DNA of 64,000 bases, taken from Fischerella sp. CENA71 (GTDB lineage Bacteria; Cyanobacteriota; Cyanobacteriia; Cyanobacteriales; Nostocaceae). The notes beneath the pieces were generated by a model. That model was not told where the DNA came from. It saw only the letters and a program-made list of their open reading frames with translations, and made no database searches. A program made the translations under genes and the position numbers. Shown piece by piece: positions 1 to 64,000 of this stretch (positions within the stretch are counted from its first letter, which is position 1; each line of letters starts with the position of its first letter). The stretch spans positions 434,001-498,000 of the forward strand of contig JANBVI010000064.1 of assembly GCA_024239075.1 (NCBI GenBank), in the 5' to 3' direction.

Positions 1-1859
1 GATTTCAATTCAATATTCTGAGCTTTGACTGTTTGAATCCCGGTGAGTACTTCAACTAAATAAGATTGAGTATCAGCATAGCGTTCGGCTTTTTTCCGTA
101 ATTGTCGCTGTACAATGGGAACCACAAAAGTTGTGAGCAAGGCAAACAATGGAACACAAGCTAAAGCAACCAGTGTCAGCACCCAACTATAAAACAGCAT
201 GACGGCGACATAAATCACAGAAAATACCGCATCTAGCACTACAGTCAATGCTGTTCCTGTCAAGAAAGAACGAATATTCTCTAATTCATTAATTCGTCCT
301 GCCAATTCTCCGACGCGGCGACGCTCAAAGTAACTTAAAGGTAATCGCAACAGATGTTCAATAACTTCTGAACCCAGGCGAATATCAATGCGGTTGGTAG
401 TATCAGCAAATAAATAAGTACGCAGACTCGTTAAGATTGCCTCAAATACTGCAATTACCAGCAAGAAAATCCCCAAAATATCGAGAGTATCAAGGCTTTT
501 TTGCATCAATACATTATCAATGATGATTTGGGTAATAATTGGGTTTGCCAAACCAAATACTTGTACAAAAAACGAAGCAACCAGAACCTCAATCAATACC
601 AAGCGATATTTGTAGATATAAGGCAAAAACCAACGCAGACTAAATTTTTCTGGGCGTTCTTCTTCTGGTTTTTCGATTACCAAGACTTGTCCTGATTGTC
701 CCCAGATGTTACCAAATTCTGCGATCGAATAGTGAGCAATGCCTGTTTCTGGAGCAGCTACAACAATTTCATGTTCTGTGATTTTGTAGAGTAAGGCCAA
801 GTTTTCTTGCCAGTAAATTACTGCTGGCGCACTCAAACGGTTGATAACGTTAACAGGAACTTTGACTAACTGGGCCTGCAAACCCATCATTTCTACAACA
901 GCCCCTGCTACTTGCAGTGAAATTTGCTTGTGAGATTTGAGTTGATTTGTTAAGACTTTGCGAATTAAGTCACGGCGAAAAGAACCCCCTAAGATGCGAT
1001 GTAACATTTGGAAACATGCCAAGGGAGCATCAACAGTACCTTGTCCTGATACGAATATGGTGTTTGGTGGCGCGATATATTCGACAGCAGGATTAGAGGG
1101 ATATTCTGGGGCAGGGGAGATTGCTAGAGTGGAAGTATTGTGATTGCGTGATTTCTCTGTATGAGATTTCCAAGGAATACCGATTAAGCGTATTTCGGTT
1201 TCACTGTGCCAAATTTTTTGCTGGTTGTCATCTAACTGCAAACGACTACCAATGCTTATTCCGTCGAACATCCCAGCGCTGATTAACCAAAGGTAGTTAC
1301 CATTCAATTGCTGCGAATTTAGTTTCCCTGGTGGTGCATTCACCACCATTGTTTGTTGCCAAACCTGACGCACTAAGTCTTTTAAATCGGTGGTTGCATC
1401 TGCTTGTCGTTGGAGTTCTAAACTCAGGAGTTCAAACACTTCTATGATCTGAGGACGCGATCGCACTGTTTGTTTAAACTCTGGTTGTGTAGCCATTAAC
1501 TCTAGAAATATTGATGCGTCTAGAGTAATGGCTATGACTTCGCTAGAGGCGATCGCTGCTTCGCAACTTACCCCACGTATTAATCCTAGCCAACCCAGGA
1601 ACTCTCCTGGCTCTACGACTGTCAAACTAATTTGAGACTCCGTACGCTGATCGTAGCCCAATAGCCGCGCTTGTCCTTGATAAATTACGATTACTTGCGC
1701 TGGCATTCTTTCTTTAACCAAAATCCACTGTCCAGTGCGATATTGCAACAGTTGGCATTTCGCCGCAATTGTTTCTAAGGTGGCAAGTGGTAGTCTGGTG
1801 AAAGGGGGGGTATCGGCTAAGAATTTTATGATGTCGGTTTGGGTAATAGCTGGCTTCAT
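1..1859 (-). CDS. ABC exporter with cNMP-binding and C39-like domains (partial)
   Basis: This is the N-terminal part (about 619 codons) of a type I secretion ABC exporter; the ATPase domain lies beyond position 1. I read it directly from the minus strand, starting at the ATG at 1859 (MKPAITQTDIIKFL). Residues 1-130 resemble a cyclic-nucleotide-binding fold (GEFLGWLGLIRG). Residues of about 270-390 resemble a C39 peptidase-like domain. The usual DCG-x-x-C motif reads APLACFQML and the region of the catalytic His reads ENLALLYKI, so it looks protease-dead, like the HlyB CLD. The ABC transmembrane domain follows (LPLSYFERRRVGE). It lies 295 bp downstream of a prolyl isomerase gene and diverges from genes for RTX-like proteins, which are plausible cargo. 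HetC-type exporters of heterocystous cyanobacteria are the nearest family I can recall. The specific substrate is inference. Confidence 0.85.
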   Translation of the reverse strand, partial: MKPAITQTDIIKFLADTPPFTRLPLATLETIAAKCQLLQYRTGQWILVKERMPAQVIVIYQGQARLLGYDQRTESQISLTVVEPGEFLGWLGLIRGVSCEAAIASSEVIAITLDASIFLELMATQPEFKQTVRSRPQIIEVFELLSLELQRQADATTDLKDLVRQVWQQTMVVNAPPGKLNSQQLNGNYLWLISAGMFDGISIGSRLQLDDNQQKIWHSETEIRLIGIPWKSHTEKSRNHNTSTLAISPAPEYPSNPAVEYIAPPNTIFVSGQGTVDAPLACFQMLHRILGGSFRRDLIRKVLTNQLKSHKQISLQVAGAVVEMMGLQAQLVKVPVNVINRLSAPAVIYWQENLALLYKITEHEIVVAAPETGIAHYSIAEFGNIWGQSGQVLVIEKPEEERPEKFSLRWFLPYIYKYRLVLIEVLVASFFVQVFGLANPIITQIIIDNVLMQKSLDTLDILGIFLLVIAVFEAILTSLRTYLFADTTNRIDIRLGSEVIEHLLRLPLSYFERRRVGELAGRINELENIRSFLTGTALTVVLDAVFSVIYVAVMLFYSWVLTLVALACVPLFALLTTFVVPIVQRQLRKKAERYADTQSYLVEVLTGIQTVKAQNIELK

Positions 1860-2154
1860 CTGAATTTCTCCTAGAAACTCCCACAAAACCTTGTGGCTTA
1901 TCCACCAACTTTTAGACGTTGGTGGAGTTGAGGGAGAAAAAGTGTGATTTTTCTTGTCTCCTTTGCTCACAACCTCACTTACTGTCCCAGATTTCCACAA
2001 AGTCGGCTATCTGGGTTGCCCCTGAAACTGATACCGTTTCACTTTAAGATTGATACAAATAGGCAGCAGGGGAGCAGGGGCAGGGGGACACAATTAAAGA
2101 CCAATCATTTCCATCAGGCATTTCGTGAAATGGTATGAGATAGTGTCAGTACGT

Positions 2155-2907
2155 TTACGCGGCAGCAGCATCCACATGATGGTTAGAGGATTGTAGGCGC
2201 GTTTGCACTTGTTTTTGTATCCAGTTTTCAAACAGTTCATTCAATAATCGCTCTTGCATAGCCTCATCTAATTGTGCAGGCAGTAATTTTTCTAAGCGAA
2301 TAATGACAAACCACTCGGCTATGGCTCGTGGTTTCCAAAGTTGACCGGGTTTACTCACAGATAAGATTTGTTGAATGACTGGATGGGGTTGAGACAAGGG
2401 AACTGGCCCTAATATCCCTGCTGTTTGTGCTTCTGGGCCTTGGGAATATTTCTCGGCGGCGCTAGCAAAAGGTTGTTCTCCTTCAGAAATCCGAAAATAC
2501 AATTCCTGGGCTAGTCCTTCGTCTTGGGTACGAATTAGAGAATATACGACTTGATCTAAGTTTCCTTTGCGTTGCATAAAGTAAGACTCTAATTTATTGC
2601 CCCACATTGCAAGTTGAAATTTTTTGATCAACACCGGGCGAATAGCCAATTCTTGCATAGCTGCTTCTGTTAACTGGTGCTTTTGCAACCATGCTTGTTT
2701 TAACTCTGGTGAGGTGAGTTGGTAACGCTGATAAAAGCTGTTAATTGCTGCTTGCTTCTCTAATTCTGTGCAACTGAAACAAGCGATCGCCTCATCTATA
2801 ACTTTGGCGCGTAATACCTGTGGCAACAATTGATAACGATGTAGCAAAGACATTAACTGATCTGCCTGAAGTACTTCGTTACCCACTTGCAAGGTTTGTA
2901 TCGTCAT
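2155..2907 (-). CDS. parvulin/SurA-like peptidylprolyl isomerase
   Basis: This 250-residue protein has a SurA/PrsA-like layout: a helical N-terminal part (residues 1-125) and a parvulin-type rotamase domain (about 125-215). The rotamase core shows the stretch FRISEGEQPFASAAEKYSQG and the GILGPVPLSQPHP loop. No signal peptide is visible, which fits a cytoplasmic or exporter-associated chaperone. It sits upstream of the ABC exporter on the same strand. In cyanobacteria such isomerases are often found with peptidase-domain ABC exporters and HlyD-type adaptors. An upstream AGGAAT-like site precedes the ATG. Isomerase activity is inferred from the family, and the role as a secretion chaperone is inferred from context. 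Confidence 0.8.
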   Translation of the reverse strand: MTIQTLQVGNEVLQADQLMSLLHRYQLLPQVLRAKVIDEAIACFSCTELEKQAAINSFYQRYQLTSPELKQAWLQKHQLTEAAMQELAIRPVLIKKFQLAMWGNKLESYFMQRKGNLDQVVYSLIRTQDEGLAQELYFRISEGEQPFASAAEKYSQGPEAQTAGILGPVPLSQPHPVIQQILSVSKPGQLWKPRAIAEWFVIIRLEKLLPAQLDEAMQERLLNELFENWIQKQVQTRLQSSNHHVDAAAA

Positions 2908-3754
2908 AATTCCTAGCTTGTGCGATCGGTTTTCTGGTGTTTGAAAATTTATTTAAACATCTCACTGAGGTGAGAGGACACAAAAGTCAATCTACAAATA
3001 GATAGACCCTGTCTCTATTGGATATACATCAGGTTTTGAGTTGCATCAGGAATTTTTTTTATAAGACTTTGTCAATTTTTTATCTACACCATTGCTTCAC
3101 TTCAGCAAAACACTACATCATATACTGTTTTGCCACTTTTTTGACAAATAATTATTATTTTTTTTACAGTAAAAACTTTCTAAAAAAAATTTTTTGGGTC
3201 AACAAAAATACTTGACAAAGTTATTTTCGCCGCACAGATTAACGAATATATCAAAAGCAAAATATAGCAATCTACAAAAAATGACTCAATTATGTCAAAT
3301 TTCAATATATAGAAATCTATCAAAAATACCTGTATAAAGTTTATTGTTAGTGCCTTGTGACAGTATTTCAACTGTCACAACAAAAGCGTGAAAAAAGCTA
3401 CAGTAGCTTTTATTCTGAATGAGTGTGAATGAGTGAACGGTTTCGTAGTCGCCGCTTTTTGTCGTAGTCGCAACAATCTGGTGAGTTCAACTATCCTGCA
3501 CGAAAACTGATTTCAGGCGTATATATTTTTTCTGCTTCAAGAATTGCCTCAAAAATTGCATTAGTCACTTGTTCTAAATACACCTGCGTAAATACAAATG
3601 ACTAATCACAAAACAAATGAGTTACTAGGTTCTGCGTACTCAGAACAACAGTAGTTGCAAATTCTTCTCATTTCAACTCTGTTGATATTTTTTCCGTAGG
3701 TATACCAGGGAATCTACCATTTGGCGTTAATTTGACGTGAATTAAAGGATTATC
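2908..3754. other. AT-rich divergent intergenic region
   Basis: This 847-bp gap separates the minus-strand exporter operon from the plus-strand secreted-protein genes and so must hold promoters for both directions. It is very AT-rich between about 3040 and 3340, with long T runs. Short open frames at 3018-3215 and 3180-3371 encode only low-complexity Phe/Tyr/Ile/Asn text and overlap each other on opposite strands, so I do not call them genes. I see no defined operator. Confidence 0.5.
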
Positions 3755-3940
3755 ATGGGGAATACTCAAGGCACAAACCTAAGTGGGGTTTATGACTGGT
3801 CTAGCCAATTACCACTTTTGGATCACTTCAAAAGGGCTAGTGACTTGATACCTCAAAATTCCCAAACAGGGGAAAAGCCGCAAGGAATTCAACTCAATCT
3901 AGATGAAAAAGGCTGGGTAAAATCCTTACCCAACTCAGGA
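3705..3940 (+). repeat. duplicated leader plus 62-codon 5' gene segment, copy 1
   Basis: The 50 bases before the start at 3755 and the first 62 codons are closely repeated at 5813-6037. The shared leader starts with CCAGGGAATCTACCATTTGG, followed by an ATTAAAGGAT ribosome-binding segment. Similarity stops abruptly after the residues KSLPxSG. This copy is fused to a beta-helix protein. The second copy begins a glycosidase-like protein in which this N-terminus looks native. Confidence 0.85.
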
Positions 3941-5683
3941 GTCAGTGTTTGGCAGGATCAAGGCTTAGGCACGAAAGATAACTGGTTAAATGCTGGCAAA
4001 GGAAACAGCCTATTTTCTCAGACAGAAGATGGACAATTCCTAAGCAACAATGGCAATCAAACGCTCAGTGGTGACAATCAAGACGTTCTAACTGGAATCA
4101 AAGACAACGGTATCAAAGATTTCAGCAATTCTGCTGATCAATCCTTTATACAGCCTAGTTCTGATACTCAATCAGAAACTGCAACTTCAGATGTTCTAGG
4201 TACGAGTATTGACTTTAGCAAATCTACCCAAAAACCGACTGTTCTAGCAGCGAGTCAAGACACAAGTCAATCCAACAGTTCTCAGAATGTTTACTACGTT
4301 GCACCTAATGGCAGTGATGATAATCCAGGCACAGTTGATAAACCCTGGAAAACTGTGAACCGTGCGGTGAGTGAAAGTTCTCCTGTCAAAGGAGGTGACA
4401 CGATTCTAGTTCAGCCCGGAACCTACACAGAAATCATCACCCTTGGTAAATCTGGTGATAGTCAGTTGGGTGACATCACGCTCAAAGCTAATGGTGATGT
4501 TACTCTGCGTGACCCCGACCCCAATAATGGCTTTTTCCGGGAAGGGGTGATTCAGTCAGCTGGCAAAGGTAATTGGGTAATTGATGGCTTCCGGATTGAA
4601 AACACATCCTGGGCGGGAATTTCTTTGCGTGATGCCTACAACATGACTGTGCAAAACAACCACACCTACGAAACTGGTGCCTCCGGTATCATCGTCATGC
4701 CTGATACTTACTACAGTGGTGGAGAAGCCGAGGTAACTAGTAAAAATATCAAGGTACTCAACAACACTGTTGAACGAGCTAGCTGGATCTGGAAGGGTAA
4801 CGCTTCTAAAGAAGGCAATATAAACGACGGTCTTGATAACTCAACTGGAACACAGGAATCATTAAGTATTTGGGGTGTTGATGGTTTTGAGGTGGCTAAT
4901 AACACTGTTAAAGAAGGCAACCGCGAAGGTATTGATGTCAAAACTGGTTCCCGCAACGGTTCTGTCCACAACAATACTGTTACTAATCAAGCCTTAGTTA
5001 GCGGTACACCCAATGGTTACACTGGTGGTCCTGGCCTCTATATTGAAGGCAACCGTGCTGATATGTTCAACATTGATGTTTACAACAATGTTGTTGCCAA
5101 TAACACTGCTGGTGGACTTGTGATTACAGATGAAGTTCCCAATCAAGGGGATGTGTCTGGTATCCGTGTCTACAACAACATTGTTTATGGCAATGGTAAG
5201 GACGGGGTAAATAGTGGTCAAGGAATTGGTGTCAGCAGTAATGTTAGTGATGTTCAAATCGTCAACAATACGGTTGATGGCAATGTTCAAGGTTTCCTGA
5301 TAGATGGCTCTGACAACTATGGCGGTTATCGACCTCGTGACATTCTAGTTCGCAACAATATCTTCGCTAATAGTAGTTATCGTAATGGATTCGTTGAAGA
5401 TGCTGACAATGTGACCTTAGACCACAACTTATTCACGAATAAGTTTGCAAAAGTCTATGAAACTGGCAATGGCGTGAATAACTTAAAAGCTGAGAATAAC
5501 ACTCAGGCTGATTCGATTGGATTTGCTGATTTAAATGGCAAAAATTTCAAACTGACAGCAAATTCGCCAGCAATTGATACTGGTTCCGCAGAAATTGGTG
5601 ATTACGCAAAGCTGGATTACGACGCTAAACAACGTGGTCAAGGTAAAGGCACTGATATTGGTGCTTATGAGTTCCAGTCTTAG
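3755..5683 (+). CDS. parallel beta-helix (DUF1565/pectate-lyase-like) exported protein
   Basis: This 642-residue protein has three parts. Residues 1-62 are nearly identical to the N-terminus of the next gene's product. Residues 63-175 form a Ser/Asn/Gln-rich linker. From residue 182 there is a right-handed beta-helix of the DUF1565/PL9 type, starting VYYVAPNGSDDNPGT and DTILVQPGTYTE, with many NNTV/NNIV rungs, and ending DIGAYEFQS as many such proteins do. No Sec signal peptide is present, so export by the nearby type I exporter is plausible but unproven. Such folds bind or cleave polysaccharides; no catalytic residues can be assigned with confidence. RBS AAAGGA lies just upstream of the ATG. 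It probably acts outside the cell, on sheath or heterocyst polysaccharide, but that is inference. Confidence 0.8.
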   Translation: MGNTQGTNLSGVYDWSSQLPLLDHFKRASDLIPQNSQTGEKPQGIQLNLDEKGWVKSLPNSGVSVWQDQGLGTKDNWLNAGKGNSLFSQTEDGQFLSNNGNQTLSGDNQDVLTGIKDNGIKDFSNSADQSFIQPSSDTQSETATSDVLGTSIDFSKSTQKPTVLAASQDTSQSNSSQNVYYVAPNGSDDNPGTVDKPWKTVNRAVSESSPVKGGDTILVQPGTYTEIITLGKSGDSQLGDITLKANGDVTLRDPDPNNGFFREGVIQSAGKGNWVIDGFRIENTSWAGISLRDAYNMTVQNNHTYETGASGIIVMPDTYYSGGEAEVTSKNIKVLNNTVERASWIWKGNASKEGNINDGLDNSTGTQESLSIWGVDGFEVANNTVKEGNREGIDVKTGSRNGSVHNNTVTNQALVSGTPNGYTGGPGLYIEGNRADMFNIDVYNNVVANNTAGGLVITDEVPNQGDVSGIRVYNNIVYGNGKDGVNSGQGIGVSSNVSDVQIVNNTVDGNVQGFLIDGSDNYGGYRPRDILVRNNIFANSSYRNGFVEDADNVTLDHNLFTNKFAKVYETGNGVNNLKAENNTQADSIGFADLNGKNFKLTANSPAIDTGSAEIGDYAKLDYDAKQRGQGKGTDIGAYEFQS

Positions 5684-5732
5684 GTAATAACTAAGTTAAC
5701 GGTTAGGGCAGACGCACAGAGGGAGAAATCAC

Positions 5733-5783
5733 GGCGACGCGGAGATATTTTGAGAAGCATTTTCCCCGTGTCTTCGCGTCGCC
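5733..5783. repeat. imperfect palindrome, possible terminator
   Basis: GGCGACGCGGAGA at 5733-5745 pairs with TCTTCGCGTCGCC at 5771-5783 with one mismatch. It lies between two secreted-protein genes. The sequence belongs to a dispersed family of 'GACGCGGAGA...CGCGTC' palindromes seen elsewhere in the window. There is no T-tract, so termination is uncertain. Confidence 0.55.
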
Positions 5784-5812
5784 TTAACAAGCCTGACCCC
5801 TACATCCATATT

Positions 5813-6037
5813 CCAGGGAATCTACCATTTGGAGTTCATTAAAGGATAGTCATGGCGAATAATCTCGGCACTAATCTAAGTGGAGTTTCTTACTGGTCTA
5901 GCCAATTACCATTCTTGGATCACTTCAAAACGGCTAGTAACTGGATGCCTCAAAATTTCAAAACAGGGGAAAAGCCACAAGGAATTCAACTGAATCTAGA
6001 TGAAAATGGCTGGGTAAAATCCTTACCAAAATCAGGA
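5813..6037 (+). repeat. duplicated leader plus 62-codon 5' gene segment, copy 2
   Basis: This is the partner of the segment at 3705-3940. The leader is shorter by about 11 bases between the CCATTTGG element and the AAAGGAT ribosome-binding segment. The coding parts match at most positions until the residues KSLPKSG. Confidence 0.85.
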
Positions 6038-7738
6038 GAGAGTAACTATGACAGCGTTCAAACTCTCGTCAATCTGATCTCCCCTACACCAGGAGTCAAA
6101 GAAAACTACCCTAGTGGTAAATACGTTGTTTTGTACGACGGCGAAGGCAAACTAGAGTATGGGGCAGATGCCAAACTAGATAAGGCTGCTTCTAAGCCTG
6201 GTCGTGATGTGATTGACGTCACACCTTCTAGTAAGGGTATGTCTATATGGCTTACCGAAACAGATCCTAAAGGTACAGGAAATTATCTTCGCGACATTCA
6301 TCTTGTACCAGAAGCCGAGGAAAAAAACTACAAGACTCAGGTATTTAATCCTACCTTTGTCAATAAAACTGACAATTTTTCTACCCTCCGGTTTATGGAT
6401 TGGATGGGTACTAACAACTCTCAACAAAGTGATTGGAAAAATCGACCGACAGTTGATAGTTCTAATTACATTTACTCTAATAAGGGTGTGCCTGTAGAAG
6501 TGATGGTTGATTTGGCTAATCGAACTGGGGCTAATCCTTGGTTCAATATGCCTCACCAAGCATCCGATGAGTACATTGCCAACTTTGCCAAAGTCGTCAA
6601 AGAAAAGCTCAACCCTAACCTGAAAGTTTATGTAGAATATTCCAACGAAGTGTGGAATGGTGCTTTTGGTCAACATCAATGGGCGCAAGACCAAGGGCAA
6701 AAGCTGGGTGGTGACTGGACAGACTGGTTCAGTCGCCGTACAGAACAGATGGGTGATATTTGGGATAAAGCCTTTGGCCAAGATAGCAATCGAGTAGTCA
6801 CAGTACTTGGCACTCAGAATGGTAACTTACAGTTGACTGATCAACTGATGCAGAAGGTCAAGTCTTATGATCCAAACTCTACAGTAGATGCGATTGGTAT
6901 CGCTCCTTACCTGGGGATATTTGTGACTCCAGATAAACAAGATTGGACAACCGCAGAAGCAGAAGTAGAAAGCTGGACAAAAGAATCAGATGGAGGTTTG
7001 AACAAAACCTTTGACTACTTGAACAACACAGTACTACCCAAACAGCTAGACAACATCAGCAAACACTCTGAACAGGCTAATAAATATGGTCTTGATTTAG
7101 TTGGCTATGAAGGTGGACAGCATCTTACAGGTCTTAACGGATCAGAAAATAATGATGCTATCACGGATTTATTCATCAAAGCTAACCGTGATCCACGCAT
7201 GGGTCAATTGTATAAAGAATATCTCCAAGGTTGGGATCAGCGAAGTAACGGTAGTGAAATGGTGATTTACGATGACATCACCACACCGACGAAATGGGGT
7301 GCTTGGGGTGCTTTAGAACACGTCGATCAATCTACCTCTCCGAAATGGGAAGCCGAACAAGACTTTATAAAGAGTAAAGCAGAAGTCAAGGGATATAGAC
7401 ATGATCGCCTTGACAATGGTGATGGTATCGATATCCTGCTTGGGGATGCTGGAGGCGATCGCTTGATCTATGAAGATTTACAAAATCAAGGTAATACCAT
7501 TACCGATTTTGACACTAATCAAGATGCGATCGACTTGCGTCAAATTATGTCTGATTCGGCTTACACAAGCCCAAATCAATTTTCTGACTACCTAGAATTC
7601 AAACAAGTTGGTGCTGATACAGGCGTTCGCCTAGACATAGATGCAAATCAGCAATCCGGCGGTTTCGAGAATTTCAACATGTTGTCAAACGTTGATACAT
7701 CAAGCTTAAAACGCAGTAACTTTGTTCTCAGTTCGTAG
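5852..7738 (+). CDS. glycosidase-like protein with RTX-like type I secretion tail
   Basis: This is a 628-residue protein. Residues 1-515 resemble a clan GH-A-like hydrolase family: NLSGVSYWSSQLPFLDHF at the start, LRFMDWMGTNNS near 180, VEVMVDLANRTGANPWFNMP near 215, then VYVEYSNEVWNGAF. The Asn-Glu pair of SNEVWN is a good acid/base candidate, and the Glu in GYEGGQHLTG is a candidate nucleophile. The C-terminal 110 residues carry one degenerate RTX nonamer-like stretch (GDGIDILLGDAGGDRL). The following segment (ITDFDTNQDAIDLRQI) is typical of type I secretion target domains. It has no Sec signal. The gene follows the beta-helix gene by 168 bp. Substrate unknown; a cell-wall or exopolysaccharide glycan is a guess. 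Confidence 0.8.
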   Translation: MANNLGTNLSGVSYWSSQLPFLDHFKTASNWMPQNFKTGEKPQGIQLNLDENGWVKSLPKSGESNYDSVQTLVNLISPTPGVKENYPSGKYVVLYDGEGKLEYGADAKLDKAASKPGRDVIDVTPSSKGMSIWLTETDPKGTGNYLRDIHLVPEAEEKNYKTQVFNPTFVNKTDNFSTLRFMDWMGTNNSQQSDWKNRPTVDSSNYIYSNKGVPVEVMVDLANRTGANPWFNMPHQASDEYIANFAKVVKEKLNPNLKVYVEYSNEVWNGAFGQHQWAQDQGQKLGGDWTDWFSRRTEQMGDIWDKAFGQDSNRVVTVLGTQNGNLQLTDQLMQKVKSYDPNSTVDAIGIAPYLGIFVTPDKQDWTTAEAEVESWTKESDGGLNKTFDYLNNTVLPKQLDNISKHSEQANKYGLDLVGYEGGQHLTGLNGSENNDAITDLFIKANRDPRMGQLYKEYLQGWDQRSNGSEMVIYDDITTPTKWGAWGALEHVDQSTSPKWEAEQDFIKSKAEVKGYRHDRLDNGDGIDILLGDAGGDRLIYEDLQNQGNTITDFDTNQDAIDLRQIMSDSAYTSPNQFSDYLEFKQVGADTGVRLDIDANQQSGGFENFNMLSNVDTSSLKRSNFVLSS

Positions 7739-8223
7739 GCATCTCCTTCAAAGCATAGTTCTCTTTGTGTCTTAGTGGTTAAATACAGATTTATTTTTCA
7801 CCACAAAGACACCAAGACACTAAGTACAGCTTTGCATTAATTTGTAGCGGTTTGAAACGCAGAGGGACGCAAAGGTAAACGCAGTGAGACCAGCCCCCGT
7901 CTTGGCGGTCTCTGTCACGTAGACGCGGAGCGGCTAATTGCAGAGTACCCGAAGGGCAATATTTCTCGGTTAAGGATTTTTAGTCATAATTTGGGCCATG
8001 TAGAGACGCGCCATGGCGCGTCTCTGGTGGGTTTAAATGTCAATCGATTTGTCTTATCCGAGCAGTATTGACCCGAAGGGAGGATCGCTGAGTTTTAGTG
8101 TCAAAATTTCGCTATGAATTTATGCAATTTCGTACTAAGTCGAATCACCTTTGATATTAAGTGAGGTCAATCGAAAATCCAAAATTGTTTGACTCTATTT
8201 TGAAAACAGCGAGGACAGTATAA
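7739..8223. other. intergenic region with dispersed repeats
   Basis: This 485-bp gap holds an inverted repeat (7762-7817, listed separately) and a patchwork of cyanobacterial repeat text around 7855-7960 (CGCAGAGGGACGCAAAGG, GTAGACGCGGAGCGG, ACCCGAAGGGC). Around 8000-8030 lies a GTAGAGACGCGCCATGGCGCGTCTC palindrome core (GAGACGCGCCATGGCGCGTCTC is self-complementary). No gene is visible. The promoter of the CAP gene at 8224 must lie in the final part. Confidence 0.6.
7762..7817. terminator. inverted repeat downstream of the hydrolase gene
   Basis: The 22-base arms at 7762-7783 (starting TCTTTGTGTCTTAGTGG) and 7796-7817 pair with about three mismatches around a short AT-rich loop. The same CTTTGTGTCTTGGTGG text recurs at 9046-9086 after the CAP gene, so it may be a mobile palindrome used as a terminator. 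Confidence 0.5.
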
Positions 8224-9018
8224 ATGGCTTCAAACAACATGACATTTGAACAACAGGTTGTTGAACTAACTAACCAAGAACGAGCGAAGAATAATCTCCC
8301 TGCTTTGAAAGAGAATGCTGAACTCAACTATGTTGCTGACGAATATGCTAAACAGATGTCAGAACGTCGTGTTTTAAGTCATACGGGAGCAGATGGTTCT
8401 TTACCATGGGAGCGAGCTGAGGCTATTGGTTATGAAGCGAAAACGATGGGAGAGAACATAGGCGCAGGTCAAACAACTCCTGAACAGGTGGTTCAAGATT
8501 GGATGAACAGTCCTGGACACCGGGAAAATATTCTCAATCCCAAATATACTGAAATCGGCACTGGTTTCCATAACAATTATTGGAGTCAGGAATTTGGTAG
8601 TGGTGATCTTAACCCGATTAGCAAGATCCCAAACCCTCCATCTTCTGAAGCAACACTTCAAGTAAATGCTAATGATAGCCTCATCGGTGATGTAGGAGAA
8701 AATAAGTTAGTTGCTGGTTTTGTTAGCGATCGCTTGATGAATAACAATACACAAAATCAAGAAGATATCACTACTGATTTTGCTCCCCATCAATATGGAA
8801 GGGACTTACGTCATATTTTGACTGAACAAGCTCATAGTAGTCCTAATCAATTCTGTAATTACCTCAAACCCCAACAAATTGGTGCTGATTCGATTGGTTG
8901 TCCGGACGTATTTGAGCATACAAAATTTGCTGGGTTTGATCAATCTTATTCTTCTGTGATGCCAAACTTAGATGCTTCTGAATTAAATATCAGTAATAAG
9001 ATTTCACAAAATTTTTGA
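8224..9018 (+). CDS. CAP/SCP-domain protein with degenerate RTX-like tail
   Basis: This is a 264-residue protein. Residues 8-130 form a CAP (cysteine-rich secretory/PR-1, SCP-like) domain. It contains LTNQERAKNNLPAL, LSHTGADGS, GENIGAG and WMNSPGHRENIL; the two conserved histidines and acidic residues of the CAP cavity appear to be in place. Residues 150-264 resemble the C-terminal secretion module of the preceding hydrolase: NDSLIGDV, then DITTDF, then SSPNQFCNYLKPQQIGADS against TSPNQFSDYLEFKQVGADT. The tail has lost the Gly/Asp repeats. No Sec signal is present. The start ATG is preceded by GAGGACAG. Export by the local type I system is inferred. Bacterial CAP proteins are extracellular, but their functions are mostly unknown. 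Confidence 0.8.
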   Translation: MASNNMTFEQQVVELTNQERAKNNLPALKENAELNYVADEYAKQMSERRVLSHTGADGSLPWERAEAIGYEAKTMGENIGAGQTTPEQVVQDWMNSPGHRENILNPKYTEIGTGFHNNYWSQEFGSGDLNPISKIPNPPSSEATLQVNANDSLIGDVGENKLVAGFVSDRLMNNNTQNQEDITTDFAPHQYGRDLRHILTEQAHSSPNQFCNYLKPQQIGADSIGCPDVFEHTKFAGFDQSYSSVMPNLDASELNISNKISQNF

Positions 9019-9045
9019 TATAAATCGTCATTTTTGTCCTCTTAA

Positions 9046-9086
9046 TGTCTTGGTGGTAAAAATATAAATTTTTCAACACCAAGACA
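9046..9086. terminator. perfect hairpin after the CAP gene
   Basis: TGTCTTGGTG (9046-9055) and CACCAAGACA (9077-9086) form a 10-bp perfect stem with an AT-rich loop, 28 bp after the CAP stop. No long T-tract follows. It is related in sequence to the repeat at 7762-7817. Confidence 0.5.
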
Positions 9087-9162
9087 GTTTAGACGCGCAA
9101 GCGGCTACTTGCACGCCTGTCGCTATGCGCTTACTTTAGGTAGACGCCAATCAATTTTCGAG

Positions 9163-9414
9163 TTAATCGGGTGAAGATACTTGCTCCGTATTCAGATGAT
9201 TAAGTGACCAACGGTGATCAACATTCATAGATGAACACTGACAAATTTCTTCTAAATTTTTTTGTTGAACAGCAGCTTTGCGGAGAGTAATGATTAGCTG
9301 ATTTACTTGATTTCGCAGTTCTGGATTATTACTCACTGCTAACATTGTTTGTCTTTCTAATAGTTGCAGTATGAGTTCATAATGGATGGGTGAAGGTAGA
9401 GGAATTTGCTCCAT
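9163..9414 (-). CDS. small conserved cyanobacterial protein
   Basis: This 83-residue protein starts MEQIPLPSPIHYELILQLLERQ and has a predicted all-helical core (residues 9-60, LRNQVNQLIITLRKA) followed by a polar tail. There is no signal peptide or membrane segment. The N-terminus resembles small cyanobacterial proteins that I recall under DUF5340; this is from memory and not verified. It lies downstream of trpC-lpdA on the same strand with a 108-bp gap. I cannot assign a function. Confidence 0.6.
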   Translation of the reverse strand: MEQIPLPSPIHYELILQLLERQTMLAVSNNPELRNQVNQLIITLRKAAVQQKNLEEICQCSSMNVDHRWSLNHLNTEQVSSPD

Positions 9415-9522
9415 GAAGTTTATTTTTAATTGTACCTTTTGATTTCAATCCAAGACTGTGTTCATCAGCGAATTTTTACATAGACTACAAAGATTTGCTT
9501 TAATCCTGTTTTTACTAACTAA

Positions 9523-10410
9523 TTAAGATTTGGTGAAAAGATTCGCGATCGCCAATTTTGGATCTGGTTGTTTGACTAATGATTCACCAATAAGTACGGC
9601 AGAAGCTCCTGCTTGTTCTACTATATTTAGATCATCTAAGGTATGTAATCCTGACTCACTTACAACAAGAATGTTCCGTTCCTGCAAGTCTTTACCTCTT
9701 GCTAATAAAAGTTGACAAGTGGTTTGTAAATCAACAGAAAAATCTTCAAGATTGCGGTTATTAATTCCCACCAAAGAAACACCATCTAGAGCTAATACAC
9801 GGTCAAGTTCTGCAAGAGTATGGACTTCAATTAATGCTGCCATATTGAGAGCATTGGCAATCTTGACAAAGTATTGTAAATCTTGATCGCTGAGGATAGC
9901 CGCAATGAGTAAAACTGCATCTGCACCAAGAATGCGGGCTAGATACATTTGATAGGGATAAATAATAAATTCTTTACATAATAAAGGTAAATCGACAGCA
10001 GCTCGAATTTTAGCTAAATTATCAAAGCTACCTTGAAAAAACTTTTCATCGGTTAACACTGAAATGCAACTAGCACCACCTTGCTGATATTGCAAAGCGA
10101 TCGCTACTGGGTCAAAATCTTCTCTGATTACACCTTTGCTGGGAGAAGCTTTTTTGACTTCAGCAATCAAAGCTGGTTTAGTTTTACCATTTCGCAGTGC
10201 TGCTACAAAATCGCGAGTTGGGGGTGCAGTTAAAGCTTGCTTTTGCAACTCCTGTAAGGATTGCTTCTCGCGCATTTGGTCTACTTCTTCTTCTTTTTGC
10301 CAAACAATTTTTTCTAAGATGTTCATTGGTTGAGCATCATGAGTGGCAACCTGATACCTTAAATTAGACACTGCAACACTTGGATTTGGTGGACGGCGAC
10401 GGATTTGCAT
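9523..10410 (-). CDS. trpC: indole-3-glycerol phosphate synthase
   Basis: This 295-residue enzyme closes carboxyphenylamino-deoxyribulose phosphate to indole-3-glycerol phosphate in tryptophan synthesis. It is a TIM barrel with the family motifs [16 protein letters not shown] (catalytic Lys), [30 protein letters not shown] and VSESGL. An N-terminal extension of about 28 residues ([12 protein letters not shown]) before [11 protein letters not shown] is common in cyanobacterial copies. An alternative start is that internal Met. It is followed on the same strand by the small gene at 9163 and preceded by lpdA, with a repeat-filled 93-bp gap, so co-transcription is possible but unproven. Standalone trpC outside a trp operon is usual in cyanobacteria. 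Confidence 0.97.
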
Positions 10411-10503
10411 AATAAATAGTCAAAGGTCAATAGTCATTGGTCATTGGTCATTGGTCATTTGTCATTCGTCGCTTACAAAGGACAAATGACAAAGGACAAA
10501 TGA
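10411..10503. repeat. short tandem heptamer repeats between trpC and lpdA
   Basis: The gap is filled with ATTGGTC units (about 10436-10462) and then CAAATGACAAAGGACAAATGAC (split as CAAATGACAAAG and GACAAATGAC). The two halves are partly self-complementary. This is the short tandemly repeated sequence type known from heterocystous cyanobacteria. Confidence 0.7.
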
Positions 10504-11934
10504 CTAAGAAGCAACTGCGCGTTTATAAGCTTCGTCTAGGACTTCTGAGAGTGTGGGGTGGGCGTGAACCAGATGGGCGAGGGTGTGGACAGATTGACGG
10601 TTGGCGATCGCAGCTGAGGCTTCGTGGATGAGGTCGGAGGCGTGCATTCCAAAAATATGGACACCCAAAACTTCACCAGTGTCTTTACGATAAATTACTT
10701 TTGCCATACCATCGGCTTCGCCTTCTGCCAAGGCTTTAGAATTACCTTTGAAGTAACTTTTTGCCACTGCGACTTCAAAACCTTCAGCGGTGGCTTTTTC
10801 CTTGGCTTGTGCTTCGGTCATTCCCACATAGCTAACTTCTGGGTGAGTAAAGGCTGCTGCGGGGATACTAAGATAGTCTACTTCTTTATGTCTACCGCAG
10901 ATATTTTCTACTGCTACAATACCCTGAGCAGAAGCAGCGTGAGCTAACATCATTTTGCCCGTAGCATCACCAATTGCCCACAAATGTGGAACTATTTCAC
11001 CCCCACTTAACACAGCCATAGTGTCATTGACGGGAATAAAATTCCTGCGGTCTAATTCTACACCGATTGATTCTAAACCGAGATTTTGAGTAGCTGGGAT
11101 ACGTCCAGTTGCCACTAAACAAGCATCAACTTCTAGCACATCTACATCTTCTTTGGTTTTGAAGTTGGCTAATTCAATCACCACTGGTGAACCTGGGATG
11201 ACTCTTTTGGCGTATATTCCCACATAAGTTTCAATATCGCGGGGAGTAATTAGCACTCGTTCGGCAAGTTTGGCAATATCACGATCAAATCCTGGCATTA
11301 ACTGATCGAGTGCTTCGATCATGGTGATTTCGCAGCCCAAAGCCGAGTAAACGTCAGAAAATTCCAGGCCAATGTAACCACTACCAATAATTGCTACCCA
11401 ATCTGGTAATGACTCTAATTTTACCCCTTGGTCGCTGGTAAATACTGTTTTACCGTCTACTTCAATCCCAGGAGGGACGAAGGGAATTGAACCAGGAGAC
11501 AGAATAATATCTTGAGCGGTGATTGTTTTTTCACCACTGTCTGTAACTATACTTACTTTTTGAGTGCCTGCAATTTTGCCCCAACCTCGAATAATATCAA
11601 CCCCCAAACGTTTGAGGCTGTTGGTTAAGTCTCCTTGAATTTTCGCGACGAGATTGTTAGCATGGTCGGCGATCGCTTGCCGCTCAAATTGTACACCTGC
11701 GACTTGAATTCCTAGCGTTTTCAGGTGATGGGCGTCTCTAAGTTCCCGTACACGCCCAGAGGCTGCTAGCAATGCCTTAGAAGGAATGCAGCCTCGGTTG
11801 ACACAGGTTCCCCCCATATCAGCCGCTTCAATGATCGCTGTCTTCAAACCACAGCTAACGGCGTGCAAGGCAGCCCCATGTCCGCCTACTCCAGCGCCGA
11901 TAATCACTAAATCATAATCAAATCCTTGACTCAC
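10504..11934 (-). CDS. lpdA: dihydrolipoyl dehydrogenase
   Basis: This 476-residue flavoprotein reoxidises dihydrolipoamide in the pyruvate dehydrogenase and glycine cleavage complexes, using FAD and NAD+. Visible motifs are the FAD-binding [13 protein letters not shown] (residues 12-24), the redox disulfide [15 protein letters not shown], the NAD-binding [22 protein letters not shown], and the C-terminal active-site His-Glu in HAHPTLSEV. Length is normal for the family. The ATG start at 11934 is followed directly by the FAD-binding strand. It lies upstream of trpC on the same strand. Confidence 0.97.
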
Positions 11935-12329
11935 GTTAGTTTCCCCGTGTGCATTGCCCTATATATTCTTAAACTGACCAAGCAATCAGTGCAAGTTTAT
12001 TTAATTTTAGGTCGTTCGGGGGAAAGGGGATCGGGGAAAGGGAAAAGGGGAAAGGGGACAAGGAAGTGTGGGAAGACAGGGGAGAATCATCATAACCAGT
12101 TTCTTATCAATGCTCAATGCCCACAATGCCCCATGCCCAATGACTATTGTACAGACGCGATTAATCACATCTTACTTAACTTAATTATTCTTTGATGATT
12201 TCTTAAGTATTTATTCCTGAAGATAGAGTCATTATTATTTATTTATTTCTAGGGAAAGATTGGCTATTTTTTTTGAAAATTAGAGAATAATTATGCAAGG
12301 ATTCACTAATCTAAATAAACTTAATTATT
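11935..12329. other. intergenic region with GGGGAAAGGGGA-type repeats
   Basis: This 395-bp divergent gap between lpdA and the amylase gene contains low-complexity purine repeats (about 12018-12080, GGGGAAAGGGGATCGGGGAA) and AATGCCC-type units near 12105-12145. The last 150 bp are AT-rich and probably hold the amylase promoter. An open frame at 11926-12195 is repeat translation only. Confidence 0.6.
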
Positions 12330-13988
12330 ATGGCGAAGCCAATTGAATTTAATCTATTTGCCCCATATAACAAAGCAGCAGCTTTAATTGGATCTTTTTC
12401 TGATTGGCAAGAAATTCCAATGGAAAAAGGTGAGGATGGCTATTTCCGTACTACAGTTGAATTAGAGGATGGAGATTACCAATATAAATTTCGTGTACAG
12501 TCAAAATCATGGTTTGTAGAAGAAGATCAATGGGTTGATGTTACAGATCCTTATGCAATAGATATAGATGAATTAAGTGGTCAAGATAACGGTATTGTAC
12601 ATATCAAAGATGGAGAAAGAATAGTTGATACTTATGTTTGGCAGCACGATGATAAACCTTTACCTGCTGATCATGAGTTAGTAATTTACGAATTACATGT
12701 TGGTGATTTTTCTGGTGGTGAAGATGATCCTTACGCACGCGGAAAGTATAAGCATGTAGTTGAAAAATTAGATTATCTCTGTGAATTGGGTATTAATGCT
12801 ATCGAGTTAATGCCTGTGAAAGAATATCCAGGTGATCATAGCTGGGGTTACAATCCGCGCTATTTTTTTGCCACAGAATCAAGTTATGGTCTGACATCTG
12901 GTTTAAAAAATCTGATTGATGAGTGTCATGCTAGAGGAATTCGCGTGATTATGGACGGGATTTATAATCACTCAGAAGCATCTAGTCCATTAACTCAAAT
13001 TGACCATGATTACTGGTATCATCATTCTCCACGTGATCCTGATAATAGCTGGGGTCCTGAGTTTAATTACGAACTCTATGATGAAAATTTAGAGACTTAT
13101 CCTGCACGAAAATTTATCGGTGATACAATCCGTTTTTGGATTGAAGAATATCATATTGATGGTATTCGTTATGATGCAGCGCGTCAAATTGCAAATTACG
13201 ATTTCATGCACTGGATTGTACAAGAAGCTAAGAATACTGCTGGTGCAAAACCTTTTTATAATGTCGCCGAATACATTCCTGAAACTACCAGCATCACCAA
13301 TGTTGATGGACCGATGGACGGTTGCTGGCATGATAGTTTTTATCACTGTATTAAGGAACATATTTGTGGTGAAACATTTGATATAGAACGACTCAAAGAT
13401 GTCATTGATTGTAAACGTCAGGGCTTCATGGGCGCGACAAATGTTGTCAATTATGTCACAAATCATGATCATAATCATTTGATGGTTGATTTAGGCGATC
13501 GCAACATTTTTGATGAGGAAGCCTTCAGAAGAATTAAGCTTGGTGTGGCAATTTTAATGACGGCTGTTGGTGTACCCTTGGTTTGGATGGGTGAAGAGTT
13601 TGGTGAGTATAAACCTAAAACTCCAGAATCAGCAAAAATTGACTGGACACTATTAGGTAATGATTTGAATCGCGGTTTATTTGAATACTATAAAGGTTTA
13701 ATTAGTCTGCGGAAACAAAATCATGCTCTTTACACAGAAAATATTGACTTTATCCATGAGAATCCAGAGGCAAAAGTATTAGCTTATAGTCGCTGGAATG
13801 ATGAAGGTTCCCGTGTGGTTGTGATCACTAACTTCTCGGAAAACTTCTTAGCTGGTTATCACGTTCCTAACTTTCCCAACGGTGGTACATGGCACGAATG
13901 GACAGGAAATTACGATGTCGAAGCTGGCGATGATGGTATTATGATTGATATTGGCCCTTACGAAGCAAAAGTGTTTGTTTGGCAGTAA
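12330..13988 (+). CDS. GH13 alpha-amylase/branching-enzyme-like glycosidase
   Basis: This 552-residue protein begins with a CBM48-like domain (residues 1-95; FNLFAPYNKAAALIGSFSDW). A GH13 barrel follows with all four conserved regions: I MDGIYNHS, II GIRYDAARQI (Asp nucleophile), III NVAEYIP (Glu acid/base), IV VNYVTNHDHN. A C-terminal beta domain ends YEAKVFVWQ. CBM48 plus GH13 suggests action on glycogen or other alpha-glucans in the cytoplasm; there is no signal peptide. It could be a branching enzyme, a debranching-like enzyme or an amylase. Domain length is shorter than GlgB (about 630-760). A strong terminator follows. Confidence 0.9.
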   Translation: MAKPIEFNLFAPYNKAAALIGSFSDWQEIPMEKGEDGYFRTTVELEDGDYQYKFRVQSKSWFVEEDQWVDVTDPYAIDIDELSGQDNGIVHIKDGERIVDTYVWQHDDKPLPADHELVIYELHVGDFSGGEDDPYARGKYKHVVEKLDYLCELGINAIELMPVKEYPGDHSWGYNPRYFFATESSYGLTSGLKNLIDECHARGIRVIMDGIYNHSEASSPLTQIDHDYWYHHSPRDPDNSWGPEFNYELYDENLETYPARKFIGDTIRFWIEEYHIDGIRYDAARQIANYDFMHWIVQEAKNTAGAKPFYNVAEYIPETTSITNVDGPMDGCWHDSFYHCIKEHICGETFDIERLKDVIDCKRQGFMGATNVVNYVTNHDHNHLMVDLGDRNIFDEEAFRRIKLGVAILMTAVGVPLVWMGEEFGEYKPKTPESAKIDWTLLGNDLNRGLFEYYKGLISLRKQNHALYTENIDFIHENPEAKVLAYSRWNDEGSRVVVITNFSENFLAGYHVPNFPNGGTWHEWTGNYDVEAGDDGIMIDIGPYEAKVFVWQ

Positions 13989-14012
13989 GAGATTGTTTGT
14001 TGTCGAGCCCCC

Positions 14013-14053
14013 AGATCCGCGACTTCTTCGAGAAGTTGCGGATCTTGTTTTTT
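14013..14053 (+). terminator. Rho-independent terminator of the amylase gene
   Basis: AGATCCGCGACTTCT (14013-14027) pairs with AGAAGTTGCGGATCT (14031-14045), a 15-bp stem with a single G-U pair and a 3-base loop. It is followed by TGTTTTTTATG, 25 bases after the amylase stop. Confidence 0.85.
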
Positions 14054-14172
14054 ATGACTATACGTTTGCTTTTTTGTGGACGTCGGTGCGATCGCTTCAT
14101 AAAATTGATCAGAACACTTGATTATAATTAGCGATCGCTTCTTGCAAATCTTCCTAGAAGATTTATTTTTTC

Positions 14173-15033
14173 ATGAAAAAGCAAAAAAATCAATTTAGCC
14201 ATCTCACAGCTATCGAAAGAGTTTATCTATCAGTCCCGACAAATTTTTTATTAGATAAAAATTTGCTGCAAGGTAAAGTTCTAGACTTTGGTTGTGGGTT
14301 TGGCAATGATGTTAAATTATTACGAAAAAAAGGATTTGATATTACAGGTTACGACCCTTATTATTTCCCTGAATATCCGAAAAATAAATTTGACACAATC
14401 ATTTGCATTTATGTTTTAAATGTTTTATTTCCTGAAGAACAAGCAAATGTTATCATGGAGATTGCACATTTATTAAAACCGGGAGGTAAAGCTTATTATG
14501 CAGTGAGAAGAGATATCAAAAGAGAAGGTTTTCGAGAACACTATATCCATAAAAAACCAACTTATCAATGTATTGTTAAACTTCCTTTTAAATCAATTCA
14601 ATTAGATGAATCTTACGAAATTTACGAATATAAACATTATAATCTCCAGAGAAATTCTTCTAATAATTGCATATTTTGTAATCCTTACAAACACCTCACA
14701 GTAGTAACTGAGTCAGCAACAGCCTATGCAATGTTTGATGGTTATCCTGTGAGTAAAGGTCATGTTTTAATTATCCCAAAACGCCATGTGAGTAATTATT
14801 TTGAGCTACCATTTAAAGAGCAATCTGCTTGTTGGTTGATGGTTAATAAAGTGCAATAACTTCTCAACCAAGAATTTGCACCCGACGGTTTCAATGTAGG
14901 AATAAACATCAACCGAGATGCAGGTCAAAATATGATGCACACCATTATTCATATTATTCCACGCTATAAAGGTGATACTGTTGGTGCTAAAGGTGGCATC
15001 AGAAATGTGATTCCAAGAAAAAACAGTTTGTAG
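14173..15033 (+). pseudogene. broken class I SAM methyltransferase-HIT domain fusion
   Basis: The reading frame encodes a methyltransferase (residues 1-150; motif I VLDFGCGFGNDVKLL, then YDPYYFPEY and LLKPGGKAYYAV). It is joined to a HIT domain (CIFCNPYKHLTVV, MFDGYPVSKGHVLIIPKRHVSNYFEL). A TAA at 14857-14859 interrupts the HIT domain after MVNKVQ. Reading on in the same frame gives LLNQEFAPDGFNVGININRDAG, then HTIIHIIPRYKGD and a natural stop at 15033. The family motif H-x-H-x-H has Ile in place of the middle, nucleophilic His. Methyltransferase-HIT fusions exist as a known architecture. Here the first 228 residues could still give an active methyltransferase. It is either a decaying gene or a sequencing error; the missing His favours decay. 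Confidence 0.75.
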
Positions 15034-15259
15034 TGTGCGATCGCTTAAAGTCCACCCTTCTGGTAGACATGTAACTGGTTTTTGTTCCCCGATTGAACCA
15101 AATTACAATTTCCCGTAATTTTCAGGAACGTTTTACCTTTAAAAGGTATCAATTAATAGCATCAAAAGGTAAGATTACAAAATTACCAAGCTACTGAGAG
15201 CTTGTGTGTAAATGGAATTTTTACCATTTGATAGTTATTAATACTCGTTTTGCTAGGTA

Positions 15260-15835
15260 ATGAAAATGAAATATAATCTGCGGATTTTCTTATTATTATT
15301 AGGCGTGCTTGTAAGCTCTTTTGGTACTGCTCTTCATACAGTGGTTGCTCAACAGATAACTATAAACTCGATATCAAGCCAATCTGATCATCAACTGTTC
15401 GACAACGCTACAAAATCAGCAGCTAAAAATGCTAAAACTGAAGAACTGCGAGCTTTTTTAACTAGCAAGTATGACTATTGGGATGCCCGTGTTTTAGCAG
15501 ACTTCTGGGGGGAGACTGTAGAAGAGGCAAAAGCTAGAATGGGTAGAAAAATTCTTTGGGGTTCAACAAATATTGCTATCCTAGACCAGTTTCTTGTAGA
15601 TGCTAGGCTGCAAGCACTTCGAGCCGTCAAACTACCTCGTACCGCCGATGATTCCAGTCCCTACAAATTTTATAGAGACTCAACATATAACTACAATGAT
15701 GCGGCTGTACTGGCAAAATTTTGGGGTGAAAGATCGGCTATAGATGCTAAAGTTCGCATCGAACGCAATTTAATTTTGGGCAATGATGAAGTAATTGAAG
15801 AAGCTTTAAAACTAGCTCGTTCTCAAAACAGATAA
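15260..15835 (+). CDS. secreted protein with two internal YDYWDA-type repeats
   Basis: This 191-residue protein has a Sec signal peptide (LRIFLLLLGVLVSSFG, probable cleavage after VVA-Q). Two related helical units of about 38 residues follow: YDYWDARVLADFWGETVEEAK...RKILWG and YNYNDAAVLAKFWGERSAIDAK...RNLILGN. No catalytic motif is visible. I do not recognise a named family. It probably resides in the periplasm. It follows the broken methyltransferase gene by 226 bp, and the intervening DNA shows no clear terminator. Confidence 0.7.
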   Translation: MKMKYNLRIFLLLLGVLVSSFGTALHTVVAQQITINSISSQSDHQLFDNATKSAAKNAKTEELRAFLTSKYDYWDARVLADFWGETVEEAKARMGRKILWGSTNIAILDQFLVDARLQALRAVKLPRTADDSSPYKFYRDSTYNYNDAAVLAKFWGERSAIDAKVRIERNLILGNDEVIEEALKLARSQNR

Positions 15836-16233
15836 ATTACCCTATTGGTATTTTTAAATAATGACAGGGTGCTGACCAAGAAAACGCAAAGACGCGGAGC
15901 GCGACACCCTTCAAGATCAAAGCACCAAAGCACCAAAGCACCCGGTCTCAAGAAAGCGAATGCGCGTCGTGGAGACAAAAAATATACGTCCTTGTTTGAA
16001 TCCCCCGGATTTATCTGTGGGGACTCCCCGCGTCCCCGCGTCTTTCCTTCTCCGTGTCATCTTCAATGTACCCTTATTTTATTTCCCCGTTAGCTCTTGC
16101 TGAACAGCCAGAAATAGACAATTTGTGCTAAAATTGTAACAAATTATGGCAATTATTCAAGCTTAGTTTGTAATAATCTTGCTTATTTGCGCTTTAATCG
16201 CTAAAACTAGCCATTATTGGAGTTTTTTAGGCT
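15836..16233. other. intergenic region with repeats upstream of gyrA
   Basis: The first 250 bp are repeat text: GCAAAGACGCGGAGCGCGACACCC, three AAAGCACC units at about 15919-15942, and a TCCCCGCGTCCCCGCGTC palindrome-like stretch. The last 130 bp are AT-rich unique DNA that should hold the gyrA promoter. A GGAG lies 17 bases before the gyrA ATG. An open frame at 15845-16093 is not gene-like. Confidence 0.6.
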
Positions 16234-18822
16234 ATGACAACCTCTCAGGAGAGGATTATCCCTACAGATCTGCGAAACGAAATGTCCAGGTCTTACCTGG
16301 AGTATGCCATGAGCGTCATTGTTGGACGGGCGCTACCAGATGCCAGGGATGGTCTGAAACCTGTCCATCGGCGTATCCTCTACGCTATGCATGAGTTGGG
16401 GTTGACCTCAGATCGTCCTTTCCGTAAATGTGCGCGTGTTGTGGGGGAAGTTTTGGGTAAATATCACCCCCATGGCGACACAGCAGTGTATGACGCCTTG
16501 GTGCGGATGGCACAGGATTTTTCCATGCGATCGCCTTTAATTGCAGGGCATGGTAATTTTGGCTCTGTAGATAACGACCCTCCGGCGGCCATGCGTTACA
16601 CCGAATGCCGCTTGGAAGCTTTGACTAGCGATGCTCTCCTGCAAGATATCGAGTCAGAAACCGTAGATTTTGTTAACAACTTCGATGGTTCCCAGCAAGA
16701 ACCGACTGTGTTACCCGCACGAGTACCACAGTTGTTATTGAATGGTTCTTCGGGGATCGCTGTGGGGATGGCAACCAACATCCCGCCCCATAATTTGGGT
16801 GAATTGATTGATGGGTTAGTAGCACTGATTCACAACTCAGAAATAACTGATACTCAATTGATGCAGTATATCCACGGCCCTGACTTTCCGACAGGTGCTC
16901 AAATTCTTGGTACTGCGGCGATTAAAGAAGCTTATACCACTGGACGTGGTTCTATAACCATGCGTGGTGTAGCAAATATTGAAACTATCGAAATGCGGGG
17001 ACGCCCAGAAAGGGAAGCGATTATCGTCACCGAGTTACCGTATCAAACCAACAAAGCAGCATTAATTGAGAAAATCGCCGAGTTGGTAAACGACAAGCGC
17101 ATCGAGGGAATTGCCGACATCCGAGATGAAAGCGATCGCGATGGGATGCGAATTGTGATCGAACTCAAGCGCGACGCCTATCCCCGTGTAGTTCTGAACA
17201 ACCTCTACAAGCAAACGCCCCTACAAGCTAATTTTGGGGCGAATATGCTGGCGTTGGTCAACGGTGAACCCCAGATCCTCACCATCAAGCAGTTTTTACA
17301 AGTATTTCTGGATTTTCGTATCGAAGCGATCACCAGACGCACCCAGTACGAACTGCGGAAAGCCGAAGAACGTGACCATCTCTTGCAAGGGTTATTAATC
17401 GCCCTATCTCACCTCGATGAAATCATTGCTTTAATTCGCCACGCTGCTGATACACCAACAGCCAAAGGAGAATTAATCACAACTTACGGACTATCAGAAG
17501 TGCAAGCAGATGCCATTTTACAAATGCAACTGCGGCGCTTAACAGCCCTAGAAGCAGATAAAATCCGCCAAGAACACGAAGCATTACAAGCCCAAATCGC
17601 CGACTTGCAAGATATTTTGGCAAGGCGAGAACGGATACTGCAAATTATCGAAACCGAAATCCAGTATCTCAAAACCAAATTTGCTACACCTCGGCGCACG
17701 GTAATTACTCACGGTGAAGGCGACTTAGAAGATATAGACCTAATCGCCAACGAAAAAGCGATCATTTTAATTACCGAACAAGGCTATATCAAACGGATGC
17801 CGGTCAACACCTTTGAAGCCCAAAACCGTGCTACCAGAGGTAAAGCAGCAGCCAAAGTCAAAGAAGATGATGGCGTCGAGCATTTCTTAACCTGCTGTGA
17901 CCACGATAGCCTGTTATTCTTTAGCGATCGCGGCGTAGTTTACTGTCTCAAAGCCTACCAAATTCCCGTAAGTTCCCGTACCAGCCGCGGCACACCGATT
18001 GTGCAGATGTTGCCAATTCCTAAAGAAGAAAAAATTACTTCCATCGTACCCGTCAGTGAGTTTACCAGTGATGAGTATTTGGTCATGCTCACCAAAGGTG
18101 GCAACATCAAGAAAACCGTATTGGAAGCGTTTAGTAATATTCGTGCCAACGGCTTAATTGCCATTTCCCTAGAAGAAGGCGATCAACTGCGTTGGGTACG
18201 ACGGGCAAAAGTCGAAGACAGCGTGATCATTGGTTCCCGTGAAGGTATGGCGATTCACTTCCGTTGTAACCATGAACAACTGCGTCCTCTGGGTCGTGCG
18301 ACTCGTGGTGTCAAAGCCATGAAACTCAAAGCCAAAGATGAACTAGTCGGAATGGATATTCTACCCGCAGCTGTTCTAGATAATTTGGCTCCCATCTCAG
18401 AAGCCGAAATCGAAGCCGAAGAGATCGAAACTGAAGAGATCGAAACTGAAGAAACCGCAGAAGTACCAGGTAACGGTCATGAAGGACCATGGGTACTGGT
18501 AATTACAATTGGAGGTTACGGTAAACGTGTACCCGTTGCTCAGTTCCGCTTGCAAAATCGGGCTGGTCAAGGTTTAATGGCAACCAAATTCAAAAACCGC
18601 AAAATTAAAGACCAACTAGCCAACCTACACATTGTCAACAACGACGATGAAATTATGATGGTTACAAGTCGCGGTATCATCATCAGACAGGCAGTAAATG
18701 CAATTTCCGTCCAATCCCGTTCTGCCACAGGAGTACGTGTACAACGTCTAGATGAAGATGATGTAATTACAGGAGTAGCGATCGTTCCCCCCGATACTGT
18801 TGATGCGACAGAAGCAGAGTAA
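16234..18822 (+). CDS. gyrA: DNA gyrase subunit A
   Basis: This is the 862-residue breakage-reunion subunit of DNA gyrase, which introduces negative supercoils together with GyrB. The quinolone-resistance region [10 protein letters not shown] has Thr at position 83 and Asp at 87 (numbering coincides with E. coli). The catalytic Tyr is Y122 in PPAAMRYTE. The coiled-coil tower follows. The C-terminal beta-pinwheel shows the repeated R-x-T-R-G-K/V blades ([34 protein letters not shown]). An unusual acidic insert of short EEIET repeats lies within the pinwheel near residues 718-745. Its 3' end overlaps the start proposed for lnt. Confidence 0.95.
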
Positions 18823-20473
18823 TAAAAGACACGGGGACAAAGAGACACGGGGACGCGGGGAAAGCTTTACTCTCCGCCTCCGCGCGTCTCCATTTTTGCG
18901 TTTCGCGATCGCCCTATTTAGTGGTATTTTGATGGGGCTAACTGTCGCCCCCGTCAATGCTTGGTTTTTAGGATGGTTCGCCTTAGCGCCTTTATGGTTA
19001 TTAATAGTTGATTCTGCAAAATCAAAATTCCCATTTCTCCCCATCTCTCTAGCTTGGGGTATTGGTTATCACGGTCTAGCCCTATCTTGGATCACAGGAA
19101 TTCACCCCATGACTTGGATGGGGGTTCCTTGGTTAGCAAGTTTGGGAATAGCTATTTTTTGTTGGGTATTCATCACTCTCTGGGGTGCTGCATCTGTGGC
19201 AATGTGGGCAACAGGGATGAGAATTATTTGTGATTCTATCCCACAACCCTACGGCCGTGTTCTGATTGGCACTGCCTTGTGGTGTGGTGTAGAGACTATC
19301 TTGAGTTGGGGAGCCTTATTTTGGACTTCTATTTCATACACCCAAAGTCCATATAATCTTGTAATTTTGCATCTTGGTCAACTTTCGGGTCCCTATGCCG
19401 TAACAGCTGCGATCGTCGCCGTCAATGGGCTGATTGCGGAAGCTTGTATCAACCGCAGAGGCGCAGAGAACGCAGAGAGAATTTCCTCTGTGTTCTCTGC
19501 GCCTCTGTGGTTTGTTAATAAATATCTCATCAGCGCCACGGGGTTACTAATTAGCCTACACCTGATAGGTTTTTTCTTATACACTCCTCCCCTAGTACAA
19601 CCACCAGCAGCAGCCCTGAAGGTCGGAATTATTCAAGGTAATATTCCTAACCAAATAAAACTTTATCCAGAAGGCTTACGTCGGGCTTTAGAAGGCTATA
19701 CTACTGGTTATTTAAGCTTAGTAGATCAAGGAGTAGAGGCTGTACTGACGCCAGAAGGAGCCTTACCTTTCTTTGAGAGTAATATTATACATAGTTCCTT
19801 GGTGGCAGCAGTGCGATCGCAAGGGGTAGTAGCTTGGATTGGCGGTTTTGGACACAAGGGAAAAAGTTATACAAATAGCTTGCTGACTGTCACAGGAGAT
19901 GGTAAGTTATTTAGTCGTTACGACAAGGTGAAGTTAGTACCCATTGGTGAATATGTGCCGTTTGAAAACCTTTTAGGCGGTATTATTAGTCGCTTGTCGC
20001 CACTGGATGAACACCAAGTTCCTGGTTCACCAAATCAAATTTTTAACACACCTTTTGGTCGTGCGATCGCAGGTATTTGCTATGAATCTGCTTTTCCTGA
20101 AGTATTTCGCTATCAAGCTCAAGCAGGCGGACAGTTTATTCTCAGCTCATCTAATGATGCTCATTACAGTGCATCAATGCCAGCCCAGCATCACGCCCAG
20201 GATATCATGCGGGCAATTGAAACTGATAGATGGGCAGTACGGGCGACGAATACAGGATATTCAGCTTTTGTAGATCCCCACGGGCGAACAAAATGGATTT
20301 CGGGACATAATACTTACGAGATTCACGCTGAAACTATTTATCGCCGTCAGACACAGACTTTATATGTGCGTTGGGGTGATTGGTTAACGCCGTTGTTATT
20401 AGTATCAGCTGGGGGAGTATGGCTGGTCAATTTTTTGATTGTCCAACTCTCACGCAAGCAGGGGTTGAACTAG
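18803..20473 (+). CDS. lnt: apolipoprotein N-acyltransferase
   Basis: This membrane enzyme adds the third acyl chain to lipoproteins. An N-terminal block of about six membrane helices is followed by a nitrilase-like periplasmic domain. The catalytic triad appears as Glu in LTPEGALPF, Lys in [16 protein letters not shown] and Cys in [11 protein letters not shown]. The start is uncertain. The ATG at 18803 overlaps gyrA by 20 bp, and its first 25 or so codons are repeat-derived ([13 protein letters not shown]); an internal Met at 18932 (MGLTVAP) is too late for the first helix. A 62-bp palindrome is embedded in the frame at 19451-19512, adding about 21 residues. The 3' end overlaps the convergent gene at 20427. 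Confidence 0.9.
19451..19512. repeat. palindromic repeat inserted inside lnt
   Basis: Arms at 19451-19477 (AACCGCAGAGGCGCAGAGAA then CGCAGAG) and 19486-19512 are almost perfectly complementary. The family 'GAGGCGCAGAGAACGCAGAG' normally lies between genes in cyanobacteria; here it is translated in frame as [20 protein letters not shown]. It sits between a membrane helix and the catalytic domain, a place likely to tolerate extra residues. Confidence 0.9.
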
Positions 20474-21014
20474 CAGTAGGGGGATCAGGGTAAATTGCCA
20501 AAGTATGATATTGGGGAGAGCCAGTATCATAGACAATTTCAAAGGTGTATAACTTGTTTTTTCCGCTTTCTTCAGTAACTACTGTTAAAAGTGTTTTAGC
20601 AGCATTAGGTAGACCAGGAATATTTATTTTCTTAATTCGCCTGAGTTGAATTACATGTGCTGCGGAGTTTTTACAATCTCCGGCGTTGTTATTGCGATCT
20701 GGACCAAACTGCATACACATCGGCCCATCAAAATCCATTGTCACCTGGGATGGGTCATTTAACCAAACTTTTTTAATTGTTTCTCCAGATGGAATAAAAC
20801 TTAAATTTGTTCCTTGCTGAAACCAGACATTAATAGTAGGTGTTGCTCCTCCTAAACCTTGCGCTTGACAAGAAAACATAGAGCGGAGAACAGCATTATT
20901 AGCCAAGGCACGACCTGCTACCATAATGATTGCAGCAGAAAAAATTAGAGAAGCTAGAGTTAATAAATACGAATTTTTTGGGGGTTTGAATTGCAGGTTA
21001 ATGTGATGTTTCAT
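20427..21014 (-). CDS. VirB9/TraK-like secretion channel protein
   Basis: This is a 195-residue exported protein with an N-terminal hydrophobic segment (LTLASLIFSAAIIMVAGRALA). The core reads NLSFIPSGETIKKVWLNDPSQV, later VIQLRRIKKINIP, then LLTVVTEESGKNKLYTFEIVYD. That order (beta-strand opening, 'G-E-x-I-x-x-V-x-x-x-D-P-S', then threading to 'T-x-L-T-V-V-T...Y-x-F') is characteristic of VirB9/TrbG/TraK components of type IV secretion cores. It is the last gene of the minus-strand operon, directly after the VirB10-like gene (125-bp gap). The match is by eye only. It is shorter than classical VirB9 (about 290), so a TraK-like or truncated N-domain form is possible. Confidence 0.6.
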   Translation of the reverse strand: MKHHINLQFKPPKNSYLLTLASLIFSAAIIMVAGRALANNAVLRSMFSCQAQGLGGATPTINVWFQQGTNLSFIPSGETIKKVWLNDPSQVTMDFDGPMCMQFGPDRNNNAGDCKNSAAHVIQLRRIKKINIPGLPNAAKTLLTVVTEESGKNKLYTFEIVYDTGSPQYHTLAIYPDPPTASSTPACVRVGQSKN

Positions 21015-21139
21015 ATCATGTCTGCTTGAACACTTATACTATGCAGTTGAGGTCGGTAATTGGTAATGGATAATGGGTAATTGGTAATGACAAATGACGA
21101 TCTTCGCCAGTAATTATTACTGTCCCGACCCACTTGATA

Positions 21140-22765
21140 TTAAAGCTGCATGGTTTGATTGATATATATTTCTATTTCTTTTCCTGCTGGTAAAAACCAA
21201 ATATTGGTGCGTTGCATTGCTTGAGAAATTGCCTGTTGATTACGCTGGGTAATTTGGGGAACTACTGTTTTCACACCACCTTCCAAAATCCCAGCGAAGA
21301 GATTACGTTGGGGATTGCTGTTGGTAACAACAGTACCTGTAGAAGTGGTAGTAACTTGGGATTCTGTACGATTAAATAATTCTGCGGCTTTACCAATCCC
21401 TCCCAATACAAATTGTTGAGCATCAATCATGGTAGTGGATGTTCCTTTTTTATATTGGTTGGCAACTAGAGGTTTACCTGCTGAGGCACGAATGAGGATG
21501 GCGTTTTGTGGTAAGCTTTGCTCTGTCAAGTTGCCATTGTTTTCCCTGACTACTTTGACTACATCTAACTGCACCAAACCTTGTTCAGAAATAGAACTAA
21601 CTTGAGCCAAAAACTCAGTTTTTTCTGGTAAAATAATCTCACCATTTGTTGATTTTAATGGTTCTTTTAAGCGAACTACAAAGACATTTTGAGGACTGTC
21701 ATCTTTCTTATTATTGTTTGTTGCTCTACTAGTTTCTCCAAAGACAGCAGTAGCTAATACAGCTTTTACACTGGTTCCTACTCTTACAGACTTCGGACTA
21801 TTTGGTTGTGCTTGACTAACAATAGAACTTGGTGGTTTTGGGGTATTATCCTGGGATTGAGAGTTGGCTGTTTGTGGCGGATTTTTTGTATTTTGTACAG
21901 GTATAGGTACAGAAGTTGGACGATTTACATTGGTATTATTGGTATTATTAGGTGTAGCAACGGCTAAAACTTGACCATAGCTACCCAGTTTTGATAATCT
22001 TGCCCATTCTTGCAAGGGATCTGGTGTGGGTTGGGGAGTGAATTGAACTGTTGGTTGAGTTTCTGGTGTGGGAACTACAGGTAGCGGTGAAGTCGATTGC
22101 GGTGGGGTTTGGGGTACTGTGACGATCCGCGTGACTACCCTTGGCGGCATGTAAACTGTTTTTGTAGGTGTAGGTGTTGTTTGTAAAGCAATTTTGGGTC
22201 TGTTATTTCTGGAATTTGCTAGCTCAGAAGTTGGTTGTGCTGGTATGACTTTTGGAGTTCTTAGCTGTTGCTGTGCTAATTTCACAGCTTGCGCTTGTTC
22301 AGCTAAGGCTAATTTTGTTTTTAAAGTCTCTACTTCTCCTTCTAGTTGTTGTAAGCGCGTCTCAGTCGTTGTTTGCGGCGTTTTTGGTGAAACGACATTA
22401 GCTTTTCTAGGTTTTTGATTGCTAGCACTCATCAGCTGTGATAAAAAAGCACCAGCCACTAAAACTAAAGCAAAAGTGGTAGTTCCTACAAAGGCTAATT
22501 TCGCAAAAGGATTTGATGAGAGGGATTGCTTGGTGCTAACTTCTGGTGGTGGAGAAGGTGAAGATGGCTGTGGTAAGTTGGCTACATCTTCCTCTGCTTT
22601 TGCTTCTGTTTGTGTTTCAATGGTTGGAGACTCCTGTTCAAAGCCAACCAATTTTGCCATTTGCAGTTCCCAATCAGATAATCCTAGTTCCGGTTGATAA
22701 TTCTCATGGAGCGGAGTATCTATATTTTCTGGGTGAGTTTCTGAAGGAATAGAATATCGAGTCAT
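21140..22765 (-). CDS. TrbI/VirB10-like core complex protein
   Basis: This 541-residue protein has the VirB10 layout. There is a cytoplasmic N-terminus (1-85), one membrane helix (about 88-112, FVGTTTFALVLVAGAFL), a short coiled coil (LQQLEGEVETLKTKLALAEQ) and a long Pro/Thr/Gln-rich periplasmic linker (170-330). A C-terminal beta domain with VRVGTSVKAVLATAV, EIILPEKTEFLAQV and the final FLPAGKEIEIYI matches the TrbI/VirB10 fold. VirB10 spans the envelope and opens the outer-membrane pore in response to ATPases. It follows the VirB8-like genes by 25 bp, as expected for an operon. Confidence 0.85.
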   Translation of the reverse strand: MTRYSIPSETHPENIDTPLHENYQPELGLSDWELQMAKLVGFEQESPTIETQTEAKAEEDVANLPQPSSPSPPPEVSTKQSLSSNPFAKLAFVGTTTFALVLVAGAFLSQLMSASNQKPRKANVVSPKTPQTTTETRLQQLEGEVETLKTKLALAEQAQAVKLAQQQLRTPKVIPAQPTSELANSRNNRPKIALQTTPTPTKTVYMPPRVVTRIVTVPQTPPQSTSPLPVVPTPETQPTVQFTPQPTPDPLQEWARLSKLGSYGQVLAVATPNNTNNTNVNRPTSVPIPVQNTKNPPQTANSQSQDNTPKPPSSIVSQAQPNSPKSVRVGTSVKAVLATAVFGETSRATNNNKKDDSPQNVFVVRLKEPLKSTNGEIILPEKTEFLAQVSSISEQGLVQLDVVKVVRENNGNLTEQSLPQNAILIRASAGKPLVANQYKKGTSTTMIDAQQFVLGGIGKAAELFNRTESQVTTTSTGTVVTNSNPQRNLFAGILEGGVKTVVPQITQRNQQAISQAMQRTNIWFLPAGKEIEIYINQTMQL

Positions 22766-22790
22766 AATAAAGCTTTAGTTTATAGTTTAA

Positions 22791-23468
22791 TCAGGAGCAG
22801 TTTTTATCTTTGATGTCGCATATATTGTAGATTTCTAGTCTAGCTTCACCGATTCGGTAAGCTGCTATATGCCAAGATAGTGGTAGATCAGGTAATGTGA
22901 CTTTTTGATTATCGATTGCTTGGATTAAGATTTGTTTATTGAATGCGATCGCTTTCCCTAATCTATCAGAATTATTAAATATTAATTGATTCCCTTGTAA
23001 CTCTACTTTCCATTTGCCATTAGTAATTTTTACAGGTTGAGAAATTCTTTGAATAATAAAAACACTTTCAGCACCGCGATTCGCAAATTGGTTTACTGTA
23101 TTTGGATTAATAATTTCGGATTGAAATTTTTGCTTGACTTCATTTGTTAAAAGCTCTGAACTAATTTCCCATATTGTTTCGGGCGATTGTTGTTGAGACC
23201 AGGTTAGCATTAAGGTCATTGTTTCACCGACGAAACGCCGGATGGTGTCTGGATATCGTTCTAAATTTTGCCTCGGATCTGCTGTAATCGCACGACCATC
23301 AGCAAGTTGTACTAAACTTTGAGGAGTTAATTGCTTACTTAGCTGTTGCAACATAGAACCGTGGAACATTAGTATGAGCAATGCAAAAATATTTAAACCA
23401 AAAGTTCCAACAGCAAACAATGGTAATATACTACTTTTCTTTTTATTTTCTTGTTTAAGTAACTGCAT
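22791..23468 (-). CDS. VirB8/TraE-like inner-membrane protein (paralogue A)
   Basis: This 225-residue protein has a short basic cytoplasmic end, one membrane helix (residues 15-36, LFAVGTFGLNIFALLILMF) and a periplasmic domain. That is the topology of VirB8/TraE scaffold proteins. It is a paralogue of the neighbouring gene: LVQLADGRAITADPRQN...PDTIRRFVGETMTLMLTWS matches FVQLINGQAITVNDDLERDPEVIRQFVSKSMTSMFNWS. The C-terminus has three Cys (NICDIKDKNCS). The family assignment rests mainly on topology and operon position. Confidence 0.6.
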   Translation of the reverse strand: MQLLKQENKKKSSILPLFAVGTFGLNIFALLILMFHGSMLQQLSKQLTPQSLVQLADGRAITADPRQNLERYPDTIRRFVGETMTLMLTWSQQQSPETIWEISSELLTNEVKQKFQSEIINPNTVNQFANRGAESVFIIQRISQPVKITNGKWKVELQGNQLIFNNSDRLGKAIAFNKQILIQAIDNQKVTLPDLPLSWHIAAYRIGEARLEIYNICDIKDKNCS

Positions 23469-23539
23469 GAGTTAATTCTATAAAATAAATTTCATATGGA
23501 TGAAATACCGACAAAAGTCTAATTATCTTATTCTTATTC

Positions 23540-24364
23540 TTACCTCACAAAGCTGTCTGATTGTGTTTCAATTCCACACTGCCGTAATTGCTCCTGACTT
23601 AAACTGTTATATTGATCTAACAGACATAAATTACGGATTTCGTAAATTTCTAATTTTTCAGATCGCATACTATAAATTGCTTTTTGCAAAACGCTGGAAG
23701 TATCATCTAGCGGATAAGGAAAATAATCGACTGCTTGTACAAGTAAATCTTTATTGAAGGGAATAATTACTTTTCTCCCATCCGATTTTTTGGTTTGGAT
23801 CAAGTCAGCGACTAAACCAACTCGCCACTTACCAGGTTTAATTTTTTGCGGAGGATAAACCCGCTTAATAACTATTTGTGCATTTATGGCTTGGCTAGAA
23901 TTATTAGCGAAAACTTCTGGTGGTGTCATCGCTGCTATTTCACTTAAAAAACCTTTGCGAAAATCTTCTGAGATCGCAAAGCTAGCAATCCAACTACTAG
24001 TACTAACTTTTTTGCTATTCCCTTCAGGTGTTGGTATAAATATGCCTAAATCTGGTTTAGGTTTGGTTACTTCTTCAACATTTTGTGGTGGAAGTTTACC
24101 AGACCAGTTAAACATTGAGGTCATACTTTTACTGACAAATTGGCGAATTACTTCTGGATCTCTTTCCAAATCATCATTCACAGTGATTGCTTGACCATTG
24201 ATTAATTGTACAAAGGAGGCGGGTTTTCTCAGACTCAGCTGACGAATTTTTAAACCTTGGAATGCTAATAAAAATAAAGCTAATAATTGCAATCCGAAAG
24301 TTGCGATCGCAAATGTAGTCAAAAGACTAACTGTTCGCTGCTTTTTCTCTAATAGGCGTACCAT
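23540..24364 (-). CDS. VirB8/TraE-like inner-membrane protein (paralogue B)
   Basis: This 274-residue protein has a basic N-terminus (RLLEKKQR), a membrane helix (residues 12-36) and a periplasmic domain homologous to the next gene's product, with a 40-residue insert (PKPDLGIFIPTPEGNSKK). Its start codon shares one base with the stop of the upstream VirB6-like gene, so the two are translationally linked. Two adjacent VirB8-like genes suggest a heteromeric scaffold. Assignment is by topology and context. Confidence 0.6.
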   Translation of the reverse strand: MVRLLEKKQRTVSLLTTFAIATFGLQLLALFLLAFQGLKIRQLSLRKPASFVQLINGQAITVNDDLERDPEVIRQFVSKSMTSMFNWSGKLPPQNVEEVTKPKPDLGIFIPTPEGNSKKVSTSSWIASFAISEDFRKGFLSEIAAMTPPEVFANNSSQAINAQIVIKRVYPPQKIKPGKWRVGLVADLIQTKKSDGRKVIIPFNKDLLVQAVDYFPYPLDDTSSVLQKAIYSMRSEKLEIYEIRNLCLLDQYNSLSQEQLRQCGIETQSDSFVR

Positions 24365-25428
24365 TATATCCTCTCTTTTGCCAACGCATATGTATTACTA
24401 ATTGCATTAAATACTGCAAATCCCCCCGCACCAGCTAAAAGCAAAGATACGATTGGTGCTAAAAGTCCTAAAAAAATCATGAACCACATTAAATCAGGAT
24501 CAGCTGTTGCATCTTCACCAGGACCATTCACAATCACTGTGGCAGTTAAAATTGCAATAATAGTGAAGGAAATTTTGGCAATTCCCAGCGATAAAAATCC
24601 AGTCATCCAAGCAAAAATCGGTTTACCAGCAACAGGTAGCAAAGAACCTCCCACAGCTAATGGTCCCAAAGTCGCTATTAGCAACATCGTAGCTTCGATT
24701 AAATTTTGAAAAGCATATTGTAAGGAAATGAGAAAATTTTTGATACTAGTTTGGACTGTGGAACCTAAAAAAGAATTAAAGGTATTTTCTGATACACCAA
24801 TAGTACTATATGCAATCTGATTAATTTTATTTTCTAATCTACTAATCCAAACTTTATCACCATATAAATCTCTATATGTCTGCCATAGAATATCAGTTTT
24901 TTCTTTGGCTCTCACAAAACATTGATTTTGTTGTTCACCTGTTAATGACTGGCAAGGACGCAGCATAGAGCCAGCTACTTCTTCAGCAACACCCATATTC
25001 AATGCTTGCTGGTAATTTTTATTAGCATCTGCTGTGGTGATTACTTGCTGATTCACTGTGTTAATAAAATTTCTGATTCCCAAAGTAAGATTAGATAGTA
25101 CACTACCACTTCCTGTATTAGTTAGCAGTATTACCACTATAAAAGGCCAAATTAAAGCCGAAATTGGACGGGAATATTCACTGTAAATCACATCTCGAAG
25201 CCATTGTATCATGAAAAACAAAAGGGTGCCGACGGCGAAAAATACACCCAGGTTTGTTAATGCTCCATATAAATTTTCATTAGTATTATTTTGTAATAAA
25301 TCCAACCATTGTTTGTCCCAACTTTCCGAAATTGTTTTCGCGGTCGTGAAACCACTATTGACAATATCGGGGATATCAGGGATGTTAGATTGGGCAAGAT
25401 AAAGATGAGAGAAAATAATAATGTTCAT
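24364..25428 (-). CDS. VirB6/TrbL-like polytopic membrane protein
   Basis: This 354-residue protein has an N-terminal hydrophobic start, then helices near 57-78 and 88-106, a large loop (115-225) with two Cys (LRPCQSLTGEQQNQC), and a C-terminal block of four or five helices (about 235-345). The final block includes LIATLGPLAVGGSLLP, a pattern seen in TrbL/VirB6 proteins, which form the inner-membrane channel. It sits between VirB5-like and VirB8-like genes, the canonical place for VirB6. Confidence 0.75.
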   Translation of the reverse strand: MNIIIFSHLYLAQSNIPDIPDIVNSGFTTAKTISESWDKQWLDLLQNNTNENLYGALTNLGVFFAVGTLLFFMIQWLRDVIYSEYSRPISALIWPFIVVILLTNTGSGSVLSNLTLGIRNFINTVNQQVITTADANKNYQQALNMGVAEEVAGSMLRPCQSLTGEQQNQCFVRAKEKTDILWQTYRDLYGDKVWISRLENKINQIAYSTIGVSENTFNSFLGSTVQTSIKNFLISLQYAFQNLIEATMLLIATLGPLAVGGSLLPVAGKPIFAWMTGFLSLGIAKISFTIIAILTATVIVNGPGEDATADPDLMWFMIFLGLLAPIVSLLLAGAGGFAVFNAISNTYALAKERI

Positions 25429-25517
25429 TTTTTTACTTTTAATTCATCTCTATTAGATGAAATCAAAATTATTCTCTTAACAATGACAAATGATAAATAA
25501 CGAATCACGTGTTCTAC

Positions 25518-26315
25518 TTATTGTTCAAACTGTCTCCCAAATAAATCTACTTGAAAAGTATTGCGTAAAAGTCTAGATGCTTCAGTTGCATTATCAACTC
25601 TGCGAGCGCGATTATTTTCTTCTACTTGTTGGGAAATATTAGTTAAGTTTAAATTAGAGTATTGTAGAAATTGGTTAGTTTGCATTGTTTGTGATAAATT
25701 TTCACCTGTAATTTTTGAAGTTTCCTCTTGGATTTTAATAGATTGTAGAAGTATATTCAGTTGACCTAGGCCTAAAGTAGAAGCAATTTGATTAGCAATA
25801 TTCTTAGCCTCATTTATACCCGGTATACTGTTAAGTTGATTTTGTATTTCCTCTTGAAACTTTTCAGCTTCCTCATTAAATCCTGCGATTTTTTCTATTG
25901 TTCGCTCAGTTTCTTCTAATTTTGTTTTCAATCTAAGTTGTCCATTTGTACCCATTAATCCAGATGCTGCACCACGGGTAATCAAGCGATTAATTTCATT
26001 GCTAACTAAATTCGCCCTCACAGTGGAATTATTATCAAATTTATCGGCTGAGGTATAATACCAAATTGTGCCATCACGGATGATTTCCCCAGCGGCGTTA
26101 GGGTTGGGTATGTTTAATTCTCCGATGGAACTATCAATAGCACTTTGAGCTTCAGATTCTATTGGTTGTAATGTTTCAGTCAGATTATTTCTGAGATAGT
26201 TTTGTAAATCTGTGGCGTAGGATTGAAAATCTGTCCAAACTTGACCTAAATTTGCTGTTGCTGGTAGGATGATGAAAAATGAAAGAGGAATAGAGAAAAG
26301 AATTATTTTTTTCAT
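25518..26315 (-). CDS. VirB5/TrbJ-like periplasmic coiled-coil protein
   Basis: This 265-residue protein has a Sec signal peptide (MKKIILFSIPLSFFIILPATA) and an extended alpha-helical body with coiled-coil potential around 120-170 (LKTKLEETERTIEKIAGFNEEAEKF in part). The body ends with a NISQQVEENNRARRVD helix typical of TrbJ/VirB5 tip or pilus-associated proteins. It lies between the VirB4-like ATPase and the VirB6-like gene, again the canonical order. Confidence 0.7.
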   Translation of the reverse strand: MKKIILFSIPLSFFIILPATANLGQVWTDFQSYATDLQNYLRNNLTETLQPIESEAQSAIDSSIGELNIPNPNAAGEIIRDGTIWYYTSADKFDNNSTVRANLVSNEINRLITRGAASGLMGTNGQLRLKTKLEETERTIEKIAGFNEEAEKFQEEIQNQLNSIPGINEAKNIANQIASTLGLGQLNILLQSIKIQEETSKITGENLSQTMQTNQFLQYSNLNLTNISQQVEENNRARRVDNATEASRLLRNTFQVDLFGRQFEQ

Positions 26316-26498
26316 AATTTATACCAAAAAACTGTGTGCTGAGTAATAAATTTAAAGGTGTCAAATAGAGTTTTATTGATTTACGAACACCGATGCACAC
26401 TGATAGATTTTATCTTTGCATTTAATTTTGTATTAGGCGGCTTTAGTCTTTATGGATAATATTTTCTCTGGCTAAAGCCTTTACTACAAACAAGCAGG

Positions 26499-29243
26499 TT
26501 AACCACGTAGTGTTGCTACTAGTTGACGTGCAAACACCGAAACTGCTTGATATTTGTCTTCGTGTGTTTGCATTGCTTTTTGACGTGCAGATTGTTCTTG
26601 GGGATTGTTAGCTACTACTGCTAATTGTTCATAACCTGGATAGTAGCGACAGAATGTATAAATTCCGTTATCATCTAATAACCATTGGCTATAAATTCCT
26701 TCTTTGCGAGGAAAAAAGCTTTCAGTTGCATTGCGAGCAATGACTTCGCGGGGATATTTGAGTATATTGGTGAAACTATCAACAGCTACTGGCTGAATCC
26801 GCCCAACTAATCGTGTAGTTAAGTTTTGTAAAATTTTTGATGACGCTTTAGATTTGGCGATGGTATCAGGGTCTTGGGCTGATAGGATGACTCTAATTCC
26901 AGCTTTAGCACCGTTGGCACAAATTCTTCCTACTAAGTCAGAAATTTGGTCGAATTCAAACAAAATTGGTGCTTCATCGATGAAGAATATAGAAGCAGGA
27001 CTACTTAAAGCGCGGCGCAATGCTGCGGAATAGGCGCTTAAAGATAGGACTGCTGCGTCTTCATTATCTGCGAGATTTCGCAAAGCGAAAACTAAAAGTT
27101 GGGCGTCAGTGGGAAAACTAGAAGGTGCGGAAATAGCTTGTCCTACCCGACTAGAAAGCCAAAATCGCAAGCGCAACTGAATTTGATTTAAGGCGTCTTC
27201 AACTCTACCTGCAATTGATTCTAATTGTAAATGTTCTGGTGAACAAAAATAGAGAAAATCCCTTAAAGTTGGGGTTTTTTGCCAAGCTGAACTGCCAAAT
27301 CCACCTGCGATCGCTTCTTGATATCGTTCTTTAATGCTTTCATCGGTAAAGAAGGCTCCTAAAGCTAAGTTTAAGAGCGATCGCACTGTTTGCGATAGTA
27401 GCTGACTTTCGGTAGATGATCCCAGAACCATTGTCATCAAGGCTGATTCGAGAAAAGCGATATAATCCAACATGCGATCGCGTTGTTGTTCTGGATTCAA
27501 CAAGCGTAAATCTGGCTGTTCAAATAAGTTATTTGATTGTTTGGAAATATCAAAATACGCTCCATTCCTCTCCATAAAATGTGTATAGTCGGTGAATGTA
27601 GACGTACCATCAGGTTTAGGAAAATCTAATGCAACTACAGGAATTTTATAGGCTAATGCTTGAGTTAAAATTCCTGACACTAATACTGATTTCCCAGCAC
27701 GAGTGGTTGCAAAGAGTGCTAGATTTTTATGTTGGTTGAATAAATCCAGATGGACTGGTGTTCCACCTTCCTCGGCGATTAATTCAAAACCTTGGCGATC
27801 GCCTGCTTTAGTTAATACTAAAGGCATTAATCCTGGTACTTCATTGGTTAAATATAATTGACGTCGGTTAAAAGGTCTTGCTAATAAACTTTCCCAAACA
27901 ATCGGTAAAGTTTGCAACCAGATTTTCCAAGTATATTCTGTTTCTCTAATTACTCGTGCTGGACGCTGAAAACAGTTTTCAATATATCTTGTCGCTTCAT
28001 CTAATTTCTCTACACTCGGACGATGTACCAAGATAGCTATACCTGCATAAATCGGTACTGCTCCCTCATACAATTGTTCTTGGGCTGCTACTGATTTTCT
28101 TAACTTTAATTGGGCGTTAACATCGATGGTTCTACTTTTTTCCTGTGCTAACAAAGCCGTCATATTTGACTGCTTAAGCACTCGTTGTAGTGTAGTTTTG
28201 ACTATAGCTGGATTCGCTGCACTCAACTGACAAAAAATCTCTGTGTCTATAACATTTTCTCTAGCTAGCAGTTCCCAAAGATAACGCAACTGAGCAGATT
28301 TACTTGGCCAACCACCAGGTTTTTCGAGAAAAGTCATGACGCCAATATATTTATTATTGACGTGAACCCAACGCCGATCCGCAGAAGGGACATCAGACTC
28401 AATTAGCAAAGTTGTACTGTGGATATTTTCTATCAGTAATTTAGTACTAGCTAAATCTGAATAAGCTTGTTCATGTAATCCATTTTCATCTAAAGTTAAT
28501 AATTGGGGAATTTCTATTGGTTGAGTGTCATTAAATCTTCTCCAAACTTCTCCCCATAATTCTTCTGTATTCAAAGGCTTAATATCTAAGCCCATTTTGT
28601 TAGATAATAGTTGTTCCCAACGACAAAATCCATTTTTATAGGCGTTAGTAATAATTGTTTCCAGACGTTGATTTTCTACTTCTGCTAAATCACCTTTAAA
28701 TTTCAACCACCAAGTTTCGCCTTTAGCTAATAATTTTTCGATCCAATCATCTGTATTTGTAGCATCTGGCTCAATCGTATAAGTTACGTAAATTCGCAAA
28801 AACTTTGGCTTGCGAATTCCAGAACGTGTGAGTTCTTGAACCCTTGCTCTTTCTGAAATTAATAAATATTTAATATCTGGTGATGGCGTTTTTTTGACTA
28901 AAGATGCTAACTCTTGTTGCCGCTGTTTATCTGAGCTAAACGACCCCAAATGCAAAGTCATTTTTTCGCCTTCAGGGATATCTTTTAAACCAGCTTCAAT
29001 GTTATTGATAATTGTATTGATTTGTTCTGGTCTTAACGTCGTATGAATTCCTTGACAGTCAAAACCAAAAACAAAACAAAACCGATCTTTTTGGTTTCCT
29101 TTCGTCAAAATGTAAGCTCCAATATCGCGTCCTTCTAATGAGACACGTAGCATTGTTGCTAAATGTAAAGCGTCTTCAAAGGGCGTAAATCGTGCTTCAC
29201 TTCCGCCGACGCCGATGCTTTGTTTTCCGATTTTTTGCTTCAT
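26499..29243 (-). CDS. VirB4/TraC-type secretion ATPase
   Basis: This 914-residue ATPase energises assembly of type IV secretion or conjugation systems at the inner membrane. The N-terminal half matches VirB4/TraC in layout. The C-terminal half has Walker A TTRAGKS (Lys near residue 518; the usual first Gly is replaced), DFPKPDG, Walker B IFFIDEAPILFEF (near 754) and the RVILSAQDPDTIAKSK arginine-finger region. I chose the ATG at 29243 (MKQKIGKQSIGVGG), with GGAA upstream. A longer frame from 29303 would add 20 hydrophobic residues lying inside the previous gene. It overlaps the upstream gene by 47 bp. Confidence 0.9.
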   Translation of the reverse strand: MKQKIGKQSIGVGGSEARFTPFEDALHLATMLRVSLEGRDIGAYILTKGNQKDRFCFVFGFDCQGIHTTLRPEQINTIINNIEAGLKDIPEGEKMTLHLGSFSSDKQRQQELASLVKKTPSPDIKYLLISERARVQELTRSGIRKPKFLRIYVTYTIEPDATNTDDWIEKLLAKGETWWLKFKGDLAEVENQRLETIITNAYKNGFCRWEQLLSNKMGLDIKPLNTEELWGEVWRRFNDTQPIEIPQLLTLDENGLHEQAYSDLASTKLLIENIHSTTLLIESDVPSADRRWVHVNNKYIGVMTFLEKPGGWPSKSAQLRYLWELLARENVIDTEIFCQLSAANPAIVKTTLQRVLKQSNMTALLAQEKSRTIDVNAQLKLRKSVAAQEQLYEGAVPIYAGIAILVHRPSVEKLDEATRYIENCFQRPARVIRETEYTWKIWLQTLPIVWESLLARPFNRRQLYLTNEVPGLMPLVLTKAGDRQGFELIAEEGGTPVHLDLFNQHKNLALFATTRAGKSVLVSGILTQALAYKIPVVALDFPKPDGTSTFTDYTHFMERNGAYFDISKQSNNLFEQPDLRLLNPEQQRDRMLDYIAFLESALMTMVLGSSTESQLLSQTVRSLLNLALGAFFTDESIKERYQEAIAGGFGSSAWQKTPTLRDFLYFCSPEHLQLESIAGRVEDALNQIQLRLRFWLSSRVGQAISAPSSFPTDAQLLVFALRNLADNEDAAVLSLSAYSAALRRALSSPASIFFIDEAPILFEFDQISDLVGRICANGAKAGIRVILSAQDPDTIAKSKASSKILQNLTTRLVGRIQPVAVDSFTNILKYPREVIARNATESFFPRKEGIYSQWLLDDNGIYTFCRYYPGYEQLAVVANNPQEQSARQKAMQTHEDKYQAVSVFARQLVATLRG

Positions 29244-29568
29244 GGTTAATTTCCAGTAAGCTTTGATAACGAGCAAAGCCTCTAGTCCAAGTAGGAACAC
29301 CAATAAATTTACTTAAGAAGCGCCAACTTCTACCACCAGTTAAGATCCACCAAGTAGCCATTCCCCAACCAGTAATTAGTAACATCCACAACCATTTTTG
29401 AAACTCATCTTTAAAGAAGCCACCAAAAATTCCATTTATTATGAAGTAGGAAACTAAGGCTATTACCGTCCAAGGTAGAACTTGATCAGCAGGAATGGGG
29501 CCTAGTGAAGGTTGAGCGCCTAAAATTTGATTTACTGGTCGAAATTCTTTATCTGGTTCTTGAGACAT
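29197..29568 (-). CDS. VirB3/TraL-like small membrane protein
   Basis: This 123-residue protein (start at 29568, MSQEPDKEFRPVNQILG) has two close membrane helices (about 33-50 and 62-80), then a cytoplasmic basic tail rich in Lys/Arg (RKTKHRRRRK). A small two-helix protein directly upstream of, and overlapping, VirB4 is what VirB3/TraL looks like. A longer frame to 29691 is unlikely because it would run through the intergenic region and the preceding gene. Assignment is by size, topology and context. Confidence 0.65.
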   Translation of the reverse strand: MSQEPDKEFRPVNQILGAQPSLGPIPADQVLPWTVIALVSYFIINGIFGGFFKDEFQKWLWMLLITGWGMATWWILTGGRSWRFLSKFIGVPTWTRGFARYQSLLEINHEAKNRKTKHRRRRK

Positions 29569-29614
29569 GACTAAATTTATCAGCGATTTTTCATCTTGAT
29601 TTGAGATGAAATAA

Positions 29615-30244
29615 TTATTGTTGATTATTAGTGTTAGAGTCACCAATGACGAAGCCCGTAAGGACATCAGCGATCGTAACTGCAACAACAACTAATAAAG
29701 GAGTTCTAGCAACACTTTGCCAGTCTTCATCTTTACGAACTGCATTAATCACTCCAATGAGGGAAACAGCTATATATAGCAAGTAAAGAGCGCGTAGCAC
29801 ATTAAATATTAAACTAACTGCTGCTTGGGTATTGTTGCCTGTATCTGCACCTTGTGTGAGAGTATTTTTAAAGAAATCTTCTGCTTTTTTAAAAAATTGT
29901 GCTTGTGCTGGTTCTGCCAAATAATCTAACCAGAATAAACTAAAAATTAAAGCGACCCCTAATATTTGCAGCAAAATCATGTATCGCTTTGGTAGCTTTA
30001 CCTCATGCCCAATTTTATGAATGACAACTGTCACTAAACTACCAAACACTAAACAAAAAAGTAAGATAGGACTTTTGAGACTTATCACGCTTAAAAATAC
30101 AGCGCAAGCAATTAGAAATGGAACAGATTCTAATAATCTAATTCGCCATATTTCTAAATTATTACTCAGCTGATAGGGTATAATTGCTGTTCTTTTATCA
30201 AAAAGTCTCATAAACTTTCTCTGATGAGAAATTTGCCTAGACAT
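29615..30244 (-). CDS. VirB2/TrbC-like pilin-type membrane protein
   Basis: This is a 209-residue protein. Residues 1-110 hold hydrophobic helices and end in AEPAQAQFFKKAEDFF, where an Ala-x-Ala site could be cut by signal peptidase. The remaining part has two helices (VLRALYLLYIAVSLIGVI and LLVVVAVTIADVLTGFVIG) separated by a short polar loop, as in VirB2/TrbC pilins. It is the first gene of the operon. The long N-terminal membrane region before the cleavage-like site is unusual for VirB2. An alternative start is the Met at residue 12. Confidence 0.6.
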   Translation of the reverse strand: MSRQISHQRKFMRLFDKRTAIIPYQLSNNLEIWRIRLLESVPFLIACAVFLSVISLKSPILLFCLVFGSLVTVVIHKIGHEVKLPKRYMILLQILGVALIFSLFWLDYLAEPAQAQFFKKAEDFFKNTLTQGADTGNNTQAAVSLIFNVLRALYLLYIAVSLIGVINAVRKDEDWQSVARTPLLVVVAVTIADVLTGFVIGDSNTNNQQ

Positions 30245-30698
30245 TCGTAAATTTCCTTTTTGTGGATTACAACTAAGTTGTTGTCTTCGATATCACAATT
30301 TAACATAAATAAACATTTAATTTAAAAAAATTATCAAATTCAAGGTAAGGTATTATACATTTTATTTGAATGTCAGATGGAGAAACACAATTTATTTAAC
30401 CTCAACAAAATGAATTACACATTCTTCAAGCTTTTCCCTGTTCCATTGCCTCCACTCTTAACTTTAATTTTGCCTATCCACTTAGCTTGGTATTTTACCC
30501 TTTGCAGAAATTAAAATTGCCTTCTTAACTTAAATAACCTGTAGTCTTCTTCTATTGTCGCTGATTAACATTTATTAAAATCATGTAAATTCTCGAAATG
30601 TCAAAATAATCGCTTATTTAACGATCGCTTCACTTGGATTTAACCAGGGATTGATAGATTTCACCTCAAAAGAGTGAAATTGCAAGGATTAAGAACAG
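30245..30698. promoter_or_regulatory. divergent promoter region of the T4SS-like operon and phoX
   Basis: This 454-bp AT-rich gap contains several TTAAC motifs in the phoX-proximal half: TTTAACCT (30395-30402), CTTAACTT (30457-30464) and CTTAACTT with a nearby ATAACCT (30524-30540). Cyanobacterial Pho boxes are built from CTTAACCT-like octamers. The spacing here is not the regular 11 bp, so regulation by the phosphate sensor is only suggested. Confidence 0.35.
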
Positions 30699-32081
30699 GT
30701 GTCTTTCTCACGACGTAAGTTTATATCTCTGGCTGGTGTAACTGCTGCTAGTGTAACAGTGGTTTCCCCCCTAGAAGCCTTCTATGCTAGAGTTGCCCGT
30801 GGTCAAGTTGCAAGGGGAATTGGCTTTGGGGCGTTAGAACCTAAGCTAGCTGTGAATGCAGATGAATTACCAATTATTCAAATTGACGGCAGACCTGTAG
30901 ACTTAAGTAAAATTGAGATCCTACAACTGCCTCCCGGTTTTAACTATACGGCAATATCGATTACGGGTGACTCTATGAATGATGGAGGGAAAGTACCCGC
31001 TGCTCATGATGGTATGGCTGCCTTCCCAGGTCTAAACAGAACTACAATTCTAGTGAGAAACCATGAACTTAACCCTACTTCTAATGGGGTTGCTGCATCC
31101 AAATTGTATGACCAACTTGGGGGAGGCACGACAACCCTGGTTGTTGGTTCTAATCGCCGAGTTATTAAGCAGTTTGCTTCACTAGGAGGAACAATTCGTA
31201 ACTGTGCCGGTGGTCCAACTCCCTGGGGTTCTTGGATTAGCTGTGAAGAAACCTTTAATACAGGTTCGCCTGGTGTCAAGCGTCACGGCTATAACTTTGA
31301 AGTCCCTGCAACATATGACATTGCAGTTGCTGACCCAATTCCTCTTGTTGCGATGGGTCGCTTTAGTCATGAAGCAGTTGCCGTTGATCCAACGACTGGA
31401 TGGGTTTATGAAACCGAAGACAGGGGTGATAGCTGTTTCTATCGTTTCCGCCCTAATCAGTATGGTAACCTTCAAAGTGGTGGAGTACTTGAGGCTCTGG
31501 TAATTAATGGAGCTCCCGCAGATACTCGCAAAAACTATCTTGGATATAAAAATGTACCTTTATCAGTAAGTTGGGTTCAGATTGATAATCCCGATCCGGT
31601 ACGAGAAAATAGAACTGGTGATGTGGTAGCAGGTGATGTAGCAGTTCGCTACCAAGCCCAAGCAAAAGGAGCAGCCATTTTTGCACGTGGTGAAGGTGCT
31701 TGGTATGGGAATGGATTGGTTTACTTTAACTGTACAAATGGTGGTGATGCTGGATTTGGGCAGGTTTTTGCCTATAACCCTAAGGACAACACCATTACTC
31801 TGGTTGTAGAATCCCCAGGACAGAGTGAACTCGATTTTCCTGATAACATTACTGTTTCTCCCTTTGGCGATCTCTTCCTCTGTGAAGATGGTGATGGAGA
31901 CAATTACGTTGTTGGCGTGAACCAGCAGGGCGAACTGTATCAGTTTGCGAAGAATAATATCAATGACAGTGAATATGCTGGCGCTTGCTTCTCCCCCGAT
32001 GGTAATACTCTATTTGTAAATATCCAAACTCCTGGAATTACATTGGCGATTTGGGGACCTTGGACACGTCAACGCAGCTAA
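30699..32081 (+). CDS. PhoX/DUF839-type alkaline phosphatase, Tat-exported
   Basis: This 460-residue protein starts with GTG, preceded by AAGGATTAAGAACAG. The N-terminus SFSRRKFISLAGVTAASVTVV is a twin-arginine signal. The body has the DUF839/PhoX features WGSWISCEETFN, GRFSHEAVAVDP, TGWVYETEDRGDSCFYRF and DNITVSPFGDLFLCEDGDG, consistent with a Ca/Fe beta-propeller phosphatase that releases phosphate from organic esters outside the cytoplasm. It is similar in length to short PhoX forms. Phosphate control is plausible from the upstream TTAAC motifs. Confidence 0.85.
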   Translation: MSFSRRKFISLAGVTAASVTVVSPLEAFYARVARGQVARGIGFGALEPKLAVNADELPIIQIDGRPVDLSKIEILQLPPGFNYTAISITGDSMNDGGKVPAAHDGMAAFPGLNRTTILVRNHELNPTSNGVAASKLYDQLGGGTTTLVVGSNRRVIKQFASLGGTIRNCAGGPTPWGSWISCEETFNTGSPGVKRHGYNFEVPATYDIAVADPIPLVAMGRFSHEAVAVDPTTGWVYETEDRGDSCFYRFRPNQYGNLQSGGVLEALVINGAPADTRKNYLGYKNVPLSVSWVQIDNPDPVRENRTGDVVAGDVAVRYQAQAKGAAIFARGEGAWYGNGLVYFNCTNGGDAGFGQVFAYNPKDNTITLVVESPGQSELDFPDNITVSPFGDLFLCEDGDGDNYVVGVNQQGELYQFAKNNINDSEYAGACFSPDGNTLFVNIQTPGITLAIWGPWTRQRS

Positions 32082-32192
32082 ATAATTTGCGAATGCAAGT
32101 ATTGATCATCTCTTTTAACAGTTGTTGGCTTTTCCAAGCAGGTTAATTATCAAAAGCCTCTACCTCATTACTGGGAAAATCTATCGATTTTC

Positions 32193-33167
32193 TCAGTTTT
32201 TCTTTTGACATCTGTGTTTATCAGTGTGTATCGGTGATCGATTTCTAAACAGAGGTAGTTCGTACAGTCCTAGTAAAGCTGCTGCAATTATAAAAGGTAA
32301 AAAATAGTAGACTCCCCTATATACTAGTAATGATCCCAAAATTGCCGCCGCAGAAACTTTAGAGGAAAGAATCAGCAAAATAACAGTTTCAAATACTCCT
32401 AATCCTCCAGGGACGTTGCTGACAACACCAGCAAACATCGCTAGTAAATAGATTCCCAAAAAATCAAGATAGGACAAAGATATATTTGCAGGCAATAGAA
32501 CATACAGAACAGCTGCTGCAAACATCCAGTCACAGCTAGAAACAGCTATTTGAGCAAGAGATATTTTAAAACTAGGAAATTTAAATCCATGAGAACGAAT
32601 TCTTAATGGTTTTTTAATAATAAGACTTCCTAATAAATAAGCAATAATGAGTAGCAAAAAAATCACACCAATAGGACGCACAGTGGCAAAAGGTAAATGC
32701 AATTGAGTGGGAATAGTTAAAGGGTTAACAAGGAATATGAACCCAGCTAAAGCAAACATTCCCAACCAGAAAGTGAAATTAACAAAAGCAATGATTTGGG
32801 CGATCGCAAATGGTGATATTCCCCAAGTCGAGTAAAAACGATAACGGATCGCACTACCAGTTAATAAGGCAAAGCCGATTGTATTGCTGAATACAGAACT
32901 GATAAAGTTAGTAAATACAATCTTTTGCCAATTTAGAGAAAAACCAATATATCGAAAGGCTAAAATATCGTAAAGTGCGATCGCAAAATAGCCAAAGGTC
33001 GTCAACCCGATACTCGCAATTAAGAGATTTTTAGGAATTGCTGCTAAATTGTTCAACACATCACGGTAATTATACTCGCGCAGCTCGTTACTAATAGCCC
33101 ATAAAGAAAACAAAAGCAGCAACAAGCCAAATAGAGAACTGAGGTTGAGTTTAGGTTTTTTGGACAT
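32193..33167 (-). CDS. UPF0104/lysylphosphatidylglycerol synthase TM-region protein
   Basis: This 324-residue integral membrane protein has seven or eight helices, in the order [35 protein letters not shown] and others. It has the signature NFISSVFSNTIGFALLTGSAIRYRFYSTWG and MFAGVVSNVPGGLGVFE of the UPF0104/YbhN/MprF flippase domain. In MprF such a domain flips aminoacylated phosphatidylglycerol. The companion synthase domain appears to be encoded separately at 36212, about 3 kb away on the other strand. Confidence 0.85.
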   Translation of the reverse strand: MSKKPKLNLSSLFGLLLLLFSLWAISNELREYNYRDVLNNLAAIPKNLLIASIGLTTFGYFAIALYDILAFRYIGFSLNWQKIVFTNFISSVFSNTIGFALLTGSAIRYRFYSTWGISPFAIAQIIAFVNFTFWLGMFALAGFIFLVNPLTIPTQLHLPFATVRPIGVIFLLLIIAYLLGSLIIKKPLRIRSHGFKFPSFKISLAQIAVSSCDWMFAAAVLYVLLPANISLSYLDFLGIYLLAMFAGVVSNVPGGLGVFETVILLILSSKVSAAAILGSLLVYRGVYYFLPFIIAAALLGLYELPLFRNRSPIHTDKHRCQKKN

Positions 33168-33344
33168 AAATTCAGGAAAGTGAGGAGGGACACAGGAAAA
33201 CTAGTGCTTTTATCTTCTGCCTTTTACCTTACAACCAGTCGCAGATTTTCCATTACATTGACACGCTATTGACACATCATTTGCGTAAGCTTTGAATTGC
33301 AAGAAATATCTACAAGAAAAGCAAGTCGTTAGGTAAGTAGTCTG

Positions 33345-34172
33345 ATGACTGTGATTGAAGATGCCTTAGACGGTTCAACAATTCATCTACGCCAATGGCT
33401 AAATTTACAAGTCTGCCATAGTTCAGGTGCAACTCCTGCTGTGGTTTTTATTCACGGAGGTACAGGAAACCGCTTCAACTTTCGTTCTCAATATGAGTTT
33501 ATCCAGAATCAAGGTTGGCAAGTTCTGGCTTATGACCTAGCAGGACACGGCCAGTCAAGTCCTTACAAGCACTACTCCATAGGACGTCATTGTCGTGACT
33601 TGCGGCGATTATTGCAGTATTTTGGCATTGATTCGCCGATACTGTGTTGCCACAGCTATGGGGTTCCGATTGGCTTAGAGTTTAGCCAGCATCATCAAGT
33701 CAGTGGTCTAATTGCCATTGCTGGCGGTACTCATGACTTAGCACCTTGGTGGGAAATTCCTTTGATGAAGTTTATGGCGTTTGGAGGTAGGTATCTTTAC
33801 TATCTACCTGGTGTACAGCAAATAACCAACTTTTTTTCTACTTCTTACCGTAATCACGTTATGGAAGTGTTTTTTGCTGAAAATCCAGTTCCCAAAGATT
33901 TTGCTTCCTACAAAGCCTTAGAAATATTTTGGGACTATAACTTTTTTGCCCGTCACCCTTTGCTCAAAAATTTACACATACCTGTTTTAGTGATTACCGC
34001 AGGCAAAGACCCCATGTTTACACGCCAGATGGGAGATGATTTAGCAAGACACTTTGTTAATAGTACCCATTTACACTTTGCAAATGCGGGACATTTAGTT
34101 ATGGCAGAACAGGCGGACTTGGTAAATAGTGCGATCGCTAAGTGGATGATTTCAATTCCTGATAGACATTAA
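33345..34172 (+). CDS. alpha/beta hydrolase
   Basis: This 275-residue cytoplasmic protein has the alpha/beta-hydrolase layout: VVFIHGGTGNRFNF (oxyanion hole), YDLAGHGQSS, a nucleophile elbow CCHSYGVP with the Ser flanked by His rather than the canonical Gly-x-Ser-x-Gly, and Asp in TAGKDPMFT. The closing catalytic His is in GHLVMAEQ. A cap domain lies between residues 125 and 205. It opens a run of three hydrolase genes before the MprF-type gene. Lipid esterase or peroxidase activity cannot be told apart from sequence alone. Confidence 0.85.
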   Translation: MTVIEDALDGSTIHLRQWLNLQVCHSSGATPAVVFIHGGTGNRFNFRSQYEFIQNQGWQVLAYDLAGHGQSSPYKHYSIGRHCRDLRRLLQYFGIDSPILCCHSYGVPIGLEFSQHHQVSGLIAIAGGTHDLAPWWEIPLMKFMAFGGRYLYYLPGVQQITNFFSTSYRNHVMEVFFAENPVPKDFASYKALEIFWDYNFFARHPLLKNLHIPVLVITAGKDPMFTRQMGDDLARHFVNSTHLHFANAGHLVMAEQADLVNSAIAKWMISIPDRH

Positions 34173-34205
34173 CTTGAAGTTGAGTGATTAAATATTCCCT
34201 GCTTG

Positions 34206-35141
34206 ATGAAATACTTTCAAACTCAAATTTTGCTACTAATTTCGATACTAACTTTAGTTAGCTGTAATTATTCACAAAATGTACAAGCTAAATCATCACC
34301 AGTTGCACCAGCAACAAATCTCTCTATGTTACCACCACAACCAAGTACTAGTGACTTGGCTATTCCCCTCACCTACAAAATTGAAACCTACAATAGCCAA
34401 GTGATGGGAGGAAGTCGCACCTATGGTATATCTTTACCCCCTGGCTATGGAAAAAACTCCAACCAGCGCTACCCTGTAATTTTTCTTCTCCATGGTGGAC
34501 ACGGTAGCCCTAAAGATTGGTTTGAGCAAAAGGGAGGCGCACTCACTACTCTGCAAAAATTATATGCTACAGGCAAACTAACACCTAGTATTGTCATCAC
34601 ACCAGATGGTAACGACAAACGTGGTTCTAGTCCTCATTGGGACCCCCAATATATTGATGGCCCTCATGGTAATGTTTCTACTGCGATTGGATCTGAATTG
34701 GTGAAGATTATACAAAAGCGCTATCGCACATTACCCAATCCCGATTTTTGGGCAATGGGAGGACTATCTTCTGGTGGGTGGGGTGCAATCAATGTAGGAT
34801 TACATAATGTGAATAATTTTTCAATTTTATTTAGTCATAGCGGCTATTTTAAAGATCAAAGTGGACCACAAAATAGCCCTATTATTCATATCAAAAATAT
34901 TCCTCCTCAAGCACAAAAAAGATTGCGAATCTATCTAGATACTGGGACATCAGATATCGAAGAAATGGAAGAAGCTAAACAGTTTACTAAAGTATTAAGC
35001 CAACTGAAAATTTCTAACGTGTTTCGTGAGTTTCCTGGTGGTCACACTTGGAACTATTGGCGCGAACATTTAGCAGATTCGTTGACTTTTGTCGGAGAAC
35101 AATTTCGCACAGCACAAACAGTACATACTGCTGATAATTGA
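34206..35141 (+). CDS. esterase-family lipoprotein (tandem copy 1)
   Basis: This is a 311-residue putative esterase of the D-family (esterase D/feruloyl-esterase-like). It has a lipoprotein signal peptide with lipobox LVSC (Cys near residue 20), so it is membrane-anchored outside the cytoplasm. The hydrolase core has YPVIFLLHGGHGS, TPDGNDKRGSSP, nucleophile elbow GGLSSGGWGAIN, Asp in LDTGTSD and His in GGHTWNYW. The ATG at 34206 is preceded by a TTG (34203), so the start could be three bases earlier. It is a tandem paralogue of the next gene. Confidence 0.85.
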   Translation: MKYFQTQILLLISILTLVSCNYSQNVQAKSSPVAPATNLSMLPPQPSTSDLAIPLTYKIETYNSQVMGGSRTYGISLPPGYGKNSNQRYPVIFLLHGGHGSPKDWFEQKGGALTTLQKLYATGKLTPSIVITPDGNDKRGSSPHWDPQYIDGPHGNVSTAIGSELVKIIQKRYRTLPNPDFWAMGGLSSGGWGAINVGLHNVNNFSILFSHSGYFKDQSGPQNSPIIHIKNIPPQAQKRLRIYLDTGTSDIEEMEEAKQFTKVLSQLKISNVFREFPGGHTWNYWREHLADSLTFVGEQFRTAQTVHTADN

Positions 35142-35186
35142 AGTATTGAAAAATATTATGGAAAACCATGAAATCCTAGAAAAACA

Positions 35187-36110
35187 ATGAAATTATCTAA
35201 GATTGTAATCGGCATTATCAGTGCGATCGCAATTCTTGCAGTAGGTGGCTACTGGTATGTATTCATTTTGGGTGCGCCACAGCTAGACCCACCTCAACAA
35301 CAAACAAATACTGGGCTAAAGTTTCAACTAGAAACATTCAACAGCCAAGCAATGGGTAAAGTCCGTCAATATGGCGTGATTTTACCTCCAGACTATGAAA
35401 AAAATCCTCGCCAACGCTATCCAGTCATCTTTCTACTACACGGCGGTCATGATGATGCCCGTGCTTATGTTGACAAATACGCTATTTTAGACATATTACA
35501 TAAACTTTATCAAAATGGGAAATTACCACCATCAATTGTGATTACACCTGATGGTAACGATAATCGCGGTTCTAGTCCTTTATATGATCCTGATTATTAC
35601 GATGGGTCTAATGGTAAAGTCGGAACTTTGATAGGTTCAGAATTAGTCCAACTTGTCAAATCACGCTACCGCACTTTGGAAGCACCACAATTTTGGGCGA
35701 TGGGCGGTATATCTTCTGGGGGATGGGGAGCTTTTAATATTGGATTACGCTACTTACAAAACTTCAACATTTTGTTTAGCCATAGCGGTTATTTTACCGA
35801 TGACAGTGGTTCCCAAAATAGTCCCCAACAAATTGTGCAAAAATTATCAGCCGCAGATAGAAAGCAACTCCGTGTATATTTAGATGCTGGGAAAAATGAT
35901 ACGGATTTACTAGCTTCTACTCAAACCTTCCACCAAACATTAAACAAGTTGGGTATCAAAAATGTGTTTTATGCTTTTCCTGGAGGACATGGTTTATCTG
36001 GACCCGATATCGGTTGGAACTATTTTCATAAGCATCTCAAAGATTCGCTTACGTATGTAGGAGAACAGTTTCAGAAGGACGATAGGGAGACAAGGGAGAG
36101 TGTGAGATAA
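35187..36110 (+). CDS. membrane-anchored esterase (tandem copy 2)
   Basis: This 307-residue paralogue of the preceding esterase has an N-terminal membrane anchor (IVIGIISAIAILAVGGYWYVFIL) without a lipobox Cys. Core motifs are YPVIFLLHGGHDD, TPDGNDNRGSSP, elbow GGISSGGWGAFN, Asp in LDAGKND and His in GGHGLSGPD. It is 45 bp after the first copy. The two products probably act at the outer face of the plasma membrane or in the periplasm. The substrate might be aminoacyl lipids given the neighbour, but that is inference. Confidence 0.85.
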   Translation: MKLSKIVIGIISAIAILAVGGYWYVFILGAPQLDPPQQQTNTGLKFQLETFNSQAMGKVRQYGVILPPDYEKNPRQRYPVIFLLHGGHDDARAYVDKYAILDILHKLYQNGKLPPSIVITPDGNDNRGSSPLYDPDYYDGSNGKVGTLIGSELVQLVKSRYRTLEAPQFWAMGGISSGGWGAFNIGLRYLQNFNILFSHSGYFTDDSGSQNSPQQIVQKLSAADRKQLRVYLDAGKNDTDLLASTQTFHQTLNKLGIKNVFYAFPGGHGLSGPDIGWNYFHKHLKDSLTYVGEQFQKDDRETRESVR

Positions 36111-36211
36111 GGAAGACACGGAGGACAAGGAGGACAAGGGGGACAAGCAGGAGTGCGAGACACGGGGACGCGGAGAAAAAGCAATGACCAATGACAAATG
36201 ACCAATGACAA

Positions 36212-37882
36212 ATGACAAATTACTTAAAAACTCGAATTGGACTGTGGAGTGCAGCACTTCTTACGGGTTTGGTCGCAGTGGTGAACTTACTGTCAGCAGT
36301 GACACCCAATCTCTACGGTCGGAATTTTTTGTTAAAGGAATTTTTACCTTTTGAAATTCGTGCTGGTGGTCATATATTTGCAGCTTTGACTGGATTTGTT
36401 TTATTAACACTTGCTACTAACTTGTTGCGTCGCAAACGTGTTGCTTGGTTACTGACTATTGGCTTGTTGGTTATTTCTATTGCCAGCCATTTACTCAAGG
36501 GTCTGGACTATGAAGAAAGCCTGCTGTCTGGGTTATTGCTGGTGCAATTAATTATGATGCGTCATGTTTTTACAGCCCAGTCAGATCGTCCTTCAATTGC
36601 TAAAGGATTGCGGGTATTAATTGGTGCTTTATTTTTTACTCTGGCATACGGAACTATAGGATTTTACTTATTAGACAACAAATTTTCAGTAAATTTTAGT
36701 TTGAGAGATGCCATACTTCAAACTCTAGCAATGTTCTTCACTGAAGATAATGCCGGACTGCAACCAACAACGCGATTTGGTGAGTTCTTTGCCAATTCTA
36801 TATACATAATTGCAGTCGCTACCTTTATGTATGCATTAATAATGCTATTGCGCCCAGTATTTTTACGTAATATAACTACTATTAATCAACGACAAAAAGC
36901 CAGAGAAATTGTCAAAAATCACGGATGTTCTTCTTTAGCAGAATTTACTTTATTAAGCGATAAAAATTACTTTTTTAGCCCCACTAATCAAAGTGTAATT
37001 GCCTATGTTCCCAAAGGAAGGGGTGCGATCGCTTTAGGAGATCCCATTGGACCGATTGCAGACCGCAGAGAGACAATTGTTGCTTTTCAGCAATTTTGCC
37101 AACGCAACGATTGGTATCCTGCTTTTTACCAAACTTTACCTGATGACATTGATCTGTACAAGTCTTTGGGGTTTCAAGCTTTAAAAATTGGAGAAGAAGC
37201 GATTGTTGATCTCAAAAGCTTTACCTTACAAGGAAAAGCAGGTAAAAACTTCCGTAGCGCCGTAAATCGGATGACTAAGCTAGGGTACGAGGTCAGATTC
37301 TATCAACCACCTATAGCTGATGACTTGTTGCGCCAGTTGAAAACTGTTAGTGACGAGTGGCTGCAAATGGTGCAAGGTTCAGAAAAGCGTTTTTCTTTGG
37401 GTTGGTTTGACGAAGCTTACCTAAAGGAGTGCGAAATTGCTGTGGTACAGTCTTCTCATGGTGAAATTATTGCTTTTGCCAACATTGTATCTGAGTACCA
37501 ACTCAATGAAATCACTAATGACTTGATGCGACACCGCAAGTCGATAGAAAACGGTACGATGGACTTTTTATTTATCTCCATGTTCCAACACTATAAGGAA
37601 CAGGGCTACGATAGTTTTAATCTGGGTCTGTCTGCTTTAGCTGGAGTTGGTGAAACTCAAGAATCAAGACGTCTGGAGAAGACATTACACTATCTTTATC
37701 AGCATCTGGAGCGGTTCTATAATTTCCAAGGTCTGCACGCCTACAAAGATAAGTTTCACCCAATTTGGCAATCCCGTTATCTTATTTATCCTAGCTTGGC
37801 AGCTTTACCTGATGTAATTGTGGCATTAATTCGAGCCGATTCAGGCGATCGCCTCCTCGATTATTTCAAACCTGGATCATAA
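36212..37882 (+). CDS. phosphatidylglycerol lysyltransferase-like protein (DUF2156)
   Basis: This 556-residue protein has about six membrane helices (residues 8-230) and a C-terminal DUF2156/MprF-type GNAT-fold synthase domain (about 250-545). The synthase domain shows KNYFFSPTNQSVIAYVPKGRGAIALGDPIGP, GFQALKIGEEAIVDL, FRSAVNRMTKLGYEVRF, MDFLFISMFQHYKEQGYDSFNLGLSALAGVG and LYQHLERFYNFQGLHAYKDKFHP. It would transfer an amino acid from aminoacyl-tRNA to phosphatidylglycerol, altering surface charge. The start codon lies inside a run of ATGACAA repeats (36182-36214). It follows three hydrolase genes, a context like known aminoacyl-PG synthase/hydrolase pairs. Confidence 0.88.
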   Translation: MTNYLKTRIGLWSAALLTGLVAVVNLLSAVTPNLYGRNFLLKEFLPFEIRAGGHIFAALTGFVLLTLATNLLRRKRVAWLLTIGLLVISIASHLLKGLDYEESLLSGLLLVQLIMMRHVFTAQSDRPSIAKGLRVLIGALFFTLAYGTIGFYLLDNKFSVNFSLRDAILQTLAMFFTEDNAGLQPTTRFGEFFANSIYIIAVATFMYALIMLLRPVFLRNITTINQRQKAREIVKNHGCSSLAEFTLLSDKNYFFSPTNQSVIAYVPKGRGAIALGDPIGPIADRRETIVAFQQFCQRNDWYPAFYQTLPDDIDLYKSLGFQALKIGEEAIVDLKSFTLQGKAGKNFRSAVNRMTKLGYEVRFYQPPIADDLLRQLKTVSDEWLQMVQGSEKRFSLGWFDEAYLKECEIAVVQSSHGEIIAFANIVSEYQLNEITNDLMRHRKSIENGTMDFLFISMFQHYKEQGYDSFNLGLSALAGVGETQESRRLEKTLHYLYQHLERFYNFQGLHAYKDKFHPIWQSRYLIYPSLAALPDVIVALIRADSGDRLLDYFKPGS

Positions 37883-38036
37883 GAAAGTAGAAAGGGGACA
37901 CAGAAGACAAAATAATTAAAAATTAAAAATTAAAAATTGTGAAGAAGGGAAAACAAATAAAGAAGATGGGGAGATAGGTAAAGATGTGGAATTACTAATA
38001 AATTAACTACTAACTACCAACCACTAACAATTTTTT

Positions 38037-38921
38037 ATGACTGCTATTCGTGAAGAATTGACTACCAATCCCCAACACAAAGCTAAGGCAAATAATTCAG
38101 GAAAACGCATTTTACTTTGGGTGGCGATCGCTTCCGTAATGATTTTCTGTTTAGCACCAATCATGTGGCAACTTATTACCTCTTTAAAGGTAAATCAGGA
38201 TATTTCTCAGGTTCCTACTGTTTATTTTCCTACACGCTTAACACTAAATCATTACATTAATTTATTTAGTCGTCGTCCTTTTTGGCGTTACATATTAAAT
38301 AGTGCTTTTGTATCTTTTGTTTCTACAGCTTTCGCTTTGGCGATTGGTGCGCCTGCTGCCTATGCCTTGGCACGGTTACGCCCTCGTGGTAATCAATTGA
38401 TCTTAGCAAGTATTTTAATCGTAACTTTATTTCCTGGTATTTTATTATTCCAGGGATTGTTAGAAATAGTACAAGGTTTGCATTTGGGTAATAATTATCT
38501 AGCACTAATTATTCCTTATACAGCAATTAATTTACCATTAACTATTTTGGTGTTACGTAGCTTTTTCTTACAATTGCCAAAAGATTTAGAAGATTCTGCC
38601 AAAATAGATGGATACAATACCTGGCAAATGCTCATTCAAATTTTATTGCCGATGACCATTCCAGCTTTAGTAACAACTGGAATTCTGACGTTTATTTTTG
38701 CTTGGAATGAGTTTATCTTTGCTCTCACTTTCATTACTCGTGAAGACATGAAAACCATTCCTGTAGCAGCCGCCCAACTTAGCGGGGCGTCAACATTTGA
38801 AATTCCTTACGGCCCAATTGCCGCTGCTACTGTGGTTGGTACATTACCCTTGGTGTTACTAGTTTTATTTTTCCAACGCAAAATTGTTCAAGGTTTAACA
38901 GCTGGTGCAGTCAAGGGTTAA
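38037..38921 (+). CDS. sugar ABC transporter permease (MalG type)
   Basis: This 294-residue inner-membrane permease of the carbohydrate uptake family CUT1 has six helices. The EAA loop reads DSAKIDGYNTWQMLIQILLPM, and the C-terminus ends KIVQGLTAGAVKG, typical of MalG-like subunits. It pairs with the ATPase gene 288 bp downstream. The MalF-like permease and binding protein are not in this window. Confidence 0.93.
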   Translation: MTAIREELTTNPQHKAKANNSGKRILLWVAIASVMIFCLAPIMWQLITSLKVNQDISQVPTVYFPTRLTLNHYINLFSRRPFWRYILNSAFVSFVSTAFALAIGAPAAYALARLRPRGNQLILASILIVTLFPGILLFQGLLEIVQGLHLGNNYLALIIPYTAINLPLTILVLRSFFLQLPKDLEDSAKIDGYNTWQMLIQILLPMTIPALVTTGILTFIFAWNEFIFALTFITREDMKTIPVAAAQLSGASTFEIPYGPIAAATVVGTLPLVLLVLFFQRKIVQGLTAGAVKG

Positions 38922-39209
38922 TAAGGATTGGGGACAAGGGAGACAAGGGGGACAAGGGGGGCAAGGAAGACAAAGGAGACACAGGGACACAGAGAATATA
39001 TTTGATAGATTCTCCCTTGTCTTTTACTCTCCGCATCACTGCGTCTCTTCCTAATCCCCAATCCCCGTTACCCCTTCGCCCCTAATCCCCACTCCCTTGG
39101 GGGAGTGGGGACCCCGAGTTCCCCAGAGGGGACCCCACCTGCCCCTTATCCCCAAAGGGGACCCCTACCTTCCCCAATCCCTGATCCCCAATCCCCGATC
39201 CCTAGTATC
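38922..39209. repeat. repeat-filled spacer between permease and ATPase genes
   Basis: The spacer consists of GGGGACAAGG-type purine repeats (about 38930-38990) and CCCCAATCCCC-type repeats. A 76-bp element at 39061-39136 also occurs inverted at 46383-46453. It contains the near-palindrome CCCCACTCCCTTGGGGGAG. A spurious N-terminal extension of the ATPase frame arises from it. Confidence 0.85.
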
Positions 39210-40292
39210 ATGGCAACACTAGAATTAAAAAATCTCAATAAGACCTATTCACCTAAAGTTGTTCCAGTTAAAGATATCAGTTTAACGGTGGATAACAATG
39301 AATTTCTGACTTTGCTGGGGCCTAGTGGCTGTGGTAAGTCCACAACTTTGAGAATGATTGCAGGATTAGAAGAAGTGACTCGCGGTAACATTATTCTTGG
39401 GGGAGAAGATATTACCTTGAAACGTCCAGGCGATCGCAACATGGCGATGGTATTTCAAAGCTATGCTCTTTATCCTCACATGACGGTGTACGAAAACCTC
39501 GCCTCTGGACTAAAACTCAAAAAAGTTCCCCGTGCTGAAATTAAACAACGAGTCGCCGATGTCTCAGCAATTCTAGGCTTAGAAGAATTATTGCAGCGTA
39601 AACCTGGCCAATTATCTGGAGGACAAAGACAACGGGTTGCAGTCGGTCGAGCATTGGTACGTAACGCTCAGGTATATTTATTAGATGAACCCTTGAGTAA
39701 CCTAGATGCACTGTTGAGGGAGCGAGTCCGCGCTGATATAAAGCAGATATTTGCTGCTCAAAAAGTGCCAGTAGTCTATGTTACCCATGATCAAACAGAA
39801 GCGATGACGCTTTCAACTAAAGTTGCAGTCCTCAATAACGGCTACGTGCAGCAACTAGATCCACCCGCACGCATATATAATCATCCAGCAAATTTATTTG
39901 TAGCCGGTTTTGTGGGTAGTCCACAGATGAATTTGCTTACCCTACCCTGTCAAGAACGCCATGCAATGTTGGGTGATTTTAAAATTTTCTTACCTGATAT
40001 TCCCACAATTCCACCACAAATAGTTTTGGGAATTCGTCCAGAACACGTCCGTATTGCCCAAGAAGGAAATACAAACATTATTAAAGGTCGTGTATTTTTA
40101 GTCGAAAATCTGGGAATGCACAATTTGGTGAGTGTCAGCGTTGCTTCTCAAAAAGAATCTCTAACAGTACGTACTTTATTATCCCCAGATCAAAATATCA
40201 GTAACGAAGAGATAACATTAGCATTGCCAAATGAAAATATTCATTGGTTTGATGTAGAGTCAGGAGATGCATTGGTGAGAAGAAGTGAGTGA
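39210..40292 (+). CDS. sugar ABC transporter ATP-binding protein (MalK/UgpC type)
   Basis: This 360-residue ATPase has Walker A GPSGCGKST, Q-loop AMVFQSYALYPHMTV, signature LSGGQRQRVAVGRALVR, Walker B VYLLDEPLSNLD and switch THDQTEAM. A TOBE-like regulatory domain follows from residue 240 (VLGIRPEHVRIA). The start is the ATG at 39210 (MATLELKNLNKTY); the upstream frame is repeat translation. It would drive uptake together with the permease at 38037. Confidence 0.95.
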   Translation: MATLELKNLNKTYSPKVVPVKDISLTVDNNEFLTLLGPSGCGKSTTLRMIAGLEEVTRGNIILGGEDITLKRPGDRNMAMVFQSYALYPHMTVYENLASGLKLKKVPRAEIKQRVADVSAILGLEELLQRKPGQLSGGQRQRVAVGRALVRNAQVYLLDEPLSNLDALLRERVRADIKQIFAAQKVPVVYVTHDQTEAMTLSTKVAVLNNGYVQQLDPPARIYNHPANLFVAGFVGSPQMNLLTLPCQERHAMLGDFKIFLPDIPTIPPQIVLGIRPEHVRIAQEGNTNIIKGRVFLVENLGMHNLVSVSVASQKESLTVRTLLSPDQNISNEEITLALPNENIHWFDVESGDALVRRSE

Positions 40293-40458
40293 GAATTAGG
40301 GAAGGAGTAAGGGGACAAGAGGGACAAGGGAGACAAAGGAGCAGGGAGCAGGGTGCAGGGTGCAGGGAGAATAAGTAATACACAATGCCCAATGCCCAAT
40401 GCCTAATTCCCAATGCCTAATTCCCCATGCCCAATGCCCCATGACCAATGACCAATGA

Positions 40459-41640
40459 CTATTGACTAATTTCTAAAAATTCTTGTAATGCTGATTGTAC
40501 ATACGGTTGGTTAATGTAAACTTCTGCTGCTTCTATCAAATTGTTAATATTCTCTTCACTTGCATCATCGAAATCATCGCTTAAACGCTTACCTGTCAAC
40601 TCGCGATCGAGTTTAAATTGCAAGCGTAAAACTCGTTGATGCATAATTTGGTTGGTGATGTATTCGTAAATATCTGATGAGGCTTCTAATAAGATGCCAA
40701 TTACTGGCTGCGCCCATTCTATTAAACCCCAACCTTGAGCTTTTTCAAAGGGGATGATACGTGTGCGATCGCCTGTTCCAATAGACAAAACTGTGATTTC
40801 CTCTAGTTTGTACCCTAGCCTTAATGCTTCTGCAACAGCACAAGCAGAGGGATTATTAGCAGCGACACCACCATCAATCGCAGAGTAAATACATTGAATT
40901 GAGTAAGTAGAATTCTGATGAGGAATCTCCTTCCAAGGTAAGTCTAAAAATGCCTGTCTGGTGATGCCTATATATTGTTTAATAGTGCGAGTTTGACCAC
41001 TACCTACACCACTGATAATTCTAATTTCTGTATTATTATATATATCATTAGTAGCAGATGCATCTTCATCTAAAATTACAGAATCTATCGTTGCTTGTTG
41101 AACTGTGCCATTGACTATTTTTTGTAATTTATGTGGTGGAAAATAAGTTGGTGCGGATGTGGAACAAACACAAGCTTCCCATAATGGAACATTTCCATAA
41201 CCTTTATCTGGTCGCCAACTTTTAAAAATAATTGGCTCTCTACTAATAGTGTCATAAGAAACAATTAATAATAAAGGTGAGAAAATATCTAACAAACTAA
41301 TCTCCCCAAAATTTTCTTTGAGAACTTGAATCAAGCCAGCATCTGAGTATTTGGGAGCAGACAAACCATATTTGATCAATAAGGGAATTCGCTTTAAAGA
41401 AAAACGACTTTTGTAAGGAAAAATTAATGAACTTTTTTGCTTGTATAGCTCAACTATTTTTTCACTACTTGAACCTGTTGCGATCGCCGCAGCCAAAATT
41501 GCTCCAGTAGAAGTTCCAGATATTAAGTCAAAATACTCATTTAATGGCTGCTGAATTTGCCTTTCAATTGTTGCGAGTATTTTTGCTGCTACTAATCCCC
41601 TAATTCCGCCGCCATCCAAGCTTAAAATCCGAAAAGGCAT
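40459..41640 (-). CDS. patatin-like phospholipase with an inserted module
   Basis: This 393-residue patatin-type lipid acyl hydrolase has the oxyanion motif DGGGIRGLVAAK, the nucleophile elbow GTSTG (Ser) and the catalytic Asp in AIDGGVAANNPSA. Between the APTYFPPHK strand and the DGG motif there is an extra segment of about 70 residues (about 176-248), with ATNDIYNNTEIRIISGVGSG and FLDLPWKEIPHQNSTYSI. The rest has normal patatin length. No signal peptide is visible, so it is probably cytoplasmic. Related patatins act in defence systems as effectors, but no sensor partner gene lies next to this one. The gap to the sugar ATPase gene is all short repeats. Confidence 0.9.
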   Translation of the reverse strand: MPFRILSLDGGGIRGLVAAKILATIERQIQQPLNEYFDLISGTSTGAILAAAIATGSSSEKIVELYKQKSSLIFPYKSRFSLKRIPLLIKYGLSAPKYSDAGLIQVLKENFGEISLLDIFSPLLLIVSYDTISREPIIFKSWRPDKGYGNVPLWEACVCSTSAPTYFPPHKLQKIVNGTVQQATIDSVILDEDASATNDIYNNTEIRIISGVGSGQTRTIKQYIGITRQAFLDLPWKEIPHQNSTYSIQCIYSAIDGGVAANNPSACAVAEALRLGYKLEEITVLSIGTGDRTRIIPFEKAQGWGLIEWAQPVIGILLEASSDIYEYITNQIMHQRVLRLQFKLDRELTGKRLSDDFDDASEENINNLIEAAEVYINQPYVQSALQEFLEISQ

Positions 41641-41807
41641 AATTTATTTATGAATTTTAAGATTATTGATTACATTAAATCATAAAGAATCAATATCATA
41701 AAAAATCAGTCATAAAGGTTTAATTAATCTGATTACACCCTTCTACTAGCTGAAAAATATTGCGCTACGCTATCTATACTTTGTATACTACTGAATAACT
41801 GGAATAT

Positions 41808-42161
41808 ATGAATATTATTCTTCATATCACTCAACGTGAAAAATGGAAAGCAGCAAAGTTAGCGGGAATATATCGCGCAGATAGTCTCGAATCAGAGGGT
41901 TTTATTCATTGTTCTACACCAGAGCAAATTATTAAAGTTGCTGAGAGATTTTTTGCTGCTCAAAAAGGATTAGTACTTTTATTAATTGATTCTGAACAAG
42001 TGAAATCTAAAATTCGTTATGAGATGGCTGAGGTAGATGAGTTATTTCCTCATATTTATGGTGCTTTGAATATTGATGCTGTTTGGCGAGTGGTGAATTT
42101 TGAGTCTGGGGAAGATGGTAAATTTAGATTGCCACAAGAGGTTAAGGATTTGATGTCATGA
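41808..42161 (+). CDS. DUF952 family protein
   Basis: This 117-residue protein has the DUF952 pattern: IILHITQREKWKAAKLAGIYRADSL, SEGFIHCSTPEQI, VLLLIDSEQVK, RYEMAEVDELFPHIYGALN. Members have an ADP-ribosyltransferase-like (RES/KptA-type) fold, but their activity is poorly known. The stop overlaps the next start by four bases, so it is co-translated with the AtzG-like and amidase genes. Confidence 0.9.
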   Translation: MNIILHITQREKWKAAKLAGIYRADSLESEGFIHCSTPEQIIKVAERFFAAQKGLVLLLIDSEQVKSKIRYEMAEVDELFPHIYGALNIDAVWRVVNFESGEDGKFRLPQEVKDLMS

Positions 42162-42367
42162 ACCACACAGGCGCAGAGATGAATAATCAAGAATTGGATG
42201 TGGGTGAGTATGTAGAGCAGATGGCTTTGTTGTTAGATTTACGGTTGAGGGATGAATATAGGGATGGAGTGGTAGCAAATTTTGAGAGAATTAAAGCGAT
42301 CGCTCAATTAGTAAATTCTTTTCCCCTACCAGAAGATATTGAAGTAGCGCCAATATTTGAATCATGA
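42158..42367 (+). CDS. AtzG-like (DUF4089) small subunit
   Basis: This protein is 69 residues from the ATG at 42158, or 62 from the ATG at 42179 (MNNQELDVGEYVEQMALLLDLRL). The second start may be preferred because the first seven codons are repeat-derived (NHTGAEM). The helix plus IPxxYxxxVxxxFxRI-like layout (LRDEYRDGVVANFERIKAIAQLVNSFPLPEDIEVAPIF) is that of AtzG, the small partner of AtzE amidohydrolase in 1-carboxybiuret hydrolysis. Its stop overlaps the amidase start. Confidence 0.8.
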   Translation: MNHTGAEMNNQELDVGEYVEQMALLLDLRLRDEYRDGVVANFERIKAIAQLVNSFPLPEDIEVAPIFES

Positions 42368-43752
42368 ATCTAGACTCTGCGGATGCTGTATCTATTGCTT
42401 TAGCAGTGCGTGAAGGTAAAGTTAGCGCGGTGGAAGTGACGCAAGCTACTTTACAAAGAATTGCAGCACGAGATTATGAACTCAATTGTTTTACCACTGT
42501 GACTGCTGACGCTGCTTTAGCTGATGCACAAAGAATAGATCATGAAATTGCCCAGGGTAAAGATCCTGGTTTACTGGCTGGTGTACCTTTCGCTGTCAAA
42601 AATCTTTTTGATATTGCTGGGATTACAACTCTTGCAGGAGCAAAAATTAATGCTGAAAACCCGCCAGCGACGCAAGATGCAACTGCGGTAGCGCGGTTGA
42701 AGCAAGCAGGTGGAATACTTGTAGGCGCGTTAAATATGGATGAGTACGCTTACGGGTTTGTGACAGAAAACTCTCATTACGGCGCTACTCATAACCCCCA
42801 TGATTTACAACGAGTTGCGGGTGGTTCATCGGGTGGTTCAGCAGCAGCAGTTGCAGCTGGATTGGTTCCACTGACGTTGGGTTCTGATACGAATGGTTCA
42901 ATTCGTGTACCTGCTGCTTTATGCGGCGTTTTTGGTTTGAAACCAACTTATGGCAGGTTATCACGTGCTGGTGTAGCTTTATTTTCTAGCAGTTTTGATC
43001 ATATCGGCCCTTTTGCCCGTTCAGTACAGGATATCGCCACAGCTTTTGATGTATTGCAAGGCGAAGATGAACGTGATCCGGTTTGCACTAAACGTCCTCC
43101 CGTAGAGACGCGCCATTTTTTATTACAAAATATTGATGGGATTAAAATTGCGATCGCAGCTGATTATTTTTGCAAAGGGGCTAATCCCGAAGCTTTAGCA
43201 GCAGTGCAGAAAGTTGCTGATGCTTTGGGTGTGAGTGAGTATGTAACTATACCCGAAGCCCATCGCGCCCGTGCCGCCGCCTTTGTGATTACTGCTTGCG
43301 AGGGAGCAAATTTACACTTGGAAAAGTTGCGTCAACGTCCTCAAGATTTTGATCCAGCCACACGCGATCGCTTTCTTGCAGGTGCATTAATTCCTAGTCA
43401 CTGGTATATTCAAGCGCAGCGCTTTAGAAAATGGTTTCGCGATCAAGTACGAGAAATATTTGAAAAAGTTGATATTCTTATTGCCCCAACTACACCTATT
43501 TCTGCACCGTTAATTGGGCAACAAACGATGATTTTAGATGGAGAAGAAATTCTCGTTCGTCCTCATTTAGGATTATTTACTCAGCCATTATCATTTATTG
43601 GTTTACCTGTTTTATCAGTACCAATTCAACATACAAATGCTTTACCTTTGGGAGTACAATTAATCGCCGCACCTTATCAAGAAGCATTAATTTTACAAGT
43701 CGCATCAGTTTTAGAGACAAAAGGTATAATTTCTGCGTCTGTTGCTTCATAA
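42364..43752 (+). CDS. AtzE-family amidohydrolase (amidase signature)
   Basis: This 462-residue amidase-signature enzyme has the Ser-cisSer-Lys triad regions FAVKNLFDIAG (Lys), GGSSGGSAAAVAAG and LGSDTNGSIRVPAALCG (nucleophile Ser region). It forms a three-gene overlapping cluster with AtzG-like and DUF952 proteins. AtzE/AtzG form 1-carboxybiuret hydrolase in cyanuric acid breakdown, and AtzE homologues are widespread in bacteria with no triazine pathway. AtzD and AtzF are absent here, so a role in nitrogen scavenging from amide compounds is inference. Confidence 0.9.
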   Translation: MNLDSADAVSIALAVREGKVSAVEVTQATLQRIAARDYELNCFTTVTADAALADAQRIDHEIAQGKDPGLLAGVPFAVKNLFDIAGITTLAGAKINAENPPATQDATAVARLKQAGGILVGALNMDEYAYGFVTENSHYGATHNPHDLQRVAGGSSGGSAAAVAAGLVPLTLGSDTNGSIRVPAALCGVFGLKPTYGRLSRAGVALFSSSFDHIGPFARSVQDIATAFDVLQGEDERDPVCTKRPPVETRHFLLQNIDGIKIAIAADYFCKGANPEALAAVQKVADALGVSEYVTIPEAHRARAAAFVITACEGANLHLEKLRQRPQDFDPATRDRFLAGALIPSHWYIQAQRFRKWFRDQVREIFEKVDILIAPTTPISAPLIGQQTMILDGEEILVRPHLGLFTQPLSFIGLPVLSVPIQHTNALPLGVQLIAAPYQEALILQVASVLETKGIISASVAS

Positions 43753-44116
43753 AAAGTATTTTACAGGTAAATAATGTGATACTATTAGCCGAATGTTAGG
43801 GTGTAAGATGCCTCTTTACAATAGCTCTCCAAAAATTATGACTTTCTTGATGAAGTTAGTCGCATCTACCTAAGTTTCAGCCAAATACGACAATAAAAAT
43901 TTTCAGAGCAAGCCTTCTGTTGGCATTTTATTTAAGAATGCCTCCTCCTGATCTGAAGGTATTAATTAGCATTGGGTGTATTAAGCAAAAATTTCCTGAA
44001 AAAGTATTCATAACTTTTTCAGAAAACAGTTTTTCATCTATTTCCCGTATTATTGACCACTCCAAGCACAAGCCAAAATCTCACATCAATAATTTATTGA
44101 ATAGGAAGATAGTTTC
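43753..44116. other. intergenic region upstream of the PEP-CTERM gene
   Basis: This is 364 bp with no repeat or gene that I can support. The frame 43920-44120 has no recognisable protein features and ends on the next start. The promoter of the PEP-CTERM gene should lie here; no clear -10/-35 pair was singled out. Confidence 0.5.
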
Positions 44117-44833
44117 ATGACCATTTTCAACAAGTTATCAATGATGACTGCTGGAGCCGTATTAACTGCTTTGGGAACAATCGCTACATCATCATCTGTT
44201 CATGCTGCGACAACTTTTTTTGGTCCCAGTCCTTACCAAAGTTTCAATGATAGCTCTTTGAAAGGAGGGGACTATTCTTACTTTTATCTAGAAGATTTTG
44301 AGGATGGCGCTTTGAATACACCAGGTGTTACATCCTCTAATGGACAAGTAAAAGGGCCTGAACCATTGAGAGATTCTGTTGACGCTGATGATGGCTTAAT
44401 AGATGGTAATGGCGTAAATGGCTATAGTTATTACTTAGCTGATAATAGTGTAATTTTCACCTTTGATCAGAATGTTCTGGGTTCGCTTCCAACCAATGCA
44501 GGTATCACTTGGACAGATAGCTTTCCTATTGGTGATGTTGTGTTTGAAGCCTTCAATGCTGATAATGTTTCTTTAGGGACAATAGTAGCCTCTTATCTTG
44601 GCGATGGTTCAGTTGATGGAGGAACAGCAGAAGATCGCTTTTTTGGGGTGTTTAATACAGATGGTATTTCTGCGATTAAAATCAGTATGCCCAACAGTAC
44701 TGACTGGGAAGTAGATCACTTGCAGTATGGTTTAAGTAATTCTAAACCTGTACCCGAACCTGTGAGTATATTAGCTTCATTGGCTGCTGGTGTAATTGGT
44801 GTATGTTTACGACAACGCCAACAAAAAAATTAG
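44117..44833 (+). CDS. PEP-CTERM sorting-signal protein
   Basis: This 238-residue protein has a Sec signal peptide (residues 1-30, TAGAVLTALGTIATSSSVHA-A). An acidic, Gly/Asp-rich beta domain (31-200) follows, then a C-terminal PEP-CTERM tail: PVPEPVSILASLAAGVIGVCLRQRQQKN (Pro-Glu-Pro, membrane segment, basic end). Such proteins are recognised by exosortase and sorted to the envelope or exported. The middle domain lacks recognisable catalytic motifs. Confidence 0.88.
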   Translation: MTIFNKLSMMTAGAVLTALGTIATSSSVHAATTFFGPSPYQSFNDSSLKGGDYSYFYLEDFEDGALNTPGVTSSNGQVKGPEPLRDSVDADDGLIDGNGVNGYSYYLADNSVIFTFDQNVLGSLPTNAGITWTDSFPIGDVVFEAFNADNVSLGTIVASYLGDGSVDGGTAEDRFFGVFNTDGISAIKISMPNSTDWEVDHLQYGLSNSKPVPEPVSILASLAAGVIGVCLRQRQQKN

Positions 44834-44919
44834 CTAGCAAACACAAAAGAATTGTTGAGAGTGTTGCTATTCATAGCAATTCAATCATATATGACTTGTG
44901 AGAGAGAATCATAAAATAC

Positions 44920-44952
44920 AGATCCCCGATTTTTGTAAGAAATTGGGGATCT
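44920..44952 (+). terminator. hairpin downstream of the PEP-CTERM gene
   Basis: AGATCCCCGATTTTT and AAATTGGGGATCT form a stem of about 12 bp with a short loop, 86 bp after the stop. It lacks a downstream T-tract but resembles in shape the terminator at 14013. Confidence 0.5.
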
Positions 44953-45140
44953 TATCTCTCACTACTGATTTAGGAATGTAATATTTTCATTTTTAGTGGT
45001 GATCGCTCTTTTGAAAATGAAACTTATACTGAAATTATGACAATAACGGTAGTACAAAATTAATAGATATTCTATACTTTGCACGGTTACAATTTGAGCT
45101 TTTGTCATACTGTAGACGCTTCTGCGGCTACTTACCCTAC

Positions 45141-45222
45141 CTAGCCCTTTCAGGCGGCTACGCCAACGGAACCCTCTACCCTGCGGGAAGCTAACGCAAC
45201 GAGGGAACGGGAACCCTTTGGT
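45141..45222 (+). repeat. dispersed 80-bp repeat, copy 1
   Basis: The element starts CTAGCCCTTTCAGGCGGCTA and ends ACGAGGGAACGGGAACCC. It matches 47749-47832 at nearly every position. It is probably a cyanobacterial dispersed repeat, lying just upstream of tRNA-Leu. Confidence 0.85.
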
Positions 45223-45344
45223 GAGAACAGAAGCCACTACCTACGGAAACCGCTTTGCGCCTACGTGTCTACCCGCACGGTGCGTAACGTAGTGAAGCGA
45301 AGTATCTAGATTCTTCCCTTCCCTGAGAATGATACAATAAAAAG

Positions 45345-45426
45345 TGCGGATGAAAGGACTTGAACCTTCACACCTCTCGGTACTAGAACCTAAATCTAGC
45401 GCGTCTGCCAATTCCGCCACATCCGC
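45345..45426 (-). tRNA. tRNA-Leu (UAG)
   Basis: This 82-nt class II tRNA is read on the minus strand: acceptor GCGGATG...CATCCGC with discriminator A, D-arm with GGCGGAATTGGCAGACGC, and anticodon stem-loop CTAGATTTAGGTTCTAG giving anticodon UAG. A variable arm (TACCGAGAGGTGT) and T-arm GGTTCAAGTCC follow. The 3' CCA is not encoded. Anticodon UAG and the long variable arm both support Leu. Confidence 0.95.
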
Positions 45427-45619
45427 ATCAGCTTTTTATCATAACATAACTAACCCTCTATAGCAATAAAATTTTTGTTGGTAGCTATCGGCTAGTTTTC
45501 CAAATAACATTGACGCATACTAAACTGTGCTGCGGCTTCCTCTCAGGACGAAAAGCTCTAGGAGGAAGTCTTCAATTTGTGTGAAAATATTTCTACTTTG
45601 ATGATTTGCGAGAGAAACC

Positions 45620-46363
45620 ATGACGATGCATCCGACTCTCCAACGTGCATTTGCTAACCGCTGCGCCCTCAAAGTTATCAGCGGTTTGAATAATTTTGAT
45701 GCTGCCCGTGTAGCAGCAACTGTGAAAGCTGCACACCACGGCGGTGCAACTTTTGTTGATATTGCTGCTGATCCTGCTTTAGTAGAATTAGCTAAGAGCT
45801 TGACTAATCTACCCATCTGTGTATCAGCGGTAGAGCCAGAAAAATTCTTGTCAGCAGTAAATGCTGGTGCGGATTTAATTGAAATTGGGAATTTTGATGC
45901 TTTCTATGCTCAAGGACGTAGATTTGAGGCTGAGGAAGTTTTAGCACTGACTCATCAAACTCGCGTTTTACTGCCAGAAATTCCGCTCTCTGTTACAGTT
46001 CCCCACATTCTCACACTTGATGCGCAAGTACAACTGGCTGAGGAATTGGTGAAAGCTGGTGCTGACATCATCCAAACCGAAGGCGGTACTAGCAGCAACC
46101 CCACTCATGCTGGTACATTGGGCTTAATTGAAAAAGCCGCTCCCACATTGGCAGCAGCTTACGAAATTGCTCGTGCGGTATCTGTTCCAGTACTGTGTGC
46201 TTCCGGGATTTCTAACGTTACTGCACCTTTAGCGATCGCTGCTGGTGCTGCTGGCGTTGGTGTCGGTTCTGCCATCAACCAACTCAACAGTGAAGTAGCA
46301 ATGATTGCTGCTGTCCGTGGTTTAGTAGAAGCTTTAGGAACGAGTGTAGAGGTTAAAGGTTAG
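45620..46363 (+). CDS. ycf23: Ycf23/DUF561 family protein
   Basis: This 247-residue TIM-barrel-like protein of the DUF561/Ycf23 family is conserved in cyanobacteria and red-algal plastids. It has LKVISGLNNFDAARVAATVKAAHHGGATFVDIA, GADLIEIGNFDAFY, IPLSVTVPHILTLDAQVQLAEELVKAGADIIQTEGGTSS, VPVLCASGISNVTAPLAIAAGAAGVGVGSAIN. The pattern recalls FMN- or phosphate-binding barrels, but the function is not established. GAGAGAAACC lies upstream of the ATG. It is followed by a repeat-filled spacer. Confidence 0.92.
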   Translation: MTMHPTLQRAFANRCALKVISGLNNFDAARVAATVKAAHHGGATFVDIAADPALVELAKSLTNLPICVSAVEPEKFLSAVNAGADLIEIGNFDAFYAQGRRFEAEEVLALTHQTRVLLPEIPLSVTVPHILTLDAQVQLAEELVKAGADIIQTEGGTSSNPTHAGTLGLIEKAAPTLAAAYEIARAVSVPVLCASGISNVTAPLAIAAGAAGVGVGSAINQLNSEVAMIAAVRGLVEALGTSVEVKG

Positions 46364-46382
46364 GGATCGCTAAAGGTGCGGC

Positions 46383-46453
46383 CCCCTCTGGGGAACTCGG
46401 GGCCCCCACTCCCCCAAGGGAGTGGGGATTAGGGGCGAAGGGGTAACGGGGAT
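46383..46453 (-). repeat. inverted copy of the 39061-39136 repeat
   Basis: The segment, starting CCCCCTCTGGGGAACTCGGG and including CCCAAGGGAGTGGGG, matches the reverse complement of 39061-39136 with only a few changes. Both lie between genes. The neighbouring 46454-46555 has further CGGGGATCGGGGAT and CCAATCCCC repeats. Confidence 0.85.
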
Positions 46454-46555
46454 CGGGGATCGGCGATTGGGGAAGAGACTTGTTAGATAATTCTTCCTTG
46501 TCCCCCGTCTCTCCCTTTCCTTGTCCCCAATCCCCTGTCCCCAATCCCCGATCCC

Positions 46556-47680
46556 CTATGCCAAACAATCCTTGAGGCTATAAATTACCTGATTTTGTTG
46601 TTCCTCAGAAAGTTCTGGAAACATGGGTAAGGATAAAACCTCTTGGGATGCTTGTTCGGATACTGGTAGCTGTCCTGGTTGATAGTTCAAGCTTTGGTAA
46701 ACTGGTTGTAAATGTAGAGGACGGGGATAGTAAATCATTGTATTTACACCTCGTTCTTGTAATTGGTTGCGTACCCAGTCTCTTTTGTTGTTGAGTACAC
46801 GAATCGTGTATTGGTTCCAAACTCCTTCGCCACCATTTAATTCTTGAGGGGGAATTATACCGGGGACTTGATTGAGAAATTGTTGATAACGAGATGCGAT
46901 CGCTCGTCTTTTTTGATTCCAAATATCTAAATAAGGCAGCTTAATTTTTAAAATAGCTGCTTGGATAGCATCCAATCGGCTATTAATACCTATTTCTTCG
47001 TGGATGTAGCGATTTTTTTGACCATGCTCTTTTAGCACCCTTAACTTAGCAGCAATTTCTGGATCATTGGTCGTTATCGCCCCGCCATCACCACAACCAC
47101 CGAGATTTTTGGTAGGGTAGAAGCTAAAACAGCCAATGTGTCCTATACTTCCTACTCTTTGCCCGCCCCAAGTTGCACCTGTAGATTGAGCGCAATCTTC
47201 AATCACTGTAAGATGATGAGCATTAGCGATACTCATGAGTGCAGTCATATCCACAGGTTGTCCAAACAAATGGACAGGAACAATTGCTTTAGTTTTAGGT
47301 GTGATCGCTGCTGCTACTTGCTGTAAATTTAAATTAAAAGTAGTTGCATCGATGTCAACAAAGACTGGTTTTGCTCCTACAGCATCAATTACTTCAGATG
47401 TGGCAATAAAAGTGAAGGGTGTTGTAATTACCTCATCGTCTGCACCTATATTAAAAGCTCTCAGTGCTAGATAAAGCGCATCCGTCCCGGAATTACAAGC
47501 TACACATTCATTGACACCGTGATAAGCAGCAAACTGCTCCTCAAAGCTTCCAACCACTGGTCCGCCAATATAACGACCAGAAGTTAAAACCTCTAAAACC
47601 GCACTACTCACTTCTGCTTCAATCGAGGCGTATTGCTGTTTGATATCAAATGCAGGAATGGAATTTTGACTTTGAACCAT
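46556..47680 (-). CDS. DegT/DnrJ/EryC1/StrS-family aminotransferase
   Basis: This 374-residue PLP-dependent sugar aminotransferase has VLTSGRYIGGPVVGSFEEQFAAYHG, ACNSGTDALYLALRAF, DEVITTPFTFIATSEVI, IEDCAQSTGATW, and the PLP-Lys motif GCFSFYPTKNLGGCGDGGAI. It would install an amino group on a nucleotide-linked keto-sugar for surface polysaccharide. I chose the ATG at 47680 (MVQSQNSIPAF); a longer frame to 47881 is repeat translation. The repeat at 47749 lies 69 bp upstream of the start. Confidence 0.93.
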   Translation of the reverse strand: MVQSQNSIPAFDIKQQYASIEAEVSSAVLEVLTSGRYIGGPVVGSFEEQFAAYHGVNECVACNSGTDALYLALRAFNIGADDEVITTPFTFIATSEVIDAVGAKPVFVDIDATTFNLNLQQVAAAITPKTKAIVPVHLFGQPVDMTALMSIANAHHLTVIEDCAQSTGATWGGQRVGSIGHIGCFSFYPTKNLGGCGDGGAITTNDPEIAAKLRVLKEHGQKNRYIHEEIGINSRLDAIQAAILKIKLPYLDIWNQKRRAIASRYQQFLNQVPGIIPPQELNGGEGVWNQYTIRVLNNKRDWVRNQLQERGVNTMIYYPRPLHLQPVYQSLNYQPGQLPVSEQASQEVLSLPMFPELSEEQQNQVIYSLKDCLA

Positions 47681-47748
47681 GAGTTTATTATTTATAAAAA
47701 TGTAGGCTGAAAACCCTTGAGAAACAGCAACGTAGTTGCGAATTTCGT

Positions 47749-47832
47749 CTAGCCCTTTCAGGGCGGCTACGCCAACGGAACCCTTTACCCTGCGGGAAGC
47801 TAACGCAACGAGGGAATGGGAACGCCAAAGGC
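47749..47832 (+). repeat. dispersed 80-bp repeat, copy 2
   Basis: This is the partner of 45141-45222, in the same orientation. It starts CTAGCCCTTTCAGGGCGGCT and ends AGGGAATGGGAACGCC. It sits upstream of the aminotransferase start and creates a false N-terminal extension of that frame. Confidence 0.85.
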
Positions 47833-47982
47833 GAACAGGCTGCGTGTTGTAGCTTGCTTGGCACGGGGTAAGCATCAACACAAGATCCCATACATATAAT
47901 GAAAGTTCCCGGTGGTTGTTATTGGTTAGTAGTTAACCAATCAACAACTAACAACTACTACTAACTAGTAACGCCAAAATCT

Positions 47983-48759
47983 ATGCAGGAACTGATCAAA
48001 TTAGATTTAGTTGATTTGGCTAGTGCAACAGCATTAATGGCTGTAGTCATTGGTTTATCTGTTTGGGAAAATCTAGGATTAGAACTCAACCTAGTCCTTG
48101 CAACAGGGAGAACCATTTTACAATTAGTAGTATTGGGATACGTTTTAGATTTCATCTTTGCTTTTAACAATGCTTGGGCAGTTTTAGCGTTTTTAGCATT
48201 ATTGCTGACAATCACGGCGATTGTCGCACGAAATCGCATTAGTCAAAAAATACCGCAAGTTTTGCCTTTAGTATGGGGTTCCCTTTTACTTAGCACGATT
48301 GTGGCTATAGTTTATACTAATCTTGTGATTATTCAGCCAAATCGATGGTATGAACCACAGTATGTAATTCCTTTGGCGGGAATTATACTAGGTAATGCGA
48401 TGAATGCAGCTGCGATCGCAGGCGAACGTCTCGTCAATACAATCAAAAACAGCCATCTAGAAATCGAAACTCATCTCAGTTTAGGTGCAACTCCACGAGC
48501 TGCGATCGCTCAGTATCGTAAAGACGCTATTCGTGCTGGTTTAATCCCGACTATTAACCAAATGATGATTATTGGTTTAGTGACAATACCAGGATTTGTT
48601 ACTGGACAGATATTAAGTGGTGTAAGTCCCCTTGATGCTGCTGCTTACCAAATTGTAATTATGTTAATAACTGCCTTTGCCAACTTACTAACAGTTATTT
48701 TCTTAACTAAGGGGTTGAGCAGTTTGTTTTTTAACTCCGCAGCACAGTTGGTAAGGTGA
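47983..48759 (+). CDS. FetB/UPF0014-type ABC transporter permease
   Basis: This 258-residue membrane protein has about seven helices and the UPF0014 signature GNAMNAAAIAGERLVNTIKN and IETHLSLGATPRAAIAQYRKDAIRAGLIPTINQMMIIGLVTIPGFVTGQILSG. The E. coli member FetB exports iron with the ATPase FetA. No FetA gene is adjacent. RBS is weak; the ATG at 47983 is followed directly by the first helix. The role in metal export is inferred from the family. Confidence 0.88.
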   Translation: MQELIKLDLVDLASATALMAVVIGLSVWENLGLELNLVLATGRTILQLVVLGYVLDFIFAFNNAWAVLAFLALLLTITAIVARNRISQKIPQVLPLVWGSLLLSTIVAIVYTNLVIIQPNRWYEPQYVIPLAGIILGNAMNAAAIAGERLVNTIKNSHLEIETHLSLGATPRAAIAQYRKDAIRAGLIPTINQMMIIGLVTIPGFVTGQILSGVSPLDAAAYQIVIMLITAFANLLTVIFLTKGLSSLFFNSAAQLVR

Positions 48760-48854
48760 AGGGATTGGGGAGCAAGATCAAGATCCCAGATCAACTCACC
48801 CAATTTCGCAAGGAAAGACATAGGGTGAGGAAAAATTTTTAAGTTATCTCATTT

Positions 48855-50663
48855 TTACCGTGTTGGTATATGTCCATGAATTTGTCTACCTTGGGCATCA
48901 TAGACAATCACAGCTAAATTAGCGTTATCACTGATGACGTCTAGGGCTTGCTGTAAGCTTTGTAGATAATTGGTGATATTTGCTACAGTATTCTGTTCGG
49001 CTTGATTTAAGCTGCTGTTCAGGGCTTGTTCATACTCCGGAGTAATCCGAACAATTATTTCTCGGTCATTAATGGTATAGTTACAAACTCGAATTTCATC
49101 AGAACAGGTTTTTTCTAAATCAGTCCGAGTTTGTTGTAGAGAGTTAGCAACTTGGAGTTTTGTTTCTGCTTGTTTAAGGGATGTTGCATAAGATTGGAGC
49201 AAACTTTGAGCTTGAGTGTAGTACAAACTATCTTGTTTAACCTGCTTGACAGTATTTAAAGCTTGGTTCCAGTATGTCACCGCAGCTTGCCATTGATTTT
49301 GTTTTTCGTAGCGTTTGGCTTGTTCTGCATTTTCAATGGCTTGTTGGTAAGTTTTAGCTGCTAGTTGTAGTTTAGTGGTGCGATCGCGTGCGGCTACAAG
49401 TTTGGGTTTATACTCTATCAGCAGTTTTTCTACTTCTGAGTATACAGAGCTAGTCTTAGGAATAATAGTCAAGGCGTTAATTGCTACTTGCCAAGTAGAT
49501 TGGACTTTTTGTAATTCTGGTAAGGTTTTAGCTGTGGTTTCTTGCTGGATGGCGGCGTTCGCGACATTTTTAGCTGCTGTTATTTTTTTTAACCATTTGT
49601 CTTCTACTTGCAATTGCTGATTCACAGTTCGCAATTTGGCACGATATATCGCTAATCTTGGCTGCACCCATCCATAAAGTTCATTATTGGTACTAATTGT
49701 TTCGAGTGGTGCGATCGCTTGTCGCCACAGATGTTGTCTAGCTTTTAGTTCTTCTAGAGTATTTACCGGGGTTTGACTTTTTTGTGTCGCTAATGAGACT
49801 GCACCAAAGGCTTTGATGATTTTATTTATACTTTCTGAATGTCTGGATAGATTAGCTGCTAGTGTCTCAGCTTCTTGGTAACGTGATGACCAACTGGGAA
49901 TAGTTTTTAGTCCTGTTGTTGCTTCCACAAGTTGCTGTTGTACTGTTGTTAATTCTGTTTCAGACTTGGAAGTTTGTATTAATCTTTGCCATGACTTCTG
50001 TAAATTATCGGCTATTTGGATTTCTTTACATTCAGACATCACACAAGGACGAGTCAACAAGTAAGCAGCTCCGCTTAAGACTGCAATTGCAGCTATAACA
50101 ATAGCCAACACAATAGGTTTAATTGGGCGTCTTGACTCTAATGTTGTGTAATAAGACAAATCTGGTGCATCTGCCATAGGATCAAAATGGCGATCTTCAG
50201 ATTCATCAGAGTTATCTGGAGAGGACTGTTGATCCATCAACGCATCAGAAGCGGTAAATGGGGAAAAATTATCTAATTTCTCTTCTTCCTGTACTCCTCC
50301 CATTGCTTTTTCATTCTCAGAAGAAACCTCAAACTTTCCCACTTCCTCAACTTTCGCTTCAGAGGCTTTCAATATCAGGGAATGTTTAGCGTAAGGTAAC
50401 TTTACCCCTGCGATCCTCAGAAAGATTTCTACGTGTTGTCCGTGCTGATTAAGTAGCAATTGCAGTGCTTCTTCAAGCAATACAAAGATGTTCTCGGTAT
50501 CAGCTGTCACACCTTGGGGATGTTGAGTTAGAATCATGAGCTGATCATTTTTGACAGCACACTTTACCTGGAAATATTCACCAGATGGAATTTCGGCACG
50601 CAGCTGTTCTTGCAAAATTTGCCCTATGAACTGTAAATCTTCTTCTATGACTGCTACTTGCAT
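48855..50663 (-). CDS. large membrane-anchored helical protein
   Basis: This 602-residue protein (start ATG at 50663, with AGGA eight bases upstream; a GTG at 50747 would add 28 residues) starts with a mixed alpha/beta domain (residues 1-90: MQVAVIEEDLQFIGQILQEQL, later VFLLEEALQLLLNQ). A disordered acidic region follows (120-178), then one membrane helix (IVLAIVIAAIAVLSGAAYLL, near 185) and a long set of helical repeats of about 80 residues with coiled-coil character (215-530). The protein ends NLAVIVYDAQGRQIHGHIPTR. The repeats (TTVQQQLVEATTGLKTIP, LPELQKVQSTWQVAINAL) look like an array of similar units. I do not recognise a named family and infer a cell-envelope location. Confidence 0.75.
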   Translation of the reverse strand: MQVAVIEEDLQFIGQILQEQLRAEIPSGEYFQVKCAVKNDQLMILTQHPQGVTADTENIFVLLEEALQLLLNQHGQHVEIFLRIAGVKLPYAKHSLILKASEAKVEEVGKFEVSSENEKAMGGVQEEEKLDNFSPFTASDALMDQQSSPDNSDESEDRHFDPMADAPDLSYYTTLESRRPIKPIVLAIVIAAIAVLSGAAYLLTRPCVMSECKEIQIADNLQKSWQRLIQTSKSETELTTVQQQLVEATTGLKTIPSWSSRYQEAETLAANLSRHSESINKIIKAFGAVSLATQKSQTPVNTLEELKARQHLWRQAIAPLETISTNNELYGWVQPRLAIYRAKLRTVNQQLQVEDKWLKKITAAKNVANAAIQQETTAKTLPELQKVQSTWQVAINALTIIPKTSSVYSEVEKLLIEYKPKLVAARDRTTKLQLAAKTYQQAIENAEQAKRYEKQNQWQAAVTYWNQALNTVKQVKQDSLYYTQAQSLLQSYATSLKQAETKLQVANSLQQTRTDLEKTCSDEIRVCNYTINDREIIVRITPEYEQALNSSLNQAEQNTVANITNYLQSLQQALDVISDNANLAVIVYDAQGRQIHGHIPTR

Positions 50664-50747
50664 AGAGCCATCCTGCTGATTTATATAGTTTTGATCATCT
50701 TCAAGTGTGTTAAAAGAACTTATTTTAAGTTTGGAACGTAGATACAC

Positions 50748-51661
50748 AGTTTCATGACCCCCAGCCTTGTAATGTGAGAGAACATTTTTTTAGCACAAAT
50801 TTTCAGCTTTTACCAAAAGTTAATATTTACAATTTATTCTTTTAGAAGTGATATGAACAATACATGATAACTATTTAATCAAATCAGCGCTACTATTAAT
50901 TTAAAGTCAAAATTGGGAATAATAAGATTTTTCAGTTTTACAATATAAAATCTAAACTATTTAAGATATAACAATCGGAAATCATTGATAAAATTATCTG
51001 CTTATTTTCCTCTATCTTTTCTGTAAATCTGCGGTTTTTACTCAAAATTCACGTTTAAAAATTAATATATAATTCAATAATTATTATTTGTATTAATAAT
51101 TTCGATTTTTTTACAGGCATAGTTAATTTGAACAATTATTCTTTGCTGGTACAGAGCAAGCAGATTTATCTGTGGGGACGGCACTCAATGTGGCGACGCA
51201 GGTTCGCCACCCGCGCCTCGTCAATCCAAAATCTAAAATTTAAAATCCTGTTAAAGGATGATAGTAGTAAGAAAATTTTTACTAAATCTCTGTCCCTAGT
51301 CTATTGATAATTCGTGTTTTCTCTGATATAAATTCAAAAGCGAAAACTTGCAGTTGCCAAGATTAAAATTTTCTCTTGCATGAAAAAATTTGTTTTTACT
51401 GTTATATCAAAATTTACTGACAAAAACTCTTGTTCGCTGAAATACAAGAAGTTTTACTGAGAAATTTAATTACTTATTGTCAAAATGGTAAAAGCAGTAA
51501 CAAAAGCAATGAATTCACCAGATTTACTGGATTGGATAAAATTAATGAAAGAAAAATTTATTTTAAGATAAACGACCAAAGTTTGATTATGCAAACTAGG
51601 TGCAGCTTTCGGATGTTAGACAGCACCACTGCGAGCAAATAAAAATGGTTAGAGATAAGGT
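50748..51661. other. AT-rich intergenic region upstream of sucC-like gene
   Basis: This 914-bp region is AT-rich at 50790-51170. It has one hairpin-like element GTGGCGA...TCGCCAC at about 51190-51211 in a repeat patch (TCTGTGGGGACGGCA), then another AT-rich half. The frame 51430-51642 has no recognisable features, and I do not call it a gene. The region probably contains promoters for both flanking genes. Confidence 0.5.
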
Positions 51662-52900
51662 GTGTCAATGGAATTGCTAGAGTATCAAGTCAAAGAGTGG
51701 TTTCGGACAATAGGCATTCCTGTATTGCCCTCTCAAAAAATTGACCATCCCACGGATTTAAAAAGATTAAAAATAAAATACCCAATTGTACTGAAATCTC
51801 AGGTACATGCAGGAGAGAGAGCAAAAGCAGGTGGAGTTAGATTTGCTGAAACGACTATAGATGCGATCGCCGCCGCCCAAAATATTTTTAATTTGCCAAT
51901 TTTAGGCGAATTACCAGAAGTATTGTTAGCAGAAGCTAAGTATAATGCGGAGCAAGAATTTTTTTTGGCGGTAGTTTTAGATACAGCTGTTTGCCGACCA
52001 ATACTTTTAGGTTGTAAAGAAGCAGATATTGATTGGGAATCTGCTGGCAAAAAAATGCAACACGTGGTGGTAGAACAAGATTTTTCCCCATTTTATGCGC
52101 GACGTTTGGCTTTAAAAATGGGATTACAAGGTGCATTAATGCAGTCTGTCAGCATAATTGTTGAGAAAATGTACCAGTTGTTTATAGAAAAAGATTTAGA
52201 TTTAGTAGAAATTAATCCTCTGGGAGTAGATGCTTCTGGTCAAGTGATGGCTCTCAATGGTAGTGTCAATGTTAACGAAAGAGCGATCGCTCGTCACCCA
52301 GATATTACTGAGATGGCGAGAAAAATGACCCATCGTCATAGCAGTGTAGAGTTTAACAAAAGATTAAGTGAATGGGACGCAGTAGAACTACACGGTAAAA
52401 TCGGCATCTTAGGCAATGGTACTGGTTCAGTGTTAGCAACTTTAGATTCAGTAGTCAATGCTGGTGGTAAACCTGGTGTTTGTTTGAATTTGCGCCATGC
52501 TTTTCCCACTGATACTTTACCAACTACCTTTCGCGATCGCCTAGATAGAGCGATAAATATTTTGGCTGCTGATAAAAGTATTCAAGTTATACTGATCAAC
52601 TTTCTAGGTAGTGTCCCTCAAAGTGGAGAAGTCGCAGAAATAATTGCTAATTTTGTACAGCATCATAAAAACGAAATTAAAACCCAGGCTTTACGTTCTA
52701 ACAGTAACAAAAGCCGACGGGAAACCCACTTACCACGCTTAGTTGTTCGTCTTGCTGGATCAGAATTTAATGCAGCCAGAAAATATTTAACAACATTAAA
52801 ATTTCCTAGTGAGGTATCTATAGTAGTAGTAGAAAATTTAGATGAAGCAGTAACAGAAGCAGTTAATCTTGCTAAAGCTACTGCTCACAGAAAATTTTGA
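51662..52900 (+). CDS. SucC-like (succinyl-CoA ligase beta) protein with altered motifs
   Basis: This 412-residue protein has the SucC architecture: an ATP-grasp domain (1-240) and a CoA-ligase-like Rossmann domain (245-410). The start ATG at 51668 (MELLEYQVKEWF) or 51662. Diagnostic motifs are changed. CQVHAGGRGKAGG appears as SQVHAGERAKAGG. The Mg-binding LDGK reads LNGS, and the DVGGGA phosphate-binding loop reads NLRHAFP. The NIFGGI loop reads NFLGSV. VEINPL is kept. It is followed by a SucD-like gene with matching losses. Fold and family are clear; succinyl-CoA synthetase activity is doubtful. Confidence 0.85.
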   Translation: MSMELLEYQVKEWFRTIGIPVLPSQKIDHPTDLKRLKIKYPIVLKSQVHAGERAKAGGVRFAETTIDAIAAAQNIFNLPILGELPEVLLAEAKYNAEQEFFLAVVLDTAVCRPILLGCKEADIDWESAGKKMQHVVVEQDFSPFYARRLALKMGLQGALMQSVSIIVEKMYQLFIEKDLDLVEINPLGVDASGQVMALNGSVNVNERAIARHPDITEMARKMTHRHSSVEFNKRLSEWDAVELHGKIGILGNGTGSVLATLDSVVNAGGKPGVCLNLRHAFPTDTLPTTFRDRLDRAINILAADKSIQVILINFLGSVPQSGEVAEIIANFVQHHKNEIKTQALRSNSNKSRRETHLPRLVVRLAGSEFNAARKYLTTLKFPSEVSIVVVENLDEAVTEAVNLAKATAHRKF

Positions 52901-52918
52901 TAATTTTCCTTATAACTT

Positions 52919-52975
52919 GAAAGAGGACATAGGGGTGTAGGGGTGTATAAGTGTAAAAGAAAAAACCTCTTTCAT
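52919..52975 (+). repeat. inverted repeat in the sucC-sucD gap
   Basis: TGAAAGAGG (near 52919) and CCTCTTTCA (near 52967) are complementary and flank a GGGGTGTAGGGGTGT stretch. No T-tract follows. It may attenuate or process the transcript between the two genes. Confidence 0.4.
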
Positions 52976-53041
52976 CTTTGGCGGTGAAACTTGTTTCATC
53001 GGGACTGCTTTGTGCCTTGTGCTTTCATCTATGTGTTTTTT

Positions 53042-53923
53042 ATGAATTTAACGCCAGACAGCAAAGTTATAATCCAAGGCTTTAGTGAATTTATATCGGC
53101 TACTCATATTGCCCAAATGGTAGATTATGGCACTAATTTGGTAGCAGGGGTAAAACCTGGATGTGGTGGTCAAAAAATACATGGTCTACCAGTCTTTGAT
53201 CTCATCGAAGAAGTAGTAGAAAAATATGGATTAATTGATACTACAATTCTCAGTGTAAACGCTTATGAAGTATTAGATGCGGCTTTGGAAGCGATCGCAT
53301 CTGGTATTCGTCAAATTATCATTATTTCTCCTGGCGTACCACCATTAGATATGGTGCAATTACTACGTAAAGCTGAAGCCACAGAAACACTAGTGGTCGG
53401 ACCCAATAGCCCCGGCATTATTGTCCCAGGGCGAATTCTTTTAGGCACTCAACCAAGTGAATTTTATACACCTGGTCGAGTAGGAATTATCAGTCGTAGC
53501 ACAACCCTAACCTACGAAGTAGCCAGAGAACTAACTACAGCGCATCTGGGACAATCAATCAGTGTCAGTATTGGGAGTGATGCGATCGTTGGTTCATCGT
53601 TTATTCAATGGTTGCAAATTCTTGATGAGGATGACTCCACAGAGGCGATCGTATTAGTTGGTCAACCCGGTGGAGGACGGGAAGAAGCAGCAGCACGCTA
53701 CATTGCTGAAGCAATTGATAAACCAGTTATTGCCTATATTGCAGGTACACACGCACCACCCGCCAAATATTGGCGTCAAACCGGGACATTAGCAGCAGTC
53801 ATCGGACGTCATCCAGACTTTGGTACAGCAAAAAGCAAACTAGCTGCATTCTCAGAAGTCAAAGTCCCAGTGGCGGAACGTCCTTCTATCATTCCAGAAT
53901 TAGTAAGGAAGGTAATTCAATAG
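53042..53923 (+). CDS. SucD-like (succinyl-CoA ligase alpha) protein lacking the phospho-His
   Basis: This 293-residue protein (start ATG at 53042, MNLTPDSKVIIQGFSEF) has SucD features: GTNLVAGVKPGCGGQKIHGLPVFD, NSPGIIVPG, SRSTTLTYEVARE, IGSDAIVGSSF. The phosphohistidine motif GHAGA reads RQTGT, with Gln near residue 246 in place of the phosphorylated His. The partner Glu motif GEIGG reads GQPGG, with Gln near residue 208. Both residues are needed by E. coli SucD. It lies 141 bp after the SucC-like gene. A role in ligand binding or a different acyl-CoA reaction is possible; it is unlikely to run the phosphohistidine mechanism. Confidence 0.85.
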   Translation: MNLTPDSKVIIQGFSEFISATHIAQMVDYGTNLVAGVKPGCGGQKIHGLPVFDLIEEVVEKYGLIDTTILSVNAYEVLDAALEAIASGIRQIIIISPGVPPLDMVQLLRKAEATETLVVGPNSPGIIVPGRILLGTQPSEFYTPGRVGIISRSTTLTYEVARELTTAHLGQSISVSIGSDAIVGSSFIQWLQILDEDDSTEAIVLVGQPGGGREEAAARYIAEAIDKPVIAYIAGTHAPPAKYWRQTGTLAAVIGRHPDFGTAKSKLAAFSEVKVPVAERPSIIPELVRKVIQ

Positions 53924-53931
53924 ATCATTTG

Positions 53932-55278
53932 TCATTTTTCATTTTCTAATCCCAACCATTGTCCAATTTCTTGAATTAGCCAATGACGTTCTATAGTTGA
54001 CAGAGGGCTGGAAGTGAATTTTTGTCCTTCGGCTTCGATGATGACTCCTCTGGGTGCTGAACCTTGATTCACTGGTTCTTGATATATTTTTTCAATTAAT
54101 GCTGTTGGACGCTGTTGTCGCTTGTAGCAAAAACCAAATAATTTCCAACGTATTTCAAAATTTTGGCGATTAAAGTAAAAATCAGTATGTCCAAAAGAAG
54201 GTAACACAGTTCCTTGTACCACTGCAATCAGCATTGCCACAAAGAAAATCAACAAAAACCATGCCTGAGAACTCCCTCCCCTAATGATAAAATTTATCAA
54301 TTGTGGTAATTGCCAGAGAAAAGGAATCATAATTCCAACTAAGTAAAATAATCTAAAAGCTTTGCCACCGCGTCTCGGTAGTTTAATTTCTAACTCACTA
54401 GCAGACTTCTTAATTTGAATCTGGCTACCTGTGGGCTTACGACTAGTAATAGGTGGAGTGAGGGTATTTTTATTCTTGAGTGCTGCAAGTGCTTCTCTAG
54501 CAGTACTAAGCCTTTCTATTACATTTGGTTCTGTAAGCTTACCAATCCAATTGACGAAACCCCGGTCAATGTTAACCTTATCAGCAAAAATAATCCGTGC
54601 ATCCAGATGAGGTAAATCGGCGGGAGATATCCCCGTAAGCAAATGTATTAAAGTTGCGCCCAAAGCATACAAATCAGAAGCAGGAACAGCCCTACCAGCA
54701 AACTGCTCTATTGGTACGTAGCCATAAGTACCGACAACAGTGAAAGTAGCACCTTCCTGCACCGCTTGATCTTGCACCGCACCAAAATCAACCAAGTAAA
54801 CCCGCTTATCTTCACCCAAAATCAAATTACTGGGTTTGATGTCCCGATGTAGGACAGGTGGATTGAGTTCGTGTAAATAAACCAAAATACTAAGAACTTC
54901 AACAGCTATTTTTTCTACCTGTAATTCTGAAAAATGTTCACTTTTGTCTATTAAGTTCTGTAGGGATGTTCCAGGAATATAACTCTGTACTAGCCCAAAC
55001 CATGGGAATTTAGAACCAGATTGATGTTCTAAAACAAAGTAATCTCGGTATTTGGGGATACGGGGATGATTAAGATTTTTTAATACTTGAGCCTCTCGTT
55101 CAAACAGTTTATGTTCATCCCACTGCATTTGGGGGCTAAGAATTAGCAACTTGACGACAACTAGTTCCTGAGGCTGTTTAGTCAAATCTTTAGCCAACCA
55201 AGTCTGACGACTAGCATCTGCACCTAATTTTTCCTGAAGTTGATAGCGATTACAAAGTATTTCTCCTGCTTCTAACAT
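53932..55278 (-). CDS. serine/threonine protein kinase with membrane tail (copy 2)
   Basis: This 448-residue Hanks-type kinase has a domain at residues 10-265: a degenerate Gly loop (EKLGADASRQTWLAKD), VKLLIL (Lys), VLHRDIKPSNLIL, VDFGAVQD, GTYGYVPIEQFAGRAVPASDLYALG. Two membrane helices (about 305-345) and a soluble C-terminal domain (FYFNRQNFEIRWKLFGFCYKRQQ) follow. The start ATG at 55278 aligns with the paralogue; an ATG at 55293 would add five residues. It lies 8 bp from the convergent SucD-like stop. The same-strand neighbour at 55327 is a close paralogue. Confidence 0.9.
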   Translation of the reverse strand: MLEAGEILCNRYQLQEKLGADASRQTWLAKDLTKQPQELVVVKLLILSPQMQWDEHKLFEREAQVLKNLNHPRIPKYRDYFVLEHQSGSKFPWFGLVQSYIPGTSLQNLIDKSEHFSELQVEKIAVEVLSILVYLHELNPPVLHRDIKPSNLILGEDKRVYLVDFGAVQDQAVQEGATFTVVGTYGYVPIEQFAGRAVPASDLYALGATLIHLLTGISPADLPHLDARIIFADKVNIDRGFVNWIGKLTEPNVIERLSTAREALAALKNKNTLTPPITSRKPTGSQIQIKKSASELEIKLPRRGGKAFRLFYLVGIMIPFLWQLPQLINFIIRGGSSQAWFLLIFFVAMLIAVVQGTVLPSFGHTDFYFNRQNFEIRWKLFGFCYKRQQRPTALIEKIYQEPVNQGSAPRGVIIEAEGQKFTSSPLSTIERHWLIQEIGQWLGLENEK

Positions 55279-55326
55279 CCCCAAATTCCCCATGCAAAAT
55301 TGTTAGTGTTAACTACTAACCAATCT

Positions 55327-56649
55327 CTAACCAATCCCTAACCAATGTCTGATTTGTGCTGCCATCCAGCGACACTCCTCTTTACTTAGAGGTGGCTTTA
55401 ATTTTCCAAATGAATACTCAGATACGCCTAAAGCTAATGTTACCTCTGGTACTTTGTGACTACCATAACCACCAGTCTCACCGCTAAATACTTTGTCAAT
55501 TTCGGAAACCTTTCCTCGCTGTCTACGCAAGCAAAGACCTAGTAATTTCAATTCAATTTCAAATTGGTGATGGTCAAAGTAAATATTTGTTTCCACAAAG
55601 TTAGGCAAAAGAAACCAACCTGTGAGCAGTAAACTCGCTATTAGCCATATCCAACCTTCTACGCTACCCAAGCTAAAACCACCACTGAAAAAGTATAACC
55701 AAATAGCTAGTACTACTGTTGCAGCAATATTTTTCGGATCAGTTAATGCTTTTTGCCAAAGTACAGGAATTCTAATGTGCAGGTGTTCAGGAGATTTTTG
55801 CAGTTGAATTTGACTATCAGCAGGTTTAGCACGAACTATTTTAGAAATGGCAATTTGATTGGCTTTGAGAAGCTTGAGTGCTTCTTTGGCACTAGTAAAG
55901 CGTCTGTCTAAATTAGGTTGTGTCAACTGTTCTAACCAGCGAACAAACCCAGGATTAACTTTTAGTAAGTGAGCAAACTGTAAGCGAGAATATTGCTGTG
56001 GCAAATCTGCTGGTGGGATACGGGTGAGCAAATGAATCAAAGTTGCGCCCAAAGCATAAAGATCAGATGCTGGAGTTGCCCTACCACCAAACTGTTCTAG
56101 TGGTGCATAACCATAAGTTCCCACTATTGTAAAAGTTGCTCCTTTTCTGGCGGCGCGGTCTTGCACTGCGCCAAAATCAACCAAATAAATCTGATAATTT
56201 TTTCCTAAAAGTAAATTGCTGGGTTTGATGTCGCGGTGCAATACTGGTGGACTCAAACTGTGCAAATAAATCAGAATCTTCAAAATTTCAGCAGCAATTT
56301 TTCGTACTTCTGCTTCGCTGAATACTCTCCCTTTTGCCAGTAATTCCTTAAATGACGAACCAGGAATATATTCTTGTACTAGGGCAAAATGGAGTACTTG
56401 ATCTTCAAAGCCAAAATAATTACGATACTTTGGGATACGCGGATGATTTAGTTGTTTGAGTATCTGGGCTTCTCGCTCGAAAAGTTTAACATCTTCCCAT
56501 TTTGCTTGGTCGCTAAAAGTAAGCAGTTTAACGATGACTTGTTCATGAGTGGACAAATCCCATGCTAACCAGGTTTGACGACCAGCATTGTCACCAAGTT
56601 TTTCTATAAGCTGATAGCGATCGCGTAATACCTGTTGGATTTGCAACAT
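55327..56649 (-). CDS. serine/threonine protein kinase with membrane tail (copy 1)
   Basis: This 440-residue paralogue of the next kinase (gap 48 bp) has its kinase domain at 10-260: EKLGDNAGRQTWLAWD, VIVKLLTF, VLHRDIKPSNLLL, VDFGAVQD, GTYGYAPLEQFGGRATPASDLYALG. Two membrane helices (about 305-345) and a C-terminal domain (YFDHHQFEIELKLLGLCLRRQRG) follow. Such kinases signal at the cell membrane; targets are unknown. The tandem arrangement suggests a duplication. Confidence 0.9.
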   Translation of the reverse strand: MLQIQQVLRDRYQLIEKLGDNAGRQTWLAWDLSTHEQVIVKLLTFSDQAKWEDVKLFEREAQILKQLNHPRIPKYRNYFGFEDQVLHFALVQEYIPGSSFKELLAKGRVFSEAEVRKIAAEILKILIYLHSLSPPVLHRDIKPSNLLLGKNYQIYLVDFGAVQDRAARKGATFTIVGTYGYAPLEQFGGRATPASDLYALGATLIHLLTRIPPADLPQQYSRLQFAHLLKVNPGFVRWLEQLTQPNLDRRFTSAKEALKLLKANQIAISKIVRAKPADSQIQLQKSPEHLHIRIPVLWQKALTDPKNIAATVVLAIWLYFFSGGFSLGSVEGWIWLIASLLLTGWFLLPNFVETNIYFDHHQFEIELKLLGLCLRRQRGKVSEIDKVFSGETGGYGSHKVPEVTLALGVSEYSFGKLKPPLSKEECRWMAAQIRHWLGIG

Positions 56650-56945
56650 CGTCTGGTGAAAATTATAGACGTCTGGTAAAAAGGGTTTAGGGGTATGGGG
56701 GTGTACGTGTCTAGGAAGATTTTGGGAGTGCGGCTAAAAATTTTAGGGGTATTTTAAAAATATGAATTTCAAAAAACTCTTGTTTCCTCTTACACCTTTA
56801 TACTCTTACACCCTGTGAGCTTTATATCCTTATACTTTTACACTTTAACGAAATCAGCACGAACATCTTAGCAACAAATATTCTTTTCTATGAGAAATTG
56901 TTGTGAGTACCAATTTAAATAATAAAAGCTCCTCATAGACTTATT

Positions 56946-57839
56946 ATGATCCAAGATTCTGAGTATATTCGACAAGATGCGGCAACTCGCGTACAAGTGC
57001 TGAGTGAAGCACTACCTTACATTCAACAATTTACAGGTCGAACTGTTGTTGTTAAGTACGGTGGTGCGGCGATGAAAGATAGCAACCTCAAAGATAAAGT
57101 TATCCGTGATATTGTCTTTTTATCATGTGTTGGCTTACGACCAATTGTGGTACACGGTGGTGGGCCAGAAATTAACAGTTGGCTGGATAAATTAGGAATT
57201 GAACCACAATTTAAGAATGGTCTGCGTGTCACAGATGCCCCCACAATGGATGTGGTGGAAATGGTGTTAGTCGGTCGTGTCAATAAAGAAATCGTCTCTT
57301 TGATTAATCAAGCTGGTGGTTCTGCTGTGGGGCTATGTGGTAAAGATGGCAACCTGATTAAAGCCCGTCCCCAGGGAGATGAAGGTATAGGCTTTGTTGG
57401 GGAAGTCAGCTATGTCAATATTAATATTTTAGAAACACTGGTCAGTAATGGGTATATTCCCGTAGTGTCTAGTGTCGCCGCAGATGATAATGGACAAGCA
57501 TATAATATCAACGCTGACACCGTAGCGGGAGAAATAGCAGCAGCGTTAGGGGCAGAAAAGTTAATTTTGCTCACTGATACACGTGGAATTTTAAAAGATT
57601 ACAAAGAGCCGACTAGCTTAATTCCCAAAGTAGATATTAGAGAAGCTCGTGATTTGATTGCTAGTGGTGTGGTTAGCGGTGGGATGATTCCTAAAGTGAA
57701 TTGTTGCGTGCGATCGCTTGCCCAAGGAGTTCGCGCCGCACATATCATTGATGGTCGCATTCCCCACGCTCTGCTACTAGAAATCTTCACTGATGGGGGT
57801 ATCGGTACGATGATTTTTGGTTCTCAATTTATGTCGTGA
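56946..57839 (+). CDS. argB: acetylglutamate kinase
   Basis: This 297-residue enzyme phosphorylates N-acetylglutamate, the controlled step of arginine synthesis in cyanobacteria, where it is regulated by arginine and by PII (GlnB). Motifs are [56 protein letters not shown] and VSGGMIPKV. It lies divergently from the kinase genes; the 296-bp gap has TTTAGGGGTATGGGGGTG text and AT-rich DNA. Confidence 0.97.
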
Positions 57840-57893
57840 ATTTTTCAGGGGAAAGAGAAAAAACAAACCTTTTCCCTTGATCTTTTTCCATAT

Positions 57894-58307
57894 CTATTCT
57901 GAAGGATACTGAATAATAATCGGTTGCCTAATTGGTCTATTGTGATACCAAGAATCTTTAATAATTACAGGATTGATTAATGTTGAGTTTCTAATTTTGG
58001 GATTGACCAACACAGGATTAACTAAAACGTTTTCCGGTATATTTTGATGCAAATTAGGGTAAGTATTATAATTACTGCGATTTGGCATCAATCCCGTCAC
58101 TGGATCTACAGGCATAGGGGTAGAAATAGGACTGCCGTATATAAAGCTACCAGTATTTTGTGCTTGAGGTTGACTGACACCGTAAAAATTTCCGTTATCA
58201 ATTACTATTATCTGCTGGGCAGAAACAGGAGTTGCGATCGCACTCATCAGTGCTACAGTAAAACCCAATCCCAGAAAATAGGCTTGATTAAACTTGATTT
58301 TAAGCAT
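57894..58307 (-). CDS. small secreted protein
   Basis: This 137-residue protein has a clear Sec signal peptide (AYFLGLGFTVALMSAIATPVSA-Q, cleavage near residue 30) and a short Asn/Pro/Val-rich mature part. The mature part contains repeated VLVNPVLVNPKIRNSTLINPVII. No known domain is recognised. It is convergent with argB with a 54-bp gap. Confidence 0.7.
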   Translation of the reverse strand: MLKIKFNQAYFLGLGFTVALMSAIATPVSAQQIIVIDNGNFYGVSQPQAQNTGSFIYGSPISTPMPVDPVTGLMPNRSNYNTYPNLHQNIPENVLVNPVLVNPKIRNSTLINPVIIKDSWYHNRPIRQPIIIQYPSE

Positions 58308-58514
58308 ATTTTTGATTCAGTAAAATTACGAGAAGTAAATTCTAGAAATAAATTTAAGTATAATTTAACTATATAGATAGATATAGATTTATATAAATAA
58401 TAAATCATTATTTTCTGCCCACGAACAACAAATTTCTTTCCTTGACTCCAAAAGATTTCACAAATGCTGCTACCGTTGGCACAATGAAGACAGTGCTGAA
58501 TTTGTGAGTAAAAC

Positions 58515-59036
58515 GTGAGTTCAGATAGTATAGAAATTGCCAAAAATCGCTATCAGCAAGGAAGAGTAGCCTTTGAAAGTGGGCTATACCGAGAAGCTAT
58601 TGAACAACTAGAAAAAGCAAGCGCCTTGTTGGCTCGTAATACTCGCTTGAGTGGTGAAGTACAAATTTGGTTGGCGACAGCTTACGAAGCAGCAGGGCGT
58701 ACAGATGATGCGATCGCCTTGTGTGAACAACTCAAACGTCATCCCCATTCAGAAACTAGTAAAGAAGCACGGCGACTGCAATACATTCTCAAAGCACCCA
58801 GATTACAACGTCCTCAAGAATGGATGACTCAAATTCCTGATTTTAGTAACATTGCTGACAATGAAAGTAAAATTAGTTTTTCTGCCAAGCCTAACAATTC
58901 TTCTGCATCTAAAAAGCCACCTGAACGAGAATTAGTTGATCTCAGCCAGGTGAATACTAAAGATAATCGCTTTATCTGGGTAGCGTTGATTGCGATCGCT
59001 TTAACATTATTGAGTTTAATCTGGTTGAATTTTTAG
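58515..59036 (+). CDS. TPR-type protein with a C-terminal membrane anchor
   Basis: This 173-residue protein (GTG start) has two TPR-like helix pairs (residues 5-80; AKNRYQQGRVAFESGLYREAIEQLEKAS, IWLATAYEAAGRTDDAIALCEQL). A disordered Ser/Pro linker and a tail anchor (FIWVALIAIALTLLSLIWLNF, 153-173) follow. It probably sits in a membrane facing the cytoplasm as an adaptor. It is followed by a repeat and the DUF3153 lipoprotein gene on the same strand. Confidence 0.8.
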   Translation: MSSDSIEIAKNRYQQGRVAFESGLYREAIEQLEKASALLARNTRLSGEVQIWLATAYEAAGRTDDAIALCEQLKRHPHSETSKEARRLQYILKAPRLQRPQEWMTQIPDFSNIADNESKISFSAKPNNSSASKKPPERELVDLSQVNTKDNRFIWVALIAIALTLLSLIWLNF

Positions 59037-59109
59037 AGAGCAGGGATCGGGGAAAGGGGACAAGGAGGACAAGGAGGACAAGGGAGAATTTTTTCACAAA
59101 TCTCTTCCC

Positions 59110-59158
59110 GATCCCCGATCCCCGATCCCCGATCCCCGATCCCCGATCCCCGATCCCC
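59110..59158. repeat. seven-copy GATCCCC tandem repeat
   Basis: Seven perfect GATCCCC units in a row occupy 59110-59158, 27 bp before the DUF3153 start. They follow GGGGACAAGGAGGACAAGGA text from 59053. Similar but shorter units are at 12030, 39180, 46455 and 46540. Confidence 0.95.
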
Positions 59159-59185
59159 AATGTTGACGTTTGAGGAGATTTTATA

Positions 59186-59968
59186 GTGATAAATTTAGGT
59201 CGGCTGAAATATATTTGCTTGGTGCTGATAGCAACTTTGCTGCTTTCTGGTTGTGTCGATTATGACGTAGGCGTACGTTTTGATAATTCTAATAGTGGTG
59301 AGTTGGTGCAGCATATTAAGTTGGGAGAACGCCTTACCAGCTTTAGCGGTGAGCCTGTGTATGAATGGTTGAATAGTATAGAACGTCGCGCCCGTCAAGA
59401 AGACGGTAAAGTACGAAGACCTTCTAAAGAAGAAGTGATTGTAACAATTCCTTTCAGTAATGGTGAAGAATTGCAAACAAAATTCAATCAATTTTTTCAC
59501 CCTACTGTTAATCAAAAAGCTGTCACTAGCGAATCTGACTCACAATTGCCAAAAGTAGAATCAAATTTACTGCTAAATCAGAATAATTTTTTGCTATTGG
59601 TACGGAACCACTTGATTTATGATTTAGATTTGCGATCGCTCGCTTTAATTTCCAGCGATGGTAATGTCTTGGCAAATGCAGGTTCTATTCTTGATTTGGA
59701 CTTTAGCTTAAAGACTCCTTGGGGAGCAAAAAGTATTCAAAGAACAGAAAATACTCCTCTACCAGAAAAAAATAACAATCAGCTAGTGTGGCATCTTAAC
59801 CCTGGCGAACTCAATCACATAGAAGCAGTTTTCTGGCTTCCTAGTCCTTTAGGTATAGGTACATTGTTGATTGTGTTGTTTGTTGGGGCAGGGTATTATC
59901 TACGGTATAAATTTATGCCAGATCCGAGAATTCAGTTTTCTTCCAAAACAGCTGCAACTGAAGGTTAA
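59186..59968 (+). CDS. DUF3153 lipoprotein
   Basis: This 260-residue protein (GTG start, with GGAG nine bases upstream) has a lipoprotein signal (CLVLIATLLLSGC, lipobox Cys near residue 23) and a soluble domain (25-215) of the DUF3153 type: YDVGVRFDNSNSGELVQHIKLGERL and EVIVTIPFSNGEEL. A C-terminal membrane helix (LGIGTLLIVLFVGAGYYLRY) completes it. The family is restricted to cyanobacteria and plastids; its function is not established. Confidence 0.88.
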   Translation: MINLGRLKYICLVLIATLLLSGCVDYDVGVRFDNSNSGELVQHIKLGERLTSFSGEPVYEWLNSIERRARQEDGKVRRPSKEEVIVTIPFSNGEELQTKFNQFFHPTVNQKAVTSESDSQLPKVESNLLLNQNNFLLLVRNHLIYDLDLRSLALISSDGNVLANAGSILDLDFSLKTPWGAKSIQRTENTPLPEKNNNQLVWHLNPGELNHIEAVFWLPSPLGIGTLLIVLFVGAGYYLRYKFMPDPRIQFSSKTAATEG

Positions 59969-60001
59969 CTAGGAAACTAGACTTTTTGCATAAGTCACCC
60001 G

Positions 60002-60213
60002 ATTTTAGATTTTGGATTTACGATTTTGGATTAACCTCTGCGATGTATTGGAGAGGCTATTAGGCTTGAATTTTTTTGTTCTCTTCTCCGTAAACGCAGA
60101 GGCTTGTAGACGCGGTAGACACGAAGTGGCTTCCGAAGGTACGGCTTCCGTAGGTAACCGTTTTTTTTGGATTCTAGATTTAGATTTAATCCAAAATCCA
60201 AAATCTAAAATCC
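60002..60213. mobile_element. MITE-like element with terminal inverted repeats
   Basis: The left end ATTTTAGATTTTGGATTT (60002) matches the reverse complement of the right end (TTAATCCAAAATCC then AAAATCTAAAAT, about 60186-60213). The left arm has a 7-base extra segment. The interior (60080-60165) carries GTAGACGCGGTAGACACG and GGCTTCCGAAGGTACGGC repeat text related to 45232-45310. It encodes no transposase. It could be a miniature transposable element or a composite repeat. Confidence 0.5.
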
Positions 60214-60232
60214 AAAATTGTCTCGGTCAGGA

Positions 60233-60292
60233 AAAGGTAAAGGGAAAAGGAAAGAACAATCTCTTTATCTTTTAACTTTTCCCTTTTCCCCC
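60233..60292. terminator. purine-pyrimidine stem between DUF3153 gene and ndk
   Basis: AAAGGGAAAAGGAAAG and CTTTTCCCTTTTCC can pair across about 30 bases of AT-rich loop. It lies between the convergent stops at 59968 and 60336 and could serve both as a bidirectional terminator. Confidence 0.45.
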
Positions 60293-60335
60293 ACAAGAGC
60301 GCAAAAAGAACTTTGGCAATAGGTCTAAAATAAGA

Positions 60336-60785
60336 TTACTCGTGTAACCAAGGCATGATGTGTGGTTGCCAATTCACTAATTCTTCATCTTTGAACCACA
60401 GAGAAATTTCGCGCTGTGCGGTTTCGATCGCGTCGGAACCATGAATTAGATTGCGGCCAATATTGACACCAAAGTCACCCCGAATTGTCCCAGGTTCTGC
60501 GGTTAAAGGATTTGTTGCACCAATCATTTTTCTCGCCGCAGCTACGACGCCATCACCTTCCCACACCATTGCTACTACTGGGCCGGAAGTAATAAAGTCA
60601 ACTAACCCTGAAAAAAATGGTCTTTCCTTGTGAACATCGTAGTGAGCTTCAGCTAGTTCTCGGCTAACTTTCAAGAATTTTAAGCCAACTAGGGTAAAGC
60701 CTTTGGTTTCAAAACGACGGATAATTTCACCAGCTAGTTTACGCTGTACGCCGTCGGGCTTAATGGCAATAAATGTGCGTTCCAA
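60336..60785 (-). CDS. ndk: nucleoside diphosphate kinase
   Basis: This 149-residue enzyme swaps the terminal phosphate between nucleoside triphosphates and diphosphates. It has [22 protein letters not shown] and [16 protein letters not shown] with the catalytic His. I chose a TTG start at 60785 because GAGGAG lies seven bases upstream and the product then begins with the standard N-terminus ([12 protein letters not shown]) at the usual length. The ATG at 60824 would add 13 unusual residues. Confidence 0.95.
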
Positions 60786-60965
60786 AGCGATCTCCTCAAA
60801 CTGAATAAATTTGTCCTTTGTCAATTGTCAATTAGTCATTTGTCAATTGACCAATGATTAATGACCAATCACAGAATATCTTACAAATCAACTTCTGGTT
60901 TAAGTGCGTTGAAATACGAATCGATTAAATTGTAAATTCGTGGGTGAAAGATAAAGGTCAGGAAA

Positions 60966-62984
60966 ATGCGTCTTGATTCTACTGCTGCATCTGATGAGGT
61001 GGTGAAACCGCCGTCCCATAATGGTAAAAAATCTGAATTGAAAAATCACAAGCACAAAAAATTGCTGCCACCTGCCAGCATACAAGAAGGAACAAGCGTC
61101 TGGAAAATAGAAGATAGCGAAGCGCTGTATCGTATTGAAGGTTGGGGACAACCTTATTTTTCCATCAACGCAGCAGGTCATATTACTGTTTCCCCAAAAG
61201 GCGATCGCGGCGGTTCTCTAGATTTATATGAGTTGGTGAATGCTCTCAAACAACGTAACCTGGGATTGCCGATGTTGATTCGGTTTTCTGATATTTTAGA
61301 AGACCGAATTGAGCGGTTAAATGCTTGTTTTGCGAAAGCGATCGCTCGCTACAACTATCCTGGTGTTTATCGTGGCGTATTTCCTGTCAAATGTAACCAG
61401 CAGCGTCATTTAGTCGCAGATTTGGTGCGTTTTGGTAAACCCCATCAATTTGGCTTAGAAGCTGGTTCTAAGCCAGAATTAATGATCGCCCTAGCCATGC
61501 TAGATACGCCAGGAGCATTGTTAATCTGTAACGGTTACAAAGACCAAGAATATATCGAAACAGCGATGCTAGCCCAAAGATTAGGGCAAACACCGATCAT
61601 TGTCTTAGAACAAATTGAAGAAGTCGATTTGGTGATTGAAGCCAGTCGCCAATTAGGTATTCAGCCAATTGTGGGGGTGAGAGCAAAACTCAGTACCCAA
61701 GGGATGGGACGCTGGGGAACCTCCAGTGGCGATCGCGCGAAATTTGGTCTGACAATTCCCGAAATTATTCATGCAGTTGAAAAGTTACGTGCTGCTGATT
61801 TGTTAAATTCTTTACAACTGCTGCATTTTCATGTTGGTTCACAAATTTCTGCCATTAATGTCATCAAAGATGCTATCCAAGAAGCTAGCTGTATATATGT
61901 AGAATTAGCAGCTTTGGGGGCAAACATGAAGTATCTCGATGTTGGTGGTGGCTTGGGTGTAGATTACGACGGTTCCCAAACCAACTTCTACGCTTCCAAA
62001 AATTACAACATGCAGAACTATGCTAATGATATTGTAGCAGAGTTAAAAGATACATGCTCTGAGCGGAATATACCTGTACCAACACTGATTAGCGAAAGTG
62101 GCAGAGCGATCGCTTCTCATCAGTCGGTATTAATTTTTGATGTTCTCAGTACCAGCGAAGTTCTCACAGAATTACCTGAACCGCCCAAAGAAGGAGAATC
62201 CCACATCATTAGTTACCTTTGGGAAACTTACCAATCAATCAACCAAGAAAATTATCAGGAGTTTTACCACGACGCTACCCAATTCAAAGAAGAAGCTATC
62301 AGCCGCTTCAATTTGGGAATATTGAGCCTGACTGAACGCGCTAAGGCGGAACGTCTATACTGGGCTTGCTGTCAGAAAATACTGAGTATCACTAGAAAAG
62401 AAGAGTACGTACCTGATGAATTGGAAGACCTAGAAAAAATCATGGCTTCCATCTACTACGTAAATATTTCTGTGTTTCAATCAGCACCTGATTGTTGGGC
62501 GATCGATCAGTTATTTCCAATTATGCCGATCCATCGCTTAGATGAAGAACCAACACGACGGGGTATATTAGCAGACCTAACCTGTGATAGTGACGGCAAA
62601 ATCGATAGTTTTATTGATTTGCGGGATGTGAAGTCAGTTTTAGAACTTCATCCCTTTAAAGCCGGAGAACCCTACTATCTGGGGATGTTCCTCAATGGAG
62701 CCTACCAGGAAATTATGGGGAACTTACACAACTTGTTTGGTGATACCAACGCCGTTCACATCCAATTGACACCCAAAGGCTATCAAATTCAGCACGTAGT
62801 CAAAGGTGATACCATGACCGAAGTCGTCAGTTACGTCCAATACGATTCCGAAGATATGGTAGAAAATATCCGCCAGCGTTGCGAATTAGCTTTAGAAGAA
62901 AATCGCATTACACTAGCGGAATCTCAGCGATTGCTGCAAACCTATGAGCAGAGTTTACGGAGGTATACGTATTTGAGTAGTTAG
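60966..62984 (+). CDS. speA: biosynthetic arginine decarboxylase
   Basis: This 672-residue PLP enzyme converts arginine to agmatine for polyamine synthesis and, in cyanobacteria, arginine breakdown. Motifs are GVFPVKCNQQRHLV (PLP-Lys), GLEAGSKPEL, GVRAKLSTQGMGRWGTSSGDRAKFGLT, LHFHVGSQI, LDVGGGLGVDYDGS, SESGRAIASHQSV, SAPDCWAIDQLFPIMPIHRL and AYQEIMGNLHNLFGD. An N-terminal extension of about 35 residues (SEVVKPPSHNGKKSEL region) precedes the conserved part. The ATG at 60966 is preceded by GTCAGGAAA. Confidence 0.96.
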   Translation: MRLDSTAASDEVVKPPSHNGKKSELKNHKHKKLLPPASIQEGTSVWKIEDSEALYRIEGWGQPYFSINAAGHITVSPKGDRGGSLDLYELVNALKQRNLGLPMLIRFSDILEDRIERLNACFAKAIARYNYPGVYRGVFPVKCNQQRHLVADLVRFGKPHQFGLEAGSKPELMIALAMLDTPGALLICNGYKDQEYIETAMLAQRLGQTPIIVLEQIEEVDLVIEASRQLGIQPIVGVRAKLSTQGMGRWGTSSGDRAKFGLTIPEIIHAVEKLRAADLLNSLQLLHFHVGSQISAINVIKDAIQEASCIYVELAALGANMKYLDVGGGLGVDYDGSQTNFYASKNYNMQNYANDIVAELKDTCSERNIPVPTLISESGRAIASHQSVLIFDVLSTSEVLTELPEPPKEGESHIISYLWETYQSINQENYQEFYHDATQFKEEAISRFNLGILSLTERAKAERLYWACCQKILSITRKEEYVPDELEDLEKIMASIYYVNISVFQSAPDCWAIDQLFPIMPIHRLDEEPTRRGILADLTCDSDGKIDSFIDLRDVKSVLELHPFKAGEPYYLGMFLNGAYQEIMGNLHNLFGDTNAVHIQLTPKGYQIQHVVKGDTMTEVVSYVQYDSEDMVENIRQRCELALEENRITLAESQRLLQTYEQSLRRYTYLSS

Positions 62985-63120
62985 TACTCAAGTGTCTAGA
63001 GTCAATAGTCAAGTGTCTAAAGTCAATAGTCAAGTGTCCAGAGTCAATAGTTTTTTAACCCTAAACCATTGACCATTACCGTTGACCATTGACCATTGAC
63101 CATTGACCATTGACCATTGA
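62985..63120. repeat. two tandem repeat arrays downstream of speA
   Basis: The first array (62995-63047) holds copies of an 18-base unit with GTCAATAGTCAAGTGTCT/C. The second (63082-63116) holds five perfect TTGACCA units followed by a partial one. Both are of the short tandemly repeated type. Neither has the repeat/spacer structure of a CRISPR. Confidence 0.95.
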
Positions 63121-64000
63121 CTAACTCGCATTCGTTCCCAAAAGTTCTGCGATCGCTTGATGCTCAACAGGAGTGTGAGATGGTGGTAGTTGACGGGCGT
63201 CGGTAATCAGCCAGTCCAAAGAGGCTGCTTGGACGTCAATTGTTGCGCCCGTCTTATCCACACAATAGCGTCCAAATACCAGCTTATCGACGAGTCGCAC
63301 TCCTGCCCCCAGGCGCGACCATTCAAAAATGACGCTGTTTTCTACCGTCGCGCCACTACATATCCAGCAATTGGGGCCGATCATAGTCGGGCCTACGATT
63401 TTCGCCCCATCTTCGATTTTGGTCATGCCACCGATGTACACTGGACCTGTGATATCAACTTTGTCCCAATTCACAGCTACATTTAAGCCAGTGTAAATGC
63501 CAGGGGCAACTTGATGACCAGGAATTTGGACGTTTTTAATTTCGCCCAATAGCACACCACGAATGGCTCGCCAATAATCTGGGACTTTACCAATATCTAC
63601 CCATTCAAAATCCATGGGAATAGCGTAGAAAGGCGCACCCGTTTCTACTAGTTTGGGGAATAATTGGCTCCCGATGTCAAACTCTACACCAGAGGGTATG
63701 TAATTTAATACCTCTGGTTCAAAAATATAGATACCTGTGTTGATATTGGTACTGAGGGCTTCTTCTACCTTAGGTTTTTCTTGGAAAGCTTTAACGCGAT
63801 TCTCTTCATCGGTAACAACCACACCGTAGCTGGGAACTTCTTCCTGTGGTACGGATTTCATAATAATGGTAGCGATTGACCCTTTTGCTCTGTGCCACTT
63901 GACTGCTTCTGTCAAATCCAGGTCAATCAAGGCATCTCCGCACAATACTACAAAAGTATCATCGAAAAATGGGTAGAAATCCTGGATTTTTTTCATTCCG
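63121..64000 (-). CDS. mannose-1-phosphate guanylyltransferase-like protein (partial)
   Basis: This is the 3' part of a sugar-1-phosphate nucleotidyltransferase gene; the frame is open past position 64000. The first 160 visible residues are the end of the nucleotidyltransferase domain: FVVLCGDALIDLDLTEA, VPSYGVVVTDEENRVKAFQEKP, NINTGIYIFEPEVL, FEWVDIGKVPDYWRA. A left-handed beta-helix follows (GPVYIGGMTKIEDGAKIVGPTMIGPNCWICSGATVENSVIFEW). The 292 visible residues fit the end of a protein of about 390 residues. It is likely a GDP-mannose or related sugar nucleotide enzyme for exopolysaccharide. The N-terminal nucleotide-binding motif lies outside the window. Confidence 0.9.
   Translation of the reverse strand, partial: GMKKIQDFYPFFDDTFVVLCGDALIDLDLTEAVKWHRAKGSIATIIMKSVPQEEVPSYGVVVTDEENRVKAFQEKPKVEEALSTNINTGIYIFEPEVLNYIPSGVEFDIGSQLFPKLVETGAPFYAIPMDFEWVDIGKVPDYWRAIRGVLLGEIKNVQIPGHQVAPGIYTGLNVAVNWDKVDITGPVYIGGMTKIEDGAKIVGPTMIGPNCWICSGATVENSVIFEWSRLGAGVRLVDKLVFGRYCVDKTGATIDVQAASLDWLITDARQLPPSHTPVEHQAIAELLGTNAS

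Follow-up and report, generated by a model that had tools for sequence, protein, structure and literature searches.

Results

The window, the whole 64,000-nucleotide stretch of Fischerella sp. CENA71 DNA analysed here, contains nine consecutive genes on the minus strand (20427-30244), which the original prediction had read as a chromosomal type IV secretion system (T4SS) operon comprising VirB2, B3, B4, B5, B6, B8, B8, B10 and B9. Pfam matches confirmed the gyrA-lnt and phoX flanks also named there. The MPF_C class of the system and the PhoB-type sites described below had been missed in that first reading. The features are as follows.

16234-18822 and 18800-20473, plus strand: gyrA and lnt (Pfam), the convergent flank of the operon
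20427-21014, minus strand: B9, VirB9 N-terminal domain; 195 aa, signal-like N terminus
21140-22765, minus strand: B10, VirB10/TrbI-like; 541 aa
22791-23468, minus strand: B8b, second VirB8; 225 aa
23540-24364, minus strand: B8a, VirB8-like; 274 aa
24364-25428, minus strand: B6, VirB6-like polytopic membrane protein; 354 aa
25518-26315, minus strand: B5, VirB5-like; 265 aa, signal-like N terminus
26499-29243, minus strand: B4, VirB4 ATPase; likely start 29243, inside an ORF that begins at 29303
29197-29568, minus strand: B3, VirB3-like; about 123 aa, the listed ORF to 29691 being over-long
29615-30244, minus strand: B2, VirB2-like pilin; 209 aa, long hydrophobic leader
30618-30654, no strand assigned: PhoB-type site near phoX; TTAA/TTCA/TTAA/TTGA with 11-bp period, 11 of 12 bases in the first three
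30699-32081, plus strand: phoX, PhoX alkaline phosphatase, divergent from the operon; Pfam PhoX, E = 2.9e-79

The nine proteins were compared by hhalign with those of two MPF_C reference plasmids, L048 (T. variabilis plasmid A) and L049 (Calothrix brevissima plasmid4), and were found to be homologous to them gene by gene and in order. E-values were 1.2e-25 for B2 (L049:12795-13355), 1.3e-26 for B3 (L049:13364-13720), 1.6e-41 for B6 (L048:17610-18710), 3.6e-26 for B8a (L048:18814-19608) and 7e-10 for B5 (L049:16749-17465), the weakest of the nine assignments; B2 was moreover conserved across a 19-row alignment, and B3 also aligned among relatives. B4 matched NCBIfam VirB4_CagE (E = 8.9e-14), with Walker A and B patterns in 78/78 VirB4 orthologs of at least 850 aa, and residues 328-540 of B10 matched Pfam TrbI above the cut-off (E = 2.3e-10). 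B8a and B8b are paralogs (E = 8e-42). Sequence-profile searches of the PDB gave no match for B9, B8a or B6, but the AlphaFold2 model of B8b (mean pLDDT 63) matched VirB8 structures and the model of B9 (mean pLDDT 64) matched structures of the VirB9 N-terminal domain, so that the VirB8 and VirB9 assignments, which the original prediction had proposed to examine by structure prediction, are confirmed at the level of predicted folds. The gene called VirB9/TraK-like is thereby upheld in homology and fold, but for its N-terminal domain only: B9 aligned to residues 24-154 of the 246-aa L048 protein (E = 6.4e-28), its model to positions 27-141 of the Xanthomonas chain, which has 223 residues, and the C-terminal part (outer-membrane cap domain) is missing. 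Searched by tblastn, VirB4 matched 114 plasmid records, with ten genera, all cyanobacterial, among the matches listed, and in a tree built without VirB4 of other phyla the operon copy grouped with mobile cyanobacterial copies. Judged by these homologies, the operon is a T4SS of the MPF_C class.

The window was said to hold no relaxase, integrase or VirD4 coupling protein, and this was borne out by Pfam analysis of 40 ORFs together with tblastn. Throughout the genome of origin (G000; 99.91% complete, 95 contigs), no VirD4 was detected with PF12696, PF02534 or the MPF_C VirD4 protein (0 matches each). By tblastn, VirD4 and a 399-aa protein were absent beside the T4SS in the window and at 83 further loci (L031-L047, L050-L115), except in L047, the mobile-type cluster of G170, which has both. 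The other loci gave no match to one MobA/VirD2-type relaxase, one MOBV relaxase and one integrase, queries that detect close kin only. Genome-wide, VirD4 was found in 14/48 genomes and in none of the remaining 34; separately, it was undetected in 30 of the 34 genomes whose single VirB4 match was confirmed as resident, including the one-contig genomes G174, G284, G294, G301, G348, G377, G401 and G428. The operon might be permanently kept machinery for mating or DNA release that borrows coupling proteins and relaxases from plasmids, in keeping with the plasmid VirD4 or MOBV relaxases of some genomes and a MOBV relaxase on contig C74 of the genome studied here. We consider this quite improbable, since conservation of the operon in the genomes devoid of detectable VirD4 would be left unexplained. 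The lack of VirB11, earlier taken to hint at a resident system, may not mark domestication: no VirB11-type family was matched among 18 mobile-locus proteins either (a subset of the genes of those loci).

A VirB4 of no less than 80% identity was found in at least 149 of the 218 Nostocaceae genomes, and at 65 of 82 loci the operon was colinear, with all nine queries in order. Its inheritance broadly tracks the gyrA tree and is largely vertical, with 14 of 33 splits in common with gyrA (permutation mean 0.15, maximum 3). The operon is under purifying selection (dN/dS 0.04-0.06 for VirB4); the highest dN/dS values among the nine genes were those of B5, B2 and B10. As surface parts often rank highest in this way, and as VirB2 and VirB5 are kept, the system could be a surface pilus only, for adhesion or aggregation like Bartonella Trw; this is unlikely, the whole trans-envelope set including VirB6, VirB8 and VirB10 being retained. 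That the operon is what remains of an integrated conjugative element in decay would fit the missing VirD4, 399-aa protein and VirB9 C-terminal part, as well as the short genes in Richelia contig L089, but hardly the mostly full-length genes elsewhere, the invariant Walker patterns, the low VirB4 dN/dS and presence throughout the greater part of the family. This reading is very improbable, and an origin as ICE or plasmid remnant was rejected on the selection data and the agreement with the gyrA tree.

At most 20 kb separates the operon from gyrA in 11 of 36 genomes, which belong to several clades, and gyrA-lnt are its neighbours in distant genomes too; in the others it lies elsewhere. The expected synteny next to gyrA-lnt without mobility genes was thus found in part, and linkage to gyrA-lnt as a universal feature was rejected, while the vicinity of gyrA is probably the ancestral place of the operon. 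Together, distribution, colinearity, selection and the gyrA tree support the central claim of a resident chromosomal T4SS-like operon without mobility genes, present in most Nostocaceae genomes examined and not a stray element. Domestication probably occurred early in the history of this heterocyst-forming family.

The TTAA cores of the cyanobacterial PhoB site have been confirmed by EMSA in Synechocystis, as reported in PMC11126600. Membership of the PhoB (SphR) regulon calls for at least three upstream 8-bp repeats with a TTAA core and 3-bp spacers. Of 73 orthologous upstream regions, 30 had three perfect TTAA cores with 11-bp period, which is the PhoB site as published for cyanobacteria (shuffles: mean 0.06, maximum 1), against none at periods of 6-10 and 12-15 bp and one at 16 bp; with at least 11 of 12 bases, the counts were 43/73 at period 11 and 0-10/73 at other periods. 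After clustering at 90% VirB4 identity, 7/23 clusters had a perfect site and 11/23 one with at least 11 of 12 bases. Control upstream regions gave 3/258 perfect sites, one of them that of phoX. Sites with at least 11 of 12 bases were found at 13/16 resident versus 0/11 mobile-type loci, in a comparison oriented by locus strand for which a motif check of orientation worked at 16/16 resident and 1/8 mobile loci. Genome-wide, the three-core pattern did not exceed its reversed control in frequency (5-16 versus 12-18 per genome), so the case for these sites rests on position, period and conservation. Four-core matches at pstS and ppk, loci picked for having the motif, served as a sanity check and not as an independent count. 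Many loci beyond the Nostocaceae core lack a proximal site, as does the operon of the window itself: in the intergenic region 30245-30698 the sole good site lies beside phoX, at a distance of about 374-410 bp from the start of B2, and a like site precedes phoX in relatives. Many Nostocaceae operons carry a sequence that resembles a PhoB-type switch responsive to phosphate shortage.

PhoX carries an SRRKF twin-arginine-like signal, read directly in the sequence. Its gene adjoins the operon in at least two ways, running divergently from it in the Fischerella-Chlorogloeopsis clade and lying upstream, in the same orientation, in L064 and L084. These features, with the absence of VirD4, would suit a two-step exporter like Bordetella Ptl, in which Sec or Tat delivers proteins such as PhoX or nucleases to the periplasm and, when cells are starved of phosphate, the T4SS carries them on through the outer membrane. 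A phoX neighbour is absent from most of the 82 loci, however, the adjacency may reflect shared regulation only, and the operon has no conserved cargo gene; we regard such export as rather unlikely.

Type IV pili are the usual route of DNA uptake. PilM was found in 48 of 52 genomes, namely in 24/26 with the operon (G300 and G301 have the operon and no PilM match) and 24/26 without it, and ComEC in 52/52; type IV pili and ComEC thus fail to discriminate holders from non-holders, where the holders include G449 and G476, unconfirmed as resident by identity, and 6/26 non-holders do show a VirB4 match, which is weaker, partial or of the mobile type. According to the review PMC7690421, DNA uptake by filamentous cyanobacteria is very scarcely recorded, Synechocystis can use DNA as a phosphate source, and Chlorogloeopsis fritschii PCC 6912 is reported to be naturally transformable; this last strain has the operon (L056).

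Discussion

We propose a resident, VirB4-driven MPF_C T4SS that is induced by PhoB in the core of the family and takes up DNA in the manner of ComB, a reading to which we give a probability of roughly 0.35. VirB4 is the sole ATPase in the operon; VirB6, VirB8 and VirB3 would make up the inner-membrane section, the periplasmic ring would consist of VirB10 together with the N-terminal domain of VirB9, and VirB2 and VirB5 would build a pilus or pseudopilus. Lacking a VirD4 gate, the machine would not draw DNA or protein out of the cytoplasm as conjugative systems do. In the Nostocaceae core, PhoB (SphR) would switch the machine on at low phosphate, and the VirB4-driven pseudopilus, as in Helicobacter ComB, would draw extracellular DNA across the outer membrane for use by ComEC or by periplasmic nucleases and phosphatases. 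Against uptake speak the type IV pili of most of these genomes, the failure of ComEC to discriminate and the VirB5 kept here but absent from ComB; against PhoB induction, the window's own operon with its lack of a proximal site. Induction by phosphate starvation, the pilus, the direction of transport and the cargo are what we infer. The leading, if unproven, function is ComB-like uptake of DNA, with export of periplasmic phosphatases or a pilus as close rivals. That a conjugation machine was turned into a PhoB-controlled phosphate-scavenging organelle, by DNA uptake or phosphatase export, is a tentative view with somewhat less than an even chance.

To our knowledge, T4SSs belonging to the normal genome have been studied mostly in pathogens. 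Here, one that is under purifying selection occurs in most examined genomes of a large free-living family, with no detectable coupling protein in most, and the PhoB-type switch at many loci offers a concrete, testable reason, phosphate, for keeping a conjugation machine. If true, a T4SS would be wired into nutrient acquisition and not conjugation, virulence or killing, with a bearing on DNA uptake by filamentous cyanobacteria and on the passage of phosphatases through their outer membrane.

We recognised no paper in the open-access literature, the scope of our search (subscription papers, preprints and supplements lying outside it), that describes the operon as resident or phosphate-regulated. 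Among the closest known systems, the MPF_C systems of cyanobacterial plasmids share the gene order (B2-B3-B4-B5-B6-B8-B10-B9) and have homologs of the nine proteins; the comparison was made with L048 and L049 rather than with pCC7120alpha of Nostoc sp. PCC 7120, the type (relaxase alr7199, virB4 alr7206, virD4 alr7213; PMC8600333). The resident operon differs in lacking VirD4 and the 399-aa protein, with no relaxase found alongside, in having two VirB8s and only the N-terminal domain of VirB9, and in being chromosomal, largely vertical and preceded at many loci by a PhoB-type site. Guglielmini et al. (2011, PMC3158045) describe T4SS genes without relaxase, with cyanobacteria among the environmental holders; the text available to us names no such locus and has nothing on family-wide presence or regulation. 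The Gloeothece verrucosa PCC 7822 replicon Cy782201 (L031) has a VirB4 74.9% identical, no VirD4 found and gene sizes suggesting two VirB8s, but its gene order is permuted, the replicon measures 880 kb, the host belongs to another order (Chroococcales), and the three upstream regions tested hold no PhoB-type site at 11 of 12 bases.

Two further T4SSs that, like the operon, do without VirD4 (PMC12857230) are Ptl of Bordetella pertussis and Trw of Bartonella. Both are host-associated and of an MPF class other than MPF_C, and we know of no phosphate link for them. Helicobacter pylori ComB consists of VirB2-4 and VirB6-10, likewise without VirD4 (PMC12857230), and a VirB11 (ComB11) is now reported for it (PMC13395361). 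ComB belongs to MPF_T (PMC13395361) and the operon to MPF_C, and proven DNA uptake is ComB's alone; ComB also lacks VirB5, and we do not file the operon as ComB because it has a VirB5 homolog. Like ComB, the operon combines VirB4 with the absence of VirD4, has equivalents of VirB2-4, 6 and 8-10, and is chromosomal and conserved.

Gene content and class of the operon

The nine-gene operon is a real, resident and strongly conserved variant of the MPF_C class of type IV secretion systems (T4SSs), for which the coupling protein was undetected in most genomes tested. Its genes, here called B2, B3, B4, B5, B6, B8a, B8b, B10 and B9, lie on the minus strand from 30244 down to 20427 of the window. Only two of the nine were named by public family models (VirB10 as TrbI, VirB4 as VirB4_CagE), and the remaining names were taken from comparison with annotated cyanobacterial plasmids. 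Plasmid A of Trichormus variabilis (L048), typed conjugative, encodes in order VirB4, proteins of 239, 366 and 264 aa, TrbI/VirB10, proteins of 246 and 399 aa, VirD4 and a relaxase-domain protein; Calothrix brevissima plasmid4 (L049) shows the same order, plus two small genes ahead of VirB4. Using hhalign, window proteins were matched one-to-one with proteins of these two plasmids (B2, 1e-25; B3, 1e-26; B5, 7e-10; B6, 2e-41; B8a, 4e-26; B9, 6e-28), and B8a and B8b were revealed as paralogs (8e-42). The gene order was assigned to MPF_C because pCC7120alpha figures as the reference plasmid of this class in passages of PMC8600333, the plasmids compared here being L048 and L049.

Elsewhere in the window, a 228-aa ORF (14173-14859) joins a methyltransferase domain to a partial HIT domain, either an uncommon domain pairing or two reading frames fused by a frameshift, and two serine/threonine protein kinase genes lie side by side at 53932-56649.

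Distribution and vertical descent

In a sample of the phylum, a VirB4 match was found in 32 of 292 genomes. Identity reached at least 75% in 16 of these genomes, that of the window counted, and 15 of the 16 belong to the window's family, Nostocaceae; the remaining matches of this sample had 29-65% identity. The VirB4 of a Gloeothece replicon was 74.9% identical. Within the family, 193 of 218 genomes gave a match, with identity of 80% or more in at least 149 of the 218 among the 150 matches listed. Operon holders by name include Fischerella, Westiellopsis, Chlorogloeopsis, Nostoc, Calothrix, Mastigocoleus and Anabaena (46 loci).

All nine queries matched colinearly on a single strand in 65 of 82 fetched loci, including L047, the mobile-type cluster of G170, where one VirB8 gene answers both VirB8 queries. 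Six of the 65 repeat a place already counted, as a second or near-identical copy, so that distinct loci number 59 of 76, L047 included. Seven of the 17 non-colinear loci appear to be ended by contig edges, gene order is scrambled in L077, and half of the operon is inverted in L045. The latter locus comes from another family of the order (G133); its VirB4, approximately 80% identical, pairs in the tree with that of G292 from the window's family, and its operon was probably acquired by transfer. In Richelia intracellularis (L089, contig CBZS010000852) the genes are short (B2, 17 aa; B3, 73; B4, 458; B5, 108; B8a, 131), as if the operon were decaying, or possibly owing to draft errors. Gloeothece verrucosa Cy782201 (L031) has a permuted order ending B10-B2-B3-B4, with VirD4 not found; further upstream lie more co-directed genes, of which two matched no Pfam family at E 0.001.

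A tree of 36 genomes built on a concatenation of seven operon proteins had 14 of 33 splits in common with the gyrA tree; 1000 permutations of the labels gave 0.15 on average and 3 at most. The gyrA splits recurred in the operon tree for 9 of 11 at support ≥0.95 and 11 of 22 at support ≥0.8, and every conflict between splits ≥0.95 on both sides involved G133 or G170, both from outside the family. VirB4 is located 7-18 kb from gyrA in 11 of the 36 genomes; as these fall in several gyrA clades, we infer that the place near gyrA is the ancestral site of the operon. Pairwise dN/dS by the Nei-Gojobori method, calculated on six close relatives (L050-L055) and on the first six of ten pairs from Nostoc, was 0.04-0.06 for VirB4 and 0.08-0.12 for B6; the remaining seven genes spanned 0.02-0.41. 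Walker A and Walker B patterns were present in all 78 VirB4s of at least 850 aa.

Changes relative to mobile MPF_C systems

G170, from outside the order, carries an MPF_C cluster whose VirB4 is 65% identical and which keeps one VirB8, a 241-aa VirB9 and VirD4. After its VirB9 gene (L047:13294-15003) comes a gene for a homolog of the 399-aa protein that is longer and includes a wall-cutting peptidase M23 domain; this protein is without counterpart in the resident operon. Compared with this cluster, the resident operon has gained a second VirB8, its VirB9 is shortened, and a homolog of the 399-aa protein and VirD4 are missing. Neither of these two was matched in the window or in the other 82 loci searched, the G170 cluster apart. 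Genome-wide, VirD4 was not found in 34 of 48 genomes by PF02534, the identical 34 being negative with the MPF_C VirD4 protein, nor in 30 of 34 genomes having a single VirB4 match confirmed as resident, the window's genome among the 30. A MOBV relaxase occurred in 9 of the 48 genomes, including the window's (G000:C74:201051-201620), where it lies on a contig other than the operon's and no VirD4 was detected.

Among the 17 non-colinear loci, resident-type B9 was absent from the Calothrix-type loci L063, L069, L071, L073, L074 and L076, and from L064 and L046. Seven genomes of one Calothrix-type genus held only weaker relatives (≤44% identity) or none, and none was found in G174 and G133; the VirB9 domain seems dispensable at the Calothrix-type loci and in G174 and G133.

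PhoB-type sites upstream of the operon

A TTAA repeat with 11-bp steps upstream of B2 was first spotted in an alignment. It resembles the cyanobacterial PhoB (SphR) box, described in part of PMC1906773 as 8 bp with 3-bp spacers; in Synechocystis, according to passages of PMC11126600, mutating any of three TTAA cores lowers or abolishes PhoB binding. Among 73 regions of 300 nt upstream of B2 (79 minus six duplicates), 30 contained three perfect cores and 43 matched at least 11 of 12 bases, compared to 0.06 and 1.84 on average in dinucleotide shuffles; the regions stem from related loci and are not independent, the perfect site occurring in 7 of 23 clusters. All 30 perfect sites start 162-193 nt ahead of the start codon. 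In the same regions, perfect three-core sites numbered zero at periods 6-10 and 12-15 and one at period 16, and other AT words gave none at period 11. Upstream regions of 258 other genes from the same loci yielded 3 perfect sites and 13 at ≥11, 9 of the latter preceding phoX, the positive control.

Four-core sites were found within 350 nt upstream of B2 in 12 cases and 470 nt upstream in L101, as well as at pstS and ppk. In five genomes searched whole, the sites with at least four cores lay, on our reading, at pstS (G284), ppk (G000, the window's genome) and the resident operon (G468, G472):

G000:C9:144958-144994, four-core TTAA site upstream of polyphosphate kinase
G284:C1:2950714-2950761, five-core TTAA site upstream of pstS

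Three-core sites were no commoner genome-wide than a reversed control in these five genomes, and several adjoin genes without a phosphate link known to us. A similar three-TTAA motif was seen in G472, G284, G401, G468 and G000, lying in G472 (C1:5847780) 118 nt upstream of purF.

The window's own group has no PhoB-type site at B2. In the window, operon and phoX are transcribed divergently, and the phoX site (30618-30654) is approximately 374-410 bp from B2; in L064 and L084, phoX lies upstream of the operon on the same strand. The sequence evidence for phosphate control is good in many copies of the operon.

Possible functions and comparison with known systems

Neither type IV pili nor ComEC separates operon holders from non-holders. 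Given that the operon persists in G300 and G301, which have no PilM match, it is probably independent of type IV pili.

The phosphate control predicted from the sites favours a nutrient role. Export of PhoX by the resident T4SS would be nearly as likely as DNA uptake, which we infer to rank first among candidate functions. DNA uptake is placed there because DNA is a phosphate source for Synechocystis and Chlorogloeopsis fritschii PCC 6912 has been reported to be transformable (both from passages of PMC7690421), and because ComB likewise lacks VirD4. The VirD4-less T4SSs covered in passages of the review PMC12857230 are ComB, which serves DNA uptake, Ptl, which exports toxin, and Trw, which mediates binding to host cells.
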